64,000 nucleotides of DNA from assembly GCF_002814095.1 (NCBI RefSeq), contig NZ_CP021913.1, positions 1,178,001-1,242,000 of the forward strand, written 5' to 3'. Below are positions 1 through 64,000 of the stretch, piece by piece; the first letter of the stretch is position 1, and each line of letters starts with the position of its first letter. The notes under the pieces are model-generated. The model was given only the letters and a program-made list of their open reading frames with translations, made no database searches and was not told the origin of the DNA. The position numbers and the translations under genes were made by a program. The stretch comes from Sagittula sp. P11 (GTDB lineage Bacteria; Pseudomonadota; Alphaproteobacteria; Rhodobacterales; Rhodobacteraceae).

Positions 1-2043
1 GTCCTGGGTCTGGGCAACATCGGTGCGCTGGCCTCGAAGCCGGTGATGGAAGGCAAGGCCGTCCTCTTCAAGAAGTTCGCCAACATCGACTGCTTCGACA
101 TCGAGGTGAACGAACCCGACCCCGAGAAGCTGGCCGACATCGTCTGCGCGCTGGAACCGACCTTCGGCGCCATCAACCTCGAGGACATCAAGGCGCCGGA
201 CTGCTTCATCGTCGAGAGGATCTGCCGCGAGCGGATGAACATCCCCGTCTTCCATGACGACCAGCACGGCACGGCCATCGTTGTCGGCGCGGCGGCCACC
301 AACGCTCTGCACGTCGCGGGCAAGGCCTTCGAAGACATCAAGGTCGTTTCCACCGGCGGCGGCGCGGCGGGCATCGCCTGCCTGAACATGCTGCTGAAGC
401 TGGGCGTCAAGCGCGAGAATGTCTGGCTCTGCGACATTCACGGGCTGGTCTACGAGGGCCGGGCCGAGGACATGAACCCGCAGAAGGCGGAGTTCGCCCA
501 GCCCTCAGACCTGCGCGTGCTGGACGACGTGATCGACGGCGCGGACCTGTTCCTCGGGCTCTCCGGCCCCGGCGTGCTGAAGCCGGAACACGTGGCACGG
601 ATGTCGGACAAGCCGATCATCTTCGCCCTTGCCAACCCGACGCCCGAGATCATGCCCGACCTCGCCCGCGAGGCAAAACCAGACGCGATCATCGCCACCG
701 GCCGCAGCGACTTCCCCAACCAGGTGAACAACGTGCTGTGCTTCCCGTTCATCTTCCGGGGGGCGCTGGACGTGGGCGCCACGACGATCAACGACGAGAT
801 GGAGATCGCCTGCGTCGAGGGTATCGCCGCCCTCGCCCGCGCCACCACCAGCGCCGAGGCCGCCGCCGCCTACCGGGGCGAGCAGCTGACCTTCGGCGCC
901 GACTACCTGATCCCCAAACCCTTCGACCCGCGCCTGTCCGGCGTCGTGTCGACCGCGGTGGCCAAGGCCGCGATGGAATCCGGCGTGGCGACGCGCCCGA
1001 TGGACGACATCCACGCCTACAAGCGGCGCCTCGATGCGTCGGTCTACAAGTCGGCCCTGCTGATGCGCCCGGTGTTCGAGGCCGCGCTGACCGCCTCCCG
1101 CCGGATCGTCTTTGCCGAGGGCGAGGACGAGCGCGTGCTGCGCGCCGCGCAGGCGATCATGGAAGAGACGACCGAGACGCCGATCCTCATCGGGCGGCCC
1201 GAGGTCATGCAGGCCCGCTGCGAACGCTACGGCCTGAAGATCCGGCCCGATCAGGACTTCCACGTCGTGAACCCGGAAAACGATCCGCGCTACCGCGACT
1301 ACTGGGAGACCTATCACCAGATCATGTCGCGGCGCGGCGTGACGCCCGACCTCGCCCGCGCGATCATGCGCACCAACACCACCGCCATCGCGGCGATCAT
1401 GGTGCACCGCGACGAGGCGGACTCGATGATCTGCGGCACCTTCGGCGAATACAGCTGGCACCTGAACTACATCCGGCAGGTCCTGGGAAACAAGCACCTG
1501 CATCCGCAGGGCGCGCTCTCGCTGATGATTCTCGAGGACGGGCCGCTGTTCATCGCCGACACCCACGTCCATCCGATACCGACCCCGGATCAGCTTGCCC
1601 TTTCGGCCATCGGGGCCGCGCGCCACGTCCGCCGCTTTGGCCTGAAACCGAACATCGCGCTCTGTTCGCAGTCGTCCTTCGGCAACCAGACCGAGGGCTC
1701 CGGCCCCCGCCTGCGCGAGGCGCTGGAGATCCTCGACGCCCGCGAATGCGACTTCTGCTACGAGGGCGAGATGAACGTCGACGCCGCGCTCGACCCCGAG
1801 TTGCGCGACCGCCTGCTGCCCGGAAACCGGATGCAGGGCAGCGCCAACGTGCTGGTCTTCGGACAGGCCGACGCCGCCTCTGCCGTGCGCAACATCCTCA
1901 AGATGAAGGCCGGCGCGCTCGAGGTCGGGCCGATCCTGATGGGCATGGGCAACCGCGCGCACATCGTGACGCCCGCGATCACGCCCCGCGGCCTTCTGAA
2001 CATGGCCGCGATTGCCGGAACTCCGGTGCAGCACTACAGCTGA
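1..2043 (+). CDS. maeB: NADP-dependent malic enzyme with C-terminal phosphotransacetylase-like domain (5' partial)
   Basis: Cytosolic enzyme converting malate to pyruvate and CO2 with NADP+ reduction, linking the TCA cycle to pyruvate and NADPH. The frame is open from base 1, so the true start lies upstream; 680 residues are visible of a family usually near 760. The visible N-terminal part has the malic enzyme core, including DDQHGTA (about residue 86) and the nucleotide-binding GGGAAG stretch (about residue 119). From about residue 355 onward it matches the phosphate acetyl/butyryltransferase domain of MaeB-type enzymes, in which that domain is thought to be regulatory (acetyl-CoA sensing) rather than catalytic. 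It ends 94 bases before the next gene, which appears to have its own promoter. Identity is firm. Confidence 0.95.
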   Translation, partial: VLGLGNIGALASKPVMEGKAVLFKKFANIDCFDIEVNEPDPEKLADIVCALEPTFGAINLEDIKAPDCFIVERICRERMNIPVFHDDQHGTAIVVGAAATNALHVAGKAFEDIKVVSTGGGAAGIACLNMLLKLGVKRENVWLCDIHGLVYEGRAEDMNPQKAEFAQPSDLRVLDDVIDGADLFLGLSGPGVLKPEHVARMSDKPIIFALANPTPEIMPDLAREAKPDAIIATGRSDFPNQVNNVLCFPFIFRGALDVGATTINDEMEIACVEGIAALARATTSAEAAAAYRGEQLTFGADYLIPKPFDPRLSGVVSTAVAKAAMESGVATRPMDDIHAYKRRLDASVYKSALLMRPVFEAALTASRRIVFAEGEDERVLRAAQAIMEETTETPILIGRPEVMQARCERYGLKIRPDQDFHVVNPENDPRYRDYWETYHQIMSRRGVTPDLARAIMRTNTTAIAAIMVHRDEADSMICGTFGEYSWHLNYIRQVLGNKHLHPQGALSLMILEDGPLFIADTHVHPIPTPDQLALSAIGAARHVRRFGLKPNIALCSQSSFGNQTEGSGPRLREALEILDARECDFCYEGEMNVDAALDPELRDRLLPGNRMQGSANVLVFGQADAASAVRNILKMKAGALEVGPILMGMGNRAHIVTPAITPRGLLNMAAIAGTPVQHYS

Positions 2044-2069
2044 ACACCCCCTGCGGGAACACGCAACGG

Positions 2070-2097
2070 TTGACCCCAAGACAGCCCGGAGTATGCT
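2070..2097 (+). promoter_or_regulatory. Candidate sigma70-type promoter for the SH3-like membrane protein
   Basis: TTGACC (2070-2075), 16-base spacer, TATGCT (2092-2097), 40 bases ahead of the ATG at 2138. Close to consensus for a housekeeping promoter in this group. Sequence inference only. Confidence 0.45.
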
Positions 2098-2137
2098 GTC
2101 GTCGTTTCATTTCGTGTTTCCACAGGGCCGTCTTGCC

Positions 2138-2611
2138 ATGTACGACCTGCTGAAGTTACTTCCCGCGGTGGTTGACGCCGTGACTGACAATTGGAAGCTG
2201 TCCGCTCTGATCGTCGCCTGCATGTTCGTCCTGATTTACCTGCTGTTCCGGGACAACACGCCCATCGTTCAGGTCGGTGTCTTTCTGGTATTCGTGGCGG
2301 CCTCGCTCACCGTCCTGATCATCGTCGCCGCCCCCGAACAAAGCAAGGCGACGACCGGCGACCGGGTGGACCTGACCCGCGGCGCCTTTATCTGCGGAAC
2401 GGTGAACGTCGCCCGAACACAGGACAAATGGCTGGCCGTGCGCCACTCGCACACCACCGACAGCGCCATGAAGGAAAAGCTCTTCGACGGCCAACTGGTC
2501 TATGCATACGACCTGGACGGCAACTGGCTGAAGGTCAGGGCGGACAAGGCAGGCATCCTGATCGACGGCTGGATCTACGCCGCCTACGTCACCCAGCACC
2601 CCTGCTCCTGA
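2138..2611 (+). CDS. Small membrane protein with bacterial SH3-like domain
   Basis: A 157-residue protein. Two hydrophobic segments (about residues 20-38 and 47-69) suggest a membrane hairpin or double anchor. The remaining 85 residues resemble a bacterial SH3-like fold: conserved GxLVYAYDLDGNWLKV and a terminal DGWIYAAYV, as in SH3_3-type modules that bind peptidoglycan or peptides. An in-frame ATG at 2012 would overlap maeB by 32 bases; the 2138 ATG is preferred because it follows a promoter-like element and begins just before the first membrane segment. A cell-envelope role is plausible but unproven. The gene converges on the minus-strand gene ending at 2630, with 18 bases between them. 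Confidence 0.7.
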   Translation: MYDLLKLLPAVVDAVTDNWKLSALIVACMFVLIYLLFRDNTPIVQVGVFLVFVAASLTVLIIVAAPEQSKATTGDRVDLTRGAFICGTVNVARTQDKWLAVRHSHTTDSAMKEKLFDGQLVYAYDLDGNWLKVRADKAGILIDGWIYAAYVTQHPCS

Positions 2612-2629
2612 CCCGGCAACGTTCCGGGA

Positions 2630-3559
2630 TCATTCCACGGGCGCCATCTCTCCATCCTGCAGCGACCAGACCTGTTCACAGGGTCCCGCGCCGACGCGCC
2701 CGCACAGCGACCCCGAGAAGGTGAAGCGCAGGCTGCCCGGTGCCTCGGCGGCAATGCCCTGCGCGGTGTTCAGGAAGACGCGCAGGAACTGCCCGTCCTC
2801 CTGCGCCTGCCAGACCGACCGCAGGCACCCCGCCGGTCCGCAGACCAGATCCTCGGCCGCGGAACAGGACAGCGCGCCGTGATTCAGCGCCAGGTCCTCC
2901 GCCCCTGACCCGTCGAGGTCGATGGGCGTGGCATAGTCCGCGCCGACCGTGACCTCTCCGCCAAGGACGGCGCAGGCTTCGCGCATGTCGGCCAGCACCT
3001 GTGCGCCCGGATCGGCGACGGTGCGCGCCGCCCTTTCCTGCGCGGCGAAGTCGGGCATCGGGCAGACCTGTTCCAGTGTCTCGATGGTGGTGCGCGACCC
3101 GGTCAGCGGAAAGCTCCAGACCGCCGGCGGCGCGTCGTAGGCCTCCCAGTAGCGCAGTTCCATCCGGGCGCCCGCCTTCAGCCGTTCGAGCCCGGGCAGA
3201 TGCGCCTCTTCCAGCGGGGCTTCGAAGGTGCCCAGCCCGATGGTGTGGAACCTCAGGGGCGCCAGCACGCGCGGCCCGGCAAAGATCTGCACGTCGACCT
3301 CCGAGCGCGCCAGCAGGTCGGCGGCGCCCTCGGCGCTCATCCCGAAGGCCAGTGCGCCGCCCGCGTTGCACGACAGCCCGAAGCACAGCCGTTCACCCGA
3401 CCGCTCCCCCGTGCCCTCCGCACAGACAAAACCCGCGTGCCGCCCCTCTTCCGGTCCCGCCTGGTATGTCCAGTCCGCCTGCGCCCCGCCCGCCGCATGG
3501 GCCAGAGCCAGAGCCACCACCGCCACCCGCGTGGCCAAACCTGTCTTAACTGCTCTCAT
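2630..3559 (-). CDS. Secreted protein of unknown function
   Basis: 309 residues starting MRAVKTG with a clear signal peptide (hydrophobic core followed by an AQA-type cleavage site near residue 29), so probably periplasmic. I do not recognise a family. The mature part contains several cysteines (for example in the CSAAEDLVCGPAGC stretch), consistent with disulfides in the periplasm. A longer in-frame ATG at 3697 would add 46 residues with no signal-peptide character, so the 3559 start is preferred although no clear Shine-Dalgarno sequence is visible. The upstream region is shared with the divergently transcribed propionyl-CoA synthetase gene. Confidence 0.7.
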   Translation of the reverse strand: MRAVKTGLATRVAVVALALAHAAGGAQADWTYQAGPEEGRHAGFVCAEGTGERSGERLCFGLSCNAGGALAFGMSAEGAADLLARSEVDVQIFAGPRVLAPLRFHTIGLGTFEAPLEEAHLPGLERLKAGARMELRYWEAYDAPPAVWSFPLTGSRTTIETLEQVCPMPDFAAQERAARTVADPGAQVLADMREACAVLGGEVTVGADYATPIDLDGSGAEDLALNHGALSCSAAEDLVCGPAGCLRSVWQAQEDGQFLRVFLNTAQGIAAEAPGSLRFTFSGSLCGRVGAGPCEQVWSLQDGEMAPVE

Positions 3560-3619
3560 GACCGGAGGAGGCCACGGGCCGCGCGCCCGGTCAAGCGTCC
3601 GTCCGACCGACTCAGCAAC

Positions 3620-3708
3620 TTTGCACCCGCCCGCCCCAAGATTTGCAAACTCAGGAAATCTTCGCAGGAAACCTGTCTGTTTTCCGCGGTTTTGCAAATA
3701 TTTGCAGG
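3620..3708. promoter_or_regulatory. Cluster of TTTGCAAA sites (candidate ScfR/PccR operator) upstream of prpE
   Basis: Two perfect palindromic TTTGCAAA octamers (3642-3649 and 3691-3698) and degenerate copies TTTGCACC (3620-3627), TTCGCAGG (3661-3668) and TTTGCAGG (3701-3708) sit 125-215 bases before prpE. In Rhodobacter sphaeroides the short-chain acyl-CoA regulator PccR acts through paired TTTGCAAA motifs at the propionyl-CoA carboxylase promoter. Finding the octamer before a propionate-activating gene makes ScfR control likely. Spacing differs from the published four-base gap: 3691-3698 and 3701-3708 are separated by two bases. Confidence 0.6.
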
Positions 3709-3833
3709 GTCAAACACGCGAGAATCGCAAAGTCTCTGCGGTAATCTGTCCTGACCGACGCCAACAGTCTTGCCTGAAAGGCCGCCTGCCGCCTAAGCCG
3801 CTATGCAAGAGGGAGACCCGAGAGGAGGACACC

Positions 3834-5723
3834 ATGGGCTACAACGAGGTTTACCAGGGTTGGAAAGCCGACCCGGAGGCATTCTGGATGGAGGCCGCAG
3901 AGGCCATCGACTGGACGCAGAAGCCCTCCAAGGCCCTCTTCGACAAGGGCGACAACCTGTACGAATGGTTCGCGGACGGCATGGTCAACACCTGCTGGAA
4001 CGCGGTCGACCGGCACGTCGAACAGGGCCGCGGCGAACAGACCGCGATCATCTACGACAGCCCGATCACCCATACCAAGCGGGAGATCTCCTACGTCGAG
4101 CTGCGCAACCGCGTCGCCATGCTGGCCGGCGCGCTGCGCGCCAAGGGGATCGAGAAGGGCGACCGCGTCATCATCTACATGCCGATGATCCCCGAGGCGC
4201 TGGAGGCGATGCTGGCCTGTGCGCGGCTCGGCGCGATCCACTCCGTGGTGTTCGGCGGCTTTGCGGCGCACGAGCTGGCCGTCCGCATCGACGACGCGCA
4301 GCCCAAGGCGATCATCGCTGCCTCCTGCGGGATGGAGCCGGGCCGCGTCGTGCACTACAAGCCGCTGCTGGATTCCGCCATCGACCAGGCGAAGCACAAG
4401 CCCGACTTCTGCGTGATCTTCCAGCGCGAACAGGAAGTGGCGGCGCTGGTCGAAGGGCGCGACTACAACTGGCACGGCTTCCAGTACGGCGTGCAGCCCG
4501 CCGAATGCGTCCCGGTGGAGGGCAACCACCCGGCCTATATCCTCTACACCTCCGGCACCACCGGCCAGCCGAAGGGCGTCGTGCGCCACACCGGCGGGCA
4601 CCTCGTGGCGCTGAACTGGTCGATGAAGAACCTCTACAACGTCGATCCCGGCGACGTGTTCTGGGCCGCCTCGGACGTGGGCTGGGTCGTGGGCCACAGC
4701 TACATCTGCTACGGCCCCCTGATCCACGGCAACACCACCATCGTCTTCGAGGGCAAGCCCGTGGGCACCCCGGACGCCGGAACCTTCTGGCGCGTCATCT
4801 CCGAGCACAAGGTCAAGAGCTTCTTCACCGCCCCCACCGCATTCCGAGCGGTGAAGCGCGAGGATCCGAAGGGCGAATACGTCGGCAAGTACGACCTCTC
4901 CGGCCTGCGCGCCGTGTACCTTGCGGGCGAACGCGCCGATCCGGCCACCATCGAATGGGCGCAGGAGCAGCTGAAGGTCCCGGTGATCGACCACTGGTGG
5001 CAGACCGAAACCGGCTGGTGCATCGCGGGCAACCCGCTGGGCATCGAGGAACTGCCGACGAAGCTCGGCTCTCCCGCCGTGCCGATGCCGGGGTACGAGA
5101 TTCACATCCTCGACGAGGCCGGGCACCCGATGCCCAAGGGCGAACTGGGCGCCATCGCGGTGAAGCTGCCGCTGCCCCCGGGCACGCTGCCGACGCTCTG
5201 GAACGCCGAGCCGCGGTTCCGCAAGGCCTACCTCGACCACTTCCCGGGATATTACGAGACCGGCGACGCGGGCATGATCGACGACGACGGCTATGTCTAC
5301 ATCATGGCGCGCACCGATGACGTCATCAACGTCGCGGGCCACCGCCTGTCCACCGGCGGCATGGAAGAGGTCCTCGCCAGCCACCCGGACGTGGCCGAAT
5401 GCGCGGTGATCGGCGTGACCGACGATCTAAAGGGACAGTTGCCGCTGGGTTTCCTGTGCCTGTCGTCGGGCGTGAACCGCCCGCACGAGGAAATCGTGAA
5501 GGAATGCGTGAAGCTGGTGCGCGACCAGATCGGCCCGGTGGCGGCGTTCAAGCTGGCCTGCGTGGTCGACCGCCTGCCCAAGACCCGCTCCGGCAAGATC
5601 CTCCGCGCGACGATGGTCAAGATCGCCGACAACGAAGAGTTCAAGACGCCCGCCACCATCGACGATCCCGCCATCCTCGATGAGATCAGGGAAGCGCTGC
5701 AGACCCTCGGCTACGCCAAGTAA
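3834..5723 (+). CDS. prpE: Propionyl-CoA synthetase (AMP-forming)
   Basis: 629-residue acyl-CoA synthetase of the acetyl/propionyl-CoA synthetase group, activating propionate (and possibly acetate) to its CoA thioester through an acyl-adenylate in the cytosol. The N-terminal ACAS domain is followed by the adenylation P-loop YTSGTTGQPKG (from about residue 237), HWWQTETG, and the C-terminal lid with PKTRSGK, whose lysine (K588) is the expected catalytic and acetylation-controlled residue. The start at 3834 has AGGAGG at 3822-3827. The GWVVGHSY and WWQTETGW signatures favour PrpE over Acs. The TTTGCAAA cluster upstream suggests propionyl-CoA-responsive regulation. A terminator follows the stop. 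Confidence 0.9.
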   Translation: MGYNEVYQGWKADPEAFWMEAAEAIDWTQKPSKALFDKGDNLYEWFADGMVNTCWNAVDRHVEQGRGEQTAIIYDSPITHTKREISYVELRNRVAMLAGALRAKGIEKGDRVIIYMPMIPEALEAMLACARLGAIHSVVFGGFAAHELAVRIDDAQPKAIIAASCGMEPGRVVHYKPLLDSAIDQAKHKPDFCVIFQREQEVAALVEGRDYNWHGFQYGVQPAECVPVEGNHPAYILYTSGTTGQPKGVVRHTGGHLVALNWSMKNLYNVDPGDVFWAASDVGWVVGHSYICYGPLIHGNTTIVFEGKPVGTPDAGTFWRVISEHKVKSFFTAPTAFRAVKREDPKGEYVGKYDLSGLRAVYLAGERADPATIEWAQEQLKVPVIDHWWQTETGWCIAGNPLGIEELPTKLGSPAVPMPGYEIHILDEAGHPMPKGELGAIAVKLPLPPGTLPTLWNAEPRFRKAYLDHFPGYYETGDAGMIDDDGYVYIMARTDDVINVAGHRLSTGGMEEVLASHPDVAECAVIGVTDDLKGQLPLGFLCLSSGVNRPHEEIVKECVKLVRDQIGPVAAFKLACVVDRLPKTRSGKILRATMVKIADNEEFKTPATIDDPAILDEIREALQTLGYAK

Positions 5724-5748
5724 CGCGGCGCATCGAACGGATGGAAAG

Positions 5749-5774
5749 AAGGCCTGGCCAAGCGCCGGGCCTTT
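5749..5774. terminator. Bidirectional terminator between prpE and nhaA
   Basis: Inverted repeat AAGGCC-TGGC / GCCG-GGCCTT with a five-base loop (5749-5773), followed by TTT on the plus side and, read on the minus strand, by CTTTCC. It sits between two convergent stop codons and can serve both genes. Confidence 0.7.
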
Positions 5775-5775
5775 G

Positions 5776-7575
<1,800 letters not shown>

Positions 7576-7778
7576 GCGCAGCCCTCAAGTCGGTCGCGGG
7601 CCACGCGGCCCCATCGCTGCGCAACATGGCACCATTTCCGCGACGAGCAAGCCCCGTTCCCCTGCGACACAGATACCCGCGAAAAGGTGCGCGCCTTTGC
7701 CCTGGCTGCGGGCAAAGGCGGGTCAGCGCCATGCAGGCAAGGGCGCGCGGTGCAACGCCCATACCCGCCGCGCAGGTG

Positions 7779-8411
7779 TCAGCCGGACGCCTTGTGGCGC
7801 AGGTCGGTACCGCGTTCCGCAACGACAAGCGGCGCGCCGCGGGCCATCGACCGCGCCACCACACGCTCCGCCTTGCGCATGCTCAGCACTGGCCACCCCG
7901 GTTCCGCCTGCCCCACCGCCGCCACCAGCGCCTCGCGCTGCGCGGGGCTCATCTCCTGCAAAGCCAGCGGTTCGGGCAGCGCCGTCTCCACCGCGACCCC
8001 CTCTGCCAGCAGCAGGACATGGCGCGCGCAGGCAATGTGGACATAGTCGAGACCGGGCAGCGAGGGCATCTGCCGCACCGCGGGCAACGCGGTGAGCGAC
8101 AGTGCGGGCACCAGCGCCTCCCCGCCTCTGGCCGCCCGGGCGACCAGCGGCGACCGCACCAGCACCCTGTGCTGCGGAGAGACCATGACGGCCCGCTCCG
8201 GCACGCCGGGGCCCAATGCGTCCTTGCCGATCCGCACCGGGCGTTTGCGCGCATTGCCCATCTGCTCGGCCCATGTGACTCGCGTCAGGCCGACCCAGAG
8301 CACCGGCTCCGCCCGCCCGTCGTGGGTCAGCACGAGGTCGCCCTGCACGATCGTCTCAACCGGCCGCACGCCGCCCGGCGTCGCGACGCCGCATCCTGCC
8401 ACGAAACACAT
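7779..8411 (-). CDS. Hint (hedgehog/intein-fold) domain protein
   Basis: About 210 residues almost entirely a Hint module: N-terminal CFVAGCGVATPGG with VRPVETIVQGDLVLT, then the B-block SPQHRVLV and DYVHIACARHVLLLAEGVAVET. This family is abundant in Rhodobacterales, often attached to secreted or calcium-binding proteins; here it is nearly stand-alone. The cysteine directly after the initiator Met would be the intein-type nucleophile once Met is removed. No C-terminal extein or His-Asn pair is obvious, so splicing is unlikely and self-cleavage is at most a possibility. An ATG at 8483 would add 24 residues; 8411 is preferred because AGGGGG precedes it and it places Cys at position 2. Confidence 0.75.
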   Translation of the reverse strand: MCFVAGCGVATPGGVRPVETIVQGDLVLTHDGRAEPVLWVGLTRVTWAEQMGNARKRPVRIGKDALGPGVPERAVMVSPQHRVLVRSPLVARAARGGEALVPALSLTALPAVRQMPSLPGLDYVHIACARHVLLLAEGVAVETALPEPLALQEMSPAQREALVAAVGQAEPGWPVLSMRKAERVVARSMARGAPLVVAERGTDLRHKASG

Positions 8412-8558
8412 GTTGCCCCCTATGTGTAACCGTCCGCCGCAGGGCACACCGATCCGGCCGCCGCGCAGGGGAGTCGCAGGCACTATCCATGCTCCGGGTA
8501 AATCAGGGGTTCATGGCCGGGCAGCTTTTTCGCGGCCCGGCCTCCGACCGCGCGCCGG

Positions 8559-9401
8559 TCACTCCCTGAAGGTGACGGAGACCTGCGGATCGCCCGGCAG
8601 GCCGGCGTAGCTGACCGTCGCCTTCCCCAGCGCCTTGGCCGGCGGCAGGAGCGGCCCGATCGAGCCCACCGACACGAGGTCGCCCGCGTTCATCGCGTAG
8701 CCCTTGGACATCAGCCACAGCACCGAGTTCACCGGGTTGCCCAGCACCGACGCACCCGGCGCCTCGGCCATCACGGTGCCCTCCGCGTCCGTGACGGTCA
8801 CCTGCATGGCGGCCAGCGCCTCCAGCATCGCGGCGGGGTCTTCGACCGGGATGGGCGCGCCCAGCACGCCCAGTCGCGGCGCCACGCCGTTGGCGGTCAG
8901 GGTGATCCCGTTGATCGGCTCCCCTTCCTTGAAGACAAGGTCGGGCAGTTCGATGAAGGGCTGCACCGCCGAGATATGGGCCATCGCCTCTTCCGGCGTG
9001 GTGGCGTCGTTGATCGCGTCGTCGCCGATGACGAGGATCAGGTCCGCCTCGAACAGCGGCCGCGCACCGAAGGTCAGCGGCACGGAGGCGCCGTCCTCCA
9101 GCAGCATGTCGGCATAAAGCACGCCGGCCACTGGCTCCGTCACGCCGAACCGCTCCTGCGCGGGTCCCGAGGTCAAGCCGGCCTTGTAACCCACGATCTC
9201 GCCCATTTCCGGCACCAGCGCCTCGATCAGCTTGTCCTGCGTGCAGCGGGCGTCCTCCATCGACCCGTCCGGGACGAGGGCCGCTGCCGGCACTTTCGCC
9301 ATGTAATCCTTGACGTAGGCCGCAATCGCCTCGTCCGTGGCGCAGTCCGCGCCCGCCTGCCCCGCGACCAATGCCAGCGCCAGCGCATGTGTTCTCTTCA
9401 T
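8559..9401 (-). CDS. Secreted 2-keto-4-pentenoate hydratase-like (MhpD/FAH superfamily) protein
   Basis: 280 residues. After a signal peptide (MKRTHALALALVAGQAGA, cleavage near residue 18) comes a complete hydratase/decarboxylase fold: EIVGYKAGLTS, LFEADLILVIGDD and VQPFIELPD supply acidic residues at the positions of the metal ligands, and GASVLGNPVNSVLWL ends the active-site region. Cytosolic homologues hydrate 2-hydroxypenta-2,4-dienoate in meta-cleavage pathways. A Sec signal on such an enzyme is unusual and implies periplasmic action on an unknown substrate. Of two possible ATGs (9407, 9401) the second is chosen because GGGAGG (9409-9414) lies seven bases before it but only one base before the first. 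Confidence 0.8.
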   Translation of the reverse strand: MKRTHALALALVAGQAGADCATDEAIAAYVKDYMAKVPAAALVPDGSMEDARCTQDKLIEALVPEMGEIVGYKAGLTSGPAQERFGVTEPVAGVLYADMLLEDGASVPLTFGARPLFEADLILVIGDDAINDATTPEEAMAHISAVQPFIELPDLVFKEGEPINGITLTANGVAPRLGVLGAPIPVEDPAAMLEALAAMQVTVTDAEGTVMAEAPGASVLGNPVNSVLWLMSKGYAMNAGDLVSVGSIGPLLPPAKALGKATVSYAGLPGDPQVSVTFRE

Positions 9402-9590
9402 CGACATACCTCCCGTTCGGCCCGCGCCCCGACTCGGCAGGGAATGCGGGCTGGCGGCAGGCTATCAGCTTTCACGGGATTGCGAGAAATTTCGCTCACG
9501 CATTGGGTAGGGACGTGGCTCCCGGTGCGGACCTATCCATCCTGCCCGCCCCTTCCGACCGAGGGTCTGAGCGTCGCTCACCGGAAGCGC

Positions 9591-9648
9591 GGCCGTCGGG
9601 TCGGCGGGCGGGCGCCTTTGCGTCAGCAAAGAGTGCCGCCCGACGGCC
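9591..9648. repeat. Nested inverted repeat after nadK (possible terminator)
   Basis: Outer arms GGCCGTCGGG (9591-9600) and CCCGACGGCC (9639-9648) are perfect 10-base complements; inside, CTTTGC (9616-9621) and GCAAAG (9626-9631) close a four-base loop. The structure begins 18 bases past the nadK stop on the minus strand. No T tract follows, so it may be a rho-assisted terminator, an mRNA end stabiliser or a dispersed repeat. Confidence 0.55.
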
Positions 9649-9665
9649 CGCGCCCCGCACCAACC

Positions 9666-10427
9666 TCAGACGAACTGCTCCTGGATCAGCCGTTCCTCCA
9701 GCCCGTGGCCCGGGTCGAAAAGCACACGGTGGACCACGCCCGGTTCCGACCGGATGTGCACCTGCACCACGTTGCGCACGGCGACGCTGTCGGCCTCTGC
9801 CATGACCGGGCGCTTCTCCGCCTCCAGCACGTCGAAGGTGACCTCTGCCGCCTTCGGCAGCAGCGCCCCGCGCCAGCGCCTCGGCCGGAAGGCCGCCACG
9901 GCCGTCAGCGCCAGCACGTCCGCGCCGATGGGCAGGATCGGCCCGTGGGCGGAATAGTTGTAGGCCGTCGACCCCGCGGGCGTCGCCAGCAGCGCGCCGT
10001 CGCAGACCAGTTCCGGCAGGCGCACTTTGCCGTCCACGCTGATCTTCAGCTTTGCCGCCTGCGGCCCGGCGCGCAGCAGCGACACCTCGTTGATCGCCAG
10101 TCCCATGTGCCGCGTGCCGTCGGCGCAATGGGCGCGCATGCCCAGCGGGTTGATGACTGCCTCCTCCGCCGCGGTCAGCCGTTCGACCAACCCGTGCTCG
10201 GAATATTCGTTCATCAGGAAACCCACGGTGCCGCGGTTCATCCCGTAGACCGGCGCGGCGATTTCCTGCGTGCGGTGCATGGTGTGCAGCATGAACCCGT
10301 CGCCGCCAAGCGCCACGATCACGTCCGCCCCCTGCTCTGCGTGGCAGCCATAGCGCCGCGTCAGCGCGGCCAGGGCCGCCTGCGCGATGGGCGCGCGGGA
10401 TGCGCAGAAGGCGATGCGTAGCGTCAT
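9666..10427 (-). CDS. nadK: NAD kinase
   Basis: 253-residue cytosolic enzyme phosphorylating NAD+ to NADP+, the only de novo route to NADP. Diagnostic motifs are present: GGDG at residues 41-44 (phosphate-donor site), INEVSLLR, and [16 protein letters not shown], which binds the NAD ribose and adenine. Length fits the shorter alphaproteobacterial NadK type. The ATG at 10427 (MTLRIAF) is chosen over 10493, whose extra 22 residues are arginine-rich and lack family resemblance. It is divergent from glyA, with 194 bases between the starts. Confidence 0.93.
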
Positions 10428-10621
10428 GTGGCGTCCGGTCTCCGTTCCGGGACGACGTTTCCGGAACGCCCCCCTTGGCGCGGATGGAAGCACAAGTTGC
10501 CGTGGGGGACCAGAGATGCCGCAAGAATATTACACTAAGTCGTTTTGCCGTATTTGACCCGGTCCGGCTTTCCTTTAAGACGCCCGCAACGCACGCCCAC
10601 CCCTCAACAGGAGACACGGCC

Positions 10622-11917
10622 ATGAACGCCCCCCACCGCGACGACGGTTTCTTCACCGAAGACCTCTCCTCCCGCGATCCCGAGCTCTTTGCCTCGATCA
10701 CCGGCGAACTCGGCCGCCAGCGCGACGAGATCGAGCTGATCGCGTCCGAGAACATCGTGTCCCGTGCCGTCATGCAGGCGCAGGGCTCGGTGATGACCAA
10801 CAAGTACGCCGAGGGCTACCCGGGCCGCCGCTACTACGGCGGATGCCAGTGGGTCGACGTGGCCGAGGAACTGGCCATCGAGCGCGCCAAGCAGCTGTTC
10901 TCCTGCGAATTCGCCAACGTCCAGCCGAACTCCGGTTCGCAGGCCAACCAGGGCGTGTTCCAGGCGCTGATCAAGCCGGGCGACACCATCCTCGGCATGT
11001 CGCTCGACGCGGGCGGCCACCTGACCCACGGCGCAAAGCCCAACCAGTCGGGCAAGTGGTTCAACGCCATCCAGTACGGCGTGCGCCAGCAGGACAACCG
11101 TCTCGACTACGACCAGGTGGAGGCGCTTGCCAAGGAACACCAGCCGAAGATCATCGTGGCCGGCGGCTCTGCCATCCCGCGCCAGATCGACTTCGCGAAG
11201 ATGCGTGAGATCGCCGACATGGTCGGCGCCTACCTGCACGTGGACATGGCACACTTCGCGGGCCTCGTGGCCGCGGGCGAGCACCCGAGCCCGTTCCCGC
11301 ACGCCCATGTCGCGACGACCACCACGCACAAGACCCTGCGCGGCCCGCGCGGCGGCATGATCCTGACGAACGACGAGGACATCGCCAAGAAGGTCAACTC
11401 GGCGATCTTCCCGGGTATCCAGGGCGGTCCGCTGATGCACGTCATCGCCGCCAAGGCCGTGGCCTTCGGCGAGGCGCTGCGCCCCGAGTTCAAGACCTAC
11501 GCGAAGAACGTCATCGCCAACGCGCAGGCGCTGTCGGACCAGCTCATCAAGGGCGGCCTCGACACCGTGACCCACGGCACCGACACCCACGTCGTGCTGG
11601 TGGACCTGCGTCCCAAGGGAGTGAAGGGCAACGCCACCGAGAAGGCGCTCGGCCGGGCCCACATCACCTGCAACAAGAACGGTGTGCCGTTCGATCCGGA
11701 AAAGCCGACGATCACCTCCGGCATCCGTCTGGGTTCGCCGGCGGGCACCACGCGCGGCTTCATGGAGGCCGAGTTCCGCCAGATCGCCGACTGGATCATC
11801 GAGGTGGTCGACGGGCTGGCCGCCAACGGTGAGGACGGCAACGGCGAGGTCGAGGACAAGGTGAAGGCCAAGGTCGCGGCCCTCTGCGCCAAGTTCCCGA
11901 TCTACCCGACGCTCTGA
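10622..11917 (+). CDS. glyA: Serine hydroxymethyltransferase
   Basis: 431-residue PLP enzyme interconverting serine plus tetrahydrofolate and glycine plus 5,10-methylene-THF, the main source of one-carbon units. It has the full family pattern: [38 protein letters not shown] and [14 protein letters not shown], in which K237 is the PLP-binding lysine. The start has AGGAG nine bases upstream. Its 3' end is followed by a strong terminator, so it is probably monocistronic. Very well conserved; no anomalies. Confidence 0.97.
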
Positions 11918-11941
11918 CGCCGGATCGTCACGACATGCGGA

Positions 11942-11980
11942 AAGGGCCGGTCGACAGCGACCGACCCTTCTTCTTTTTCT
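11942..11980 (+). terminator. Rho-independent terminator of glyA
   Basis: Stem AAGGG-C-CGGTCG / CGACCG-A-CCCTT with one internal mismatch and a four-base loop (11942-11969), then TTCTTCTTTTTCT. A classic intrinsic terminator 24 bases after the glyA stop. Confidence 0.85.
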
Positions 11981-12176
11981 GCTGCCCGTCTGCCCGACAG
12001 GATCCTGCCCGCCCCTGCGCCTGACAGGCCTCGGACGAGATAATCCGGCCTCGTCCGGTCCTGCTTGTCGTGGCCAAAGCCTTCGCCGTTTTGGCGACCC
12101 TTGCAAAAAATGTGCCCCTGTCGATCCGATCCCAGGCGGGGAGGGAACCTCGCCGGCGCGTCGACAGGGGCGCCTG

Positions 12177-12695
12177 TCAAAGCCCCGCGTGAGGAGGGGC
12201 GTCGACAAGATCGGCGCGGGCGGCGCCATTGCCGCCCGCGAACAGTCCGCAGTCATCGGCCAGAACAGCCAGCGCGCGCAGGAAACCGGAGTGATCGTTT
12301 CCTTCGCACAACAGCATCGCATGTCCCGCCGCCGCGACCTCGTTGCCGCGCACCACGGCCCTCATGGTGGTCAGGAACATCCGCTCATGATCGCTGACGA
12401 AGGCCGAACAGCGCGGACAGCGCGCCGAGTTGAAGCGGAACACCGATACGCGTGCCTGCCGCATCGACTGAACCGCGGACAACACCGCCATCGCGGCGCG
12501 CGGCCCCCGCTCGGGACCGAAACACGCCAAGGCGTCGGAGGCGGCCTGCAACCAGCCGTGCTCCGCCGGGTCCGAGAACGCCCCGAAGTAGTGACGTGCA
12601 ATGTTGAGGACGATGAATTCCGCGGGCTTCAGCCCCAGTGCCCCGATGGGCGTACCGCGCTTTGCATCGAAGCATCGCTGACTTCCGGTTTCCAT
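12177..12695 (-). CDS. Conserved protein of unknown function
   Basis: 172 residues, not recognised. The start at 12695 is supported by GGAGGT seven to eight bases upstream; a longer in-frame ATG at 12719 lacks this. The protein looks soluble and mostly helical. It has a CPRC motif near residue 93 with further cysteines near the termini (QRCFD, LLCEG), which might bind metal or report redox state. The N-terminal half (PAEFIVLNIARHYFGAFSDP...HGWLQAASDALACFG) has the feel of a small roseobacter-specific family. It stands alone between the glyA terminator and a 490-base gene-free stretch, so context gives no functional clue. Confidence 0.6.
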   Translation of the reverse strand: METGSQRCFDAKRGTPIGALGLKPAEFIVLNIARHYFGAFSDPAEHGWLQAASDALACFGPERGPRAAMAVLSAVQSMRQARVSVFRFNSARCPRCSAFVSDHERMFLTTMRAVVRGNEVAAAGHAMLLCEGNDHSGFLRALAVLADDCGLFAGGNGAARADLVDAPPHAGL

Positions 12696-13187
12696 GACCG
12701 CACCTCCAGACCTGAACACGGAGCCTGTTGCGGCTCCTTTCCGGACCTGGCGGACAGCGTCGTCTGGCTGGGTCGATCAATTCCTACAAAAACACTCGGA
12801 TATGTGCAAGCCCGAAAATCAGCCCTCGTGTGCGGCGCGGCCCGGACGCGGATCGGAGGTGTCTGCCGCGCCCGGCAAGCCCCATACGACGCGCGAGGTC
12901 CGGACCACCGGCATTGCGCTCAACGGGGTCATCACCCGGCCGGGCACGGCGATTTGACACGATGCCCGCAGCCCGGCCTCCGGCTGGAACCTGGATCAGA
13001 TGGGCGCGCTGCACACCGCCCTGGGCGGCACTCATGTCCAGGATTACAAATAGATGGGTGACGCAAATCTCAAGCATTCGGGGTCCGGATGGGGGCGCAT
13101 TGTACCGGCTTGGGTGCGCGTGGGACGCGGCCGGGGCTCTGCCCCGGACCCCGAGGTATTGTTGCCAAGATGAAGGAGGGGCGCCGG
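12696..13187. other. Gene-free stretch of about 490 bases
   Basis: Short open frames here lack ribosome sites and family resemblance. An A/T-richer patch at 12775-12810 may hold the promoter of the minus-strand gene starting at 12695. The last 60 bases contain one copy of the dispersed hairpin repeat listed separately. I see nothing else. Confidence 0.6.
13131..13175 (+). repeat. Dispersed intergenic repeat, copy 1 (hairpin + CCAAGATGAAG)
   Basis: A perfect hairpin CCGGGGC-TCT-GCCCCGG (13131-13147) is followed by ACCCCGAGGTATT and TTGCCAAGATGAAG. Related sequences recur at 16285-16348 and 61158-61213. It lies just 3' of the minus-strand DMT gene, so it may act as its terminator. Such elements are common between genes in this bacterial group (from memory, not searched). 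Confidence 0.65.
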
Positions 13188-14090
13188 TCAGGCGACCAGC
13201 GCGAGCGTCACGACTGAGGCGGTGAGGACGGCGATGCCCAGCAGTTCGCGGGCGCTGACCTTTTCACGGAACCACAGCACGCTGGCGGCGAGGCTCAGGA
13301 TCAGTTCCACCTGCCCCACCGCATAGACGTAGGCAGCGGTCTGCAGAGTGAAGGCGGTGAACCAGCTGAGCGATCCCGCCGCCGAGGTCACCCCAAGCCA
13401 GGCGGCGGTCCCGCGCGCCTGCCAGACGCGGGCAATCTCACCCGGTTCGCGCCAGGCCAGCCAGGCGGCCATGATCAGCGCCTGCCCGGTGGTGACCCAG
13501 ACCAGCGCCACGGCGGCGCGCAGAATCGGGTCGTCGCTCGCCACCGACAGCGTCGCGGCGCGGTAGCCGACCCCCGCCACGGCGAAGAACAGCCCCGATC
13601 CCAGACCGTAGAGCACCGCCGGGCTGCGGAGCTGCCGCAGGAGGTTGCCCTCGATTTCCGGCGTGCCCGACAGCAGCAGCACGCCCGCGAGCCCCACGCA
13701 GATCCCCAGCCAGCCCGCGAGGGACAGCGCCTCGCCCAGCACGACCAGACCGAGGAGCGCGGTCAGGATGACCTCCGTCTTCTTCAGGGTGATGCCGACC
13801 GCGAAGTTGCGGGTCCGGAAGGTCATCACCACGAAGACGGTGGCGAGGATCTGCCCCAGCCCGCCGAACAGCGCCCATCCCCAGAAGGCGGGCATGATCT
13901 GCGGCAGCGCCTGCCCGCGTGTCCAGAGCACCAGCCCCAGCACCACCAGCCCGGCGGGGCTTGCGTAGGCGAAACGGGCAAAGGTGCTGCCGACGGCGCT
14001 CAGCCGTCCGCCGGCCAGCACCTTCTGCAGCATGAATCGCACGGTCTGAAAGGTTGCCGCGGAAAGGGTGGCGAGGATCCACAAGTCCAT
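13188..14090 (-). CDS. DMT-superfamily (EamA-type) transporter
   Basis: 300-residue inner-membrane protein with about ten predicted membrane helices in two repeated halves, the layout of EamA drug/metabolite exporters. The N-terminal half ends in FAVGITLKKTEVILTALLGLVVLGE and the C-terminal half has AYVYAVGQVELILSLAASVLWFREK, matching the conserved ends of the two EamA repeats. Substrate unknown. The ATG at 14090 (MDLWIL) is chosen because it places the first helix at the N-terminus; the in-frame ATG at 14210 would overlap the upstream gene. The desaturase gene ends 40 bases upstream on the same strand, so the two are probably co-transcribed. Confidence 0.82.
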   Translation of the reverse strand: MDLWILATLSAATFQTVRFMLQKVLAGGRLSAVGSTFARFAYASPAGLVVLGLVLWTRGQALPQIMPAFWGWALFGGLGQILATVFVVMTFRTRNFAVGITLKKTEVILTALLGLVVLGEALSLAGWLGICVGLAGVLLLSGTPEIEGNLLRQLRSPAVLYGLGSGLFFAVAGVGYRAATLSVASDDPILRAAVALVWVTTGQALIMAAWLAWREPGEIARVWQARGTAAWLGVTSAAGSLSWFTAFTLQTAAYVYAVGQVELILSLAASVLWFREKVSARELLGIAVLTASVVTLALVA

Positions 14091-14130
14091 GCGCGACCAA
14101 TGCCCCGTCCGCAGGGCGCCGTCCAGAGCC

Positions 14131-15051
14131 TCAGCGCGGCCAGAGCGGGTGCGGCACCGGATCCTTGGCGCGCCAGAAGTAGCGGCGGAAGACCTCGGCG
14201 TAGGAGGCATAGCGGTAGCCGGCGTTCCGGCTCAGGTAGCGCTGGCGGTTCTCGCGGTAGAGGCGCGGCAGACGGTACCACGGGACCATGGCGTGCATGT
14301 GGTGCACGACGTGCAGGTTGTTGTTGAGGAACAGCAGCGCGAGCGGCCCCCTGTCCTCGATCACCACGGTGCGGCCGCGCGCGTCCTCGTGGGCGCGATG
14401 TTCGAGGAAGGTCCGGATCTTCAGGATCGCCAGCGCGCCGTAGACCGACAGCCCGAAGGCCCACCACGGCATCTGGCCGGCCACGCCCATCCAGATCAGG
14501 ACGACCGCGACGGCCGGCACATGCAGCAGCCAGCCTAGCCAGACGCGCCGGTCGCCGCGCCGCAACGCCGCGAGGTCGGAGGTGAAGAAGGCCACCGTGC
14601 CCAGCAGCGGTCCGATCGTCAGCCGTCCCGCAAGGGTGTTGTTCCAGCGCAGCACCCGGCGGACCACGGCAGGCAGTCGCGCCCAGACCTTCGGGTCGAG
14701 GTAATTGCTTTCGGGATCGTCGTAGGGATCGGTCAGGATCGAATCGCGATGATGCGCCAGGTGGGTGTCCTTGAAGCGCAGGTAGGGCACGACCAGCGTC
14801 AGCGCCGGAAAGACCAGCGCGCCGTTCAGGACGCGGGACCGGAAAGGATGTCCGTGCAGCATCTCATGCGTCAGCGAGGAATGCAGCGCCGTGGTCGCCG
14901 TGACCAGCGCCATGCCCAGCGGCAGCCAGACCTCGGCAGCGGCCGTGGTGCCGAGCGCCCAAAGCCCGTAACAGACCGCAAGGAGGCCGAGCGTCGGCCA
15001 TTCGACACCACGAAACCGGTCCGCGAGGCGCGGGATGAGGCCCTCAGGCAT
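14131..15051 (-). CDS. Membrane fatty acid desaturase family protein
   Basis: 306-residue integral membrane di-iron enzyme. The three histidine boxes of the family are present: HEMLH (62-66), HLAHH (97-101) and HVVHH (247-251), separated by hydrophobic segments. Such proteins use O2 and reduced ferredoxin or cytochrome to introduce double bonds or hydroxyls into acyl chains or carotenoids; the particular substrate cannot be assigned. The start at 15051 is preceded by GGAGGT with a four-base gap. It is the first gene of a probable two-gene operon with the DMT transporter and is divergent from the XRE regulator at 15324. Confidence 0.82.
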   Translation of the reverse strand: MPEGLIPRLADRFRGVEWPTLGLLAVCYGLWALGTTAAAEVWLPLGMALVTATTALHSSLTHEMLHGHPFRSRVLNGALVFPALTLVVPYLRFKDTHLAHHRDSILTDPYDDPESNYLDPKVWARLPAVVRRVLRWNNTLAGRLTIGPLLGTVAFFTSDLAALRRGDRRVWLGWLLHVPAVAVVLIWMGVAGQMPWWAFGLSVYGALAILKIRTFLEHRAHEDARGRTVVIEDRGPLALLFLNNNLHVVHHMHAMVPWYRLPRLYRENRQRYLSRNAGYRYASYAEVFRRYFWRAKDPVPHPLWPR

Positions 15052-15290
15052 GAGACCTCCGGCAGATATGGTCAGATTGTTGGACAGGGCACGCCGGACA
15101 TGCCGCGGCGGTTGCGGGGGCCAGTGCCTGCCATGACCGGGCAGTGGAAACGCCCCCGCGCACCGCTCTCAACGACTCCCGGACATTCAACCGATCCATG
15201 TATCTCGCCCGCTTGCCCATCCTGCCCCCGACTGTTTCTGTCAGCAGCGGTAGCGCGGCCGCGCGCATCCGGCCATTCAGTGTATGGTTC

Positions 15291-15320
15291 ACAAATTTCC
15301 CGTTCCGTGATATTTGTCAC
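15291..15320. promoter_or_regulatory. Inverted repeat just before the XRE regulator start (candidate operator)
   Basis: ACAAAT (15291-15296) and ATTTGT (15312-15317) are perfect complements 15 bases apart; the second lies within GTGATATTTGTCAC (15307-15320), itself a TGA-N6-TCA palindrome. It ends three bases before the ATG at 15324 in an A/T-rich patch. This is a plausible autorepression site of the XRE protein, also covering the region divergent to the desaturase. Confidence 0.4.
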
Positions 15321-15323
15321 GCC

Positions 15324-16187
15324 ATGCAGCAGATTCTCGACAAGCGCGCCCGTGCCGCCCTGCTCCGCTCCCGGCTGATGCGCGCCATGGAGAGGGCCGA
15401 AACCAACCAGACCGCGCTGGCCCGCGCGATCGGCGTCGACCGCTCGACGATATCACAACTCCTGAAGGACGAAGGCGCCCGCCTGCCCAACGCCCACCTC
15501 GTCGGCAGCTGCGCGCAGGCGCTCGGGGTCTCGGCGGACTGGCTCCTGGGGCTGTCGGAGCGGCCCGAACGCGCCGCCGACCTGCTGGCCACCTCGCTGA
15601 CGATGACCGAGGCCCCCCGCGCGCTGGTCGACGAACAGATCTTTGCGTGGCACCGCGAGGCGGAGGGCTACAAGATCCGCTACGTGCCCCCGGCCCTGCC
15701 CGACATGCTCAAGACCCGGGCACTGCTCAACTGGGAATACACGCCGCACCTGGGCCGTACGACCGAACAGGCGATCAACGCCTCCACCGACCGGCTGAAC
15801 TGGATGCGCGCCTCGCATTCCGACTACGAGATCGCTCTTCCCATGTCGGAGATCGAGGCCTTCGCCGGGGCCACGGGGTATTACGCCGGGCTGGCGCCAG
15901 GCCTGAGACGGGCACAACTCGACCTGATGATCGACCTGACGGAGGCGCTCTACCCGCGGCTGCGGGTGACGCTCTACGATGCCCGCCGCCTCTATTCCGC
16001 GCCGCTGACGGTGTTCGGCCCGCTGCTGGCGGTCCTCTACCTTGGCCGCAACTACCTCGCCTTCCGCGACAGCGACCGGATCGCGGTCTTCACCGCGCAT
16101 TTCGACCACCTCGTGAAGGAGGCGGAAATCACGGCGCGGGACATCCCGGACCACCTCCGCCGCCTGCGCGACGGGATCGCTGGCTGA
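15324..16187 (+). CDS. XRE-family transcriptional regulator
   Basis: 287 residues. Residues about 10-75 form a Cro/CI helix-turn-helix (ANQTALARAIGVDRSTISQLL-like; here NQTALARAIGVDRSTISQLL), followed by SADWLLGLS, typical of XRE proteins. The rest (about 200 residues) is an unrecognised effector or dimerisation domain with no metal-binding or membrane signature; it contains PPALPDMLKTRALLNWEY and YYAGLAPGLRRAQLDLMIDL. No Shine-Dalgarno is visible before 15324, where an inverted repeat abuts the start, suggesting leaderless or repressed expression. Probably regulates itself and perhaps the divergent desaturase-DMT operon. Confidence 0.75.
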   Translation: MQQILDKRARAALLRSRLMRAMERAETNQTALARAIGVDRSTISQLLKDEGARLPNAHLVGSCAQALGVSADWLLGLSERPERAADLLATSLTMTEAPRALVDEQIFAWHREAEGYKIRYVPPALPDMLKTRALLNWEYTPHLGRTTEQAINASTDRLNWMRASHSDYEIALPMSEIEAFAGATGYYAGLAPGLRRAQLDLMIDLTEALYPRLRVTLYDARRLYSAPLTVFGPLLAVLYLGRNYLAFRDSDRIAVFTAHFDHLVKEAEITARDIPDHLRRLRDGIAG

Positions 16188-16284
16188 CCATCACCGCACG
16201 CTCGCCAGACCAGATGTCCAGCCAGTCAAATCCAACTTGCAGGCAGGACCTCAGGCGCACCGCTGGCCCGACACGACGGCCGTT

Positions 16285-16348
16285 CAGGTATTTTTGCCAA
16301 GATGAAGGCAAAGTCGCGCGCAGGCCTTCATCTTGGTCCAAATACCTG
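16285..16348. repeat. Dispersed intergenic repeat, copy 2 (head-to-head inverted pair)
   Basis: Two 25-base arms (16285-16309 and 16324-16348), both beginning from the outside with CAGGTATTT and running inward to CCAAGATGAAGGC, are inverted around a 14-base spacer; 22 of 25 positions match. It sits between two convergent genes (stops at 16187 and 16442) and could terminate both. The half-unit is the same core as in the copies at 13131 and 61158 but lacks their GC-rich hairpin. Confidence 0.75.
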
Positions 16349-16441
16349 ACCGGGACCTCTTCACCGTTTCCGCGCGCGGAGGTCCGCGCCGGTGGTGGCG
16401 GGGCGGGGTGGGCGCGCGGGAGCGCCGCCACCCCCGGTGCG

Positions 16442-17488
16442 TCAGAAAGGCATCGGATGGGCCCTGTGGATCTCGTCGAGCGCCTGCAGCACGTCTTCGT
16501 CCAGGTCGAGGTCCGCCGCGGGCAGAAGGCTTTCCAGTTGCGCCAGTGTCGTGGCGCCGAAGATCGAGGAGGTCACGAAGGGTCGTCGCGCCGACCAGGC
16601 CAGCGCCATGCGCGCCGGGTCGAGCCCGAAGCGCCGCGCGACCTCGAGATAAGCGTCCACCGCCGTGAAGACCCGGTCGCCGGTGCGGCCGCCCATCGTC
16701 TCGTTGAGCGACATGCGCGACCCCTCGGGGACCCGGCCCTCCTGGTACTTGCCGGTCAGGAAACCCGCACCCAAGGGCGAGAAGGGCAGCAGGCCCACGT
16801 CCTCGTAGGCCATCAGTTCTGCCAGGTCCGTGTCCGCCAGCCGGCAGAGCAGCGAATATTCGTTCTGGACCGAAACCACCTTCGGCCCGCCGGTCCGCGC
16901 CGCCGTCTCCAGCCACATCTGCGTGCCCCAGGCGCTTTCGTTCGACAGGCCGAAGGCGCGGATGGTGCCGCGGTCCACCTCGGCCTGCAGCGCGCCCAGG
17001 CAGTCCTCCATGTCCTGCACGACCTGCTCTCTCGTCCAGCCGGACTGCGACGGGTCGTACTGCCAGTTCTTGCGGAACATGTAGCTGCCGCGGTTGGGCC
17101 AGTGGAACTGGTAGAGGTCGACGTAATCCGTCTTCAGCCGTTTCAGCGAGCCTTCCAGCGTCTGCCGGATCGACTCCGACGAGATCGGCGCCCCGTAGCG
17201 CGCGAGGCTGCCCTCGCCCGAGTGCTTGGTGGCGAGGATCCAGTCGCCGCGCCGCCCGGTCTTTTCGAACCACTCGCCGATCACCGCCTCCGTCAGGCCC
17301 ACGGTTTCCTTGCGGACCGGGTTCACCGGGTACATTTCCGCAGTGTCCATGAAGTTGATGCCGGCATCCAGCGCGCAGTCGATCTGGGCGTGGGCATCCT
17401 CCTTCGGGGTCTGGTTGCCGTAGGTCATCGTGCCGAGGCAAAGCTCGCTCACCATCAGGCCGGAACGGCCCAGCGGGTTCATCTTCAT
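16442..17488 (-). CDS. Aldo/keto reductase, Tas-like
   Basis: 348-residue NADPH-dependent aldo-keto reductase with a TIM-barrel fold. It follows the E. coli Tas pattern: GTMTYGNQTPKEDAHAQID near the N-terminus, NFMDTAEMYPV with the catalytic Asp-Tyr, KHSG with the catalytic Lys, DLYQFHWPNRG with His, and FGATTLAQLESLL at the C-terminal cofactor pocket. Natural substrate unknown. Start at 17488 (MKMNPLG) has AGGA eight bases upstream; the much longer frame from 17647 would overlap the divergent gene's promoter. It shares a 123-base divergent region with the ImuA-like gene. Confidence 0.85.
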   Translation of the reverse strand: MKMNPLGRSGLMVSELCLGTMTYGNQTPKEDAHAQIDCALDAGINFMDTAEMYPVNPVRKETVGLTEAVIGEWFEKTGRRGDWILATKHSGEGSLARYGAPISSESIRQTLEGSLKRLKTDYVDLYQFHWPNRGSYMFRKNWQYDPSQSGWTREQVVQDMEDCLGALQAEVDRGTIRAFGLSNESAWGTQMWLETAARTGGPKVVSVQNEYSLLCRLADTDLAELMAYEDVGLLPFSPLGAGFLTGKYQEGRVPEGSRMSLNETMGGRTGDRVFTAVDAYLEVARRFGLDPARMALAWSARRPFVTSSIFGATTLAQLESLLPAADLDLDEDVLQALDEIHRAHPMPF

Positions 17489-17611
17489 CGCGTCTGTCCT
17501 GCAATCGTCGTGGTTGCGCGCAGGATGCCCGCCCAGCCGGGGGAAGACAAGGCGGCCGCGAGGGCCCGAGAACGGCTTGAGAACAAAGAGCGAACATTGT
17601 AGACTGACGGC

Positions 17612-18277
17612 ATGATGGCCAGCGCCCTCCTCTCCCGCCGCCCGCACCGGCCGCCCCCCGCCCTGACCCTATGGGAGGAGGTGGCGCTGCCGCTGAACCG
17701 CGTGCACGAGATCTGCGGCCCGGCCCGGCGCACGCTGGCGCTCCGGCTGGCGGCCCGGGCCGGGGCACCGCTGATCTGGATCGCGCCCGGCCGCGGCGCG
17801 GACCTGCCGGATGCCTGCGGCATGGCGGCCCTCATGGATCCCGGCGAGGTGCTGTTCGTCACCGCTGCACGGCCCGCCGACCTGCTCTGGACGATGGAGG
17901 AGGCGCTGAAGAGCGGCGCGGCCCCCGTCGTGGTGGCGGAACTGGCCGAGCCGCCGGGCATGACCCCCGTGCGCCGCCTGCACCTCGCGGCGGAGGCCGG
18001 GGCGGAGACCGGGCTGTCGATGCCGCTCGGGCTGCTGCTGACGCCGGGCACGGGCGGCGCCCCGGGGATCGAGACACGCTGGCATTGCGCCCCGGCCCAT
18101 GCCCCCGGCCGCGACGCCTGGCGGCTGGAGCGGCTGCGCGCCCGGATGCTGCCGCCGAAGGTCTGGCGGCTGGAGAACGACCGCCTGCTGCCCGAGGGTA
18201 TGGCGGCGCAAAGCCCCGCCCTACAGGAGGTCGCGCCCCCGGTGCCCGCCCGCGACGTCCCGACGCCGGGGGCATAG
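17612..18277 (+). CDS. ImuA-family protein (orphan)
   Basis: 221 residues resembling ImuA, the RecA-like accessory protein of the damage-inducible ImuA-ImuB-DnaE2 translesion mutasome: LNRVHEICGPARR..., APLIWIAPG, VLFVTAARPADLLWTMEEALKSGAAPVVVAEL, RRLHLAAEAGAETGL and a final WRLERLRARMLPPKVWRLE. As in ImuA generally, the Walker motifs are degenerate. Normally imuB and dnaE2 follow directly; here the next gene is a minus-strand transposase and neither partner is in the window. The 3' end carries one copy of the GTAG-hairpin repeat (18202-18224), so the C-terminus may have been altered by REP insertion. No lexA box was confirmed. Confidence 0.65.
   Translation: MMASALLSRRPHRPPPALTLWEEVALPLNRVHEICGPARRTLALRLAARAGAPLIWIAPGRGADLPDACGMAALMDPGEVLFVTAARPADLLWTMEEALKSGAAPVVVAELAEPPGMTPVRRLHLAAEAGAETGLSMPLGLLLTPGTGGAPGIETRWHCAPAHAPGRDAWRLERLRARMLPPKVWRLENDRLLPEGMAAQSPALQEVAPPVPARDVPTPGA
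18202..18224 (-). repeat. REP-like hairpin, minus orientation
   Basis: On the minus strand: GTAG followed by GGCGGGGC-TTT-GCGCCGCC, a hairpin with one internal G-G mismatch. It is the exact reverse complement of 18674-18696 over 23 bases. It lies inside the 3' end of the ImuA-like gene, 200 bases from the RAYT stop. A GTAG head plus imperfect hairpin is the recognition signature of REP elements used by TnpA-REP enzymes. Confidence 0.6.
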
Positions 18278-18425
18278 GACACGGGATCGCCGGGAGAGGC
18301 TGCACCGCCGCGTGGCCCTAGCCGCCCGCCTGACCAGCCAACCGAGAGGACCCGACCGGCGGCACGCGACACGAACGCGCATCTGCCGAAGCTCCCGCCC
18401 GCAAGCGCCGCGGCCGGGCCGCCGC

Positions 18426-18977
18426 CTAGCCTGTCGCCCTGCCCGGAACAGAAGGGCCTGAAACCGGACCGGCCTGCGCCGCCTGCCGTGCCTCCGCCCG
18501 CGCGAAGCTGCTGTAGGGCCAGTCGCCGGCCCGTGACACAAGCCCCTCCCGCACCGGCGCGTTCCGGCAGAAGGCCATATGCGCCGACAGGTCCTGTGGG
18601 CCGGTGATGTGATGCTCCCAGAAGCGCCGCTGCCAGACACCGCTCTCGCCGTCCCGCAAGCGCGCACTGCTCCGTAGGGCGGGGCTTTGCGCCGCCTGCC
18701 CCCGCGCCTCCTTCAGCGCGACGGAAAACCGCCCCTTGATCGCGCCCCACCGGCGGGAATAGCCACAATCGCCCTCCGGCATCCGCCAGATCGCGTGCAT
18801 GTGGTCCGGCAGGACGACCCAGGCCAGCACCTCCACCGGCCAGTCGCGCAGCGTGGCGCCCACCGCCCACCGCAAAAGGTCCACCTCCCGCACCAAGAGG
18901 TCCGAGCCCCGCTCCGCGAGGCAGACGGTGAAAAAGGCGGTGCCCCCGGGCACCCGAAGGCGGCGATAGCGCGACAT
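18426..18977 (-). CDS. REP-associated tyrosine transposase (RAYT, Y1_Tnp family)
   Basis: 183 residues. An IS200/IS605-like HUH nuclease: the metal-binding HMH (H59, H61) lies in VVLPDHMHAIWRMPEGD, followed by YSRRWGAIKGRFS and WQRRFWEHHI, all typical of RAYTs; the tyrosine in GYSRRW (Y73) is a candidate nucleophile. The C-terminus (RNAPVREGLV...WPYSSF) is the usual RAYT ending. RAYTs are single-copy domesticated transposases that recognise REP hairpins. Two exact, inverted REP-like copies flank or lie within this gene. No terminal inverted repeats or target duplication are visible. Start at 18977 (MSRYRRL) fits the family N-terminus. Confidence 0.85.
   Translation of the reverse strand: MSRYRRLRVPGGTAFFTVCLAERGSDLLVREVDLLRWAVGATLRDWPVEVLAWVVLPDHMHAIWRMPEGDCGYSRRWGAIKGRFSVALKEARGQAAQSPALRSSARLRDGESGVWQRRFWEHHITGPQDLSAHMAFCRNAPVREGLVSRAGDWPYSSFARAEARQAAQAGPVSGPSVPGRATG
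18674..18696 (+). repeat. REP-like hairpin, plus orientation
   Basis: GTAG (18674-18677) then GGCGGGGC-TTT-GCGCCGCC (18678-18696). Exact inverted copy of 18202-18224. It falls within the coding sequence of the transposase itself, on the opposite strand, where it encodes residues AAQSPALRS. Confidence 0.6.
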
Positions 18978-19094
18978 GGGGCCCACTCTGCGGCAGGAGC
19001 AGTTAACCGCCGGTGAACGGAACTTGTCCCAAAACGACATCCAAGGTCGATTCCCGACGCGCACCCCCGCGCCCCGCATGGTCTGCCGGGCCGC

Positions 19095-20327
19095 ATGAAA
19101 CTCGCCTTGTCCTTCACCGCCCTCTTCTTCTCGGTCATCCTGCTGCAGCTTTCCTCCGGTGGCATCGGCCCGCTCGATGCGCTTTCGGGCATCGCGCTGA
19201 AGTTCACCACCACCCAGATCGGCCTTCTGGGCTCCGCGCATTTCGCCGGGTTCTTCATCGGCTGCTGGTGGGCGCCGCGCCTGATGGGAGAGGTCGGCCA
19301 CGCCCGCGCCTTCGCCGCCTTCACCGCGCTCGGCACCCTGGGCATCCTCGGCCACGTGCTGACCGACAGCGCATGGGCGTGGAGCGCGCTGCGCGTGGCG
19401 CAGGGGCTGTGCGTGGCGGGCGCCTACACGGTGATCGAGGCATGGCTGCAGGCCAAGGTCACCAACGCCAACCGGGGGCGCGCCATGGGGGCCTACCGCC
19501 TCGCGGACCTGGGCGCGGCGCTGGGGGCGCAGCTGGTGATCTCCGTCCTGCCGCCCGCGCATTACGTCTCCTACACGCTGCTGGCGATGGTCTGCTGTGC
19601 GGCGCTGCTGCCGCTGGCCCTGACCCGCATCCCGCAGCCCGTGGTGGCCGCGGCCCCGCGCCTGACGCCCTCGCTCGCCTGGCACAACTCGCCGCTCGCT
19701 GTTGCTGGCGTGCTGGTGGCGGCGCTGTCGGGCGCGTCCTTCCGGATGGTCGGACCACTCTACGGCGCCGCGGTGGGCCTTGCGCCCTCGCAGATCGCCT
19801 TCTTCCTTGCCGCCTTCGTCGCCGGGGGCGCGCTGGCGCAGCTGCCGGTGGGCTGGCTGGCCGACCGCTTCGACCGGCGCACCGTGCTGGTCTGGCTCTC
19901 GGTCGCGGCAATCCTCTCCTGCGTGTTCACCGCCACCGTCACCGACCTGCCCGCCTGGGGCATCATGCTGTCGGCGGCGGTCTTCGGGCTGACCACCTAC
20001 CCGATCTATTCCATCGCCGCCGCCCACGCGCACGACTTTGCCGAGGACGACAAGCGGGTGGAGCTCTCGGCCGCGCTGATGTTCTGGTACGCGACCGGCG
20101 CCATCGCTGCGCCCTATGTCGCCTCCGCCCTGATCGAGGGTTTCGGGCCACCCGCGCTTTTTGCCCTGATCGCGATCGGGCACGCCGCGCTGGTGATCTT
20201 CGGTTTCGTCCGGATGCGCGCCCGCCCGGCCGCCGCGACCCGCACCCGCTACGTCTATGCCCCGCGCACGACCTTCTCCGTCGGCCGCCTCCTGAAGCAG
20301 TTCCGCGACCCGCGCAACGGCGACTGA
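19095..20327 (+). CDS. MFS transporter (YcaD-like)
   Basis: 410-residue inner-membrane protein with about 12 hydrophobic helices. The loop after helix 2 is GFFIGCWWAPRLMGEVGHARAF (a variant of the MFS A-motif), helix 4 is RVAQGLCVAGAYTVIEAWLQAK, and the second half has GWLADRFDRRTVL (canonical A-motif). This arrangement, with VIEAWLQ/NRGRAMGAY, matches the YcaD-type subfamily. The final 40 residues are basic and cytoplasmic. Substrate unknown. No operon partner: the neighbour upstream is on the other strand and the downstream ABC gene has its own leader. Confidence 0.8.
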   Translation: MKLALSFTALFFSVILLQLSSGGIGPLDALSGIALKFTTTQIGLLGSAHFAGFFIGCWWAPRLMGEVGHARAFAAFTALGTLGILGHVLTDSAWAWSALRVAQGLCVAGAYTVIEAWLQAKVTNANRGRAMGAYRLADLGAALGAQLVISVLPPAHYVSYTLLAMVCCAALLPLALTRIPQPVVAAAPRLTPSLAWHNSPLAVAGVLVAALSGASFRMVGPLYGAAVGLAPSQIAFFLAAFVAGGALAQLPVGWLADRFDRRTVLVWLSVAAILSCVFTATVTDLPAWGIMLSAAVFGLTTYPIYSIAAAHAHDFAEDDKRVELSAALMFWYATGAIAAPYVASALIEGFGPPALFALIAIGHAALVIFGFVRMRARPAAATRTRYVYAPRTTFSVGRLLKQFRDPRNGD

Positions 20328-20520
20328 AGGCGCCCGCCCGGCCACGCCCCGTTCCCGCGCCGCCCAAAAAAGAGACGGTCGGGTATGCCGGGAAACAGTG
20401 GGGCGTTTGTCCGCAACGCCCCCTGCCGTACCCTCATTCGGCTGCCGGAGCCCCCGGCACGCAGGCGTTGGGGCGACAACAATAATACGGACGCCTGCCG
20501 ATTTTTACGGGAGGATACTC

Positions 20521-21783
20521 ATGAAGAAGGCATTCACGGCCTCCGTTTCGGCGCTGGCACTCTGGCTTCCGGCCATGGCCATGGCGCAGGACGGCACGGT
20601 CAAGTTCGGCATCCTTGTCGCCACCGAGGGCGCCTTCGCCGAAGGCGGCGCGGACGGCATCCGCAACGTCGAGCTGGCGATCCAGCAGGCGGGTGGCACC
20701 GCGGGCGGTCTGACCATCGAAACCGTCGTGGCCCCCACCGACACCACGCCCGACACCACCGTCCGGCAGGCGCGCAAGCTGATCGAGCAGGACGGCGTCG
20801 ACATCATCCTCGGCCCGCTTTCCGGCTCCGAGGGCATCGCCATGCGCGACTACGCCAAGACCATCCCCGACAAGACCGTCATCAACGGCATCTCGGGCGC
20901 GCTGGAAACCACCTGGGTCGACCCGGCCGAGAACTTCTTCCGCTTCAACCTCGACGGCGCACAGTGGGGCGCGGGGCTCGGCTCCTACGTGGTGAACGAG
21001 AAGGGCTGGACCAGGGTCGCCACCGTGGCCGCCGATTATTCCTTCGGCTACACCAACTTCCTGGGCTTCGCGGTGGACTTCTGCAGCGCCGGCGGCGACA
21101 TCGTCGAACGCTTCTGGGTGCCGCTGGGGTCGTCGGACTTCGGCGGGGTGATCGCCTCGCTGCCCGATGACGTGGACGCCATCTACCTCGGCGTCGGCGG
21201 CACGGACGCGATCAACTTCCTCAACCAGTACAGCCAGGCCGGGGCCGACACCAACCTGATCGGCGGCACGATCATGGCGGACCAGACCGTCCTGACCTCG
21301 CGCGGCCGCGCCAAGGAGGCCCTCGTCGGCACGCCCACCTCCGGCCCGCTGGCGGACGACAACCCCGATCCGGCATGGCAGGAATACGTCAAGGCCTACC
21401 AGGACGCCTTCCCGGAAGGTGAACGCTTCCCCTCGCCCTCGCTCTTCGGCGTCGGCTACTACGTCGCGGCGCTCGCGGCCATCGAGGGGCTGAACCAGGT
21501 CGACGGCGATCTCTCGGACGGACAGGCCGCCTTCAAGGAGGCGCTGTCCAGCATGACCCTCGAGACGCCGCTCGGTCCGGTCACCCTGAACGAGAACCGC
21601 CAGGCCACCGGCTCGGTGTTCATCAACGAAGTCGTGGATGACGGTCAGGGTGGTCTGCGTAACGAGTTCAAGTCGCGTACCGACAACGTCAACCAGACGC
21701 TGGGCCTGTCCGAGGAGGAATTCCGCGCGATGGGTCTGCCGTCCCGCGACACGCCCGATTGCGCAGCGCTGCGCGACGGTTGA
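20521..21783 (+). CDS. ABC transporter substrate-binding protein (branched-chain amino acid/amide family)
   Basis: 420 residues with a signal peptide (MKKAFTASVSALALWLPAMAMA, cleavage after residue 22). The mature part is a type I periplasmic-binding fold of the LivJ/amide family: VKFGILVATEGAFAEGGADGIRNVELAIQ, QARKLIEQDGVDIILGPLSGSEG and RVATVAADYSFGYTNFLGF. It should deliver the ligand to the permeases encoded from 25057 onward, the only matching importer in the window, although three genes intervene. GGGAGG precedes the ATG. Two stable hairpins directly after the stop (21808-21858) probably protect or terminate this mRNA, giving the excess of binding protein such systems need. Confidence 0.88.
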   Translation: MKKAFTASVSALALWLPAMAMAQDGTVKFGILVATEGAFAEGGADGIRNVELAIQQAGGTAGGLTIETVVAPTDTTPDTTVRQARKLIEQDGVDIILGPLSGSEGIAMRDYAKTIPDKTVINGISGALETTWVDPAENFFRFNLDGAQWGAGLGSYVVNEKGWTRVATVAADYSFGYTNFLGFAVDFCSAGGDIVERFWVPLGSSDFGGVIASLPDDVDAIYLGVGGTDAINFLNQYSQAGADTNLIGGTIMADQTVLTSRGRAKEALVGTPTSGPLADDNPDPAWQEYVKAYQDAFPEGERFPSPSLFGVGYYVAALAAIEGLNQVDGDLSDGQAAFKEALSSMTLETPLGPVTLNENRQATGSVFINEVVDDGQGGLRNEFKSRTDNVNQTLGLSEEEFRAMGLPSRDTPDCAALRDG

Positions 21784-21807
21784 CGAAGACACGGATGCGC
21801 AATCGCG

Positions 21808-21858
21808 CGCGGGGCCGCTTGCTGGCCCCGCGCTGCGCCCGAGGGGGCCGGTGCCCCC
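21808..21858 (+). terminator. Two tandem hairpins after the binding-protein gene
   Basis: Stem 1: CGCGGGGCC / GGCCCCGCG, loop of seven (21808-21832). Stem 2: GGGGGC / GCCCCC, loop of four (21843-21858). No T run follows. Position between a binding-protein gene and a downstream enzyme gene suggests attenuation or mRNA stabilisation. Confidence 0.6.
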
Positions 21859-21889
21859 GCGGCGCGCGTGGCTTCGGAGCGGGCTCGCC

Positions 21890-22927
21890 GTGTCTCTCAT
21901 CACCTATCTCACCCGCATCCATTTCGCCGACCGCGTGCTCGAGGACGCGCTGTCCGCAGAGATGGAGCGTCACGGCCTGCGCCATCTGCTGGTGATCTCG
22001 GACCGGGATGCGGCGCATGGCGACGGGCTCGACCGGCTCCACGCCGCCCTGCCCTGCCAGACACGCACCGCGAGCCACTTCGCCGGGGACATCGCGCCGG
22101 ATCTGGACCTGGCCCGCGCGCTCGAACTCCTCGAACAGGAGGGCTGCGACGGGATTATAGGGTTCGGCGGGCTGGCGGCCCTGAACCTCGCCCGGACCGC
22201 AGCGTCGGACCGGGTGCCTGTCATCACCATCCCCACCTGCACGGACACCGTGGGCCTCGGCCCCATCGACCCGGGCCTTTCGGCGCGGCCAGGACGCAAG
22301 GCGGCGCTGCCGGTGGCGATCCTTTGCGATGCGACGCTGACCACCTCCGCCGACCCGGAGGCCACGGCGGCAGCCGGCATGGACACGCTCTGCCAGTGTC
22401 TCGAATGCTTTCTGGGGACCGCCTTCAATCCCCCGGCGGACGGCATGGCGCTGGACGGACTGCGGCGCGCGGCGCTCTCGCTCGAAACCGCCGTGCAGGA
22501 CGGCAGGGACCTGTCCGCGCGGCGTGAACTGCTGGCCGCCGCCCTGAACGCGGGGCTGGCGTCGGAGAAGGGGCACGGCGGCATCGCGGCGGCGGCCCAC
22601 GGGCTGGAAGCCATCGCCCGCTCCCGCCGGGGTATCCTGCACGGCGCGCTCCTGCCCGAGGTGCTCGCCTTCAACGCGCCGGCGGTGCACGACCGCCTCG
22701 GGCTGGTGCGGATGGTACTGGGCCTGCCCGCCGACGCCGATCCCGGCGAGCGGCTGGTCGCGCTTGCGCAGCGCATCGGCCTGCCGCGCCGCCTGTCGGA
22801 CATCGGGATCGAGGAACACATGCTGTCGCGCGCGGCCCAGGGCGCCGCCGCCGATCCGGCCAACCGGACCAACCCGCGCCATGCCACCGGGCGCGACTAC
22901 GAGAGGATCATGCGTGCCGTCCTGTGA
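21890..22927 (+). CDS. Iron-containing alcohol dehydrogenase-like protein (GTG start)
   Basis: 345 residues of the type III (Fe-ADH) / maleylacetate-reductase fold: DGIIGFGGLAALNLAR (nucleotide-binding GGG region, here GFGG), VITIPTCTDTVGLGPI, then the metal region. Three of four expected ligands are seen: D in AAGMDTL, H in AAAAHGL and H in ILHGALLPEV. The fourth, normally H in DALTHAIE, is Q here (DTLCQCLE). The enzyme may use another metal or be altered in function. The start is set at GTG 21890 (GTG TCT CTC ATC) after GGAGC, since no ATG precedes the domain plausibly. Likely oxidoreductase for the substrate or product of the neighbouring uptake system. Confidence 0.72.
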   Translation: MSLITYLTRIHFADRVLEDALSAEMERHGLRHLLVISDRDAAHGDGLDRLHAALPCQTRTASHFAGDIAPDLDLARALELLEQEGCDGIIGFGGLAALNLARTAASDRVPVITIPTCTDTVGLGPIDPGLSARPGRKAALPVAILCDATLTTSADPEATAAAGMDTLCQCLECFLGTAFNPPADGMALDGLRRAALSLETAVQDGRDLSARRELLAAALNAGLASEKGHGGIAAAAHGLEAIARSRRGILHGALLPEVLAFNAPAVHDRLGLVRMVLGLPADADPGERLVALAQRIGLPRRLSDIGIEEHMLSRAAQGAAADPANRTNPRHATGRDYERIMRAVL

Positions 22928-22976
22928 TCCGGAATTGCCCCGCCGTGCCCCGCGCGGGCGGCACGCCAACCAATAT

Positions 22977-23004
22977 TTGTCGAAAACGGGAATCGGAGTA
23001 GCAT
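22977..23004 (+). promoter_or_regulatory. Candidate promoter of the AraC-family gene
   Basis: TTGTCG (22977-22982), 16 bases, TAGCAT (22999-23004), 74 bases before the ATG at 23078. Modest match to sigma70. Confidence 0.35.
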
Positions 23005-23051
23005 GCCCGTGTCCTGACATGCCCGGAGAGCGCATGCAGTGCCAACATTAA

Positions 23052-23066
23052 GGGACGAAACGTCCC
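23052..23066 (+). promoter_or_regulatory. Palindrome abutting the AraC-gene ribosome site
   Basis: GGGACG-AAA-CGTCCC, a perfect six-base-pair hairpin immediately followed by the GGGAGGAG ribosome-binding sequence (23067-23074). In RNA it could limit access to the site; in DNA it could be an operator. Confidence 0.4.
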
Positions 23067-23077
23067 GGGAGGAGTAA

Positions 23078-23908
23078 ATGAGTGACTCGCTGGCCGTGTT
23101 CCACGGCCGTTTCGGTCGCGTCTGCCTTTACAACATGGACCGCAGCATGGTGCCGCACGGGCACCGCGAGGGCCACCTGATCTTTCATCTTCAGGGGCCG
23201 CCGGGCCAGATCAACGTGAACGGCCGGAAATGGCCGCTCGCCCCGGGTCAGGGCGTCGCCGTCAGCCCTTGGCTGTCGCACTTCTACCAGCCGGTGCACC
23301 TGTCCGAACCGACGCTGGCGCTGGTGCTCTACATCCGGCCGTCGTGGTTCCTCGACGTGTCGCGGCGGGCCTCGGCCTCGCTCTCGTTCGGGCGCGTGGG
23401 GATCGAGGTGACCGACCACCTCGCCCGGCTGATCTACGGCACGGCGCAGGCCATGCTCGAGGAGGACAGCGAGGACGTGATGATCGAGGACCGCCTATGC
23501 GACCTCACCCGCGTCGCCTACGAACAGTCATGGCAGTGGACGCCGCGCGGTGCCGACTTCACCGGGCCGGACATGCCGCGCCGCGACTACCGCATCCGCA
23601 AGGCGCTGAAGTACCTGCAGGAAGGTCTGGGCGAGGCGCTGGAGATGGACCGCGTCGCGCGCGAGGTCGGCCTGTCGCGTCCGCATTTCTACAAGCTCTT
23701 CCGGGCGCAGGTCGGGCTGACACCGAACCTCTACCTCAATGCGCTGCGGATGGAGCAGGCGATCGACATGCTGGCCACCTCCGAGGACGGCGTGGCCGAC
23801 ATCGGCTTCGACCTCGGGTTCTCCAGCCAGGCCAGCTTCTCGCGGTTCTTCATCGGCAACGGCGTCGTACCGCCCTCGGCCTACCGCCGCTCGGTGCACG
23901 TCGCCTGA
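23078..23908 (+). CDS. AraC-family transcriptional regulator
   Basis: 276 residues. N-terminal cupin-like sensor (HGRFGRVCLYNMDRSMVPHGHREGHLIFHLQG... WPLAPGQGVAVSPWLSHFY) and a C-terminal double helix-turn-helix from about residue 175: LGEALEMDRVAREVGLSRPHFYKLFRAQVGLTPNLYLN followed by IGFDLGFSSQASFSRFFIGNGVVPPSAYRR, the standard AraC signature. It sits between the binding-protein/Fe-ADH pair and the large operon starting at 25057, so it is the natural candidate activator of both. Strong ribosome site GGGAGGAG, preceded by a palindrome. Confidence 0.88.
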   Translation: MSDSLAVFHGRFGRVCLYNMDRSMVPHGHREGHLIFHLQGPPGQINVNGRKWPLAPGQGVAVSPWLSHFYQPVHLSEPTLALVLYIRPSWFLDVSRRASASLSFGRVGIEVTDHLARLIYGTAQAMLEEDSEDVMIEDRLCDLTRVAYEQSWQWTPRGADFTGPDMPRRDYRIRKALKYLQEGLGEALEMDRVAREVGLSRPHFYKLFRAQVGLTPNLYLNALRMEQAIDMLATSEDGVADIGFDLGFSSQASFSRFFIGNGVVPPSAYRRSVHVA

Positions 23909-24004
23909 CGTAGCGGCCCCTTTGCCCTGATGGCCTGCCGCCTGCCGGCCGGGCGCCTGTTCCTTTGCCTGCATCCGCGCACCGGGCAGGCCACTCCCGC
24001 CGCC

Positions 24005-24811
24005 CTATGGTTCCCACCAGTCCATGCGCCGCTGCTCCCAGATCTTCTCGCCGATCTCGCAGTCGTAGGGCGGTTTCGCCGGGGCGAACTGCACGTCCTG
24101 GATGCCCTCGAGGCCCACCCCCCCGCTGCCGGAGGCGATCTCAAGCACCAGCTTGCGCCGCACCGCCTCGCCGAAGTCCGTCCAGTCCAGCACCGGGATC
24201 ACGAAGGAGCCGGGACCGCCCGTCACGCAGGATTCGTAGTAGACGTCGAGATCGTCGAGGTGCCACCGGCCGCCCATCCCCTCCTCCGTCATCAGCGGCA
24301 GGCCGTTGATGACGATCCGCCGCGCCAGCACGTCGTCGCGCGCATCGGTCACGATCCGCCCCTGGTTGTTCGGCCCGTCGCCCGAGATGTCGATGACCCG
24401 GCGCAACCCTTCGTAGTCGTTGGCCTCGATCATCTCCGCCCCGAAGGCCAGCGCCCCGGAAATGGAGGTCCGCCGCATTCCGATGGTGGAGGTCATCTCC
24501 ACCGCCCGCGCAAAGGCGTCCAGATCCTCCCGCCCCTCCAGCACGGTCCAGTCGACAATCACGTTCTGCCCGCCCGCCCACTCCACGTAGGTCAGCGCGA
24601 TGCGTTGCAGCAGCCCGGCCTGCACCGCGGCATAGACTTCGTCGGACCGCAGGGCCGAGGCATAGCCCTGCCGCTGGATCTCCAGCTCACCCATGGTCAT
24701 CGACCGCGAGACGTCGACCAGCAGGACAAGCTCCAGGTCGACCTCCTCTGCCCGGGCCGCGGTGGACGTGGCAAGGACGAGGGCGGCACAGGCGGCAAGA
24801 ACACGTTTCAT
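24005..24811 (-). CDS. Secreted DUF1194 / von Willebrand factor A-like protein
   Basis: 268 residues with a signal peptide (to about residue 21, ARA-EEV). The mature protein starts with a VWA-type strand and metal site LVLLVDVSRSM (DxSxS of MIDAS), later RRVIDISGDGPNNQG, and ends PPYDCEIGEKIWEQRRMDWWEP. This matches the DUF1194 family, common in Rhodobacterales; function is unknown, probably periplasmic protein binding. It is transcribed against the surrounding transport genes, with 96 bases to the AraC stop and 245 bases of divergent space to the operon start. Confidence 0.8.
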   Translation of the reverse strand: MKRVLAACAALVLATSTAARAEEVDLELVLLVDVSRSMTMGELEIQRQGYASALRSDEVYAAVQAGLLQRIALTYVEWAGGQNVIVDWTVLEGREDLDAFARAVEMTSTIGMRRTSISGALAFGAEMIEANDYEGLRRVIDISGDGPNNQGRIVTDARDDVLARRIVINGLPLMTEEGMGGRWHLDDLDVYYESCVTGGPGSFVIPVLDWTDFGEAVRRKLVLEIASGSGGVGLEGIQDVQFAPAKPPYDCEIGEKIWEQRRMDWWEP

Positions 24812-25056
24812 GGGGGAAAGGCTTCGGGTTCGCGGCCCTCACGTCAAATCACAAAGGGGACAACAGCCCCGCTTGCCCCACGAACCGGCCCCGCGCGCCG
24901 CAAACTGCGCATTTCCGGCGCAGCCCGCCTGCCCTTCGACGGCAAGGATGTTTTCAAACGGAGGGTTGAAGGATCAGACCCTCGGGTATCAGCGCGGCCG
25001 CGTTTGGGCGCTAACCTCTGCAAGCCCCTGCAACGGGGCGTCGTGGACGGGAGATC

Positions 25057-26067
25057 ATGCAAAGGTTCATTCAGCGCCATCCGGTCTGGTCATTCATCAT
25101 CGCGCTCGGCGCGGCGATCCTGCTGTGGCTGATCTTCGCGCCGTGGTCCGCAGGCATGGAGGAGACCCTCGGCAAGAAGCGCGTCTTCCTGAACGGCATC
25201 TTCGGGGGCATCACGCTGGGCGCGCTCTATTTCCTCGTCGCCTCCGGCTTCACCCTGATCTTCGGCCTGATGCGCAACGTGAACCTCGCGCACGGATCGC
25301 TCTACCTGCTGGGCGGCTACCTAGGCTTCGAGATCTCGGAACGGACGGGATCGTGGTTCCTTGCCTTCCCGGTGGTCTTCGTCGTCGTCGGCATTGTGGG
25401 CATCGTCCTGCAGAACCAGGTCTTCCGCCGGATGGAGGGCGAGGAACTGCGCCAGACCATGGTCACCATCGGCCTGTCGGTGGTCATCGCCGACCTCCTG
25501 CTGTGGCAATGGGGCGGGCAGTCCTACACGATCTACGCGCCTGACCTGCTGTTCGGCCCGATGACCCTGCCCATCGTCTCGGACGTCCGCGACAGCGGAG
25601 AGGTCGTCTATCTCAACTATCCCGCCGTCCGCATGGCGATCCTCTTCGCCGCCATCGTCATCGGCGTCGGCATGTGGCTGGTGCTGAACAAGACCCGGCT
25701 GGGCATGCTGGTCCGCGCCGGCGTCGACGACCGCGAGATGCTGGCCGCCTCCGGCGTGCGCATCCAGTACGTCTTCCTCGCCGTCTTCGCATTCGGTGCG
25801 GGGCTTGCCGGCATGGCGGGCATCGTCGGCGGCACCTTCCAGTCGCTGTCGCCCGGCGAGGACACGCGCTTCCTGCTGGCCAGCCTCGTCGTCGTGATCG
25901 TCGGCGGCATGGGGTCGATCCCCGGCGCCGCCATCGGCGCGCTGATCATCGGGCTCAGCGAACAGCTCGGCCTGATCTACGCGCCCACATATTCGGTGGT
26001 CTTCACTTTCCTCATCATGGCCGTCGTGCTGGCCTTCCGGCCGCAGGGCCTTCTGGGACGGGGGTAG
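25057..26067 (+). CDS. ABC transporter permease, LivH type
   Basis: 336-residue inner-membrane subunit with about nine hydrophobic helices; first gene of the 17-gene operon. Family hallmarks: GALYFLVASGFTLIFGLMRNVNLAHGSLYLLGGY at the N-terminal third and GAGLAGMAGIVGG... VVVIVGGMGSIPGAAIGALIIGLSEQLG near the end, as in LivH/UrtB permeases. Together with the LivM-type partner it forms the membrane channel of a branched-chain amino acid- or amide-type importer; the true ligand is not indicated. Three bases separate it from the next gene. Confidence 0.9.
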   Translation: MQRFIQRHPVWSFIIALGAAILLWLIFAPWSAGMEETLGKKRVFLNGIFGGITLGALYFLVASGFTLIFGLMRNVNLAHGSLYLLGGYLGFEISERTGSWFLAFPVVFVVVGIVGIVLQNQVFRRMEGEELRQTMVTIGLSVVIADLLLWQWGGQSYTIYAPDLLFGPMTLPIVSDVRDSGEVVYLNYPAVRMAILFAAIVIGVGMWLVLNKTRLGMLVRAGVDDREMLAASGVRIQYVFLAVFAFGAGLAGMAGIVGGTFQSLSPGEDTRFLLASLVVVIVGGMGSIPGAAIGALIIGLSEQLGLIYAPTYSVVFTFLIMAVVLAFRPQGLLGRG

Positions 26068-26070
26068 CGC

Positions 26071-27120
26071 ATGGCACTGGCCGAAGACCAACCGAAGGAC
26101 GATGCCGAACCGCTCTGGGTCGAACGCGTGCCGCCCGCGTGGTGGGTGCTGGGCGTGATCCTCCTGACGATGCCCGCCTGGGCCAACGACTTCATCCTGT
26201 TCCAGGTGATGGGCTGGACCTTCATCCTCGGGATCATCGCCCTGTCGCTGATGTTCCTCGCGGGCTACGGCGGCATGGTCAGCCTGATCCAGATGTCGGT
26301 CGCGGCCACCGGCGGCTACATGGTGGCGATCTTCGGCAGCTCCGGGGCCGAGCTGAGCATGGGGCTGTCGTGGTGGATCTACCTGCCGCTGGCCATCCTG
26401 ATCGCGGCGATCTTCGGCACCATCGTCGGCGCGCTCGCCGTGCGGACGGAGGGGATCTACACCATCATGATCACCCTCGCCATCGCGGCGGCCTTCTTCT
26501 ACTTCACCCGGCAGAACTACACGATCTTCAACGGCTATTCCGGCTTCAACCTCGTGGTGCCGCCGGAGCTTTTCGGCATCGACTGGCGCCAGCCGACGCC
26601 ATTCTACTACCTGACGCTCGGCTGCGCGCTGGCCTGCTATGCCGCCGTGGCCTACGTCTCGCGCGCGCCCTTCGGACTGGCGCTGCAGGGCGTGCGCGAC
26701 AACCCGCGCCGCATGGCGGCACTCGGGTTCAACGTGACGGCGCACCGCGTGGCGGCCTACACCTTCGCCAGCGTCATCGCGGCCATCGGCGGCATTCTCC
26801 TCGTCTGGCAGAACGCCCAGATCGCCCCCGGCACGGCGGGCATCCCGGCGGTCATCGACATCCTCGTGATCGCCGTGGTGGGCGGCATCTCAAGGCCCAT
26901 CGGCGCCTTCATCGGCGCGCTGATCTACGTGCTGCTGCGGACCTTCTCGCCCGACGTTCTGCTGGCCTTCGGGCTGTCGGGCGAACGCTTCAAGCTGCTG
27001 ATCGGCCTGGGCTTCCTGGCGGTGGTCTTCTTCTCGCCCGACGGGGTGCTGGGCCTGTGGGAGCGCTGGCGCGCCCGCCGCGCCCGCCGGGGCGACCCCC
27101 TGACCGGAGAGAGCGAATGA
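26071..27120 (+). CDS. ABC transporter permease, LivM type
   Basis: 349-residue second permease. Typical LivM pattern: LFQVMGWTFILGIIALSLMFLAGYGGMVSLIQMSVAATGGY, VGALAVRTEGIYTIMITLAIAAAFFYF, GVRDNPRRMAALGFNVTAHRVAAYTFASVIAAIGGILL (EAA-like cytoplasmic loop contacting the ATPases) and VGGISRPIGAFIGALIYVLL. It ends in an arginine-rich tail. Its stop overlaps the start of the ATPase gene (ATGA), implying translational coupling. Confidence 0.9.
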   Translation: MALAEDQPKDDAEPLWVERVPPAWWVLGVILLTMPAWANDFILFQVMGWTFILGIIALSLMFLAGYGGMVSLIQMSVAATGGYMVAIFGSSGAELSMGLSWWIYLPLAILIAAIFGTIVGALAVRTEGIYTIMITLAIAAAFFYFTRQNYTIFNGYSGFNLVVPPELFGIDWRQPTPFYYLTLGCALACYAAVAYVSRAPFGLALQGVRDNPRRMAALGFNVTAHRVAAYTFASVIAAIGGILLVWQNAQIAPGTAGIPAVIDILVIAVVGGISRPIGAFIGALIYVLLRTFSPDVLLAFGLSGERFKLLIGLGFLAVVFFSPDGVLGLWERWRARRARRGDPLTGESE

Positions 27121-27914
27121 CCATGGTCGAGGACAGGCGCACCGCCGACTCGCTCGGCTCCGTCAGCTCCGGCAACGCGCTGGAACTCCGCGGCGTGTCG
27201 AAGCTTTTCGGCGCGCTCGCCGCGATCTCGGACGTGACGCTGACCGTCCGCTCCGGCGAACGCCGCGCGGTGCTGGGATCGAACGGCGCGGGCAAGACGA
27301 CGCTCTTCAACTGCGTGACCGGGGACTTCCTGCCGACCTCCGGCACGATCCGGCTGTTCGGCGAGGACGTGACCCGCTTCCCGGCCTACGAACGCATCCG
27401 GCGCGGCCTCAGGCGCACCTACCAGATCAGCCTGCTGTTCAACGGGCTGACCGTGGCCGACAACGTCTACCTCGCCTGCCGGGGCGTATCGCGCGGGCGG
27501 TTCTCCTTCCTCAGGGCGCGCGCCAACGACGCGCTGCTGACCCGCTCGGACGAGCTGATCGCCGCCGTGCACCTGACCGAATGGCGCGACACCTCCGTCG
27601 CCAACCTCAGCTACGGCCAGCAGCGGCAGCTCGAGATCGCGCTGGCGCTGGCGGGCGCGCCGCGGATCATCCTTTTCGACGAACCGGCGGCGGGCCTGTC
27701 GCCGACCGAGCGGGCCGAACTGGTGGCGATCCTCAACGGCCTGCCCGGCCACATCGGCTACATCATCATCGAGCACGACATGGACGTGGCCCTGCGCGTC
27801 GCGGAAAGCGTGACGATGATGCACAACGGGCGGATCTTCAAGGAAGGCACCCCTGAAGAGATCGAGAACGACGCGGAAGTCCAGGAACTCTACCTCGGAG
27901 GCGGCGATGAGTGA
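27117..27914 (+). CDS. ABC transporter ATP-binding protein, LivG type
   Basis: 265-residue cytoplasmic ATPase. Walker [10 protein letters not shown] (about residues 60-68), signature LSYGQQRQ (variant of LSGGQ), Walker [14 protein letters not shown] and the switch histidine in [11 protein letters not shown]. Order and length fit LivG/UrtD. Start ATG at 27117 overlaps the previous stop; a second in-frame ATG lies two codons on. It overlaps the next ATPase gene by eight bases. Partners: the LivH/LivM-type permeases and the fused LivF-type ATPase. Confidence 0.9.
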
Positions 27915-30105
27915 GCGCCGCGACACCCGCACCGGCCCCGCCGCGCTCGAGGTGCGCGGCCTCAACGTCTACTACGGCGCCTCGCACGCGCTGCAGGGCG
28001 TGGACCTGAGGCTGGAAAGCGGCGTGCTCTCGGTCGTGGGCCGCAACGGCATGGGCAAGACGACGCTCTGCAAGGCGATCATGGGGCTTGTTCCCGCCGC
28101 GTCGGGCGCCGTCAGTTTCGGCGGGCAGTCCCTGCTGGGCCGCTCCCCCGCCGAGATCGCGCGCATGGGCATCGGCTACGTGCCGCAGGGCCGCCGCCTG
28201 TGGCGGTCGCTCACCGTCGACGAACACCTGAAGATGGTGGAGAAGAATGGCGGCGCCTGGAGCTCGGAGCGCATCTATTCCACCTTCCCCCGGCTGGCCG
28301 AACGGCGGCGCAACGGCGGCGCGCAACTGTCCGGCGGCGAACAGCAGATGCTGGCCATCGCCCGCGCGCTTCTGGCCAACCCGCGCCTCCTCATCATGGA
28401 CGAACCGACCGAGGGCCTCGCCCCGGTCATCGTCTCGCAGGTCGAGTCGATGCTGCTGCAACTCGCCTCCGAGGGCGAGATGGACGTGCTGGTGATCGAG
28501 CAGAACATCGGCGTCGCCTGCGCCGTGGCCGACCGCGTGGCGATCATGGTCAACGGCCGCATCAACCGCATGGTGCCCGCCCGCGAACTGGCCGCCGACC
28601 GCGACCTGCAGCAGCGGATGCTGGGTGTCGGGCGCCACGCCCATGACGACACGCCCGAACCGCAGCCCGACGCCAGCGCCGAGGCGACACCGAAGGGCCA
28701 GCCGACGGGCCCCCGCTCCGTCAGGATCTACCTGTCGAACCCCAAGACGCCGACCCGCTGGTCGCAGCCCGTCCCGGTGCCGCAGATCGAACGCGCCGCC
28801 CGGGTCGTCACCACCGGCCAGCCCACCACCAGCGGGGTGGAGACGGCGCTGCGGCCGCTCTCCCCCTCGGGCGAGCAGGTGGTGCTGGTGGCGGGCACGC
28901 TCGACACCAAGGGGGCGGAACTGCGCTACATGCGCGACCAGATCCGCGCCGCCGGGCTGCCGGTGCGCATGGTCGACCTTTCGACCAGCGGCAGGCATTC
29001 CGGGGCAGAGATCCCCGCCCACCAGGTTGCCGCCTTCCATCCGCGCGGTGCGGCGGGCGTCTTCACCGACGACCGCGGACAGTCCGTCGCAGGCATGACC
29101 GAAGCGTTCCGCCGCTGGATGTCCCGGCAGGACGGCGTCCTCGGCATCCTCTCGGCAGGCGGCTCCGGCGGCACGGCCATCGTCGCCCCGGCGATGCGCG
29201 CCCTGCCCGTCGGCGTGCCGAAGCTGATCGTCTCCACCGTGGCCTCGGGCGAGGTGGCGAAGTACGTGGGCCCCTCCGACATCACCATGATGCACTCCGT
29301 CGCCGACGTGCAGGGCCTGAACGCCATCACCGAAGAGGTGCTGTCGAACGCCGCGCAGGCGATGGTCGGCATGGTGAAGGCCCGCAAGGCCGCGCCCGCC
29401 CGCACCTCGGCCAAACCCGCCATCGGCCTGACGATGTTCGGCGTAACCACGCCCGCGGTGCAGCAGATCGCGAAGGCGCTGGACGAAACCTTCGACTGCC
29501 TCGTCTTCCACGCCACCGGCATCGGCGGGCAGGCCATGGAGAAGCTGATCGACTCCGGCAAGATCGAAGGCGTCATCGACCTGACCACGACCGAGGTCTG
29601 CGACATGATGTTCGGCGGCGTCTTCCCCGCGACGGAGGATCGCTTCGGCGCGATGATCCGGCGGCGGATGCCCTACGTCGGCTCGGTCGGCGCGCTCGAC
29701 ATGGTGAACTTCGGCGCGCCCGACACCGTCCCCGAGAAGTACCGGGGCCGCACCTTCTACGAACACAACCCGCAGGTCACGCTGATGCGGACCACGCCCG
29801 AGGAATGCGCCAGGATGGGCCGCTGGATCGGCGCCCGCCTGAACGAGATGGAGGCGCCGGTGCGCTTCTTCCTGCCCGAAGGCGGCGTCTCGGCGCTCGA
29901 CGCGCGCGGCCAGCCCTTCGACGATCCGGCGGCGCGGCACGCGCTGTTCACCGCGCTGGAGGACACGGTCCGCCAGACCTCCACCCGCCGCCTGATCCGG
30001 CGGCCCGAGAACATCAACGACCCCGGGTTCGCCGCAGCCGTCGTCACCGCCTTCCGCGAGTTCCACGACGGCCGGCCCCCGACCCGCAAGGAGGCGCGCA
30101 GATGA
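27907..30105 (+). CDS. LivF-type ATPase fused to a Tm-1-like (UPF0261) domain
   Basis: 732 residues. Residues 1 to about 245 are a LivF/UrtE-type ABC ATPase (Walker [10 protein letters not shown], signature LSGGEQQ, Walker [22 protein letters not shown]). A proline-rich linker of about 75 residues follows. Residues 323-732 are a complete UPF0261/Tm-1-like domain ([92 protein letters not shown]). In plants Tm-1 binds tobamovirus replication proteins; the bacterial function is unknown, but the domain is usually encoded beside the TIM-barrel protein that follows here. The fusion ties this pair physically to the transporter. Confidence 0.88.
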
Positions 30106-30929
30106 TCGACCGACAGACCATCCTCTCGAAGTTCCGCGACATGGTCGCGCGGGGCGAACCCATCGTCGGCGGCGGCGCGGGCACCGGGCTTTCGGCCAAG
30201 TGCGAGGAAGCGGGCGGCATCGACCTGATCGTGATCTACAACTCCGGCCGCTACCGCATGGCCGGGCGCGGCAGCCTCGCCGGGCTGATGCCCTACGGCG
30301 ACGCCAACGCCATCGTGGTCGAGATGGCCTCCGAGGTGCTTCCGGTGGTGAAGCACACCCCGGTCCTGGCGGGCGTCTGCGCCACCGACCCCTTCCGCCT
30401 GATGGACAGGTTCCTGGACGAACTGAAGCGGATCGGCTTTGCCGGGGTTCAGAACTTCCCCACCGTGGGACTGATCGACGGCACCTTCCGCGCCAACCTC
30501 GAAGAGACGGGCATGGGCTACGGGCTGGAGGTCGACATGATCGCGAAGGCCCGGGAAAAGGACCTGCTGACAACGCCTTACGTCTTCGACGAGGACAGCG
30601 CCGCCGCCATGGCCGGGGCCGGTGCGGACATCGTCGTCTGCCACCTCGGCCTGACCACGGGCGGCTCCATCGGGGCAGAGACGGCGCTGACGCTGAACGA
30701 CTGCCCGGCGCTGGTGGACGCATGGGCCGAGGCCGCGCTGAAGGTCAATCCGGACGCCATCGTCCTGGTCCACGGCGGCCCGGTGGCGATGCCGGACGAT
30801 GCCGAATTCATTCTGAAGAACACGTCGAACTGCCACGGGTTCTACGGCGCCTCCTCGATGGAGCGCCTGCCGACCGAAGTGGCGCTGACGGATCAAACGC
30901 GCGCTTTCAAGGCCATCAAGGGCCGGTAA
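30102..30929 (+). CDS. TIM-barrel protein of the PEP-hydrolase-like / Tm-1-partner family
   Basis: 275-residue soluble protein, probable TIM barrel related to the phosphoenolpyruvate mutase/hydrolase superfamily (the predicted TIM-barrel signal-transduction family). Conserved pieces: [100 protein letters not shown] and [14 protein letters not shown]. Family members occur next to UPF0261 genes, and the Tm-1-like domain is the end of the preceding protein; the genes overlap by four bases (ATGA), so the two products very likely act together, perhaps as C-C or C-P bond-cleaving enzymes. Reaction not established. Confidence 0.82.
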
Positions 30930-30952
30930 CGCGCAACGGGGAGGGTTGAGAA

Positions 30953-33868
30953 GTGAGTGGCCAGATAATCGGACAACTGATCCTGTGGCTGATCATCGCC
31001 GTCGTGGTGATCGCGATCATCTACTGGGTGATGCAGTGGCTCTACCGGCGGTCGACAAAGGAAATCGCCTTCGTGCGTACGGGTTTCCTCGGCGAGAAGG
31101 TGGTGATCGACGGCGGCGCCTTCGTCTGGCCGATCGTGCACGACATCACCCCCGTGAACATGAACACCCTGCCGCTCGCGGTGGCGCGCACCCGTGAACA
31201 GGCGCTCATCACCAAGGACCGGATGCGCGTCGATGTCGAGGCCGAATTCTACGTCCGCGTCCGATCCGACAAGAGCTCCGTGTCGAAGGCCGCCGCAACC
31301 CTCGGCCGTCGCACGCTGGAGACGGAGCGCCTGAACGGCCTTCTGGCAGGCAAGTTCGAAAGCGCCCTGCGCGCCGTCGCCGCCGAGATGTCGATGGGCG
31401 AGATGCACGAGAACCGCGGCGCCTACGTCACCCGCGTCCGCGAGCAGGCACAGGAGGATCTGGAGAAGAACGGGCTGGAACTGGAAAGCGTCGCGATCAT
31501 CGACATCGACCAGACCGGCCTCGAATACTTCAACCCGTCCAACCGCTTCGACGCGGAGGGCCTGACCGTCCTGATCCGCGACATCGAGGACCGCCGCAAG
31601 CTGCGCAACGACATCGAGCAGGACTCGATGATCCTGATCCGCACCCGCAATCTGGAGGCCGAGAAGCAGGTGCTGGAGATCGAACGCGCCAGCGAGGAGG
31701 CCCGCCTGAGCCAGGAGCGCGACGTGGAGACCCGCCGCGCCCAGCAACGTGCCCAGATCGCCCGCGAACGCGCCGAACGCGAGACGGAGGCCGAAAGCGC
31801 CCAGATCACCGCGCAGGAGACCATCGAACGCGCCCGCATCGCCAACCAGCGCGCCGTGGCCGAGGCCCGCATCGCCTCCGAACGCGAGATCCGCGCCCGC
31901 GAGATCGCCCGCAAGAAGGAGGACGACGCCGACGAGATCGCCGCGCAGGAAGCCACCGAAACCGCGCGCATCCTGCAGGAACGCGCCGTCCGTCAGGCCC
32001 GCATCCAGAACGAGCAGGAAACCCAGGCCCGCGAGATCGAACGCCAGCGCGCCATCGACGAGGCCGAGATCTCGGCCCGCGAGGTCATCGAACGCGCCCG
32101 CATCGAACAGGAAAAGGCCCTGTCGGAGGCCCGCATCGCCAAGGAGCGCGAGACCCAGTCGCTCGAGATCGAGCGGCAGAAGTCCGTCCGCGACGCGGAG
32201 ATCGCCGCCAACGAGGCCAACGAGAAGCGGCGCATGGCGCAGGACCTCCTGCTGGCCCAGACCCGCATCAAAGGCGAAGAGGACATCCGCCAGCGCGAGA
32301 TCGCCCGCCAGCAGGCGCTGGACGAGGCAGAGATCGCCGCGCGCGAGACCGTCGAACGGCTGCGCATCCTGCAGGACGCCCAGATCAGCGAGGCCCGCAT
32401 CGCCGAGGACCGCCGCATCCGCGAACTGGAGATCGCGCGCAGGCAGGCGGTCGAAGCCGCCGAGATCGCGGCGGACGAGGCCGTCGAGGCCGCCCGCATC
32501 GCCCGCGAAAAGCAGATCGCCGCCACCCGGATCGAGGCCGACGGCGACACCACCACGCGCGAGATCGCCCGCAACCGCACCATCGACGAGGCCCGCGTTG
32601 CCGCCGACGAGGCGGTGGAACAGGCCCGCATCGCGCAGCGCCGCGCACTCGAAGCCGAACGCATCGCCGCCGACCAGGAAGTGCGCGCCCGCGAGATCGA
32701 CAAGGAGCGCGAGCTGGAGAACGCCGAGATCGCCCGCCGCGAGGCCGTCGAGAAAGCCCGCGTCGCCTCGGAACTGGCGCTGGAGCAGGAGCGCATCGCC
32801 AGCCAGAAATCGCGCGAGGTGGCCGACATCGAACGCCGCCGCAACGTCGAGCAGGCCGAGGAACGCCGCGTGATCCAGCTGGCCGACACCAAGGCAGAGC
32901 GCGCCGCCGCCGAGGCCAACGTGCGCGAGGCGGAGGTCATCGCCCGCCGTGCCGTCGAGAAGGCCGAGATCGAGCGCGAGCGCGCGCTCGAGACCGCCCG
33001 CCTCGAACGCCGCCGCGCGCTGGAACAGCTCGAGGTCGCCCGCGTCCAGACCCTGCGCGAGGCCGAGATCGCCAGCCAGGAAGAGGTGGAGCGCGCCCGC
33101 ATCGCCTCCGAACGCGGGCTGGACGAGATCCGCATCGACCACGAGACCGTCCGCCGCCGGCTGGAGGTCGGGCGCGAGCGCGAGGTCGAGACCGCGCAGA
33201 TGGAAAAGGCCATCGCCCTCTACCAGAAGTCGCTGGAGGAAAGCGCCGCGCGGGCCGAGGCCGACGCCGCCCGTGCCCGTGCCGCCGAGGCCGAGGAAAA
33301 GGTCAAGACCGTGCGCGAGACGGAGGCCGCCAACCGCCGCAAGTCCATCGACGTGACCATGGCGGAAAAGGCCGCCGCCGAGGCGAAGCTGATCGCCGAG
33401 GGCGAGAAGGTCCGCAAGGCCGTGGAGGCCGAGGCCCAGAAGCTCATCAACGAGGCCGAGAACGTGCTCACCGACCCGGCGCGCGCCTCGCTCTTCCGTC
33501 GCAAGCTGCTGGAACACGTGGAGGGCATCGTCTCCGCCTCCGTCAAGCCGCTGGAAAAGATCCAGGACATCCGGATCATGCAGCTCGACGGGGTCACGGG
33601 CGGGGGCGGCAACCGCTCCGGCAGCCCCACGGACGAGGTCATCAACTCTGCGCTCCGCTACCGCGTGCAGGCGCCGCTGATCGACTCGCTCCTCGCCGAC
33701 ATCGGGATCGAGGGCGGCGGGCTGGCCAAGCAGGGCGGCCTGATCCGCGAGGCCTCCGACATGAAGCGCATCTCCGACGCGGTGGAGAAATCCGGCGGCT
33801 CAAGCTCGGGCTCGGGCGGCGGCGACGCGCCCGAGGGCGGGAAATCCGACACCGGGGGAAAGAAGTAG
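30953..33868 (+). CDS. Giant flotillin-like SPFH protein with 44-residue tandem repeats
   Basis: 971 residues, nearly twice a usual bacterial flotillin (about 500-550). One membrane helix (about residues 8-30), an SPFH/PHB domain (about 35-190; VRTGFLGEKVVIDGGAFVWPIVHDI), then an uninterrupted Glu/Arg/Ala-rich coiled coil to about residue 860, and a flotillin-like C-terminus (ALRYRVQAPLIDSLLADIG) with a Gly/Ser-rich tail. Residues 273-624 are eight exact-length 44-residue repeats. Flotillins polymerise into membrane scaffolds. The usual partner NfeD is absent; instead it sits inside a transport-oxidation operon. GTG start at 30953 with GGGGAGGG seven bases upstream; no ATG alternative. Confidence 0.88.
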   Translation: MSGQIIGQLILWLIIAVVVIAIIYWVMQWLYRRSTKEIAFVRTGFLGEKVVIDGGAFVWPIVHDITPVNMNTLPLAVARTREQALITKDRMRVDVEAEFYVRVRSDKSSVSKAAATLGRRTLETERLNGLLAGKFESALRAVAAEMSMGEMHENRGAYVTRVREQAQEDLEKNGLELESVAIIDIDQTGLEYFNPSNRFDAEGLTVLIRDIEDRRKLRNDIEQDSMILIRTRNLEAEKQVLEIERASEEARLSQERDVETRRAQQRAQIARERAERETEAESAQITAQETIERARIANQRAVAEARIASEREIRAREIARKKEDDADEIAAQEATETARILQERAVRQARIQNEQETQAREIERQRAIDEAEISAREVIERARIEQEKALSEARIAKERETQSLEIERQKSVRDAEIAANEANEKRRMAQDLLLAQTRIKGEEDIRQREIARQQALDEAEIAARETVERLRILQDAQISEARIAEDRRIRELEIARRQAVEAAEIAADEAVEAARIAREKQIAATRIEADGDTTTREIARNRTIDEARVAADEAVEQARIAQRRALEAERIAADQEVRAREIDKERELENAEIARREAVEKARVASELALEQERIASQKSREVADIERRRNVEQAEERRVIQLADTKAERAAAEANVREAEVIARRAVEKAEIERERALETARLERRRALEQLEVARVQTLREAEIASQEEVERARIASERGLDEIRIDHETVRRRLEVGREREVETAQMEKAIALYQKSLEESAARAEADAARARAAEAEEKVKTVRETEAANRRKSIDVTMAEKAAAEAKLIAEGEKVRKAVEAEAQKLINEAENVLTDPARASLFRRKLLEHVEGIVSASVKPLEKIQDIRIMQLDGVTGGGGNRSGSPTDEVINSALRYRVQAPLIDSLLADIGIEGGGLAKQGGLIREASDMKRISDAVEKSGGSSSGSGGGDAPEGGKSDTGGKK
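31769..32824 (+). repeat. Eight in-frame 132-base tandem repeats in the flotillin-like gene
   Basis: Units begin at 31769, 31901, 32033, 32165, 32297, 32429, 32561 and 32693, each 132 bases (44 codons) with no length variation. Consensus per unit: EIxRxxAxxxAEIAAxEAVE, then xARIxxExALxxARIAxExE, then a four-residue end such as TQAR. 44 is four hendecads of 11, a period typical of straight, untwisted coiled coils. Copies differ at many codons, so they are old or under repair rather than recent duplications. Confidence 0.85.
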
Positions 33869-34306
33869 ATGCCGCGCGTATATATCTCATCGGTCATCGA
33901 CGCCCCCGCCGCCAAGGTCTGGGACAAGGTGCGCGACTTCAACGCCCTGCCCCGCTGGCACCCGCGCATCCGCGACAGCCGGATCGAGAACGGCGAACCT
34001 TCGGACAAGGTGGGCTGCGTGCGGGACTTCCACCTCCAGAACGGCGACCGCATCCGCGAGAAGCTCCTGGGCCTCAGCGACTACGACCTGTTCTGCACCT
34101 ACGCGATCCTCGAAAGCCCGATGCCGCTGACCGACTACGTGGCGACCCTGCGGCTCACGCCGATCACCGACGGCGACCGGACCTTTGCCGAGTGGACGGC
34201 AGAGTTCGACTGCGCCGAGGCGGACGCGGAGGACCTGGTCGACGGCATCGGCACCAACGTCTTCATGGCGGGCTTTGCCGCCCTGCAGCGCAACATGGCG
34301 ACCTGA
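33869..34306 (+). CDS. SRPBCC-family protein 1 (CoxG-like position)
   Basis: 145-residue START/Bet v1-like lipid- or ligand-binding fold: N-terminal strand MPRVYISSVIDAPAAKVWDKVRDF, NALPRWHP, GCVRDFHLQNG, REKLLGLSDYDLFCTYAI, TEWTAEFD-like AEWTAEFDC and a long C-terminal helix. It is a paralogue of the next gene. SRPBCC proteins in carbon monoxide dehydrogenase clusters (CoxG) serve the molybdenum enzyme at the membrane; the position here, just before the molybdenum hydroxylase genes, suggests a comparable role. It starts directly after the flotillin stop (TAG ATG), so coupled translation is expected. Confidence 0.78.
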   Translation: MPRVYISSVIDAPAAKVWDKVRDFNALPRWHPRIRDSRIENGEPSDKVGCVRDFHLQNGDRIREKLLGLSDYDLFCTYAILESPMPLTDYVATLRLTPITDGDRTFAEWTAEFDCAEADAEDLVDGIGTNVFMAGFAALQRNMAT

Positions 34307-34308
34307 CC

Positions 34309-34755
34309 ATGGTACACGTCGTCAAAAGCACCGTCCTCAACGCGCCGGTCGAAGCGGTCTGGGAGGTCCTGCGCGACTTCAACGGCCACGACGAATGGCA
34401 CCCGGCAGTGGCCGACAGCGTGATCGACCGGGGCTATCCTTCGGACAAGGTCGGCTGCGTGCGGCGCTTCCACCTCGCCGACGGATCGGAACTGCGCGAA
34501 CAGCTCCTGACGCTCTCGGACGCGGACATGGCCTTCAGCTACTGCCTCTTGGAAACGCCTGTGCCGCTGCTGAACTACGTGGCGCATGTCCGGCTGGCGC
34601 CGGTCACCGACCGCGACATGACCTTCTGGCACTGGGAAAGCCGCTTCGACACGCCCGCCGGGCGCGAGGCCGAGCTGAAGACCATGGTGGCCGAGAACAT
34701 CTACCAGGGCGGCTTCGACGCGGTCCGGGACTTCATGGGACTGGAGGCAGCATGA
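34309..34755 (+). CDS. SRPBCC-family protein 2, tandem paralogue
   Basis: 148 residues, same fold and many identical stretches as the preceding protein: WHP, PSDKVGCVR, FHL, LSD, LE-P-PL--YVA, and RLAPVTDRDMTFWHWESRF. The pair therefore arose by tandem duplication, and differences in the cavity-lining positions may give a heterodimer or two ligands. Two bases separate it from its paralogue, and its stop overlaps the next start by four bases (ATGA). Role inferred from neighbours: ligand or quinone shuttle or assembly factor for the molybdenum hydroxylase. Confidence 0.78.
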   Translation: MVHVVKSTVLNAPVEAVWEVLRDFNGHDEWHPAVADSVIDRGYPSDKVGCVRRFHLADGSELREQLLTLSDADMAFSYCLLETPVPLLNYVAHVRLAPVTDRDMTFWHWESRFDTPAGREAELKTMVAENIYQGGFDAVRDFMGLEAA

Positions 34756-35552
34756 CGACCGTCGAAACCTACCGCACGATGGAGGAGGCCTCCCGCGCCA
34801 TGGGTGGCGACGCGGCCTACCTCGGCGGCGGCACGCTGGTCATGCGCGCCGTGAACGAGGGCACCGCCCCCGCCCGGCTGGTCCGCGTCACCGATCCCGG
34901 GCTGACGCAGATCCGCGCGTCGGGCGACCGCATCACCATAGGCGCGGGCGTGACCATGGCCGACGTGCTGGCCAGCCGCGACCTCGACTTCCTGCACCCC
35001 GTGGCCCGGCTGATCGGCGGCCCGCAGGTGCGCAACATGGCGACCGTTGCGGGCAACCTCTTTGCCGACCACCCCTACGGCGACTTCGCCACCGCCCTTC
35101 TCGCGCTCGACGCGCAGGTGACGGGCGCGGGGCAGGCCGGCGCCCGCCCGGTGGCCGAGGTGCTGCGCAACCGCGACCGCGCCGGGCTGATCGCCTCGGT
35201 GGAGGTCACCCGCCCCCGCGACCGCCGCGCCTTCGGCTTCCTGAAGGTCAGCCGCGTGAAGCCCAAGGGCGTCTCCGTCCTGTCCATCGCCGCGCACCTG
35301 CCGCGCGAAGGCGGACGCATCCGCAACGCCCGCGTGGTCTTCGGCGCCATGGGACCGGCCCCGCTGCGCTCCGCCGGGGCAGAGCGCGCGCTCGAAGGCC
35401 ACGCCATCGACGCGCGCAGCATCGCCGATGCCGCCACCGCCGCGACCGAGGGGCTGGACCCGCCGACCGACCAGATCGCCTCCGGCTGGTACCGCCGAGA
35501 GGTCGCCGGCGTGCATCTCAAACGCCTCCTGACAGAGATGGAGCAGCGCTGA
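34752..35552 (+). CDS. Molybdenum hydroxylase FAD-binding subunit (CoxM/XdhB-like)
   Basis: 266-residue medium subunit of a xanthine dehydrogenase-family enzyme. FAD-binding features: AAYLGGGTLVMRAVNEG, RITIGAGVTMADVLAS, and PVARLIGGPQVRNMATVAGNLFADHPYGDF, the variant of the GGNLANASPAAD-type loop. It passes electrons from the 2Fe-2S clusters to an acceptor. GTLVMRAVNEG is a little different from the common GGTDLLV motif. Stop and next start overlap by one base (TGATG). Confidence 0.88.
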   Translation: MTTVETYRTMEEASRAMGGDAAYLGGGTLVMRAVNEGTAPARLVRVTDPGLTQIRASGDRITIGAGVTMADVLASRDLDFLHPVARLIGGPQVRNMATVAGNLFADHPYGDFATALLALDAQVTGAGQAGARPVAEVLRNRDRAGLIASVEVTRPRDRRAFGFLKVSRVKPKGVSVLSIAAHLPREGGRIRNARVVFGAMGPAPLRSAGAERALEGHAIDARSIADAATAATEGLDPPTDQIASGWYRREVAGVHLKRLLTEMEQR

Positions 35553-36028
35553 TGGCCAGGACACCCGTCACCTTCACCCTGAACGGCACCTCCCGCTCGG
35601 CCTTTGCCGGAGAGGGCCAGAACCTTCTGGACTTCCTGCGCCGCGACGTGGGCGACATGACGCCCAAGTTCGGCTGCGGTCAGGGCACCTGCGGCGCCTG
35701 CACCGTGACGATAGACGGCAAGACGCAGCTTTCCTGCCTCGTGCTGGCCGAGGCCGTCGACGGGCGCGAGGTCAGGACCGCCGCGGGGCTGGCCGATGGC
35801 GTGACGCTCGACCCGCTGCAGCAGTCCTTCATGGACCATTTCGCGGCGCAATGCGGCTACTGCACGCCGGGAATGCTGGTCTCCGCCCGTGCGCTGCTGG
35901 ACCGCAACCCGCGCCCCAGCCGCGACGAGGTGATCGAGGCGATCTCGGGCAACCTCTGCCGCTGCACCGGGTACGAACCGATCATCACCGCGATCCTCGC
36001 CGTCGCCGAAGGGAGGGCCCGGGCATGA
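35552..36028 (+). CDS. Molybdenum hydroxylase 2Fe-2S subunit (CoxS-like)
   Basis: 158-residue small subunit with two [2Fe-2S] clusters. Plant-ferredoxin-type site CGQGTCGACTV plus a further Cys (LSCLV) in the N-terminal half; the helical C-terminal domain has CGYCTPGML and CRCTGYEPI. These are complete and canonical. It carries electrons from the molybdenum centre to FAD. Order medium-small-large is that of CO dehydrogenase-type operons. It overlaps the next gene by four bases. Confidence 0.93.
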   Translation: MARTPVTFTLNGTSRSAFAGEGQNLLDFLRRDVGDMTPKFGCGQGTCGACTVTIDGKTQLSCLVLAEAVDGREVRTAAGLADGVTLDPLQQSFMDHFAAQCGYCTPGMLVSARALLDRNPRPSRDEVIEAISGNLCRCTGYEPIITAILAVAEGRARA

Positions 36029-37731
36029 AGGACATGACCACCAGCGGACCGATGGTCGAGTTCCGCAAGGACCTCTTTGCCGACGAACGGGACGACAACC
36101 TGAACGAAGTGGGCAAGCCCACCCGGCGGCAGGACATCGTGGGCCACGTCACCGGGCGCTCGCCGTTCTTCGACGACCACCGCTTCGACGGGCTCCTGCA
36201 CATGCGCTGCGCCCGCTCGCCGCACCACCACGCCCGCATCCGGCGGATCGACACCTCGGCGGCCGAACGGATGCCCGGCGTCGTGCGCGTGCTGACAGGG
36301 CGCGACGTGCCGGTGAACCTCAACACCCTGCTGTCGCTCTTGGACTTCGGGCTGGACGACGAACCGATCCTCTCGGACAAGAAGGTCGCCTACATGGGTG
36401 AACCCGTGGCCGCCGTCATCGCCGCGACAGAGGCCGAGGCCCGCGCCGCCGCCGCCGCCATCCGCGTCGACTGGGAGGTCCTGCCCCACGTGCTCGACGT
36501 GGAAGAGGCGATCAAGCCCGGCGCGCCCGCCGTGCTCGACATCTATCCGGACAACAAGTTCGTCTACCACGGCAAGTACGACCACCAGAAGCTGCGCTAC
36601 GGCGACGTCGAAACCGCGTTGAGGCAGGCCGACCACGTCATCGAGGGGCGCTACCAGATGTCGCCGATCGAGCAGGCGCCGATCGAGACCTGCGGCGCCA
36701 TCGCCGCCCCCGAACAGAACGACCGCTACGTCTGCTACACCTCCACGCAGGCGCTGTTCTTCTCGCTGGGGACGGCGGCAAAGGTGCTGTCGATGCCCTC
36801 CTCGCGGCTGCATTTCATCGGCGGCACAGTGGGCGGCGGCTTCGGCGGCAAGGTGGATTCGATCCACGAACCGCTCGCCATCCTGGGCGCGATGATGACC
36901 GGGCGCCCGGTGAAATACGCCTGGGACCGCGCCGAAGAGATGCAGGTCGGCGCACCGCGCGGCGCCGAACGCTGGTACGTGACCGACGGCGTGATGAACG
37001 ACGGCCGCATCGTGGCGCGCAAGTTCACCGGCTATTTCGACGCGGGCGCCTACACCCGGCTCAGTTCCTACGCGATCATCAAGGGCGTCGGCCACCTGCC
37101 CGGCCCCTACACGATCCCCAACGTCTCGGCCAACGTGTACTGCGTGTATACCAACCGCACACCGGCCACCGCCATGCGGGGCTTCGGCATCACCGGCGTC
37201 GATTTCGCCATCGAGGCGCATATGGACAAGGTGGCGGAGGCCGTGGGCATGAACCCCGTCGAGCTGCGCATCCTCAACGCCTACCGCGACGGAGACATGA
37301 AGGCGCACAGGCGGCTGGCCAAGAACTGCGCGCTGATCGAATGCGCGCAGGTGGTGGCGGAGAAGGCGGGCATCAACCTGTCGCCAGCGCTGAAGGCCGC
37401 CTCCTCGCTGAAGGACGGCGGCGGCGCGCGGGCGGAACTGCCGCGCCACACCGTCACAGACGAGGACGGCCGCGTGCAGGGCTTCGCCGCCACCAGCTAT
37501 GCCCGCAAGGGGGGCGCGGACAGCGCGCCGCTCGCCCCGCCCACGCCCCGCGCGCCCGCCGCGCCGCCGCCCGCACGACCCTCGGCGCAGCAGCCGCAGA
37601 CCTCGTCCTACACCCCGCCGCAACCGCCCCCGCAGCCCGCCGCACCGGACCGGCCCGAAAGGCCCGCGCCCAAACCGTCCCGTTCGGGCGCGATGCGGTT
37701 CTCCTCCCTCTCTGGTTTCAGGAGGCGCTGA
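36025..37731 (+). CDS. Molybdenum hydroxylase large subunit, N-terminal half, with proline-rich tail
   Basis: 568 residues covering the N-terminal part of a normally single ~750-800-residue molybdopterin subunit: GRSPFFDDHRFDGLLHMRCARSPHHHARI, GGGFGGK (about residue 270), and TPATAMRGFGITGVDFAIEAHMD. The motif reads AMRGFG, not the AYRCSFR of form I CO dehydrogenase, so it is a different hydroxylase. After DMKAHRRLAKNCALIECAQVV the chain departs into an Ala/Pro-rich tail of about 65 residues ending SGFRRR. The remainder of the subunit is the next gene, with its own ribosome site. Substrate unknown; probably a heteroaromatic or aldehyde. Confidence 0.85.
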   Translation: MKDMTTSGPMVEFRKDLFADERDDNLNEVGKPTRRQDIVGHVTGRSPFFDDHRFDGLLHMRCARSPHHHARIRRIDTSAAERMPGVVRVLTGRDVPVNLNTLLSLLDFGLDDEPILSDKKVAYMGEPVAAVIAATEAEARAAAAAIRVDWEVLPHVLDVEEAIKPGAPAVLDIYPDNKFVYHGKYDHQKLRYGDVETALRQADHVIEGRYQMSPIEQAPIETCGAIAAPEQNDRYVCYTSTQALFFSLGTAAKVLSMPSSRLHFIGGTVGGGFGGKVDSIHEPLAILGAMMTGRPVKYAWDRAEEMQVGAPRGAERWYVTDGVMNDGRIVARKFTGYFDAGAYTRLSSYAIIKGVGHLPGPYTIPNVSANVYCVYTNRTPATAMRGFGITGVDFAIEAHMDKVAEAVGMNPVELRILNAYRDGDMKAHRRLAKNCALIECAQVVAEKAGINLSPALKAASSLKDGGGARAELPRHTVTDEDGRVQGFAATSYARKGGADSAPLAPPTPRAPAAPPPARPSAQQPQTSSYTPPQPPPQPAAPDRPERPAPKPSRSGAMRFSSLSGFRRR

Positions 37732-38753
37732 TGACCGTCCACCGCGGCCGCGGCTTCGCGGCGATCAACTATCCCATCGGCATGAACCTCGGCGGCGACC
37801 CGAGCCAGGCGCTGGTGCATTCCAACCCCGACGGCAAGTTCACCGTCGCCCTCTCGGCCATCGACCTCGGGCAGGGGATGAAATCCGTCACCCGCCAGAT
37901 CGCCGCCGAAACCCTCGGCGTCCCGGTCGAGGACGTCTATGTCGACACCGCCGACAGCGACACCGGCCCGCACGACATGGGCTCCTTTGCCTCGCGCGGG
38001 ACGCACCGCATGGGCAACGCCGTGATCCGCGCCTCCGAAGAGGCCCGGCAGGTCATGCTGGAGGCCGCCGCCGAAGAGCTGGAGGTCGACGCGGGCGACC
38101 TCGTGACCGATGGCAAGGGCAACATCCACGTGAAGGGCGCGCCCTCGCGGTCGATCACCACCATGGCCGCCAGCCAGGCGGCGCAGTTCAAGCAGGGCCG
38201 CACCATCGCCGGGCGCGGCATCTTCCTGATCCCGCTGTCCGAGGTCGATCCCGAAACCGGCGAGATGTCCCCGGTCACCACCTTTGCCCATGCCGCCATG
38301 CTGGTCACGGTGGAGGTCGACGACGAAACCGGAGAGGTCACCGTCACCGACATGCAGTCCGCCTACGAGGTGGGACGCGCGCTCAACCCCAAGCTGGTGG
38401 AACAGCAACTGCGCGGCGGCGCGTGGATGGGGATGAGCCACGCCGCATGGGAGACGACCGAACCCTACTACCCCACCCGCGACAACCGGCCCGAGGACTT
38501 CAACACATACCTCATGCCGGGACCGGGCGATCTGGCGCCGCATCACATCTCGATCCTCGAACGGCCGGCCGAGGACGGCCCCTACGGCGGCAAGGGCCCG
38601 GGCGAGATGTGCGCCAACCCGGTGCTGCCGGCGGTGGTCAACGCGGTCTACGACGCGGTGGGCGTGCGCATCGACGACCTGCCCGTGACCCCGGAAAAGG
38701 TGCTGCGCGGCATCCGCGCGCTTGGCGGCGCGAAACCCCGGCAGGCGCTCTGA
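37731..38753 (+). CDS. Molybdenum hydroxylase large subunit, C-terminal half
   Basis: 340 residues holding the second half of the molybdopterin subunit: GRGFAAINYPIGMNLGGDPSQALVHSNPDGKFTVALSAIDLGQG (cofactor-binding QG region), SRGTHRMGNAV and the active-site loop KGPGEMC with the catalytic base Glu292. The split is clean: TGATG overlap, and GGAGG (37721-37725) placed correctly before the ATG. Both halves keep all expected motifs, so they are likely to assemble as one functional subunit rather than be a degraded gene. Confidence 0.87.
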   Translation: MTVHRGRGFAAINYPIGMNLGGDPSQALVHSNPDGKFTVALSAIDLGQGMKSVTRQIAAETLGVPVEDVYVDTADSDTGPHDMGSFASRGTHRMGNAVIRASEEARQVMLEAAAEELEVDAGDLVTDGKGNIHVKGAPSRSITTMAASQAAQFKQGRTIAGRGIFLIPLSEVDPETGEMSPVTTFAHAAMLVTVEVDDETGEVTVTDMQSAYEVGRALNPKLVEQQLRGGAWMGMSHAAWETTEPYYPTRDNRPEDFNTYLMPGPGDLAPHHISILERPAEDGPYGGKGPGEMCANPVLPAVVNAVYDAVGVRIDDLPVTPEKVLRGIRALGGAKPRQAL

Positions 38754-39634
38754 TGGTGGTGCGGCGCGCGATACAGGGCATCGACGGTCCCGAACCGCTG
38801 ACGCAATTGCTGGGCGACGCCCAGTACATTGCCGACGCCGGGCTCGCCACCGCCGCCTACCTGTCGCTCGCCCTCGGCAAGCCGCTGCTGCTGGAAGGCG
38901 CCCCCGGCGTCGGCAAGACGGAGGCGGCCAAGGCGCTGGCCTCCGTGCTCGGGCGCGAACTGGTGCGCCTGCAATGCTACGAGGGCATCGACGCCGCCGC
39001 CTCCATGTACGAATGGAACTTCCCCCGGCAGATGCTGGCGATCCGGCAGGCGGGCGACGAGTACGTCAACCTCTACGACGACCGCTTCCTGATCGCGCGG
39101 CCGATCCTGCAGGCGCTGGAGGCGCCGCGTGACCGCGTCCTCCTGATCGACGAGATCGACCGCGCCGACCACGAGTTCGAGGCCTTCCTGCTGGAATTCC
39201 TGTCCGACTTCACCCTGTCGATCCCCGAACGCGGCACCGTCCGGGCAGAGGAGCCGCCGGTTGTGATCCTCACCTCCAACCGCACCCGTGAACTGCACGA
39301 GGCGCTCCGGCGGCGCTGCATCTACCACTGGATCGGCTATCCCTCGCCCGAGCTCGAGCAGCGCATCGTCATGATGCGCGCCTCCACCGTGGCGGAGGAC
39401 ACCGCGCGCCGCGTCGTGGCCGCCGTCAATGCGCTCCGGGCGGAACCGCTGGCCAAGCCGCCGGGCGTGGCGGAAACCGTGGAATGGGCCGAGGCCGCGA
39501 CGCTTCTGAACCGGGGCGGCGGACCATGGCCCCGCGCCTTCGCCCGCGCCATCGGGGTGGTGCTGAAGGATCAGGACGACCTCGACTACATCGCGCCCCG
39601 CATCGACGCCATCCTGTCGGAGAGCGCCGCATGA
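38753..39634 (+). CDS. MoxR-family AAA+ ATPase (CoxD-like)
   Basis: 293-residue AAA+ chaperone. Walker A GAPGVGKT (residues 49-56), Walker B VLLIDEIDRAD, sensor LTSNRTRELHEALRRRC (LTSN, CIYHWIGYP). CoxD of Oligotropha converts apo-CO dehydrogenase to active enzyme by inserting sulfur and copper; MoxR ATPases generally act with VWA proteins, as encoded by the next gene. It thus probably matures the split hydroxylase above. Overlaps both neighbours by one and four bases. Confidence 0.9.
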   Translation: MVVRRAIQGIDGPEPLTQLLGDAQYIADAGLATAAYLSLALGKPLLLEGAPGVGKTEAAKALASVLGRELVRLQCYEGIDAAASMYEWNFPRQMLAIRQAGDEYVNLYDDRFLIARPILQALEAPRDRVLLIDEIDRADHEFEAFLLEFLSDFTLSIPERGTVRAEEPPVVILTSNRTRELHEALRRRCIYHWIGYPSPELEQRIVMMRASTVAEDTARRVVAAVNALRAEPLAKPPGVAETVEWAEAATLLNRGGGPWPRAFARAIGVVLKDQDDLDYIAPRIDAILSESAA

Positions 39635-40728
39635 CCCCGCGCGCGCTCGCCCCCTTCCTCGCCTTCCCGCAGGCGCTCCGGGCCGCCGGTTTCCCGGCCA
39701 CGCCCGACCGGACAGAGACCTTCATCACCGCCGTGGGCCTCCTTGGTCCGCGCGACATGGCCGCCATCCGCCGCGCCGCCCACGCGGTCTACGGGCCGGG
39801 GCCGGACCGGCAACTGATGTTCGACACCGTCTTCGACCACGTCTTCCTCGGCCGCAGCCTCGCCGCGCCCGCCCCGGGCGACCCCGAAGACCTGCCGCGC
39901 AGCTACGACGCCGGCGACTTCGAGGAACTGCCCGTCCCCGACGAAGAGGACCCCTCCGGCGGAGAGGCCACCGCGGCGGAGCGGCTCTTTGCCCGCGAAC
40001 TGGCCGCCGGGGACGAGGACGCCCTGCTGCGCGCCTTCGCCCGCGCGCTGCCGAACCGCCTGCCCCATCGCCGCGCCCGGCGCATGAGCAAGGGCAAGGG
40101 CCGCCACCCCGACCCGCGCCGCGCCTTCCGGCAGATGATGCGCCGCGACGGCGAGATCACCCGCCTGCCGACCCGCCGCCGCATCACCCGCCAGCGCCGC
40201 GTCCTGCTGCTGGTCGATGTCTCCGGCAGCATGAAGTCCAGCACCGAAGGCGCCCTGCGGCTGGCCCACGCGCTGCAACAGGGCGGCGAACGGGTGGAAT
40301 GCTTCACCCTCGGCACAAGGCTGACCCGCGTGACCCGCGCGCTCCGCCACCGCAACCGCGAACAGGCGCTGACGCTGGCCTCCGGCCTCGTGGCGGACTG
40401 GGACGGCGGCACCCGGCTGGGCGAGGCGCTGCAGGTCTTCCTGTCGATCCCGCGCTTTGCCGCCCATGCCCGCGGCGCGCTGGTCATCCTGCTCTCGGAC
40501 GGGCTGGAACGCGGGGGGCCGGAGGCGCTGACCGGCGCCATGGAACGGCTGAGCGCGTTGGCGTGGTCGGTGCTCTGGCTCTCTCCGCTGGCCGCCGACC
40601 CCGCCTACCGGCCGCAGACGGAGGCGATGCGCGCCATCCATCCCCTGCTCGACCGGCTGGGCGCAGGCGACACACCCGCATCCATCGCCGCCGAGATCCT
40701 CGACTTCCGGAAAGGAGCGCGCGCATGA
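39631..40728 (+). CDS. VWA-domain protein (CoxE-like)
   Basis: 365 residues. N-terminal helical part (FPQALRAAGFPATPDRTETFITAVGLL, LFDTVFDHVF-like) as in CoxE/PF05762 proteins, then a VWA domain with MIDAS site LLLVDVSGSMKSS (D196) and LILLSDGLERG. Partner of the MoxR ATPase in maturation of the molybdenum enzyme. Cytoplasmic, no signal peptide. Translation coupled to both neighbours (ATGA overlaps). Confidence 0.88.
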   Translation: MTPRALAPFLAFPQALRAAGFPATPDRTETFITAVGLLGPRDMAAIRRAAHAVYGPGPDRQLMFDTVFDHVFLGRSLAAPAPGDPEDLPRSYDAGDFEELPVPDEEDPSGGEATAAERLFARELAAGDEDALLRAFARALPNRLPHRRARRMSKGKGRHPDPRRAFRQMMRRDGEITRLPTRRRITRQRRVLLLVDVSGSMKSSTEGALRLAHALQQGGERVECFTLGTRLTRVTRALRHRNREQALTLASGLVADWDGGTRLGEALQVFLSIPRFAAHARGALVILLSDGLERGGPEALTGAMERLSALAWSVLWLSPLAADPAYRPQTEAMRAIHPLLDRLGAGDTPASIAAEILDFRKGARA

Positions 40729-41609
40729 CCATCGTCGATGCACATTTCCACGTCTGGCGGCAGGACGACCTGCCTTGGCTCAAGGGCCCCATGCAGCCGC
40801 GCATCTTCGGCCCCTACGAACCGATCCGCCGCGACTACCCGATGAGCGAATACCTCGACGACATCGCGGGCACCGGCGTCACCAGATCCGTCTACGTGCA
40901 GGCCAACTGGCCCACCGACCGGGCCGAGGACGAGGCCGCCTGGATCGAGAGCCTGATCGCCGAAACCGGCTGGCCCCACGGCCTCGTCGCCTATGCCGAC
41001 ATGGGCGCGGAGGACGTGCGCCCCGCCCTCGACCGGCTGGCCCGCTTCCCGCACCTGCGCGGCATCCGCCAGCAGTTCCACTGGCACCAGAACCCCACCT
41101 ACCGCTTCGCGCCCCACGCCGACCTCTGCCGCGATGCGACCGTGCAGAAGAACGTCGCGCGGCTGGCGGACTACGGCCTCGTCTTCGACCTGCAGGTCTT
41201 CGACGACCAGATGGACGGCGCCTGCGCGCTTGCCCGCGCCTGCCCGGACGTGACCTTCGTGCTGCAGCACGCGGGCATGCTGGAAGACACCTCCGACGCG
41301 GGCCGCGCCAAGTGGCGCACCGCGATGGAGGGGCTGGCCGGGTGTCCCAACGTGGTCTCCAAGCTCTCGGGCTTCGGCACCTTCCAGCACCGGCTCGACC
41401 CCGACCTCATCGCCTGGCTGACCACCGAAACCGTGGGGATGTTCGGCGCCGACCGCTGCCTCTGGGGATCGAACTTCCCCATCGAGAAGCTCTGGACCGA
41501 CTACACCGCCCTGATCGAGGCGCACCGCCGCGCCGCGGGCGGGCTCAGCGCCGCCGAACAGCAGGCGATTTTCCATGACACGGCCACCCGGGTCTACCGG
41601 CTGGCGTGA
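40725..41609 (+). CDS. Amidohydrolase family 2 protein
   Basis: 294-residue TIM-barrel metal hydrolase. N-terminal VDAHFHVW (D5, H7, H9) binds metal; further expected ligands are FVLQHAGML (His) and LWGSNFPIEK (Asp position is N in GSNFP, as in many lactone hydrolases of the family). Closest general type: COG3618-like lactonases/4-sulfomuconolactone hydrolases and dicarboxylate lactonases. Within the operon it could open a lactone or amide formed after hydroxylation. Overlaps coxE-like gene by four bases. Confidence 0.85.
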   Translation: MTIVDAHFHVWRQDDLPWLKGPMQPRIFGPYEPIRRDYPMSEYLDDIAGTGVTRSVYVQANWPTDRAEDEAAWIESLIAETGWPHGLVAYADMGAEDVRPALDRLARFPHLRGIRQQFHWHQNPTYRFAPHADLCRDATVQKNVARLADYGLVFDLQVFDDQMDGACALARACPDVTFVLQHAGMLEDTSDAGRAKWRTAMEGLAGCPNVVSKLSGFGTFQHRLDPDLIAWLTTETVGMFGADRCLWGSNFPIEKLWTDYTALIEAHRRAAGGLSAAEQQAIFHDTATRVYRLA

Positions 41610-41637
41610 CGCAAGCGACGATAAACGGGAGGACACG

Positions 41638-42489
41638 ATGGGGCTGGAAATCAAGATACTCGACTACGGGGACATCGAACTGGAATCGAGCTTCCTCGTG
41701 CTCGGCCGCGACTGCGGGCGCGTAAGGCGGGTGCCGGTCTACGGCTTCCTGATCCTCGGCGGGATGTACCCGATCGTGGTGGACACCGGCTACCGCGACA
41801 ACGCGATCATGGAAACGCTGGGCATGCGCGGCCTCCAGTTCCACGAGAACATGATCGAGCGGCAGCTGGCCAACCACGGGGTCAAACCCGGCGACGTGCG
41901 CTACGTGCTGCACACCCATCTGCACATCGACCACGCGGGCAAGGACGACCACTTCCCGATGAACACCACCGTGGTCATCAACCGGCGCGAACTGGAATAC
42001 TCCGTCTCCGGCCTGATGCACCCGCAATACCCCAAGCCCGACATCATCCACCTCGTCGAACGGCTGCACCACCCGGGCGCGCTGAGGCTCGAGGATCTCG
42101 ACATCTCCGGCCCGGTCGAACTGATCCCCGGCGTCTTCGTCGAGGCGGCGGGCGCCCATACCGAAGGGTCGATGAACGTGCATGTCGACACCGACGAGGG
42201 CCGCGCCACGATCTGCGGCGACGTGATCTACGACTTCAACGACCAGATCATCCAGCCCATGCGCACCTTCGGCCCCGAGGAATACCAGGTCACCGGCAAC
42301 CACGGGAACACCAAGCGGCAGGAAAAGGGCGCGATCCGCAAGCTGATGTATTCCGGCGCGAAGTTCCTCCTGCCGATCCACGACAAACCGGCCAAGGTCG
42401 AACACGGGCGGGTCGTCGGGCGGATGGACATGTCGGTGCCCGGCCCCGTCAGCCAGACCGTGCCGCGCCGCGACTGGTTCCCCGCCTGA
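41638..42489 (+). CDS. Metallo-beta-lactamase-fold hydrolase, N-acyl homoserine lactonase family
   Basis: 283 residues. Zinc motif HTHLHIDHAG (H92-H99), further His in AAGAHTEGSMNVHV and D in ICGDVIYDF, and a final His in LPIHDKP: the AttM/AiiA-type lactonase set. Given the operon, a substrate-specific lactonase is as likely as a quorum-quenching enzyme. The start is set at 41638 by GGGAGG eight to ten bases upstream; a frame from 41575 would overlap the previous gene. Confidence 0.85.
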   Translation: MGLEIKILDYGDIELESSFLVLGRDCGRVRRVPVYGFLILGGMYPIVVDTGYRDNAIMETLGMRGLQFHENMIERQLANHGVKPGDVRYVLHTHLHIDHAGKDDHFPMNTTVVINRRELEYSVSGLMHPQYPKPDIIHLVERLHHPGALRLEDLDISGPVELIPGVFVEAAGAHTEGSMNVHVDTDEGRATICGDVIYDFNDQIIQPMRTFGPEEYQVTGNHGNTKRQEKGAIRKLMYSGAKFLLPIHDKPAKVEHGRVVGRMDMSVPGPVSQTVPRRDWFPA

Positions 42490-42510
42490 TCCCGGCCAGA
42501 GGAGGACACC

Positions 42511-44073
42511 ATGGCCCACGAAGCGCTCGACCCCGCCTTCCGCAAGCTGATCGACGAACACGCGCCGGTCCGGCAGCCCGGCTCGGGCTTCATCTTCACC
42601 GAAGGGCCGATCTGGCACCCGGTGGACCACTACCTGCTGTTCTCCGACATGCCGGGCGACGTGCGCCGCCGCATGGACCGCGCCGGCGTGCGCGAGGTCA
42701 TGACCCCCTCCAACAAGGGCAACGGCATGACCTACGACGCGGACCTCAACCTGCTGGTCTGCGAACACAGCACTTCTTCCGTCGCGCGCTTCCGGCCCGA
42801 CGGCACGCGCGAGGTGCTCGCCTCCCACTTCGAGGGACGGGAGCTGAATTCCCCCAACGACATCGTGGTGAAGTCCGACGGCTCCGTCTGGTTCACCGAT
42901 CCGTGGTACGGCCGGATGCCCGGCTTCGGGGTGGAGCGTCCGCGCGATCTGGGCTGGCAGGGGGTCTTCCGCCTGCCGCCGAACCACCGCCCCGGCGACG
43001 ATCCGCAGCTCGTGGTGGACCGCTACCTCTTCACCATGCCCAACGGGCTCTGCTTCTCGCCCGACGAGACGCGGCTTTACATCAACGACACCGAACAGGC
43101 GAACATCCGGGTCTACGACGTGGGACCGGGCGGCACGCTGACCAACGGCCGCGTCTTCGCCAGCGGCATCCGCGACAGCCTGAAGGAAGGCGTACCGGAC
43201 GGCATGAAGTGCGACGCCTCCGGCAACGTCTGGGTGACGGCGCCCGGCGGGCTCTGGGTCTATGAGCCGGGCGGCAAGCTGATCGGCAAGGTCGCCATCC
43301 CCGAGAAACCCGCCAACCTGCACTGGGGCGGAGAGGACTGGCGCACGCTCTACGTCGCCGCCTCCACCAGCGTCTATGCCATCCCGGTCAAGGTCGGCCC
43401 GCGCAACGAACCCTTCATGCGGGCGCGGGGATCGTCCCGCCCCCAGGCCGCGCCCCAGGGGGACGACGCGCTCCGCCTCGACGCCTCGCGCTGCGCGCTG
43501 ATCATCCAGGACATGCAGAACGACGTGGTGATCGAGGGTGGCGCCTTCGCCGCCTCCGGCAGCCCGCAGCACTGCCGCGACCAGAACGCCATCGCCAATA
43601 TCGCCCGCCTCGCCGCGCGCTGCCGCGAGCTGGGCGTGCCGGTGATCCACGTGCATTTCCTCGTCCACCCCGGCGCGCCCGGCTTCACCCTGAACGCGCC
43701 GCTCTTCGAGGGGCTGCTGGACGAATCCGCCATGGTCCGGGGCACATGGGGCGCGCGCGCCGTGGACGGTCTGGAACCCCAGCCCGGCGATCATGTGGTG
43801 GAGAAGATGCGCATGAGCGCGTGGGAGGGCACCTCGCTCGAAACCGTGCTCAAGGCCGAGGGCCGCGACATCCTGATCGAAACCGGCGCCTGGACCAACA
43901 TGTCGATCGAGCACACCGCCCGCACCGGCGCCGACAAGGGCTATGTCATGGTGATCCCTGAGGACGGCTGTTCCACCATGAACGCCGACTGGCACCGCGC
44001 CAGCATCGACTACGCGATGCAGAACGTGGCGCTTGTGACGAAGGTCGACGAGGTCATCGGCGCGCTGGCCTGA
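42511..44073 (+). CDS. SMP-30/gluconolactonase fused to an isochorismatase-like hydrolase
   Basis: 520 residues in two domains. Residues 1 to about 305: six-bladed beta-propeller of the SMP-30/gluconolactonase family (FTEGPIWHP with metal Glu31, NSPNDIVVKSDGSVWFTDP, PNGLCFSPDETRLYINDT, VPDGMKCDASGNVWVTAPGG). Residues about 322-520: isochorismatase-like cysteine-hydrolase fold with D334 (IIQDMQND) and K432 (VEKMRMSAW); the position of the catalytic cysteine (TNxCVxxTAR) reads TNMSIEHTAR, so Ser465 replaces it. Last gene of the operon. The fusion could open a lactone and then cleave an amide or vinyl ether of the product. Confidence 0.87.
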   Translation: MAHEALDPAFRKLIDEHAPVRQPGSGFIFTEGPIWHPVDHYLLFSDMPGDVRRRMDRAGVREVMTPSNKGNGMTYDADLNLLVCEHSTSSVARFRPDGTREVLASHFEGRELNSPNDIVVKSDGSVWFTDPWYGRMPGFGVERPRDLGWQGVFRLPPNHRPGDDPQLVVDRYLFTMPNGLCFSPDETRLYINDTEQANIRVYDVGPGGTLTNGRVFASGIRDSLKEGVPDGMKCDASGNVWVTAPGGLWVYEPGGKLIGKVAIPEKPANLHWGGEDWRTLYVAASTSVYAIPVKVGPRNEPFMRARGSSRPQAAPQGDDALRLDASRCALIIQDMQNDVVIEGGAFAASGSPQHCRDQNAIANIARLAARCRELGVPVIHVHFLVHPGAPGFTLNAPLFEGLLDESAMVRGTWGARAVDGLEPQPGDHVVEKMRMSAWEGTSLETVLKAEGRDILIETGAWTNMSIEHTARTGADKGYVMVIPEDGCSTMNADWHRASIDYAMQNVALVTKVDEVIGALA

Positions 44074-44459
44074 CGGTCCGGGGCCGGCGGTCCGCATCGC
44101 CACCCCGGCCCCGCGCACCGCCGGACCGGTCGGGCGCCCCGATCCGCATGGCCCGCCCGAGGCGGACGATCCGCCCACATCCCTGCGGTCACAGCCCCAT
44201 GCGCCACCGGCCCGGCCCGCGGCCCTCTTCCGCATGCGCCGCCCGAGGCAACCGACCCGCCCGCCGGAACCACTCACACCCGTTCTGCCGAACAAACCCA
44301 AGCAACAGCCACACCGCCCTACCGCCGCTCCGAAAGCCCGCGTCCCCGCCCACGCGACGCCCCGTAGGGTGCAGATTCTGCACCCCCCGATGGGTGACCA
44401 CTGGCCACTGCCCCGCCACTCCGCTAAACCCGCGCTGACGTTCGCGAAGGAAGACGCAT
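44074..44459. other. Intergenic stretch before metG
   Basis: About 390 bases, C-rich, with no convincing gene. It holds the end of the large operon, where no clear intrinsic terminator is seen, a GTAG-headed hairpin at 44364-44384, and the metG leader with GAAGGAAG ahead of the ATG. Confidence 0.6.
44364..44384 (+). repeat. REP-like GTAG hairpin upstream of metG
   Basis: GTAG (44364-44367) directly followed by GGTGCAG-ATT-CTGCACC, a perfect seven-base-pair hairpin. It has the same GTAG-plus-hairpin design as the two copies at the RAYT gene, with a different stem sequence. Confidence 0.55.
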
Positions 44460-46172
44460 ATGGCCCGCCATCTCATCACATCTGCCATTCCGTACATCAA
44501 CGGCATCAAGCACCTGGGCAACCTCGTCGGCTCCCAGTTGCCCGCCGACCTCTATGCCCGCTACCTGCGCGCCCGTGGCCACGAAGTGCTGTATCTCTGC
44601 GCCACCGACGAACACGGCACCCCCGCCGAACTCGCCGCCGCCAAGGCGGGCAAGCCCGTGGCCGAATACTGCGCCGAGATGCACGAGGTGCAGTCGAAGA
44701 TCGCCGAGGGCTTCCGCCTCTCCTTCGACCATTTCGGCCGCTCCTCCTCCGACGCGAACAAGCGGCTCACCCAGCATTTCGCCAAGGTGCTGGACGAACA
44801 GGGCCTGATCCGCGAAGTCTCCGAAACCCAGATGTATTCGAAGGCCGACGGCCGCTTCCTGCCCGACCGCTACATCGAGGGCACCTGCCCGAACTGCGGC
44901 TTCGACAGCGCGCGCGGCGACCAGTGCGACAACTGCACCAAGCAGCTCGACCCGGTCGACCTGATCAACCCGCATTCCACCATCTCCGGCTCCACCGACC
45001 TCGAGATGCGCGAGACCAAGCACCTCTACCTCCGCCAGTCCGCCATGAAGGACGAGCTGGAGAAATGGATCGACACCCGCGAGGGCTGGCCGGTGCTGAC
45101 CACCTCCATCGCCAAGAAATGGCTCAACGACGGCGACGGCCTGCAGGACCGCGGCATCACCCGCGACCTCGACTGGGGCGTGCCGGTGCAGCGCGGCGAC
45201 GAGCCCTGGCCGGGCATGGAGGGCAAGGTCTTCTACGTCTGGTTCGACGCGCCCATCGAATACATCGCCTGCGGGCAGGAATGGGTCGACGCGGGCAAGG
45301 GGACCGACTGGGAACGCTGGTGGCGCACCGACAAGGGCGCGGACGACGTGCGCTACACGCAGTTCATGGGCAAGGACAACGTGCCCTTCCACACGCTTTC
45401 CTTCCCGGTCACGATCCTCGGTTCGGGCGAGCCTTGGAAGCTCGTCGATTACATCAAGTCCTTCAACTACCTGAACTATGACGGCGGACAGTTCTCCACC
45501 TCGCGCGGGCGCGGCGTCTTCATGGACCAGGCGCTGGAAATCCTGCCCGCCGACTACTGGCGCTGGTGGCTGCTGTCGCACGTGCCGGAAACCTCCGACG
45601 CCGAATTCACCTGGGAATCCTTCCAGTCCGGCGTGAACAAGGACCTCGCCGACGTGCTGGGCAACTTCGCCTCCCGCGTGACGAAGTTCTGCCGCTCCAA
45701 ATTCTCCGAGGCGGTACCCGAAGGCGGCACCCGCGGCGCGGCCGAGGAAAAGCTGGTCGCCGACATCACCGCCAAGGTCCGCGAGTACGAGACCCACATG
45801 GAGGCGATCGAGATCCGCAAGGCCGCCGCCGCCCTGCGCGCCGCCTGGGTGCTCGGCAACGAGTACCTGCAGGAGGTCGCGCCGTGGACCACCTTCAAGA
45901 CCGATCCCGAACAGGCCGCGATGCAGATCCGCCTCGCGCTGAACCTGATCCGCCTCTACGCGGTGATTTCCCGCCCCTTCATCCCCGACGCCTGCGCCGA
46001 CCTGCTGGCCGCCATGCAGACCGACGACGAAAGCTGGCCGGTCGACGTGCCCGCCGCCCTTGAAACGTTGCCCGAAGGTCACACATTCACCGTGCCGGAC
46101 GTCACCTTCCGCAAGATCACCGATGCGGAACGCGAAGATTGGCAGCAGCGTTTCGCTGGAACGCGGGCGTGA
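44460..46172 (+). CDS. metG: Methionyl-tRNA synthetase
   Basis: 570-residue class I synthetase charging tRNA-Met. N-terminal [17 protein letters not shown] carries the HIGH-type motif (KHLGN); CATDEHGTP follows; the zinc knuckle is CPNC...CDNC; the KMSKS-type loop is FSTSRGRG; the anticodon-binding helical domain fills the C-terminus ([30 protein letters not shown]). No C-terminal tRNA-binding (Trbp) domain, as in other short alphaproteobacterial MetG. GAAGGAAG lies before the ATG. Confidence 0.96.
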
Positions 46173-46183
46173 GGGAGGACCAA

Positions 46184-46783
46184 TTGATCGTCACCACCAT
46201 CGAGGATGCGCTGAAGCTTCTGCTTGATTGGGTCGGTCGTCCCGACATCGCCATCCCTGAGCGGGACACGACACCCGGCCAGTTGCCGTGGCTGAAGCCC
46301 GTGACCGAGGTGTCGGATGCGCTCGGGCCGGATGTGTTCCATTCCGGGCTGCCGCTGCTCCTGACGCAGGACCGGATCTTCCGCCCCGAAGAGCTGCACG
46401 CCAGCAGCAACGGCTACATCACCTTCATCGTCGAGAGCCAGGGCGCCTACAGCCTCGGCTACCGCCCCGATTTCCCGGAACGCCTGTTCGTCTCGGGCGA
46501 CTGGGTGACGGGATCCGAGGAGACCGTTCCCCCGGGCTGGCGCCGCCTCCAGATGACGCCGGAGGATGCGCTCATCATGACGGTGCTGATCAACGGCTTC
46601 TTCGGCCTGTCGGGTCAGCTCCGCACGCGGGACGAGCCCGATTTCAACACACTGCCGCCGGAAACCGACGTGCGCGTCTGGCATCACCCGGCCATGGGGG
46701 CGCACTGGCCCGGTTTCTGGACCGACAGCGCCAGCAGCATGCTGCACTTCGGCGGTTTCGGTCAGACCCTGATGCGCGCCTGA
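46184..46783 (+). CDS. Small protein of unknown function downstream of metG
   Basis: 199 residues, not firmly recognised. Middle part (GYITFIVESQGAYSLGYRPDFPERLFVSGDW) weakly recalls SUKH/SMI1-KNR4-type domains found in bacterial immunity proteins; this is a guess. The start is uncertain: TTG at 46184 has an ideal GGGAGGA five bases upstream and lies 11 bases after the metG stop; GTG at 46169 overlaps the metG stop; ATG at 46139 would overlap metG by 34 bases. The TTG is preferred. Probably co-transcribed with metG. Confidence 0.6.
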   Translation: MIVTTIEDALKLLLDWVGRPDIAIPERDTTPGQLPWLKPVTEVSDALGPDVFHSGLPLLLTQDRIFRPEELHASSNGYITFIVESQGAYSLGYRPDFPERLFVSGDWVTGSEETVPPGWRRLQMTPEDALIMTVLINGFFGLSGQLRTRDEPDFNTLPPETDVRVWHHPAMGAHWPGFWTDSASSMLHFGGFGQTLMRA

Positions 46784-46986
46784 CAGCCGGTCGCGATGGC
46801 GCCGCCGTCCTCCGGCAGACCCGCGCCCCGCAGCTTCCGACGCCCGAACAGCGCCGCCCTGAACCGCAGCACCGCGCGCCTGCGCGCCCGGCGCCGGTGG
46901 CTTTGTACCCGCGCGGCAAAGCCCGCGGCCTCGGCACTGGCGGCCGCGTCCGGCACGATCCGGAGGATGGGAAAAGGATGGGACAT
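46762..46986 (-). CDS. Small basic protein, candidate gene (74 aa)
   Basis: 74 residues, arginine-rich (SHRRRARRRAVLRFRAALFG) with a C-terminal RRKLRGAGLPEDGG stretch weakly like the RxLxDIGL ending of DUF1127 proteins. Supported mainly by a good ribosome site: AGGAG six to seven bases before the ATG. It is divergent from the LysR gene (47077), a usual arrangement for a LysR target, and overlaps the 3' end of the plus-strand gene by 22 bases. Its reality is uncertain. Confidence 0.45.
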   Translation of the reverse strand: MSHPFPILRIVPDAAASAEAAGFAARVQSHRRRARRRAVLRFRAALFGRRKLRGAGLPEDGGAIATGCQARIRV

Positions 46987-47076
46987 CTCTCACTCCTGAA
47001 AGCCTGATGCGATCTGTGCCCAGCCTCCCACGGCAATTTCCTTGAAAATACTGGCGATGCGCGCAAACTGACTTTC

Positions 47077-47895
47077 ATGAATGAAAGTGCGCCCAGCCTC
47101 GACGATCTCGCGCTGTTCCTGCTCGTGGCGCAGCACGGCTCCCTCACCGCCGCCGCCAGGCTCTCGGGCACGCCGCTCCCCACGCTCTCCCGCCGCATGA
47201 CCGCGCTCGAGGCGCAGACCGGCCGTCCGCTCTTTCTGCGCGGCAGGGCGGGTTACGCGCTGACCGGCGAGGGCCGCGCGCTCGCCACCGAGGTCGCCGA
47301 CCTCTCCGCGCTCCGCCGCCGGGTCGACCGCTTCCTCGACAGCGACACCGGCCCGCGCCGGGTGCGCATCACCGCGGGCTTCTGGACCTCCCGCTTCCTC
47401 GCGCAGGCGCTGGCGCCGGACCCGACAGGTCACTGGGTGCCGGAGTTCCTGCCTTCGAATGCCGCCCTCGACCTCGCCCGCCGCGAGGCCGACATCGGCA
47501 TCCGCAACCGCGCGCCCGATCACCCGTGGCTGGCGCGGCAACGGGCCCGGCCCATCCTCTACGCGGTCTACGGGCTGCCCGGCGCGCCGGACCGCTTCGT
47601 CACCCTGCCCGCCAGCGCCGACAAGCCGCCCTCCCAGCGCTGGGTCCACGACCACCACGCCGACCGCATCCTGACCACCGCCAGCGACAGCCGCCTCTGC
47701 CTCGACCTCGCGCTGAACGGTTTCGGGCGGATCGTGCTGCCCTGCTTCGCCGGAGACACCGAGCCGGGCCTCGACCGCCTGTCGGAGCCCATCGACGCGC
47801 TGACCCACGACGAATGGCTGGTCTCCCACCACGAGGCCCGCCACGATCCCCCGATCCGCGCCGCGCTCGACGCGCTCGCACAGGTGCTGTGCTGA
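47077..47895 (+). CDS. LysR-family transcriptional regulator
   Basis: 272 residues, slightly short for the family (about 300). N-terminal winged helix DDLALFLLVAQHGSLTAAARLSGTPLPTLSRRMTALEAQTGRPLFLR is diagnostic; the C-terminal effector domain has ADIGIRNRAP and SDSRLCLDLALNGFGRIVLP. The divergent 90-base region to 46986 may hold its operator. Targets unknown; the small minus-strand gene and the downstream MATE exporter are candidates. Confidence 0.88.
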   Translation: MNESAPSLDDLALFLLVAQHGSLTAAARLSGTPLPTLSRRMTALEAQTGRPLFLRGRAGYALTGEGRALATEVADLSALRRRVDRFLDSDTGPRRVRITAGFWTSRFLAQALAPDPTGHWVPEFLPSNAALDLARREADIGIRNRAPDHPWLARQRARPILYAVYGLPGAPDRFVTLPASADKPPSQRWVHDHHADRILTTASDSRLCLDLALNGFGRIVLPCFAGDTEPGLDRLSEPIDALTHDEWLVSHHEARHDPPIRAALDALAQVLC

Positions 47896-47958
47896 GGGGC
47901 GCACGCCCCACGCGCAAACATTCTTGCCTTCGCATCCATTCGCGCCATCTGCGTCGCC

Positions 47959-49344
47959 ATGGCAAACGGCAAGCGAAACCGCGATCTCACCTCCGGCCCC
48001 GTCTCCCGCGCACTCTGGCGGGTCTCCGCGCCGATGAGCATCGGCATCCTCGGCACCCTCTCCGTAGGCATCGCCGACAGCGCCTTCCTCGCTCGCGCGG
48101 GCTCCGATTCGCTGACCGCCATCGGTTTCGTCTACCCGGTGATCGTCGCGCTCACCTCACTGAGCATCGGCATGGGCGCGGGCACCTCCGCCGTGGTCAG
48201 CCAGGCCTTCGGGCGCAACGGCAACGACGACGCCTATGCCGCGCGCCTCGCCCTCCACGCGCTGATCGTCGCGGCGCTGCTGGGCCTCGTCACCGCCACG
48301 GCCTTCTACCTCTCCGCCCCCGCGATCTTCTCCCTCATGGGCGCCACCGACGCCGTCCGGGACGAGGCGCTGTCCTTCGTGCCGTGGTGGTGCGCCTCCT
48401 TCCCCTTCATGGTCGCCGCCATGGGGCTGAACGCCGTGTTCCGCGCGGGCGGCGAAAGCCACATCTCCGCCACCGTCATGGTCGCGCAGGCGCTCCTCAA
48501 CATCGCGCTCGACCCGCTGTTCATCTTCGGCGCGGCCTTCATCCCCGCCATGGGGACCGAGGGCGCGGGCATCGCCACCTTCCTCGCCCGCACGCTGGGT
48601 TGCCTCGGGCTGGTGATCTTCTCGCTCCGCAGCGGGCGCCTGTCGATCAGCCGGACCTGCCTGAACGGCCTCGGCGAAAGCATGCGCGACATCGCCCGGA
48701 TCGGCGGCCCCGCCGCGCTCTCGAACGCGATCAACCCGTTGGGCCTGTCGCTTGTCACCTCCGCCGCCGCGATGCTGGGCGATGCCGCCGTCGCGGGCTT
48801 CGGCGCCGCCACCCGTGTGCAGTCGCTGCTCTTCGTGCCGATGCTGGCGATGTCGGCGGGGATCGGCCCGGTCGTGGGCCAGGCCTGGGGCGCCGAGAAA
48901 CACGACCGCGCCCGCGCCGCCACGCGGCTCACCTTCCTCGCCTGCGCGGGCTACGGCGCGCTCTTGGCCGCCGTGCTGTCGGTCGCGGCGCCCACCCTCG
49001 CCCACCTGATGACCGACGGAGGCGAGGCCGCCGACCATGCCACCACCTACCTGCGCTGGGGCGCGACAGGCTTCTTCGGCTACGGCATCCTCGTGACCGC
49101 CAACGCGGCGATGAACGCCCGCGACCGGGCACTCTGGTCCATGGGCCTCTCGGCCAGCCGCATCGCGCTGGTCTACGTGCCGCTCGCATGGCTGGGCGCC
49201 AGCGTGGCGGGCTTTGCGGGCATCGTCGGGGCCTTCGTGCTGTCGAACCTCTGGGCGGTGGCGGGCGCGCTCTGGCTCTGCAACCGCGCGGGCCTCCTGG
49301 ACCTCTCCGGCCTGAAGGACACCCGCCTCTCCGGCACGACCTGA
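47959..49344 (+). CDS. MATE-family multidrug exporter
   Basis: 461-residue inner-membrane protein with 12 predicted helices in two related halves, typical of NorM/DinF exporters that expel cationic compounds using Na+ or H+. Landmarks: SAPMSIGILGTLSVGIADSAFLARAG at the start, GMGAGTSAVVSQAFGRNGNDDAYAARLA, GPAALSNAINPLGLSLVTSAAAMLG opening the second half, and GPVVGQAWGAEKHDRARAA. Starts 63 bases after the LysR gene, same strand, so it may share its regulation. Confidence 0.88.
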   Translation: MANGKRNRDLTSGPVSRALWRVSAPMSIGILGTLSVGIADSAFLARAGSDSLTAIGFVYPVIVALTSLSIGMGAGTSAVVSQAFGRNGNDDAYAARLALHALIVAALLGLVTATAFYLSAPAIFSLMGATDAVRDEALSFVPWWCASFPFMVAAMGLNAVFRAGGESHISATVMVAQALLNIALDPLFIFGAAFIPAMGTEGAGIATFLARTLGCLGLVIFSLRSGRLSISRTCLNGLGESMRDIARIGGPAALSNAINPLGLSLVTSAAAMLGDAAVAGFGAATRVQSLLFVPMLAMSAGIGPVVGQAWGAEKHDRARAATRLTFLACAGYGALLAAVLSVAAPTLAHLMTDGGEAADHATTYLRWGATGFFGYGILVTANAAMNARDRALWSMGLSASRIALVYVPLAWLGASVAGFAGIVGAFVLSNLWAVAGALWLCNRAGLLDLSGLKDTRLSGTT

Positions 49345-49472
49345 CGGCCCGCCCGCACAGTTCGCCCGGACCCACGCGAACCGGCGATCCCCCGCCGGAC
49401 CCGCGACCGCGCGGGAACGCCACCACCTCCTCGACGGTTTGTCTTCCAACGATCCCCAGAGGAGACACCGAC

Positions 49473-49832
49473 ATGAAACCGCATATCGCCGCCACCGCCC
49501 TCTTCCTCAGCGCCGCCCCCGCCGCCGCGCAGGACAACGAGGCGACGCTGGCGTTCAACAACCATTGCCGGACGTGCCATTCCCTCGACGAGGGCGACAA
49601 CCGCCTCGGCCCCAACCTGTACGGCATCGTCGGGCGAGAGGCCGGCAGCCTGGAGGATTACGGCTATTCCGACGCCCTCGCCCGTGCCGATTTCGCATGG
49701 GACGCCGAAACCCTCGACGCCTTCATCGAGGACCCCGACGCCGTGGTCCCCGGCCACAACATGAAGCCCTTCTCCGGCATCGCCGAGGCCGAGACCCGCG
49801 CCACCATCGTCGAGGCGCTCTCCGACGGCTGA
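49473..49832 (+). CDS. Class I c-type cytochrome
   Basis: 119 residues: signal peptide (MKPHIAATALFLSAAPAAA, cleavage before QDN), then a single haem motif CRTCH with the LGPNLYGIVGREAG loop and the axial methionine in PGHNMKPFSG. A small soluble periplasmic electron carrier of the cytochrome c2/c552 type. AGAGGAGA precedes the ATG. It is flanked by unrelated genes, so its redox partner is not indicated. Confidence 0.92.
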   Translation: MKPHIAATALFLSAAPAAAQDNEATLAFNNHCRTCHSLDEGDNRLGPNLYGIVGREAGSLEDYGYSDALARADFAWDAETLDAFIEDPDAVVPGHNMKPFSGIAEAETRATIVEALSDG

Positions 49833-49937
49833 CGCCCGCGGCGGACCACCTGCAAGACCACGGCCCGCGCGCGCCCCGCGATTGACAGGGCGCGGCGCGC
49901 TTGCTACCCGGCGCGCCTTACCGCGAAAGGGCAGCAC

Positions 49938-50855
49938 ATGGCACGCAAGCGCAAGGGCCGGGACATTTCCGGCTGGCTGATCGTCGACAAACCGGCGGGC
50001 ATCACGTCCACCGCCGTCGTGAACAAGGTCCGCTGGGCGCTGGAAGCGAAGAAGGCGGGCCATGCCGGCACGCTCGACCCGGAGGCGACGGGCCTTCTGG
50101 CCGTGGCCTTGGGCGAGGCGACAAAGACCGTGCCCTACATCACCGACGCGACGAAGGCCTACGCCTTCACCATCCGGCTCGGGCAGGCGACCAACACCGA
50201 CGACACCGAGGGCGAGGTCACAGCCGAAAGCGATCTCCGCCCCTCGGACGACGAGATCAAGGAGGCGCTGCACGGCTTCGTCGGAGAGATCATGCAGGTC
50301 CCGCCGCAGTTCTCGGCGGTGAAGATCGACGGCGAACGCGCCTACAAGCGCGCCCGCGACGGCGAGGAGATGGAGATCGCCGCCCGCCCGCTCTGGGTCG
50401 AGGAGCTGGTGCTGACCGACCGCCCCGACGCCGACACCGCCGTGCTGGAAATGACCTGCGGCAAGGGCGGCTATGTCCGCTCCATCGCCCGCGACCTCGG
50501 CCAGACGCTCGGCTGCCACGCCCATGTCCTGACGCTGCGCCGCCTCTGGTCCGGACCCTTCGACCTCGAAAACGCCGTGACGCTGGACCAGATCGACGCA
50601 GAGGCCCGCACCCCCGCCCTAGACGCCCGGCTCCTGCCGGTCGAGGCGGGGCTGGCCGACCTTCCCGAACTGAAAGCCACCGCCGAGGGCGCGACGCGCC
50701 TCAGGAACGGCAACCCGGGCATGGTCCTTGCAGCGGGCGGCATCGAATACGGCGACGAGGCCTGGGCCAGCCACGACGGCCGTCCGGTCGCCGTGGGCCG
50801 CTACAAGGCCGGCGAACTCCACCCCGTCCGCGTCTTCAACCTGCCCGACGCCTGA
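49938..50855 (+). CDS. truB: tRNA pseudouridine-55 synthase
   Basis: 305-residue enzyme making pseudouridine at position 55 of the tRNA T loop. Hallmarks: [30 protein letters not shown] with the catalytic Asp in [28 protein letters not shown], and [15 protein letters not shown]. Normal length. In many bacteria it is linked to rbfA/infB; no such link here. AAAGGGCAGC before the ATG is a weak ribosome site. Confidence 0.95.
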
Positions 50856-51162
50856 CCCTCTGCCGAAACGCCTTGGCGCGCGTCATCCCGGCGCGCGCGA
50901 GCGCCGCAAAACGACCTGCGCCCCCCTTCGCCGCAACAGACGCAGCGCCCCCTTGCCACAGCACCATGCCGTCCGGCTTGCGTCCGGTCGCCGTTTCCGT
51001 ATCCTTCACACGAATTGGACAGGGACATACGCCCGATGAAATCTGCGGACCGAACCATCTGAATCCGTCCCCGCGCTGAAGCCCGGGGAAATTGCGCGCC
51101 GCCCTCAGCGGCAGCGCTGGTTTTGCATGTGCGCACACATGCCGATCATTCAGAGGTCCCAG
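50856..51162. other. Intergenic stretch before the CatB-type gene
   Basis: About 300 bases with no supported gene. Short frames here lack ribosome sites. The region is slightly richer in A/T around 50995-51060 and presumably contains the promoter of the acetyltransferase gene; no element is convincing. Confidence 0.5.
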
Positions 51163-51798
51163 ATGAAAAACCACTTCGAAAGCCCTTTCCGGGGCATCAC
51201 GCTGGACAAGCAGGTCACCAATCCGAACATCCTTGTCGGACGGTTCAGCTACTATTCAGGCTACTATCACGGCCACAGCTTCGACGACTGCGCCCGCTAC
51301 CTCCTGCCGGACGAGGGCGTCGACCGCCTCCTGATCGGCAGCTTCTGCTCCATCGGATCGGGCGCCGCCTTCATCATGGCGGGCAACCAGGGACACAGGA
51401 ACGACTGGGTCAGCACGTTCCCCTTCTACTGGATGTCAGACGTGCCGGCCTTTGCGGGCGCCGAAAACGGCTACAGTTCGGCCGGTGACACGGTCATCGG
51501 AAACGACGTCTGGATCGGCTCCGAAGCCATCGTCATGCCCGGCGTCAGGATCGGCGACGGCGCGGTGATCGGCACGCGCGCCGTGGTGACGCGGGATGTC
51601 GCCCCCTACGCCATCGTCGGCGGAAACCCGGCCCGGGAAATCCGCAAGAGGTTCGACGATGCCCGCATCGCCCTCCTGCTCGAACTCCAATGGTGGGCAT
51701 GGACGGAAGACCAGTTGCATCAGGCGATGCCCCTCCTCACCAGCGGCGACATCGAAGCGCTGCACGCCCACTGGAGCACGCATATCCGCAACCGCTAG
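51163..51798 (+). CDS. catB: Type B (xenobiotic) chloramphenicol O-acetyltransferase
   Basis: 211 residues, the CatB length, of the left-handed beta-helix hexapeptide acyltransferase group. Near-identical family landmarks: [40 protein letters not shown] (His is the catalytic base), [47 protein letters not shown] and [13 protein letters not shown]. Acetyl-CoA-dependent acetylation of chloramphenicol is the known reaction of close relatives; environmental members may have other acceptors. Start 51163 (MKNHFESP) matches CatB N-termini; the ATG at 51127 adds 12 atypical residues. No attC or integrase is seen nearby. Confidence 0.88.
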
Positions 51799-52246
51799 AC
51801 CGAAGCGCCCGCCATCGATCCGGTGGCGGGCGTCCAACCGTCCGCAATGGGCACGAAGCCCTCATCGCGCTCCGCGCCCTTACTCTGCGTGCACATCTTC
51901 ATGTCGTGCCAAGGGCAATGCCCCGGCGCCCGTCCCCTATGGGCCAGACCGGGCAAATCCGGCCTGCCGAAAGCGAAGGGCCCGCCGAAACGAACAGCCC
52001 AGGCCACCGCCCCGGCCCAACGCCACACGCGCCCCCGCGCTCCGGTCGGGGCGGCGGGGTGGGCGGGTGGGCGACGGCCCGAGCGGGGCACGGGGGCGCG
52101 TTTCACGGGGCTCACACCTGAACCACGTCTGCGACGCCTCCCGTTCCCGTGTCCCGCCATGCGGCAGCCACAACGGCGTCACGCGCTGCCAACCGCAGAA
52201 CACTCAGCCGGCCCGCACATCCACCGCCGGTCATGCCGTTCCCGGA
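51799..52246. other. Gene-free stretch after catB
   Basis: About 450 bases. It starts with a perfect nine-base-pair hairpin, CGCCCGCCA / TGGCGGGCG (51806-51832), a likely terminator of catB although no T run follows. The rest is very G+C-rich with only chance open frames. It lies between convergent genes. Confidence 0.6.
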
Positions 52247-53068
52247 TCAGCGCAGCATCCGGATCCAGCGGTGCAGCGCGTCCAGCGCCTCCGGTTCGTC
52301 GAGGAAGGGGATGTGCCCCCGCCCCTTCACCTCCACCGCGATCATGTCCGGGCGCCGCGCCTTCATCTCCTCGAAGGTCTCGCGCGACAGCAGGTCGGAG
52401 TTCTCGCCCCGCAGCGCACAAAGCGGCAGCCCCTTGAAGGCGTCGAAGAACGGCCAGAGGTCGGCCACCGGCTGCGCTCCGCCGCCCAGCACCGCCTCGC
52501 GCAGGTTCGGGTCGTAGGTCAGGCCGACCCCGTCCTCCTCCTGCACGAAGATCCGCTCCGCCTCCTCCAGCCAGCGGCTCTCCGGCACGCCGACGAAGCC
52601 GGTCATCAGCTCCGCCCGCCGCGCCGCGACCTCCGCCAGCGTCTTCTGCGGCGGCCTGCGCCCGAGGTAGCCCTTGATGACCTCCAGCCCGGCGTCCGCG
52701 ATCTCCGGCCCGATGTCGTTCAGCGCCACGCCCATCAGCCGGTCCTTCACCGTCGCGGCCAGCCCCATGGCGATCAGCCCCCCGCGCGAGGTGCCCAGCA
52801 CGGCGGCCTGCTTCAGCCCGAGGTGATCCAGCAGCTCGACCGTGTCGCGCCCCTCCACCGGGATCGTGTAGGTCGACCAGTCCGCCCAGCCCGACTGCCC
52901 CCGCCCGCGATAGTCCGGGCGGATCAGCCGCACGCCCTCCAGATGCGGCGCCACGAAATCGAAATCCCGCCCGTCGCGTGTCAGCCCCGCAAGGCAGACC
53001 AGGGGCACACCCTCGCCCTCGTCGCGGTAGAATATCTCCACCCCGTCGGACGTCGTGAAATTCGCCAT
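52247..53068 (-). CDS. Alpha/beta hydrolase
   Basis: 273 residues of the alpha/beta hydrolase fold: VPLVCLAGLTRDGRDF (oxyanion region), RPDYRGRGQS, nucleophile elbow GTSRGG (serine), a cap of about 80 residues, and the catalytic His in VKGRGHIPFLDEPE. Substrate unknown. It is the last gene of a minus-strand operon; GTGATG at the start overlaps the stop of the haloacid dehalogenase gene, and the ATG at 53068 is taken, with GAGAGGG upstream. The neighbours suggest breakdown of a halogenated or ester-containing compound. Confidence 0.85.
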   Translation of the reverse strand: MANFTTSDGVEIFYRDEGEGVPLVCLAGLTRDGRDFDFVAPHLEGVRLIRPDYRGRGQSGWADWSTYTIPVEGRDTVELLDHLGLKQAAVLGTSRGGLIAMGLAATVKDRLMGVALNDIGPEIADAGLEVIKGYLGRRPPQKTLAEVAARRAELMTGFVGVPESRWLEEAERIFVQEEDGVGLTYDPNLREAVLGGGAQPVADLWPFFDAFKGLPLCALRGENSDLLSRETFEEMKARRPDMIAVEVKGRGHIPFLDEPEALDALHRWIRMLR

Positions 53069-53742
53069 CACACCCTCTCCGGTATCGTCGTCAGATCCTT
53101 CATCACATGGTCGGGCGAAGCCATCAGCCGGTCCATCGGCAAATCGCCGCGGTTCACCCAGACCGTCTCGAAGCCGTAGGCCGCCGCCCCCGCCGCGTCC
53201 CAGCCGTTCGACGACACGAACAGCACCTCGCCCGGCGCCACGCCAAAGGCCGTGCCCACCATGTCATAGACCGCACGGGCGGGCTTGAAGACCCGGACCG
53301 CCTCCACCGACAGCACCTCGTCGAGGTAGAGCCCCACGCCCGAGGACTCCACCGCCCCTTCCAGCATGTCGCGGCTGCCGTTCGACAGGATCCCCGTCGC
53401 GACGCCCTTCGCCTTCAGCGCCGCCAGCATGAAGGGCACCTCGCGGTAGGCGGGCAGTTCCCAGTAGACCGCCAGCAGGCGCTCGCGCAGCTCCGGGTCG
53501 TCCAGCCCCGCGCGCTCCATCGCCCAGTCGAGCCCGTCCATCGTCAGGGTCCAGAACGGCACGTAATCGCCCGTCACCGCCCTCAGCCACGAATACTCGA
53601 GCTGCTTGCGCCGCCAGTCCTCCGCCACCTGTCCCCAGACCGCCGCCAAGGCCTCGCGCCCCGATTCCTCGGCCACGACACGCGCCGCGGCGGCCACGTC
53701 GAAGAGCGTGCCGTAGGCGTCGAACACCACAACCTTCGCCAT
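53068..53742 (-). CDS. Haloacid dehalogenase, type II (L-2-haloacid)
   Basis: 224-residue HAD enzyme hydrolysing the carbon-halogen bond of short L-2-haloalkanoates with inversion. Nucleophile Asp8 in FDAYGTLFD, then GILSNGS (Ser-Asn), VFKPA (Lys) and FVSSNGWDAAGA (SSNxWD), the specific signature of L-2-haloacid dehalogenases as distinct from phosphatases. Marine producers of haloacids make this sensible. Ends overlapping the alpha/beta hydrolase start; begins three bases after the SDR stop. Confidence 0.92.
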   Translation of the reverse strand: MAKVVVFDAYGTLFDVAAAARVVAEESGREALAAVWGQVAEDWRRKQLEYSWLRAVTGDYVPFWTLTMDGLDWAMERAGLDDPELRERLLAVYWELPAYREVPFMLAALKAKGVATGILSNGSRDMLEGAVESSGVGLYLDEVLSVEAVRVFKPARAVYDMVGTAFGVAPGEVLFVSSNGWDAAGAAAYGFETVWVNRGDLPMDRLMASPDHVMKDLTTIPERV

Positions 53743-53745
53743 CCC

Positions 53746-54564
53746 TCAGCGCTCCAGCCAGGCCTTGAAGGCCGCGTCGTAATCGCCGTGCCAGCGCGAC
53801 AGCGGCGGGCGGTTCTCCACGATGTCGCCCGCGGCCCAGAGGATGCGCTTCTCGTCCGTCGCCCGGTCCACGTCGTTGTCGGGGCAGAGGATGTAGAAAT
53901 CGTCCCGGTCCAGTGCCGCCATCAGGAAGTCCACAAGCTGCTCCGCCGTCCAGGCGCCGGCGGGCTTCTCCGTCCGGCCCTGCCGCGTCAGCCCGGTCCA
54001 GACGAAGCCCGGGATCAGCAGCCGCGCCTCTACGCGGCAGCCCTCGCGCCCGCGCAGGTCGTGCTGCACGGCTTCGGCAAAGGCCTTCACCCCGGCCTTC
54101 GCGGCGTTGTAGGCCGGGTCGCCCGGCGGCGTGGTGATGCCCTGCTTCGACCCGGTCATGACGATCAGCCCCGGCGCGCCGCTGGCGATCATCGCGGGCG
54201 CCAGCACCTGTACCGTGTGCACCAGCCCCATCAGGTTGACGTCGATCACCCGGCCCCATGTGCCGCGCTCGTCGAAGACGTCCGATCCGGGCTGGATCGC
54301 GGCGTTGGCGAACAGCGCGGAAACCGGGCCAAGCTCGCGCTCCACCCGCACCTTCAGCGCCTCCAGCGCCGCGCGGTCGGTCACGTCCACGGCCACGCCC
54401 AGCGCGCCGGTCTCCGCCGCCGCCCGCTCCAGCGCCGGGCCGGGCAGGTCGGCAATCGCCACCTTCATGCCCAGCGCCACCAGCCGCCCCACGATCTCCA
54501 GCCCGATGCCCGAGGCCCCGCCCGTCACCACCGCCACGTTGTCCTTCGCCAAGACCGGATGCAT
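53746..54564 (-). CDS. Short-chain dehydrogenase/reductase
   Basis: 272-residue NAD(P)-dependent oxidoreductase: GGASGIG cofactor motif (TGGASGIGLE), NAAIQPG (NAG-type), Ser in VMTGSKQG and YNAAKAG (Tyr-x3-Lys). Substrate unknown. The ATG at 54564 has AGGGAG seven bases upstream; the longer frame from 54723 runs into the FKBP promoter region and lacks similarity. First gene of the SDR-dehalogenase-hydrolase operon. Confidence 0.88.
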   Translation of the reverse strand: MHPVLAKDNVAVVTGGASGIGLEIVGRLVALGMKVAIADLPGPALERAAAETGALGVAVDVTDRAALEALKVRVERELGPVSALFANAAIQPGSDVFDERGTWGRVIDVNLMGLVHTVQVLAPAMIASGAPGLIVMTGSKQGITTPPGDPAYNAAKAGVKAFAEAVQHDLRGREGCRVEARLLIPGFVWTGLTRQGRTEKPAGAWTAEQLVDFLMAALDRDDFYILCPDNDVDRATDEKRILWAAGDIVENRPPLSRWHGDYDAAFKAWLER

Positions 54565-54776
54565 GGCAAAACTCCCTTTCTCCGCGGGTCCGGCAGGCGC
54601 GGCAAAGCGCCCCGAACCCGGCATTTCCGTCGCCCCGACAGTAGGGCGCACACCCGGTTCTGACCACCGGGTTTGCATCGCGGGCCATGAATCATTATCT
54701 TTAGGCATGAGCATGCGAGCCACCCGGGACGCCCCGGCCTCGCCAAACCCGTTTCCAAGACATCAGAGGTACACAC

Positions 54777-55205
54777 ATGACGCAGGTCAAAACCGGCGAC
54801 ACAGTTCAATTGCATTACACCGGAACGCTGGCAGACGGCGCCACCTTCGACAGCTCGCGCGGGCGCGATCCGCTGCAGTTCGAAGTGGGCTCCGGCCAGA
54901 TCATCCCCGGCCTCGACAAGGCCCTGCCCGGCATGACCGTGGGCGAGCAGAAGAAGCTGACGATCCCGGCGGACGAAGCCTACGGCCAGCCCGATCCGAA
55001 CGCGATGCAGGCCGTGCCGCGTTCCGAGATCCCGGCAGAGATCCCGCTCGACCTCGGCACCCAGCTGCAGGTCCAGACCCCGCAGGGTCAGGTCATGCCG
55101 GTGACGGTCGTCGAAGTGAACGAGGAACAGGTCACCCTCGACGCCAACCACCCGCTGGCCGGCAAGGACCTGACCTTCGACATCGAAGTCGTGGGCATCG
55201 CCTGA
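54777..55205 (+). CDS. FKBP-type peptidyl-prolyl isomerase, SlyD-like
   Basis: 142 residues: FKBP domain VKTGDTVQLHYTGTLADGATFDSS, GSGQIIPGLDKALPGMTVGEQKKLTIP, with the inserted chaperone (IF) flap AYGQPDPNAMQAVPRSEIPAEI... typical of SlyD, then NHPLAGKDLTFDIEVVGI. It lacks the His/Cys-rich metal-binding tail of E. coli SlyD. Cytoplasmic folding helper. AGAGGT before the start; a strong terminator follows. Confidence 0.9.
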   Translation: MTQVKTGDTVQLHYTGTLADGATFDSSRGRDPLQFEVGSGQIIPGLDKALPGMTVGEQKKLTIPADEAYGQPDPNAMQAVPRSEIPAEIPLDLGTQLQVQTPQGQVMPVTVVEVNEEQVTLDANHPLAGKDLTFDIEVVGIA

Positions 55206-55267
55206 ACGGCGGCCACGGACGCCCCGTTCCGGCGGGGTGCCGGCCTCCAGTGCCCGAGACCACACAC

Positions 55268-55309
55268 ACGGCCCCGCAGCCCCGCGCTGCGGGGCCGTCT
55301 TGTTTTCCC
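55268..55309 (+). terminator. Rho-independent terminator of the FKBP gene
   Basis: Perfect 13-base stem ACGGCCCCGCAGC / GCTGCGGGGCCGT with loop CCCGC (55268-55298), then CTTGTTTTCCC. Confidence 0.92.
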
Positions 55310-55600
55310 ACCCGCACCCGCCGATCCCGGCCGTCGCCCTGCCCCTGCCGGGCAGCGGCTTGGAGGGTGGGCCGCTGAAGCCCGCAGGGGCTTCAGTCGG
55401 GGCGCCCGGAAAGCTGCCCGCCGCAACACGACGCGACCGGCGCCGAAGGCAGCCGCCACGACCGCACGACCGACGGGCACGCACGGGAATGCCCCTCGCC
55501 CCCGCCCGACCACCGGGCGTTCCAGGGTCGCCCCCCCGTCGCAGCCCGCTTTCCCGCCTTCCTTAACGCCCTCCGTGAACGGAAATTAACCAACCTTGCC

Positions 55601-55635
55601 AACCGGCCGGAAAGGCCCCCCGAACCGGCCGGTTC
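55601..55635. promoter_or_regulatory. Repeated AACCGGCCGG sites upstream of pcaD
   Basis: AACCGGCCGG at 55601-55610 recurs at 55623-55632 inside the 14-base palindrome GAACCGGCCGGTTC (55622-55635). The 22-base offset is about two helical turns, fitting a dimeric regulator binding twice on the same face. Confidence 0.4.
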
Positions 55636-55640
55636 GCCCC

Positions 55641-55655
55641 ATAACATCCGGTTAA
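55641..55655. promoter_or_regulatory. PcaQ-like box upstream of pcaD
   Basis: ATAAC-ATCC-GGTTAA. In Sinorhizobium the LysR regulator PcaQ binds ATAACC-N4-GGTTAA before pcaD; this site is one base short of that. A second inverted pair, TCAACC-AA-GGTTAA, lies at 55784-55797 near the start codon. No pcaQ gene is in the window. Confidence 0.5.
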
Positions 55656-55821
55656 CGTCCCTCCGGCCCGGCGTCGGCTTGTGGCCCGCGCCCCGGCCAA
55701 CCTCAAGATATGGCCAGCGCCGCGCCACCGGACGCCTCGTTAACCCGCCACACGCCCCTGTCCGCAACACCTTCCGCAGGTCGTCAACCAAGGTTAAACA
55801 GGGGGCACACAGGAGGCCCCA

Positions 55822-56607
55822 ATGCAGACAGTCCAGCTCGGCGACACCCGTATCCACTATGCCCTGACCGGCCCGGAGGACGGCACCCCCGTCGTCTTCG
55901 CCAACTCGCTCGGCACCGACTTCCGGCTCTGGGACGAGATCCTGCCGATGCTGCCCGGAAACCTGCGAATCCTGCGTTTCGACAAGCGCGGCCACGGCCT
56001 CTCCGACACGCCCAAGGGCCCTTATTCCATGGGCGCGCTGATCACCGACACCGAACGCCTGATGGACCATCTCGGGCTGAAAGACACGATCTTCGTGGGC
56101 CTCTCCATCGGCGGCATGATCGCACAGGGACTGGCCGCCAAGCGCCTCGATCTGGTGCGCGCCATGGTGCTCTCGAACACCGCCGCCAAGATCGGCACGC
56201 GCGACATGTGGGCCGAACGCATCGCCAATGTCGAAAAGGCCGGCCTCGCCGACATCGTCGATCCCACGATGGACCGCTGGTTCTCCAAGCCCTTCCACCA
56301 GACCGACGAATTCCCCGCCTGGCGCAACATGTTCCTGCGCACCCCGGCCGAGGGCTGGACCGGCTGCGCCGCCGCCATCTCAGGCACCGATTTCATGAGT
56401 TCCACCAGCGGGTTGCGCCTGCCGACGCTGGCCATCGCCGGATCCGAGGACGGCTCCACCCCGCCCGATCTGGTGTTCGAAACCGCCGACCTGATCCCCG
56501 GCAGCCAGAAGCACCTGATCCGTAACGCCGGTCATCTGCCCTGCGTGGAACAGCCCGAGGAATACGCCCGCGTCCTCACCGATTTCCTGAAGGCCCAGTG
56601 CGCATGA
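55822..56607 (+). CDS. pcaD: 3-oxoadipate enol-lactonase
   Basis: 261-residue alpha/beta hydrolase opening 3-oxoadipate enol-lactone to 3-oxoadipate in the beta-ketoadipate pathway. HYALTGPEDGTPVVFANSLGTDFRLWD, FDKRGHGLSD, nucleophile Ser95 in GLSIGG, AGSEDGSTPPDL (Asp) and RNAGHLPCVEQPEEY (His) follow the PcaD pattern closely. It is first of a probable operon pcaD-esterase-pcaB-exporter. The protocatechuate dioxygenase (pcaHG) and decarboxylase (pcaC) genes normally alongside are absent here. Good GGAGG ribosome site. Confidence 0.9.
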   Translation: MQTVQLGDTRIHYALTGPEDGTPVVFANSLGTDFRLWDEILPMLPGNLRILRFDKRGHGLSDTPKGPYSMGALITDTERLMDHLGLKDTIFVGLSIGGMIAQGLAAKRLDLVRAMVLSNTAAKIGTRDMWAERIANVEKAGLADIVDPTMDRWFSKPFHQTDEFPAWRNMFLRTPAEGWTGCAAAISGTDFMSSTSGLRLPTLAIAGSEDGSTPPDLVFETADLIPGSQKHLIRNAGHLPCVEQPEEYARVLTDFLKAQCA

Positions 56608-56632
56608 CCGGCATGACGGGACAATCCGCCTG

Positions 56633-57343
56633 ATGGCCCGCTTCCTGCTGATCCACGGCGCGGCCCACGGCGCATGGTGCTGGCGCGACGTGATCCCGGC
56701 GCTCGAGACGCTGGGACACGAGGCCCGCGCCATCGACCTGCCCGGCCACGGCGACGACCCCACCCCGATCGAGCAGACCACGCTCCACGACTTTGGCCAG
56801 GCCATCGTCGACGCGCTGACCGAACCCGCCGTGGTCGTCGGCCACTCCATGGGCGGCTACTCCATCACCCAGGCCGCCGAGATCGACCCGGCCAACATCC
56901 GGCGCCTCGTCTACCTCTGCGCCTACACGCCCTGGCCGGGGCACAGCCTCGCACAGATGCGGATGCAGGCGGACGAACAGCCGCTGGTGCCGCTGATCCG
57001 CCTCTCGGACACCAAGCTCAGCTTCACCTTCGACCTCTCCGGGGGCACCGGCAACTTCTACCACGACTGCCCGCCCGGCACCGACGCCTACGCACTGCCC
57101 CGTCTCTGCGCCGAATCCACCGCGGCCTCCGGCACGGCCATCGCCCTGTCGCAAAAGTCGCAGGCCCTGCCGCGCAGCTACATCATCTGCACCGAAGACC
57201 GCGCCATCCCCCCGGATTTCCAACGCAAAATGGCCGAACGCTTCGCCCCCGAAGACGTGTTTTCGTTGCAAAGCTCCCACTCTCCGTTCTTCTCCATGCC
57301 GGGGGACCTTGCGTCTCTGCTTCACAAAATCGTTGCAATGTGA
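56633..57343 (+). CDS. Alpha/beta hydrolase, salicylate/pyrethroid esterase-like
   Basis: 236 residues: FLLIHGAAHGAWCWRDVIPALETLGHEARAIDLPGHG at the N-terminus, nucleophile Ser72 in VGHSMGGYSI, AYTPWPG, CTEDRAIPP (Asp) and SSHSPFFSMP (His). This is the plant methyl-salicylate-esterase/EstC-like group. Placed between pcaD and pcaB, it may release an aromatic acid from its ester to feed the pathway. It starts 25 bases after pcaD; no strong ribosome site (TGACGGGACAATCCGCCTG before ATG). Confidence 0.82.
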   Translation: MARFLLIHGAAHGAWCWRDVIPALETLGHEARAIDLPGHGDDPTPIEQTTLHDFGQAIVDALTEPAVVVGHSMGGYSITQAAEIDPANIRRLVYLCAYTPWPGHSLAQMRMQADEQPLVPLIRLSDTKLSFTFDLSGGTGNFYHDCPPGTDAYALPRLCAESTAASGTAIALSQKSQALPRSYIICTEDRAIPPDFQRKMAERFAPEDVFSLQSSHSPFFSMPGDLASLLHKIVAM

Positions 57344-57409
57344 CAGAGACCCCGGACTTCGGATGCCGCCACGCAAACCTGCGGCGCACGGAGGACAAAG
57401 GAACACGAC

Positions 57410-58735
57410 ATGCCCGCAACGCCCTTCGACAGCGCCCACCTGTCCGGTCTTTTCCCGACCGGTGAAACCGCGCGGCTGTTCTCCGACAGCGCCGAGGTCC
57501 GGGCGATGATGCTGGTCGAAGGCGCGCTGGCGCAGGTGCAGGGCGCCACGGGCGTGATCCCCGAAACCGCCGCCGCCGCGATCCACCGCGCATCGCTCGA
57601 ATGCCAGGTCGATCCCGTGGGGCTGGCCAAGGCCACGGCGCAGAACGGCGTGATGACACCTGCACTGGTCGCCGCCTTCCGCGAGGCGATGATGGCCCCC
57701 GAGCATGCGCAGTACCTGCATTGGGGCGCGACATCGCAGGACATCCAGGACACCGGGCTGATGCTGCGGCTGAGGCAGGCGCTGGCGCTGCAGGAGGACC
57801 GGCTGAAGGCCACGCTGAAAGGGCTGGCAAAGCTTGCAGGCGATCACGCCGAGACGCCGATGGCCGCCCGCACCTACGGCCAGCACGCGACGCCCACCGC
57901 CTTCGGCGCGCAGGTCGCGCAATGGGGCTGGCCGCTGCTGACCGCGCTCGAGGACCTGCCCCGCGTGCGCGCCCAGCTTTTCGTGTCCCTGTCCGGCGCG
58001 GCAGGCACCGCATCCGCCCTCGGCCCCGATCCCGTGGCCCTGCGCGCCGCGCTGGCCGAAAAGCTGGGCCTGAACGATCCCGGCCACGCCTGGCACACCG
58101 ACCGCACGCCCGTGCTGACCATCGCCGGGTGGTTCGCCCGCACCGCGCTGGCCGCGGGCAAGATGGGTGAGGACCTCGTTCTCGCCACCCAGTCCGGCCT
58201 ATCCGAGGTCCGCCTCGGCGGTGCCGGGGCCTCATCCACCATGCCGCAGAAACAGAACCCGGTTGCGCCCTCCGCCATGGTTGCGCTGGCCCGCCACGTG
58301 CAGGGCCTGTCCGCCACTCTGGACGGCGCGGCCCTGCACCGGCAGCAGCGCGACGGCGCCACGTGGTTCACCGAATGGCTGACCCTGCCGCAGCTGGTGC
58401 TGGCAGCGTCCGCCGCGTTGACACTTATGCAAGACTTGTCAGAGACACTCTCTCCCGACACGAGCGCCATGCAGACGACGCTCGACGCCACCGGCGGCCT
58501 CCTGATCGCCGAGGCACTCTCCTTCGCCCTGACCGACCGGATGCCCCGGCCACAGGCGCAGGCCGCCGTCAAGGACCTCATCAAATCGGCCCAAACCTCC
58601 GGCACGCCGCTGACCGACGCGGCCCGTGCGGAATGGCCCGACCTGCCGGCGGACCTCTTCGACGCGACCCGCCAGCTCGGGACCGCCCCGGACGAGGCCC
58701 GCGCCTTCGCCGCTGCCGTGACAAAGGCGATCTGA
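57410..58735 (+). CDS. pcaB: 3-carboxy-cis,cis-muconate cycloisomerase
   Basis: 441-residue member of the fumarase/aspartase superfamily converting 3-carboxymuconate to 4-carboxymuconolactone in protocatechuate breakdown. N-terminal FPTGETARLFSDSAEVRAMM, middle HWGATSQDIQDTGLMLRLRQA, and the superfamily loop GGAGASSTMPQKQNP are all present. The usual C-terminal extension of PcaB is retained (VKDLIKSAQTSGTPL). AGGACAAAGGAAC lies before the ATG. The next gene begins three bases after its stop. Confidence 0.9.
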   Translation: MPATPFDSAHLSGLFPTGETARLFSDSAEVRAMMLVEGALAQVQGATGVIPETAAAAIHRASLECQVDPVGLAKATAQNGVMTPALVAAFREAMMAPEHAQYLHWGATSQDIQDTGLMLRLRQALALQEDRLKATLKGLAKLAGDHAETPMAARTYGQHATPTAFGAQVAQWGWPLLTALEDLPRVRAQLFVSLSGAAGTASALGPDPVALRAALAEKLGLNDPGHAWHTDRTPVLTIAGWFARTALAAGKMGEDLVLATQSGLSEVRLGGAGASSTMPQKQNPVAPSAMVALARHVQGLSATLDGAALHRQQRDGATWFTEWLTLPQLVLAASAALTLMQDLSETLSPDTSAMQTTLDATGGLLIAEALSFALTDRMPRPQAQAAVKDLIKSAQTSGTPLTDAARAEWPDLPADLFDATRQLGTAPDEARAFAAAVTKAI

Positions 58736-58738
58736 CCC

Positions 58739-59944
58739 TTGCGCCTGCCCGTCCTCTTCCTCCTCATCACCGTGGCCATCGACGCCATGGGCATCGGCCT
58801 GATCCTCCCGGTCATGCCGGACCTGATCGAGGAAGTCTCCGGCCGCGGCCTCTCCGGCGCGGCGCTCTGGGGCGGGGTCCTGGGCACGGTCTTCGCGGCG
58901 ATGCAGTTCCTGTTTGCGCCGCTTCTGGGCGCGCTGTCTGACACCTACGGGCGCAAACCCATCCTGCTGGGCACGCTGGCGCTGATGGTCGTGGACTACG
59001 CGGTGATGGGCATGACCCACAGCCTCGTGGTGCTGCTGATCGCCCGGATCATCGGCGGCTTCGCCTCCGCCACGCATTCCACCGCCTTCGCCGCCATGGC
59101 CGACCTCTCCCCGCCGGAGAAACGCTCCGCCGCCTTCGGGCTGATCGGCGCGGCCTTCGGACTGGGCTTCGTCCTCGGCCCCACCATCGGCGGCCTTCTG
59201 GGAGAGTTCGGGACCCGCGCGCCCTTCTGGGCCGCCGCCGTGCTGGCCGCGCTTAACACGATCCTCGGCCTGCTCGCCTTCCCCGAGACCATCAAGCCCG
59301 AGAACCGCCGCCGCTTCCGCCTGCGTGAAGCCAACCCGTTCAGCGCCTTCCTCATCATGACGCGCGTGCCGGGCATCCGCCGCGGGCTGGCGATCATGTT
59401 CCTCTACCACGTGGCCTTCGCGGTCTATCCTTCCGTCTGGGCGTTCTTCGGCCATGCGCAGTTCGGCTGGTCCAGCGCGATCATCGGCACCACCCTCGGC
59501 GCCTTCGGCCTGTCCTTCGCCTTCGTGCAGGCGGGGGTGATCCGGCTCCTGCTCAGGCGGTTCGGAGAATCGGGGACGGTGGTCTTCGGCCTCCTGTGCG
59601 CCGCCATCGCCTACGCGCTGATCCCCTTCCTCGACAACACCCGCACGGTGCTGGCGCTGATCCCGCTCGCGGCACTCGGCGGCACCTTCGGCCCGGCGAT
59701 GCAGGGCATGATGAGCCAGAGCCTCGGCGACGACCGGCAGGGGGCGCTGCAGGGCCTGCTGACCTCAACCGCCGCGCTGGCCGCCGCCGTCTCGCCGATC
59801 ATGATGACCTCCGTCTTCGCCGCCTTCACGGCGCCGGAACGGGCCGATCCCTTCCCCGGTGCGCCGTTCCTCGTGTCGCTCGGGCTGATCGTCGTGGCGC
59901 TGACGCTGTTCCTCACCCGCGCGCCCAGACACGCGGTCGCCTGA
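58739..59944 (+). CDS. MFS exporter, TetA-like (TTG start)
   Basis: 401-residue inner-membrane transporter with 12 helices. Helix 1 and loop 2-3 (IDAMGIGLILPVMPDLIEE, GALSDTYGRKPILL with the MFS A-motif) and GFASATHSTAFAAMADLSPPEKRSAAFGLIGAAFGLGFVLGP (motif C region) place it in the DHA1/TetA group. Its location after pcaB suggests export of an aromatic or intermediate, or drug efflux. The only start before helix 1 is TTG at 58739; an ATG within helix 1 would remove half of it. Confidence 0.83.
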   Translation: MRLPVLFLLITVAIDAMGIGLILPVMPDLIEEVSGRGLSGAALWGGVLGTVFAAMQFLFAPLLGALSDTYGRKPILLGTLALMVVDYAVMGMTHSLVVLLIARIIGGFASATHSTAFAAMADLSPPEKRSAAFGLIGAAFGLGFVLGPTIGGLLGEFGTRAPFWAAAVLAALNTILGLLAFPETIKPENRRRFRLREANPFSAFLIMTRVPGIRRGLAIMFLYHVAFAVYPSVWAFFGHAQFGWSSAIIGTTLGAFGLSFAFVQAGVIRLLLRRFGESGTVVFGLLCAAIAYALIPFLDNTRTVLALIPLAALGGTFGPAMQGMMSQSLGDDRQGALQGLLTSTAALAAAVSPIMMTSVFAAFTAPERADPFPGAPFLVSLGLIVVALTLFLTRAPRHAVA

Positions 59945-60044
59945 AAACCCCGGCCTCATTCGCCCTTCTGCCGCCCCCATGTCGTTTTCCGGCTTGAACC
60001 CCGGGACGAGGCGGTGAACCCTCCGGGAAAACAGGGAGACTGGG

Positions 60045-61130
60045 ATGACACGCATCCGCGCGGCGGTCTGCACCGCCTTCAACGCGCCTCTGACGATCGA
60101 GGACCTCGATCTGCGCGCCCCCGGAACCGGCGAGATCGAGGTCACGCTGGAGGCGGTCGCCATCTGCCATTCCGACATCTCCTACGCCGACGGCGCATGG
60201 GGCGGCGACCTTCCGGCCGTCTACGGCCACGAGGCCTCCGGCCGCATCACCGCGCTCGGCGATGGCGTGAAGGGCCTCTCCGAAGGCGACCGGGTCGTGG
60301 TCACGTTGATCCGTTCCTGCGGGGCCTGCGTGAACTGCAACTCGGGCAAGCCGACGATCTGCGAAAACCAGGGCGGACGCCCCTCGCCCCTGTCCCGCCC
60401 CGACGGCACCCCGGTCGTGCAGGCGATGAACTGCGGCGCCTTCGCCGAGCGCGTCGTCGTGGATCAGAGCCAGGTCGTGCCGCTCCCCGAAACCCTGCCC
60501 GCCGAGGGCGTCTGCCTCCTGGCCTGCGGCGTCATCACCGGCATCGGCGCGGTGGTCAACGCCGGCCGCCTGCGCGCCGGAGAGGACGTGGTGGTGATCG
60601 GCGCCGGCGGCGTCGGCCTGAACGCCATCCAGGGCGCCCGCATCGCCGGCGCCCGCCGCATCGTCGCCGTCGACATGTCGGAGGCCAAGCTGGAGATCGC
60701 CCGCGAATTCGGCGCCACCGATGCCGTGCTGGGCACGTCGAAGGCCCCGTGGAAAGCCGCGTTGAAGGCCCTCGGAAAGGGCGCCGACGTGGTCGCCGTG
60801 ACCGTCGGCGCCATCCCGGCCTACGAACAGGCGATGCGCTACCTCGGCTGGGGCGGACGCTTGGTCATGGTCGGCATGCCCCATACCGGCGCCATGGCTC
60901 AGTACGAACCCGTCGTCCCCGCCTACACCGGCCAGCAGATGATCGGCTCCAAGATGGGCGACGTGGTGATCCGCCGCGACATCCCCTGGATGGCCGACCT
61001 CTACCGCCAGGGCCGCCTCAAGCTCGACGAACTGGTCTCCGGGCGCTGGTCCCTCGACCAGATCAACGAGGCCATCGCCGACACCAAGACCGGCGGCGCC
61101 CGCCGCAACGTCATCCTCTTCGACACCTGA
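60045..61130 (+). CDS. Zinc-dependent alcohol dehydrogenase (MDR family)
   Basis: 361 residues. Catalytic zinc ligands in AICHSDISY (Cys), YGHEASG (His-Glu) and LLACGVITG (Cys); structural zinc cysteines in SCGACVNCNSGKPTICEN; Rossmann motif GAGGVGLNA. Class III-type length and the CHSDISYADG loop fit aryl- or S-(hydroxymethyl)glutathione-like dehydrogenases, but specificity is open. GGGAGAC precedes the ATG. Followed by the dispersed repeat and the enolase-superfamily gene; possibly one transcription unit. Confidence 0.88.
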   Translation: MTRIRAAVCTAFNAPLTIEDLDLRAPGTGEIEVTLEAVAICHSDISYADGAWGGDLPAVYGHEASGRITALGDGVKGLSEGDRVVVTLIRSCGACVNCNSGKPTICENQGGRPSPLSRPDGTPVVQAMNCGAFAERVVVDQSQVVPLPETLPAEGVCLLACGVITGIGAVVNAGRLRAGEDVVVIGAGGVGLNAIQGARIAGARRIVAVDMSEAKLEIAREFGATDAVLGTSKAPWKAALKALGKGADVVAVTVGAIPAYEQAMRYLGWGGRLVMVGMPHTGAMAQYEPVVPAYTGQQMIGSKMGDVVIRRDIPWMADLYRQGRLKLDELVSGRWSLDQINEAIADTKTGGARRNVILFDT

Positions 61131-61157
61131 CCCCACACAGGTCACGCCGCCCCGCCC

Positions 61158-61213
61158 CTTCATCTTGGCAGAAATACCTCGGAGGGGGTCCGGGGGAGGC
61201 AGCGCCTCTCCCG
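61158..61213 (-). repeat. Dispersed intergenic repeat, copy 3
   Basis: On the minus strand: hairpin CGGGAGAGGC-GCT-GCCTCCCCCG (61213-61191), then GACCCCCTCCGAGGTATTT and CTGCCAAGATGAAG (to 61158). Same architecture as copy 1 (GC hairpin, ACCCC..GAGGTATT, CCAAGATGAAG), opposite orientation. Confidence 0.65.
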
Positions 61214-61262
61214 GCCGGTCGGGTCGCGGAACGCGGCCCGAAACCATGCAGGAGCACAGCCC

Positions 61263-62495
61263 ATGATCCTCAAGGACCTCGACATCATCGTCACCGCCCC
61301 GCCGCACCCCGGCTGGGGGGGCCGCTACTGGATCCTCGTCAAGCTCACCACCGGCGACGGCATCACCGGATGGGGCGAATGCTACGCCGCCTCGGTGGGT
61401 CCCAAGGCCATGACCGCGGTGATCGAGGATGTCTTCAAGCGCTACGTCGAGGGCGAGTCCGCCGAGAACATCGAACGCATGTTCCGCCGCGCCTATTCCT
61501 CGGGCTTCACCCAGCGCCCCGACCTCACCGTCATGGGCGCCTTCTCGGGGCTCGAGATCGCCTGCTGGGACATCCTCGGCAAGGCGCGCGGGCGCCCGGT
61601 CTGGGCGCTGATGGGCGGGCTGATGAACGAACGCATCCGCGCCTACACCTACCTCTACCCGCTGGCGCAGCATAACCTCGCCGACTTCTGGACCGCGCCC
61701 GACCAGGCCGCCGAGGCCGCCGCCGACTGCGTCGCGCGCGGGTTTACCGCGGTGAAGTTCGACCCCGCCGGCCCCTACACCATGCGCGGCGGTCACCAGC
61801 CCGCGATGTCCGACATCACCCGTTCCGTGGCCTTCTGCAGCCACGTGCGCGAGGCGGTGGGCGACCGGGCGGACCTGCTCTTCGGCACGCACGGGCAGTT
61901 CACCACGGCGGGCGCCATCCGGCTCGGGCAGGCGATCGAGCCTTACAATCCCCTGTGGTACGAGGAACCGATCCCGCCCGACAACCTGCTCGAGTTCGCC
62001 CAGGTCGCAAGCCAGGTCCGCATCCCCATCGCCACCGGCGAGCGCATGACCACCCGGTCGGAATTCGCCACCCTCCTGCGCACCGGCGGGGCAAAGATCC
62101 TGCAACCGGCGCTTGGCCGCGTCGGCGGTCTCTGGGAGGCGCGCAAGCTGGCCGCGCTGGCGGAGTCGTTCAATGCCGAGATGGCCCCCCACCTCTATGC
62201 CGGTCCGGTCGAATGGGCCGCCAACATCCAGCTCGCCGCCTGCATCCCCAACCTGCTGATCGCCGAAACCATCGAGACCGATTTCCACCACCGGCTGATC
62301 AAGGGATCGATCCGGGAGGAAAACGGCTTTGTCGCAGCGCCCACCGCCCCCGGGCTCGGCATCGAGGTGGACGAGGACCTTGCCCGCGCCCATCCCTACA
62401 CCGGCAACGATCTGCATCTCCAGATGCAGGATGAGCCCTGCAACTATGCGGAAGGCAACCGATTCCAGGGTGGCGCGCCCGCCCATGACGAGTAA
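61263..62495 (+). CDS. Mandelate racemase/muconate lactonizing enzyme family protein
   Basis: 410-residue enolase-superfamily protein. N-terminal capping domain (GWGECYAASVGPKAM), then barrel: lysine in AVKFDPAGPY, GTHGQFTTAGAIRLGQAIEPY, WYEEPIPPDN and IATGERMTT (the two metal-binding Glu). The first metal ligand, usually Asp/Glu before HG, is Thr here (GTHGQF), and the QPD of the His-Asp dyad reads QPALGRVGG; the dyad His (APHLYAGP) remains. So chemistry probably departs from sugar-acid dehydration. Substrate unknown; likely sugar acid or lactone. Confidence 0.8.
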   Translation: MILKDLDIIVTAPPHPGWGGRYWILVKLTTGDGITGWGECYAASVGPKAMTAVIEDVFKRYVEGESAENIERMFRRAYSSGFTQRPDLTVMGAFSGLEIACWDILGKARGRPVWALMGGLMNERIRAYTYLYPLAQHNLADFWTAPDQAAEAAADCVARGFTAVKFDPAGPYTMRGGHQPAMSDITRSVAFCSHVREAVGDRADLLFGTHGQFTTAGAIRLGQAIEPYNPLWYEEPIPPDNLLEFAQVASQVRIPIATGERMTTRSEFATLLRTGGAKILQPALGRVGGLWEARKLAALAESFNAEMAPHLYAGPVEWAANIQLAACIPNLLIAETIETDFHHRLIKGSIREENGFVAAPTAPGLGIEVDEDLARAHPYTGNDLHLQMQDEPCNYAEGNRFQGGAPAHDE

Positions 62496-62554
62496 TCTCG
62501 CATTTTCCGAATCACCCGGCTATACAGTCCCGAGACCGGACCCAGGACCTGACC

Positions 62555-62887
62555 ATGGACCAGAAAGCCCCCCCGGCGCCGCCGGAAGAAATGGAAGCCA
62601 ACGCCCGCAACGCCTCTGCGTTCCTCAAGACGCTGGCGCATGAAGGCCGCCTGATGATCCTCTGCCATCTGGGCGGGGGCGAGAAATCCGTCGGCGAGCT
62701 GGAAGAACTCCTGGGCATCCGTCAGGCCGCGGTCAGCCAGATGCTCGCCCGCCTGCGCGAAGAGGGGCTGGTGGTCACCCGGCGCGAGGGCAAGACGATC
62801 TACTACAGCCTCGCGAACGAGAACACCTCGCGCGTGATCGCTCTGCTCTACGAGATGTTCTGCGCAGCGCCCGATGCCGACTGCTGA
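62555..62887 (+). CDS. ArsR-family regulator, SqrR/BigR-like
   Basis: 110-residue winged-helix repressor. ANARNASAFLKTLAHEGRLMILCHLGGGEKSVGELEELLGIRQAAVSQMLARLREEGLVVTRREG-type ArsR core. Two cysteines, C37 (LMILC) and C103 (EMFC), are 66 residues apart, as C41 and C107 are in Rhodobacter SqrR, where a tetrasulfide bridge formed by reactive sulfur releases DNA. It lacks the CxC arsenic or cadmium site of ArsR/SmtB. A sulfide- or persulfide-responsive repressor is therefore likely. No sulfide-oxidation gene is nearby in the window. Confidence 0.85.
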   Translation: MDQKAPPAPPEEMEANARNASAFLKTLAHEGRLMILCHLGGGEKSVGELEELLGIRQAAVSQMLARLREEGLVVTRREGKTIYYSLANENTSRVIALLYEMFCAAPDADC

Positions 62888-64000
62888 GACGGCGGGCTTC
62901 ACCGGACCCGACCTCTGCCGCCTGACGGCGCGCGACGTGGTGGCCCTGCTGAAATCGGGTCAGGTCTCCACCGCCGAACTGATCGACGCCAGCCTGAACC
63001 GCATCGCGCAGACCTCTCCCGCGATCAACGCCATGGTCACCACCTGCGGCGACCGCGCCCGTGACGCACAGCCTGACCGCGACAGCCTGCTGGCGGGCCT
63101 GCCCGTCGGCATCAAGGACCTGACCGATGTCGCGGGCGTGCGCACCACCTACGGCACCCCGGCGCTCGCCGACAACGTGCCAAAGGCCTCCGATCCGATG
63201 GTCCTGCGCATGGAGGCGCGCGGCGCGGTGGTGATCGGCAAGACCAACACCCCGGAAATGGGCGCAGGCGCCAACACCTTCAACGCCGTCTTCGGCGCCA
63301 CCCGCAACCCGTGGGACACGCGCATGAACCCCGGCGGATCGTCGGGCGGGGCTGCGGCGGGCCTTGCCACCGGCGAAGTCTGGCTGAGCCAGGGCTCCGA
63401 CCTCGGCGGCTCGCTCCGCACCCCGGCCAGCTATTGCGGTGTCGTGGGGCTGAGGCCATCGCCGGGACTGGTCGCCTCGGCTGCCGGGGCGGACGCTTTC
63501 GACGCCTTCGGTGTCGACGGTCCCATGGCCCGGAACGTGGCGGACGTGGCGCTCTTCCTCGACGCGATGACGGGCTTCGACCCGGTTTCCCCCCTTTCGC
63601 ATCCGCCCTCGACGGACAGCTACCTGGGCGCCTGCCTCGCAGCGCCGGGCCATGTCCGTATCGCCTTCTCGCCGGACCTCGGCGGGCTCGCCCCCGTCAC
63701 GTCCGACATGGCGCAGATCCTCGCCCGGGCCGTCGCGCGGGTTCAGGCCCCCGATGTCGCGGTGGAGGAGCATCAGCCGGACACCCGCGGTCTCGACCAC
63801 GCCTTCCGCACCTTCCGCGCGCTCGGCATGTGGACGTCGCATCAGGTCCGGCCAAAGCGCATCTCGCAGCACTTCAAACCGACGCTGGCCGAGAACATCC
63901 GCACCGGCGGCACGTTGACCGTCGACGACATCGCCAGGGCAAACGTGACCCGGTCGCGGCTTTACGCGCAGATGCGCGGGCTGTTCGGCAGGTTCGACGT
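62873..64000 (+). CDS. Amidase signature family enzyme (3' partial)
   Basis: 376 residues visible, open to the window end. Starts ATG 62873, overlapping the regulator's last 15 bases. Amidase-signature triad: Lys81 (LPVGIKDLTDV), cis-Ser in NPGGSSGGAAAG (about residue 156) and nucleophile Ser in GSDLGGSLRTPA (about 180; usual form GTDIGGSIR). Hydrolyses an amide, perhaps an aryl- or carbamoyl-amide; GatA is unlikely because the context is wrong and the sequence differs in the signature. Coupled to the SqrR-like gene by overlap, which may imply shared regulation. Confidence 0.88.

Follow-up and report, generated by a model that had tools for sequence, protein, structure and literature searches.

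The window, by which we mean the whole 64,000-nucleotide stretch of DNA analysed here, encodes a flotillin-like protein whose greatly extended helical wall is written in hendecads (11 residues, three turns). Across its relatives the evolutionary step of this wall, judged from the sequences, is 11 residues and not 44. What is new here is the quantised wall between the SPFH and Flot domains and the description of the operon; the giant SPFH2 kind itself is already known, since proteins of 800-1000 residues were mentioned in 2009 (available part of PMC2636767). We consider it moderately probable that the giant flotillin forms the wall of a very large membrane cage, a helical barrel locked in register, and that this cage serves the pathway of its operon.

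The eleven-residue register of a giant flotillin

The flotillin-like identity proposed in the first-pass annotation was borne out by the Band_7 and Flot matches (Table 1), which scored 66 bits on the 971-residue protein for a cut-off of 23.6 and 107.5 bits for a cut-off of 27, respectively. When a profile of the SPFH part was compared with solved structures, human flotillin-1/2 ranked first (E 2.8e-10 to 3.2e-5), with stomatin and its homologue at E 8.8e-4 or worse. The FloT equivalog NF058507 was not reached (25.2 bits, cut-off 700), and a profile of the last 272 residues matched no solved structure. The segment at residues 9-30 was hydrophobic throughout 16 aligned proteins. Taking as the wall the stretch between the SPFH and Flot domain profiles, we obtained 580 residues for the window protein, far more than the 159-217 residues of 61 ordinary relatives. 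The AF2 model of the whole chain (pLDDT 62.5, pTM 0.25) had its helix broken at 394-438 and 640-656, and the model of residues 700-971 showed a single helix to 838, with pLDDT 91-98 up to about residue 829.

Table 1. Features of the giant flotillin gene and its operon in the window. Fractions count measured named giants with sufficient flank; a giant SPFH profile gave 552 matches, of which the best 80 are the named giants.
Feature	Position	Strand	Evidence
Giant flotillin (SPFH2-type), 971 aa	30953..33868	+	ORF, GTG start
N-terminal hydrophobic (membrane) helix, about residues 9-30	30977..31042	+	sequence; helix 3-33 in low-confidence AF2 model
SPFH / Band_7 domain, residues 41-186	31073..31510	+	Pfam PF01145, E 5.9e-18
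Predicted wall helix, about residues 201-838	31553..33466	+	AF2 models
Hendecad stretch, single phase, about residues 223-640	31619..32872	+	phase analysis
Eight 44-residue units (4 x 11), residues 273-624	31769..32824	+	lag identity
Junction element REVADIERRRNVEQ, residues 621-634, +3 phase slip after it	32813..32854	+	L170/L164 comparison, phase
Distal hendecads, shifted phase, about residues 652-780	32906..33292	+	phase analysis
Flot domain, residues 804-919	33362..33709	+	Pfam PF15975, E 6.3e-31
ABC importer permease (LivH/UrtB-like)	25057..26067	+	PF02653; 63/63
ABC importer permease (LivM/UrtC-like)	26071..27120	+	PF02653; 65/65
ABC ATPase (LivF/UrtE-like) fused to UPF0261	27907..30105	+	PF00005, PF06792, PF23189; 67/67 and 71/71
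PEP-hydrolase-like protein	30102..30929	+	PF09370; 72/72
SRPBCC protein 1	33869..34306	+	PF10604; 73/73
SRPBCC protein 2	34309..34755	+	PF10604; two distinct SRPBCC places in 72/72
Molybdenum hydroxylase FAD subunit (CoxM-like)	34752..35552	+	PF00941, PF03450; 70/70
Molybdenum hydroxylase 2Fe-2S subunit (CoxS-like)	35552..36028	+	PF01799, PF00111; 67/67
Large subunit, N half	36025..37731	+	PF02738, PF01315; 51/51
Large subunit, C half, own ORF	37731..38753	+	PF20256
ORF, 3' part = MoxR-type AAA ATPase	37499..39634	+	PF07728; NF047784 MadB_ATPase below cut-off
VWA (CoxE-like) protein	39484..40728	+	PF05762

Eight 44-residue units starting at residues 273, 317, 361, 405, 449, 493, 537 and 581, with zero indel, were confirmed, and the coordinates given for the array were exact to the base. 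Identity within the array was 45% at lag 44 (z 17.8, 300 shuffles), 0.46 at lag 88 (z 16.1) and 0.38 at lag 132 (z 11.8); the remaining multiples of 11 up to lag 121 gave z 5.6-7.5, and lag 7 gave z 2.6. At the DNA level, identity at lag 132 was 60% for a background of 35%. Tandem Repeats Finder sees little of the array because its DNA units have diverged: the sole row inside it was a 33-base repeat in 2 copies. A recent or concerted origin of the units is not supported by these comparisons, as units at the same place were on average 77% identical across species and different units 43%, which points to an old array. The register reached beyond the array, in one phase over about residues 223-640 and, after a +3 slip, in one phase again to about 780. 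The window protein and its eleven relatives of equal wall length (all 12 in the set) aligned without gaps at least through residue 880. These 12 proteins share the units, so that equal length without periodicity, named beforehand as an outcome speaking against the repeats, was not found, and neither was the other such outcome, a heptad register.

Lag statistics, harmonic power and phase analysis agreed on hendecads. Summed power at the harmonics of 11 averaged 110.1 over 86 giants, compared with 2.1 for those of 7, and together with the lag identities this ruled out a heptad coiled coil. The harmonics were used after a search for a single period at each helix turn had worked poorly for ordinary and middle-sized proteins (3.64-3.69 in 86/86 giants, 4/61 ordinary and 3/14 middle-sized proteins). 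Lag-11 identity was weak in individual ordinary flotillins, where the repeat is hard to see. An 11-residue period fits other coiled coils also, not the barrel alone.

Large hydrophobic residues occupied hendecad position 2 in 97% and position 8 in 74% of cases, every other position staying at 10% or less. They thus form two separate stripes, 131 degrees apart, and the single continuous stripe of classical coiled coils was not found in these hendecads; power at 11/2, 11/4 and 11/5 residues (50, 46, 29) exceeded that at 11/3 (5.6). Hendecads occur in straight few-stranded coiled coils, and the first-pass annotation had taken them to favour a straight rod; the hendecads stood, while the rod fell short since it misses the two stripes. 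A few-stranded rod, dimer to tetramer, would be a stalk holding the cap far from the membrane and not a cage wall. Such a stalk would be quantised in 11 residues just as well, and our structure models are of single chains only, with low confidence for the whole chain. We nevertheless judge it unlikely. Both ends of the protein match flotillin domains, and ordinary flotillins, which share these two ends, follow the 11-residue rule as well. In the human relative of solved structure 44 helices form a barrel (available part of PMC11260169), and a helix with two stripes resembles more one that has two neighbours in a barrel wall.

For the barrel wall that we favour, we infer the following assembly. 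The protein is anchored in the membrane by its predicted N-terminal helix and has an SPFH foot and a Flot cap as in ordinary flotillins, with a predicted helix of about 640 residues between them; in the family the hendecads are interrupted by rare +3 slips, visible in both length and stripe phase. Many such helices may stand in parallel, side by side, as a single-layer wall like that of human flotillin. With many helices packed in a barrel, only those insertions would persist that leave each residue beyond them facing as before; the wall could become taller or shorter, but its register would be fixed. Assembled in this way, the flotillin would form a very large cage or basket at the cytoplasmic side of the membrane, with a helix contour of up to about 95 nm.

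Quantised wall lengths among relatives

The relatives analysed comprised 161 distinct proteins (86 giants, 14 middle-sized, 61 ordinary), merged from sets of 87 and 76 minus two identical sequences, with near-identical proteins still inside; from 90 rows, three (L022, L069, L023) had been removed as second copies of one gene. Measurement succeeded for 76 of the 80 named loci: in L128 the 1239-residue frame lacked a Flot domain, and the other three (L125, L159 and L177) extend past the ends of their contigs. Long proteins of 853-956 residues with weak Flot matches (L034, L099-L103) lie outside the set. Frequencies in this sample cannot be read as estimates, since larger groups are sampled evenly in the class and phylum searches and only the best 80 of 552 matches make up the named giants. 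The giants formed one clade in a FastTree tree, which was built from two short domains and has many weak branches.

Wall length did differ among relatives, a comparison that the first-pass annotation had proposed in terms of repeat number. The 161 proteins showed 45 wall lengths of 159-866 residues, which fell into only 4 of the 11 classes modulo 11, and 155 of the 161 into just two. Among ordinary flotillins, 59/61 walls belonged to class 5, the other two being 217 residues long. Loop and tail lengths, by contrast, occupied all 11 classes. Distances between motifs, which are independent of the profiles, agreed in all 85 usable cases (76/161 were not usable). A further 26 ordinary loci, 7 of which were left out because they did not contain both domains, gave 19/19 measured walls that fit the rule, 7 of them from other taxonomic classes. 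In the first sample, with 19 distinct lengths, the Rayleigh value at 11 was only 0.482, compared with 0.474 at 12, and it was reached by 201 of 20000 jittered sets; this result was weak because the length classes lie three residues apart. In the larger sample modulus 11 clearly stood out.

Of 39 branch-disjoint changes of wall length, which the binomial calculation takes as independent, 33 were exact multiples of 11 and 6 were not. Only 9 of the 33 were multiples of 44, which is the chance level and rejects 44 as an evolutionary quantum, despite changes of 44, 66 and 88 residues between some close relatives. The earlier suggestion that the wall grew by duplication of a 132-base (44-residue) unit therefore gave way to changes by 11. 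In ten close pairs, eight had wall gaps of 11, 44, 66+22 or 88 and two had gaps of 14 and 6; gaps outside the wall measured 1, 2, 3, 7, 15 and 32.

The two main length classes of giants differed by a single +3 slip, found once in 59/59 class-8 giants and in none of the 26 class-5 giants. Phase and length class were concordant in 85/86 giants; the 86th, L169, has a +3 slip too, and additionally a gap of 6 residues close to the Flot domain boundary. This agreement is a consistency check and not a second independent sample, because with the stripes anchored at both ends phase and length class can no longer vary independently. A 14-residue element matching the junction of the window protein is present in L170 and absent in L164. 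A regular expression for it hit 30/59 class-8, 0/26 class-5 and the one class-2 giant; since it misses many of class 8, the exact sequence of the element must differ among giants.

The steps of 11 could also be a mutational by-product: DNA repeats of 33 and 132 bases would slip or cross over unequally, and the register would be under no selection. The giants do have repeated DNA (median lag-33 z 5.1, n=86), and the 44-residue unit that L138 has in addition to those of L137 shows a DNA identity of 81% with the unit following it in L138 and of 84% with the L137 unit at that place. In the window, however, the longest exact lag-33 run was 12 bases, and the 61 ordinary flotillins are little repeated (median lag-33 DNA z 1.5) and yet 59 of them keep to class 5. 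Moreover, the slip was +3 in 60/60 giants having one, and lay at the phase junction in the window protein. We regard this explanation as quite improbable. Through the 11-residue rule, evolution provides direct evidence that the packing register of flotillin walls is fixed, ordinary walls included.

A conserved operon

Giant loci run, up to the ends of their contigs, in the order ABC importer, UPF0261, PEP-hydrolase-like protein, flotillin, two SRPBCC proteins and molybdenum hydroxylase. Among the measured named giants (best 80 of 552), this was on one strand in 76/76 and in one order in 75/76; in the 76th, L169, the contig ends within the first SRPBCC gene. Restricting the named giants to the best 80 of 552 matches favours such uniformity. 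The ten neighbour genes tested were never missing from measured named loci with enough flank (best 80 of 552). The match of the next gene started 0-25 bases past the last flotillin codon, with a median of 3 (74 loci; best 80 of 552), and in the window SRPBCC gene 1 begins at the base directly following the flotillin stop codon.

The large subunit of the hydroxylase is split. Its C half was likewise a separate ORF in 6/6 relatives compared, and with separate halves in 7/7 loci a frameshift was discarded. The N half ends in a Pro-rich linker followed by the conserved motif RFSSLSGFRRR. It missed the CO dehydrogenase large-subunit cut-offs, with 165 of 991 bits for TIGR02416 and 170 of 950 for NF040766; a split gene would depress the score of either half. 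For Oligotropha it has been proposed that CoxG, of the SRPBCC superfamily, brings CO dehydrogenase to the membrane (available part of PMC4240915). Both SRPBCC genes here match PF10604 and no CoxG family match was reported for them, so the comparison with CoxG is an analogy.

Two ordinary flotillins with a 192-residue wall also have importer, UPF0261, PEP-hydrolase-like and SRPBCC neighbours, and the giant wall is thus not needed for these core genes; the hydroxylase was absent within the 20 kb examined at both loci. A flotillin that serves as a membrane scaffold in general and belongs to this operon only by position, its wall length drifting without function, has some chance of being right although we find it rather unlikely. 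It would suit walls that range from 401 to 866 residues with an unchanged operon (named giants, best 80 of 552), and L137 and L138, which are 96% identical and differ by one 44-residue unit. The constancy of ten neighbours in order and strand and the close spacing to the next gene in these same loci argue against it.

If the flotillin instead builds a cage for this operon, the cage would organise the pathway by bringing together the enzyme, the lipid- or quinone-binding proteins and the importer. The pathway would consist of the ABC importer, the UPF0261 and PEP-hydrolase-like proteins, the two SRPBCC proteins and the molybdenum hydroxylase with its maturation-type genes. Contact of the flotillin with these products is putative, from gene neighbourhood. 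In any case, the conserved operon places a bacterial flotillin in a definite metabolic context that can be tested.

Comparison with known systems

Ordinary bacterial flotillins are of the E. coli YqiK and B. subtilis FloT type. The window protein shares with them the Band_7 and Flot architecture and the 11-residue rule, and differs in a wall about three times longer and in its partners, no NfeD-type family having been found among the neighbour proteins scanned (part of the operon ORFs). An NfeD-type partner is usual but not universal, with SPFH2 genes lacking NfeD2 in 17 genomes (available part of PMC2636767).

Human flotillin-1/2 (PDB 9bq2, 9l3g) resembles the window protein in its SPFH domain, long wall helix and C-terminal cap region. 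As described in the available part of PMC11260169, the human wall is a right-handed single-layer barrel of 44 helices, each of 186 residues and without heptads, in a cage of 44 subunits 22 nm high. The window protein has in contrast the longer predicted helix, an N-terminal membrane helix and two hydrophobic stripes. Giant SPFH2 proteins (SPFH2b; Hinderhofer et al. 2009, PMC2636767) are likewise flotillin-type with a much expanded coiled coil and about 800-1000 residues, a length criterion that the window protein fits. The available part of that account names no repeat, hendecad, length rule or such operon, whereas the giants studied here have quantised lengths and a described operon, with frames complete at both ends of about 801 to 1259 residues (named giants, best 80 of 552).

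This family bears on an open question, namely what determines how large an SPFH cage becomes. The SPFH wall helices compared in PMC11260169, in its available part, span 44-189 residues. In 2025 the subunit number was reported to rise linearly with wall-helix length (copies = 0.1782 x wall length + 10.22), and whether the rule holds was left as an interesting question (available part of PMC12624060). Natural walls of about 400 to 870 residues share the same ends, which allows a test of the rule about threefold beyond the range it now covers. If it held, the giants might form the largest SPFH membrane cages, with about 114-124 subunits, 12-14 MDa and a dome up to about 90 nm wide for the window protein. 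The result would be a membrane-anchored metabolic compartment made of flotillin, with a wall of whole hendecads, to which the split hydroxylase would be brought via RFSSLSGFRRR on its Pro-rich linker. We offer this combined picture as a speculation with a small chance of being correct throughout.

The operon itself is closest to the coxMSLDEFG clusters, with which it shares CoxM-, CoxS- and CoxL-like subunits followed by MoxR-type and VWA (CoxE-like) genes, and also SRPBCC genes. It departs from them in the split large subunit, whose N half lies far below the cut-off, and in the PF10604 match of its SRPBCC proteins, and it adds the flotillin, UPF0261 and PEP-hydrolase-like genes.

Repeats and predicted helix of the window protein

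The first-pass annotation had proposed eight 44-residue units without any indel in the window protein, a flotillin of the SPFH2 type, and our self-comparison bore this out exactly (residues 273-624, bases 31769-32824). Identity at lag 44 was 45% (z 17.8), far beyond chance, and 46% at lag 88. Every multiple of 11 up to lag 132 was prominent, lag 7 barely. A profile of the N-terminal 215 residues matched the solved structures of human flotillin-1 and -2 ahead of stomatin, and the protein scored far under the cut-off of the FloT equivalog. The giant flotillin is present as a single copy in its own genome. Three further genomes from the genus were searched; one had a Flot domain protein, with the same length of wall, as we call the predicted helical stretch between the SPFH (Band_7) and Flot domains. 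Sedimentitalea xiamensis was the nearest named relative among the matches listed (93% for the SPFH part).

Features of the window protein and its operon, with matches among named giants (from the best 80 of 552 loci) that have enough flank
Feature	Position	Named giants	Source
Giant flotillin, 971 residues	30953..33868 (+)		
Band_7 domain	residues 41-186		Pfam
Flot domain	residues 804-919		Pfam
ABC ATPase-UPF0261 fusion, next to PEP-hydrolase-like gene	27907-30105		
Permeases		65/65 and 63/63	
ABC ATPase		67/67	
UPF0261		71/71	
PEP-hydrolase-like		72/72	
SRPBCC		73/73 and 72/72	
FAD subunit		70/70	
Iron-sulphur subunit		67/67	
Large-subunit N half		51/51	
Split large subunit, both ORFs	36025-38753		
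Downstream genes	40299-44073		

The AF2 model of the whole chain was poor (pLDDT 62.5, pTM 0.25); at this low confidence, residues 201 to 862 were mostly helix, broken at 394-438 and 640-656. Modelled separately, residues 700-971 gave a single helix to 838 (pLDDT 91-98 up to about 829), followed by a helix at 841-871. Taking 0.15 nm per residue, the contour length of the predicted wall helix, about 638 residues, is 96 nm. The human flotillin wall consists of 44 parallel helices of 186 residues, according to PMC11260169. If the regression of subunit number on wall length in PMC12624060 held about threefold beyond its data, 580-638 wall residues would correspond to 114-124 subunits and, at 109 kDa per subunit, to 12-14 MDa; with subunits spaced as in the human ring (44 in 32 nm), the ring would measure 83-90 nm.

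Wall length and hydrophobic register

Wall length was measured from where the SPFH profile ends to where the Flot profile starts. The first 90 rows sampled contained walls of 159, 170, 181, 192, 203, 214, 217, 265, 287 and 313 residues, and longer ones of 357, 547, 569, 580, 602, 610, 613, 734 and 745. For a second sample, named genomes were scanned with an SPFH alignment; 76 of the 80 loci taken, the best 80 of 552, were measurable, with walls of 401 to 866 residues. Divided by 11, these 76 lengths left a remainder of 8 in 50 cases, 5 in 25 and 2 in one. Pooling both samples, again including loci from the best 80 of 552, yielded 161 distinct proteins with 45 distinct wall lengths, which fell into class 5 (94), class 8 (61), class 1 (5) and class 2 (1), the other seven classes being empty. 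Moduli 7-10, 12-15 and 18 produced no comparable bias in these 161 proteins. Further ordinary flotillins, measurable at 19 of 26 loci, were all in class 5 (19/19), 7 of them from other taxonomic classes of the phylum. A motif-to-motif measure independent of the profiles agreed exactly in 85/85 usable proteins. As controls, Flot-loop lengths (n=81) and tail lengths (n=96) spread over all 11 classes, the loop unevenly, with 29/81 in one class.

In the window protein the hydrophobic phase was constant from about 223 to 640, slipped by +3, and was constant again to about 780. Among the giants, flotillins with a wall of 401 or more (including loci from the best 80 of 552), the proximal-to-distal slip was +3 in 59/59 of class 8 and 0 in 26/26 of class 5; the lone class 2 giant combined a +3 slip with a gap of 6 residues close to the Flot domain edge. 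Phase and wall length thus agree. Fixing the stripes to both ends determines the two of them together, which makes this agreement a consistency check. In 12 proteins of wall 580, position 2 of the 11-residue hendecad was a large hydrophobic residue in 97% and position 8 in 74%. These two positions are separated by 131 degrees; one arc bears a strip rich in alanine, and the positions elsewhere are mainly charged. Giants had a mean power of 110 at harmonics of 11. The figure was 61 for walls of 300-359, 10.5 for those of 260-289 and 13 for ordinary flotillins, versus 1.4-5.6 at other periods.

Evolution of wall length

In a tree built from the SPFH and Flot parts only, the 86 giants (including loci from the best 80 of 552) formed one clade with support 99, adjoining the group that holds the 313-residue wall class. 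For pairs on paths without a common branch, 33/39 length differences were divisible by 11 (binomial p 8e-29 against an expectation of 1 in 11); of the remainder, five were 3 and one 6 mod 11. Gap positions were determined in ten aligned close pairs. Walls differed by exactly 44 residues between relatives L137 and L138, by 44 between L165 and L162, by 88 in L156 versus L170 and L130 versus L124, by gaps of 66+22 in L121 versus L122, and by 11 in three close pairs. L169 and L180 differed by 6. L164 and L170, 99% identical, differed by 14, and are distinguished by a 14-residue junction element and their length class. Gaps in loops and tails of the ten pairs were 1, 2, 3, 7, 15 and 32. The 44-residue units are old: the same unit is 77% identical across species versus 43% for different units.

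Loci L094-L098 are a separate flotillin group with walls of 265 and 287 and strongest self-similarity at lag 106. The 265-, 287- and 217-wall proteins are most self-similar at lags 106 and 47, and arithmetically 265 = 159 + 106, 287 = 181 + 106 and 217 = 170 + 47. Flot matches were weak in the 853-956 residue proteins of L034 and L099-L103. Giants from three metagenome assemblies (L173, L181 and L187, among the best 80 of 552) are labelled Granulosicoccaceae, Granulosicoccus and Arenicellales, which we take to lie outside the class of the window organism; either gene transfer or misbinning would account for them. The L187 assembly has 4.4 Mb and is called a chromosome.

Giant SPFH2 proteins of 800-1000 residues had already been named in PMC2636767. 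The literature searched, with most subscription papers and preprints outside its scope, contained neither a flotillin-hendecad or SPFH-hendecad pairing nor a 'giant flotillin', nor flotillin alongside UPF0261/PEP hydrolase or, among the matches listed, alongside molybdenum hydroxylase.

The operon around giant flotillins

The window flotillin is surrounded by two permeases of the branched-chain-amino-acid type, an ABC ATPase fused to UPF0261, a PEP-hydrolase-like protein, two SRPBCC proteins, the FAD, iron-sulphur and split molybdenum subunits of a hydroxylase, and MoxR-type and VWA proteins. Neighbours were counted in the 76 measured named giants (from the best 80 of 552), using those with enough flank for each gene, and each tested gene was matched in every one. 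The matches lay on one strand in 76/76 and in one order in 75/76, the exception (L169) ending within the first SRPBCC gene; two separate SRPBCC places were found in 72/72.

The xanthine-dehydrogenase-type large subunit is encoded in the window by two ORFs with a one-base overlap. In 7/7 loci read, the N half terminates with a Pro-rich linker and RFSSLSGFRRR (window) or a closely similar sequence; the C half has an ORF of its own, which begins at or just past the N-half stop. The fetched stretch contained the whole N half in 20 of 75 cases, the other 55 running off it; 17 of the 20 match the RFSSLSGFRRR-type pattern and 3 have related tails ending in RRR. The tail may act as a docking peptide.

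Four 313-class and two 192-wall loci also carry the permease, ATPase, UPF0261, PEP-hydrolase-like and SRPBCC genes, the PEP-hydrolase-like gene of one 192-wall locus (L204) lying about 6 kb off. In the 20 kb read beside these six no hydroxylase was found, and 6/6 further giant loci read had it, so the hydroxylase appears on the same stem as the giant wall; being a single origin, this is no statistical association. Around walls of 265, 287 and 357, neither gene set was found save for one weak ABC ATPase match, nor was the operon found in two loci read (L200 and L201) for the L094-L098 group.

Downstream in the window lie genes for an amidohydrolase, a metallo-beta-lactamase fold, and SMP-30/gluconolactonase and isochorismatase domains joined in one protein. 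The metallo-beta-lactamase-fold gene recurs at L197, L199 and L205 and the joined protein at L199 and L205, which suggests a longer catabolic cluster. Upstream, the ABC ATPase-UPF0261 fusion adjoins the PEP-hydrolase-like gene. This pairing of UPF0261 with a PEP-hydrolase-like protein recalls the plant Tm-1-like proteins, in which UPF0261 is fused with a TIM barrel (PMC5028733).
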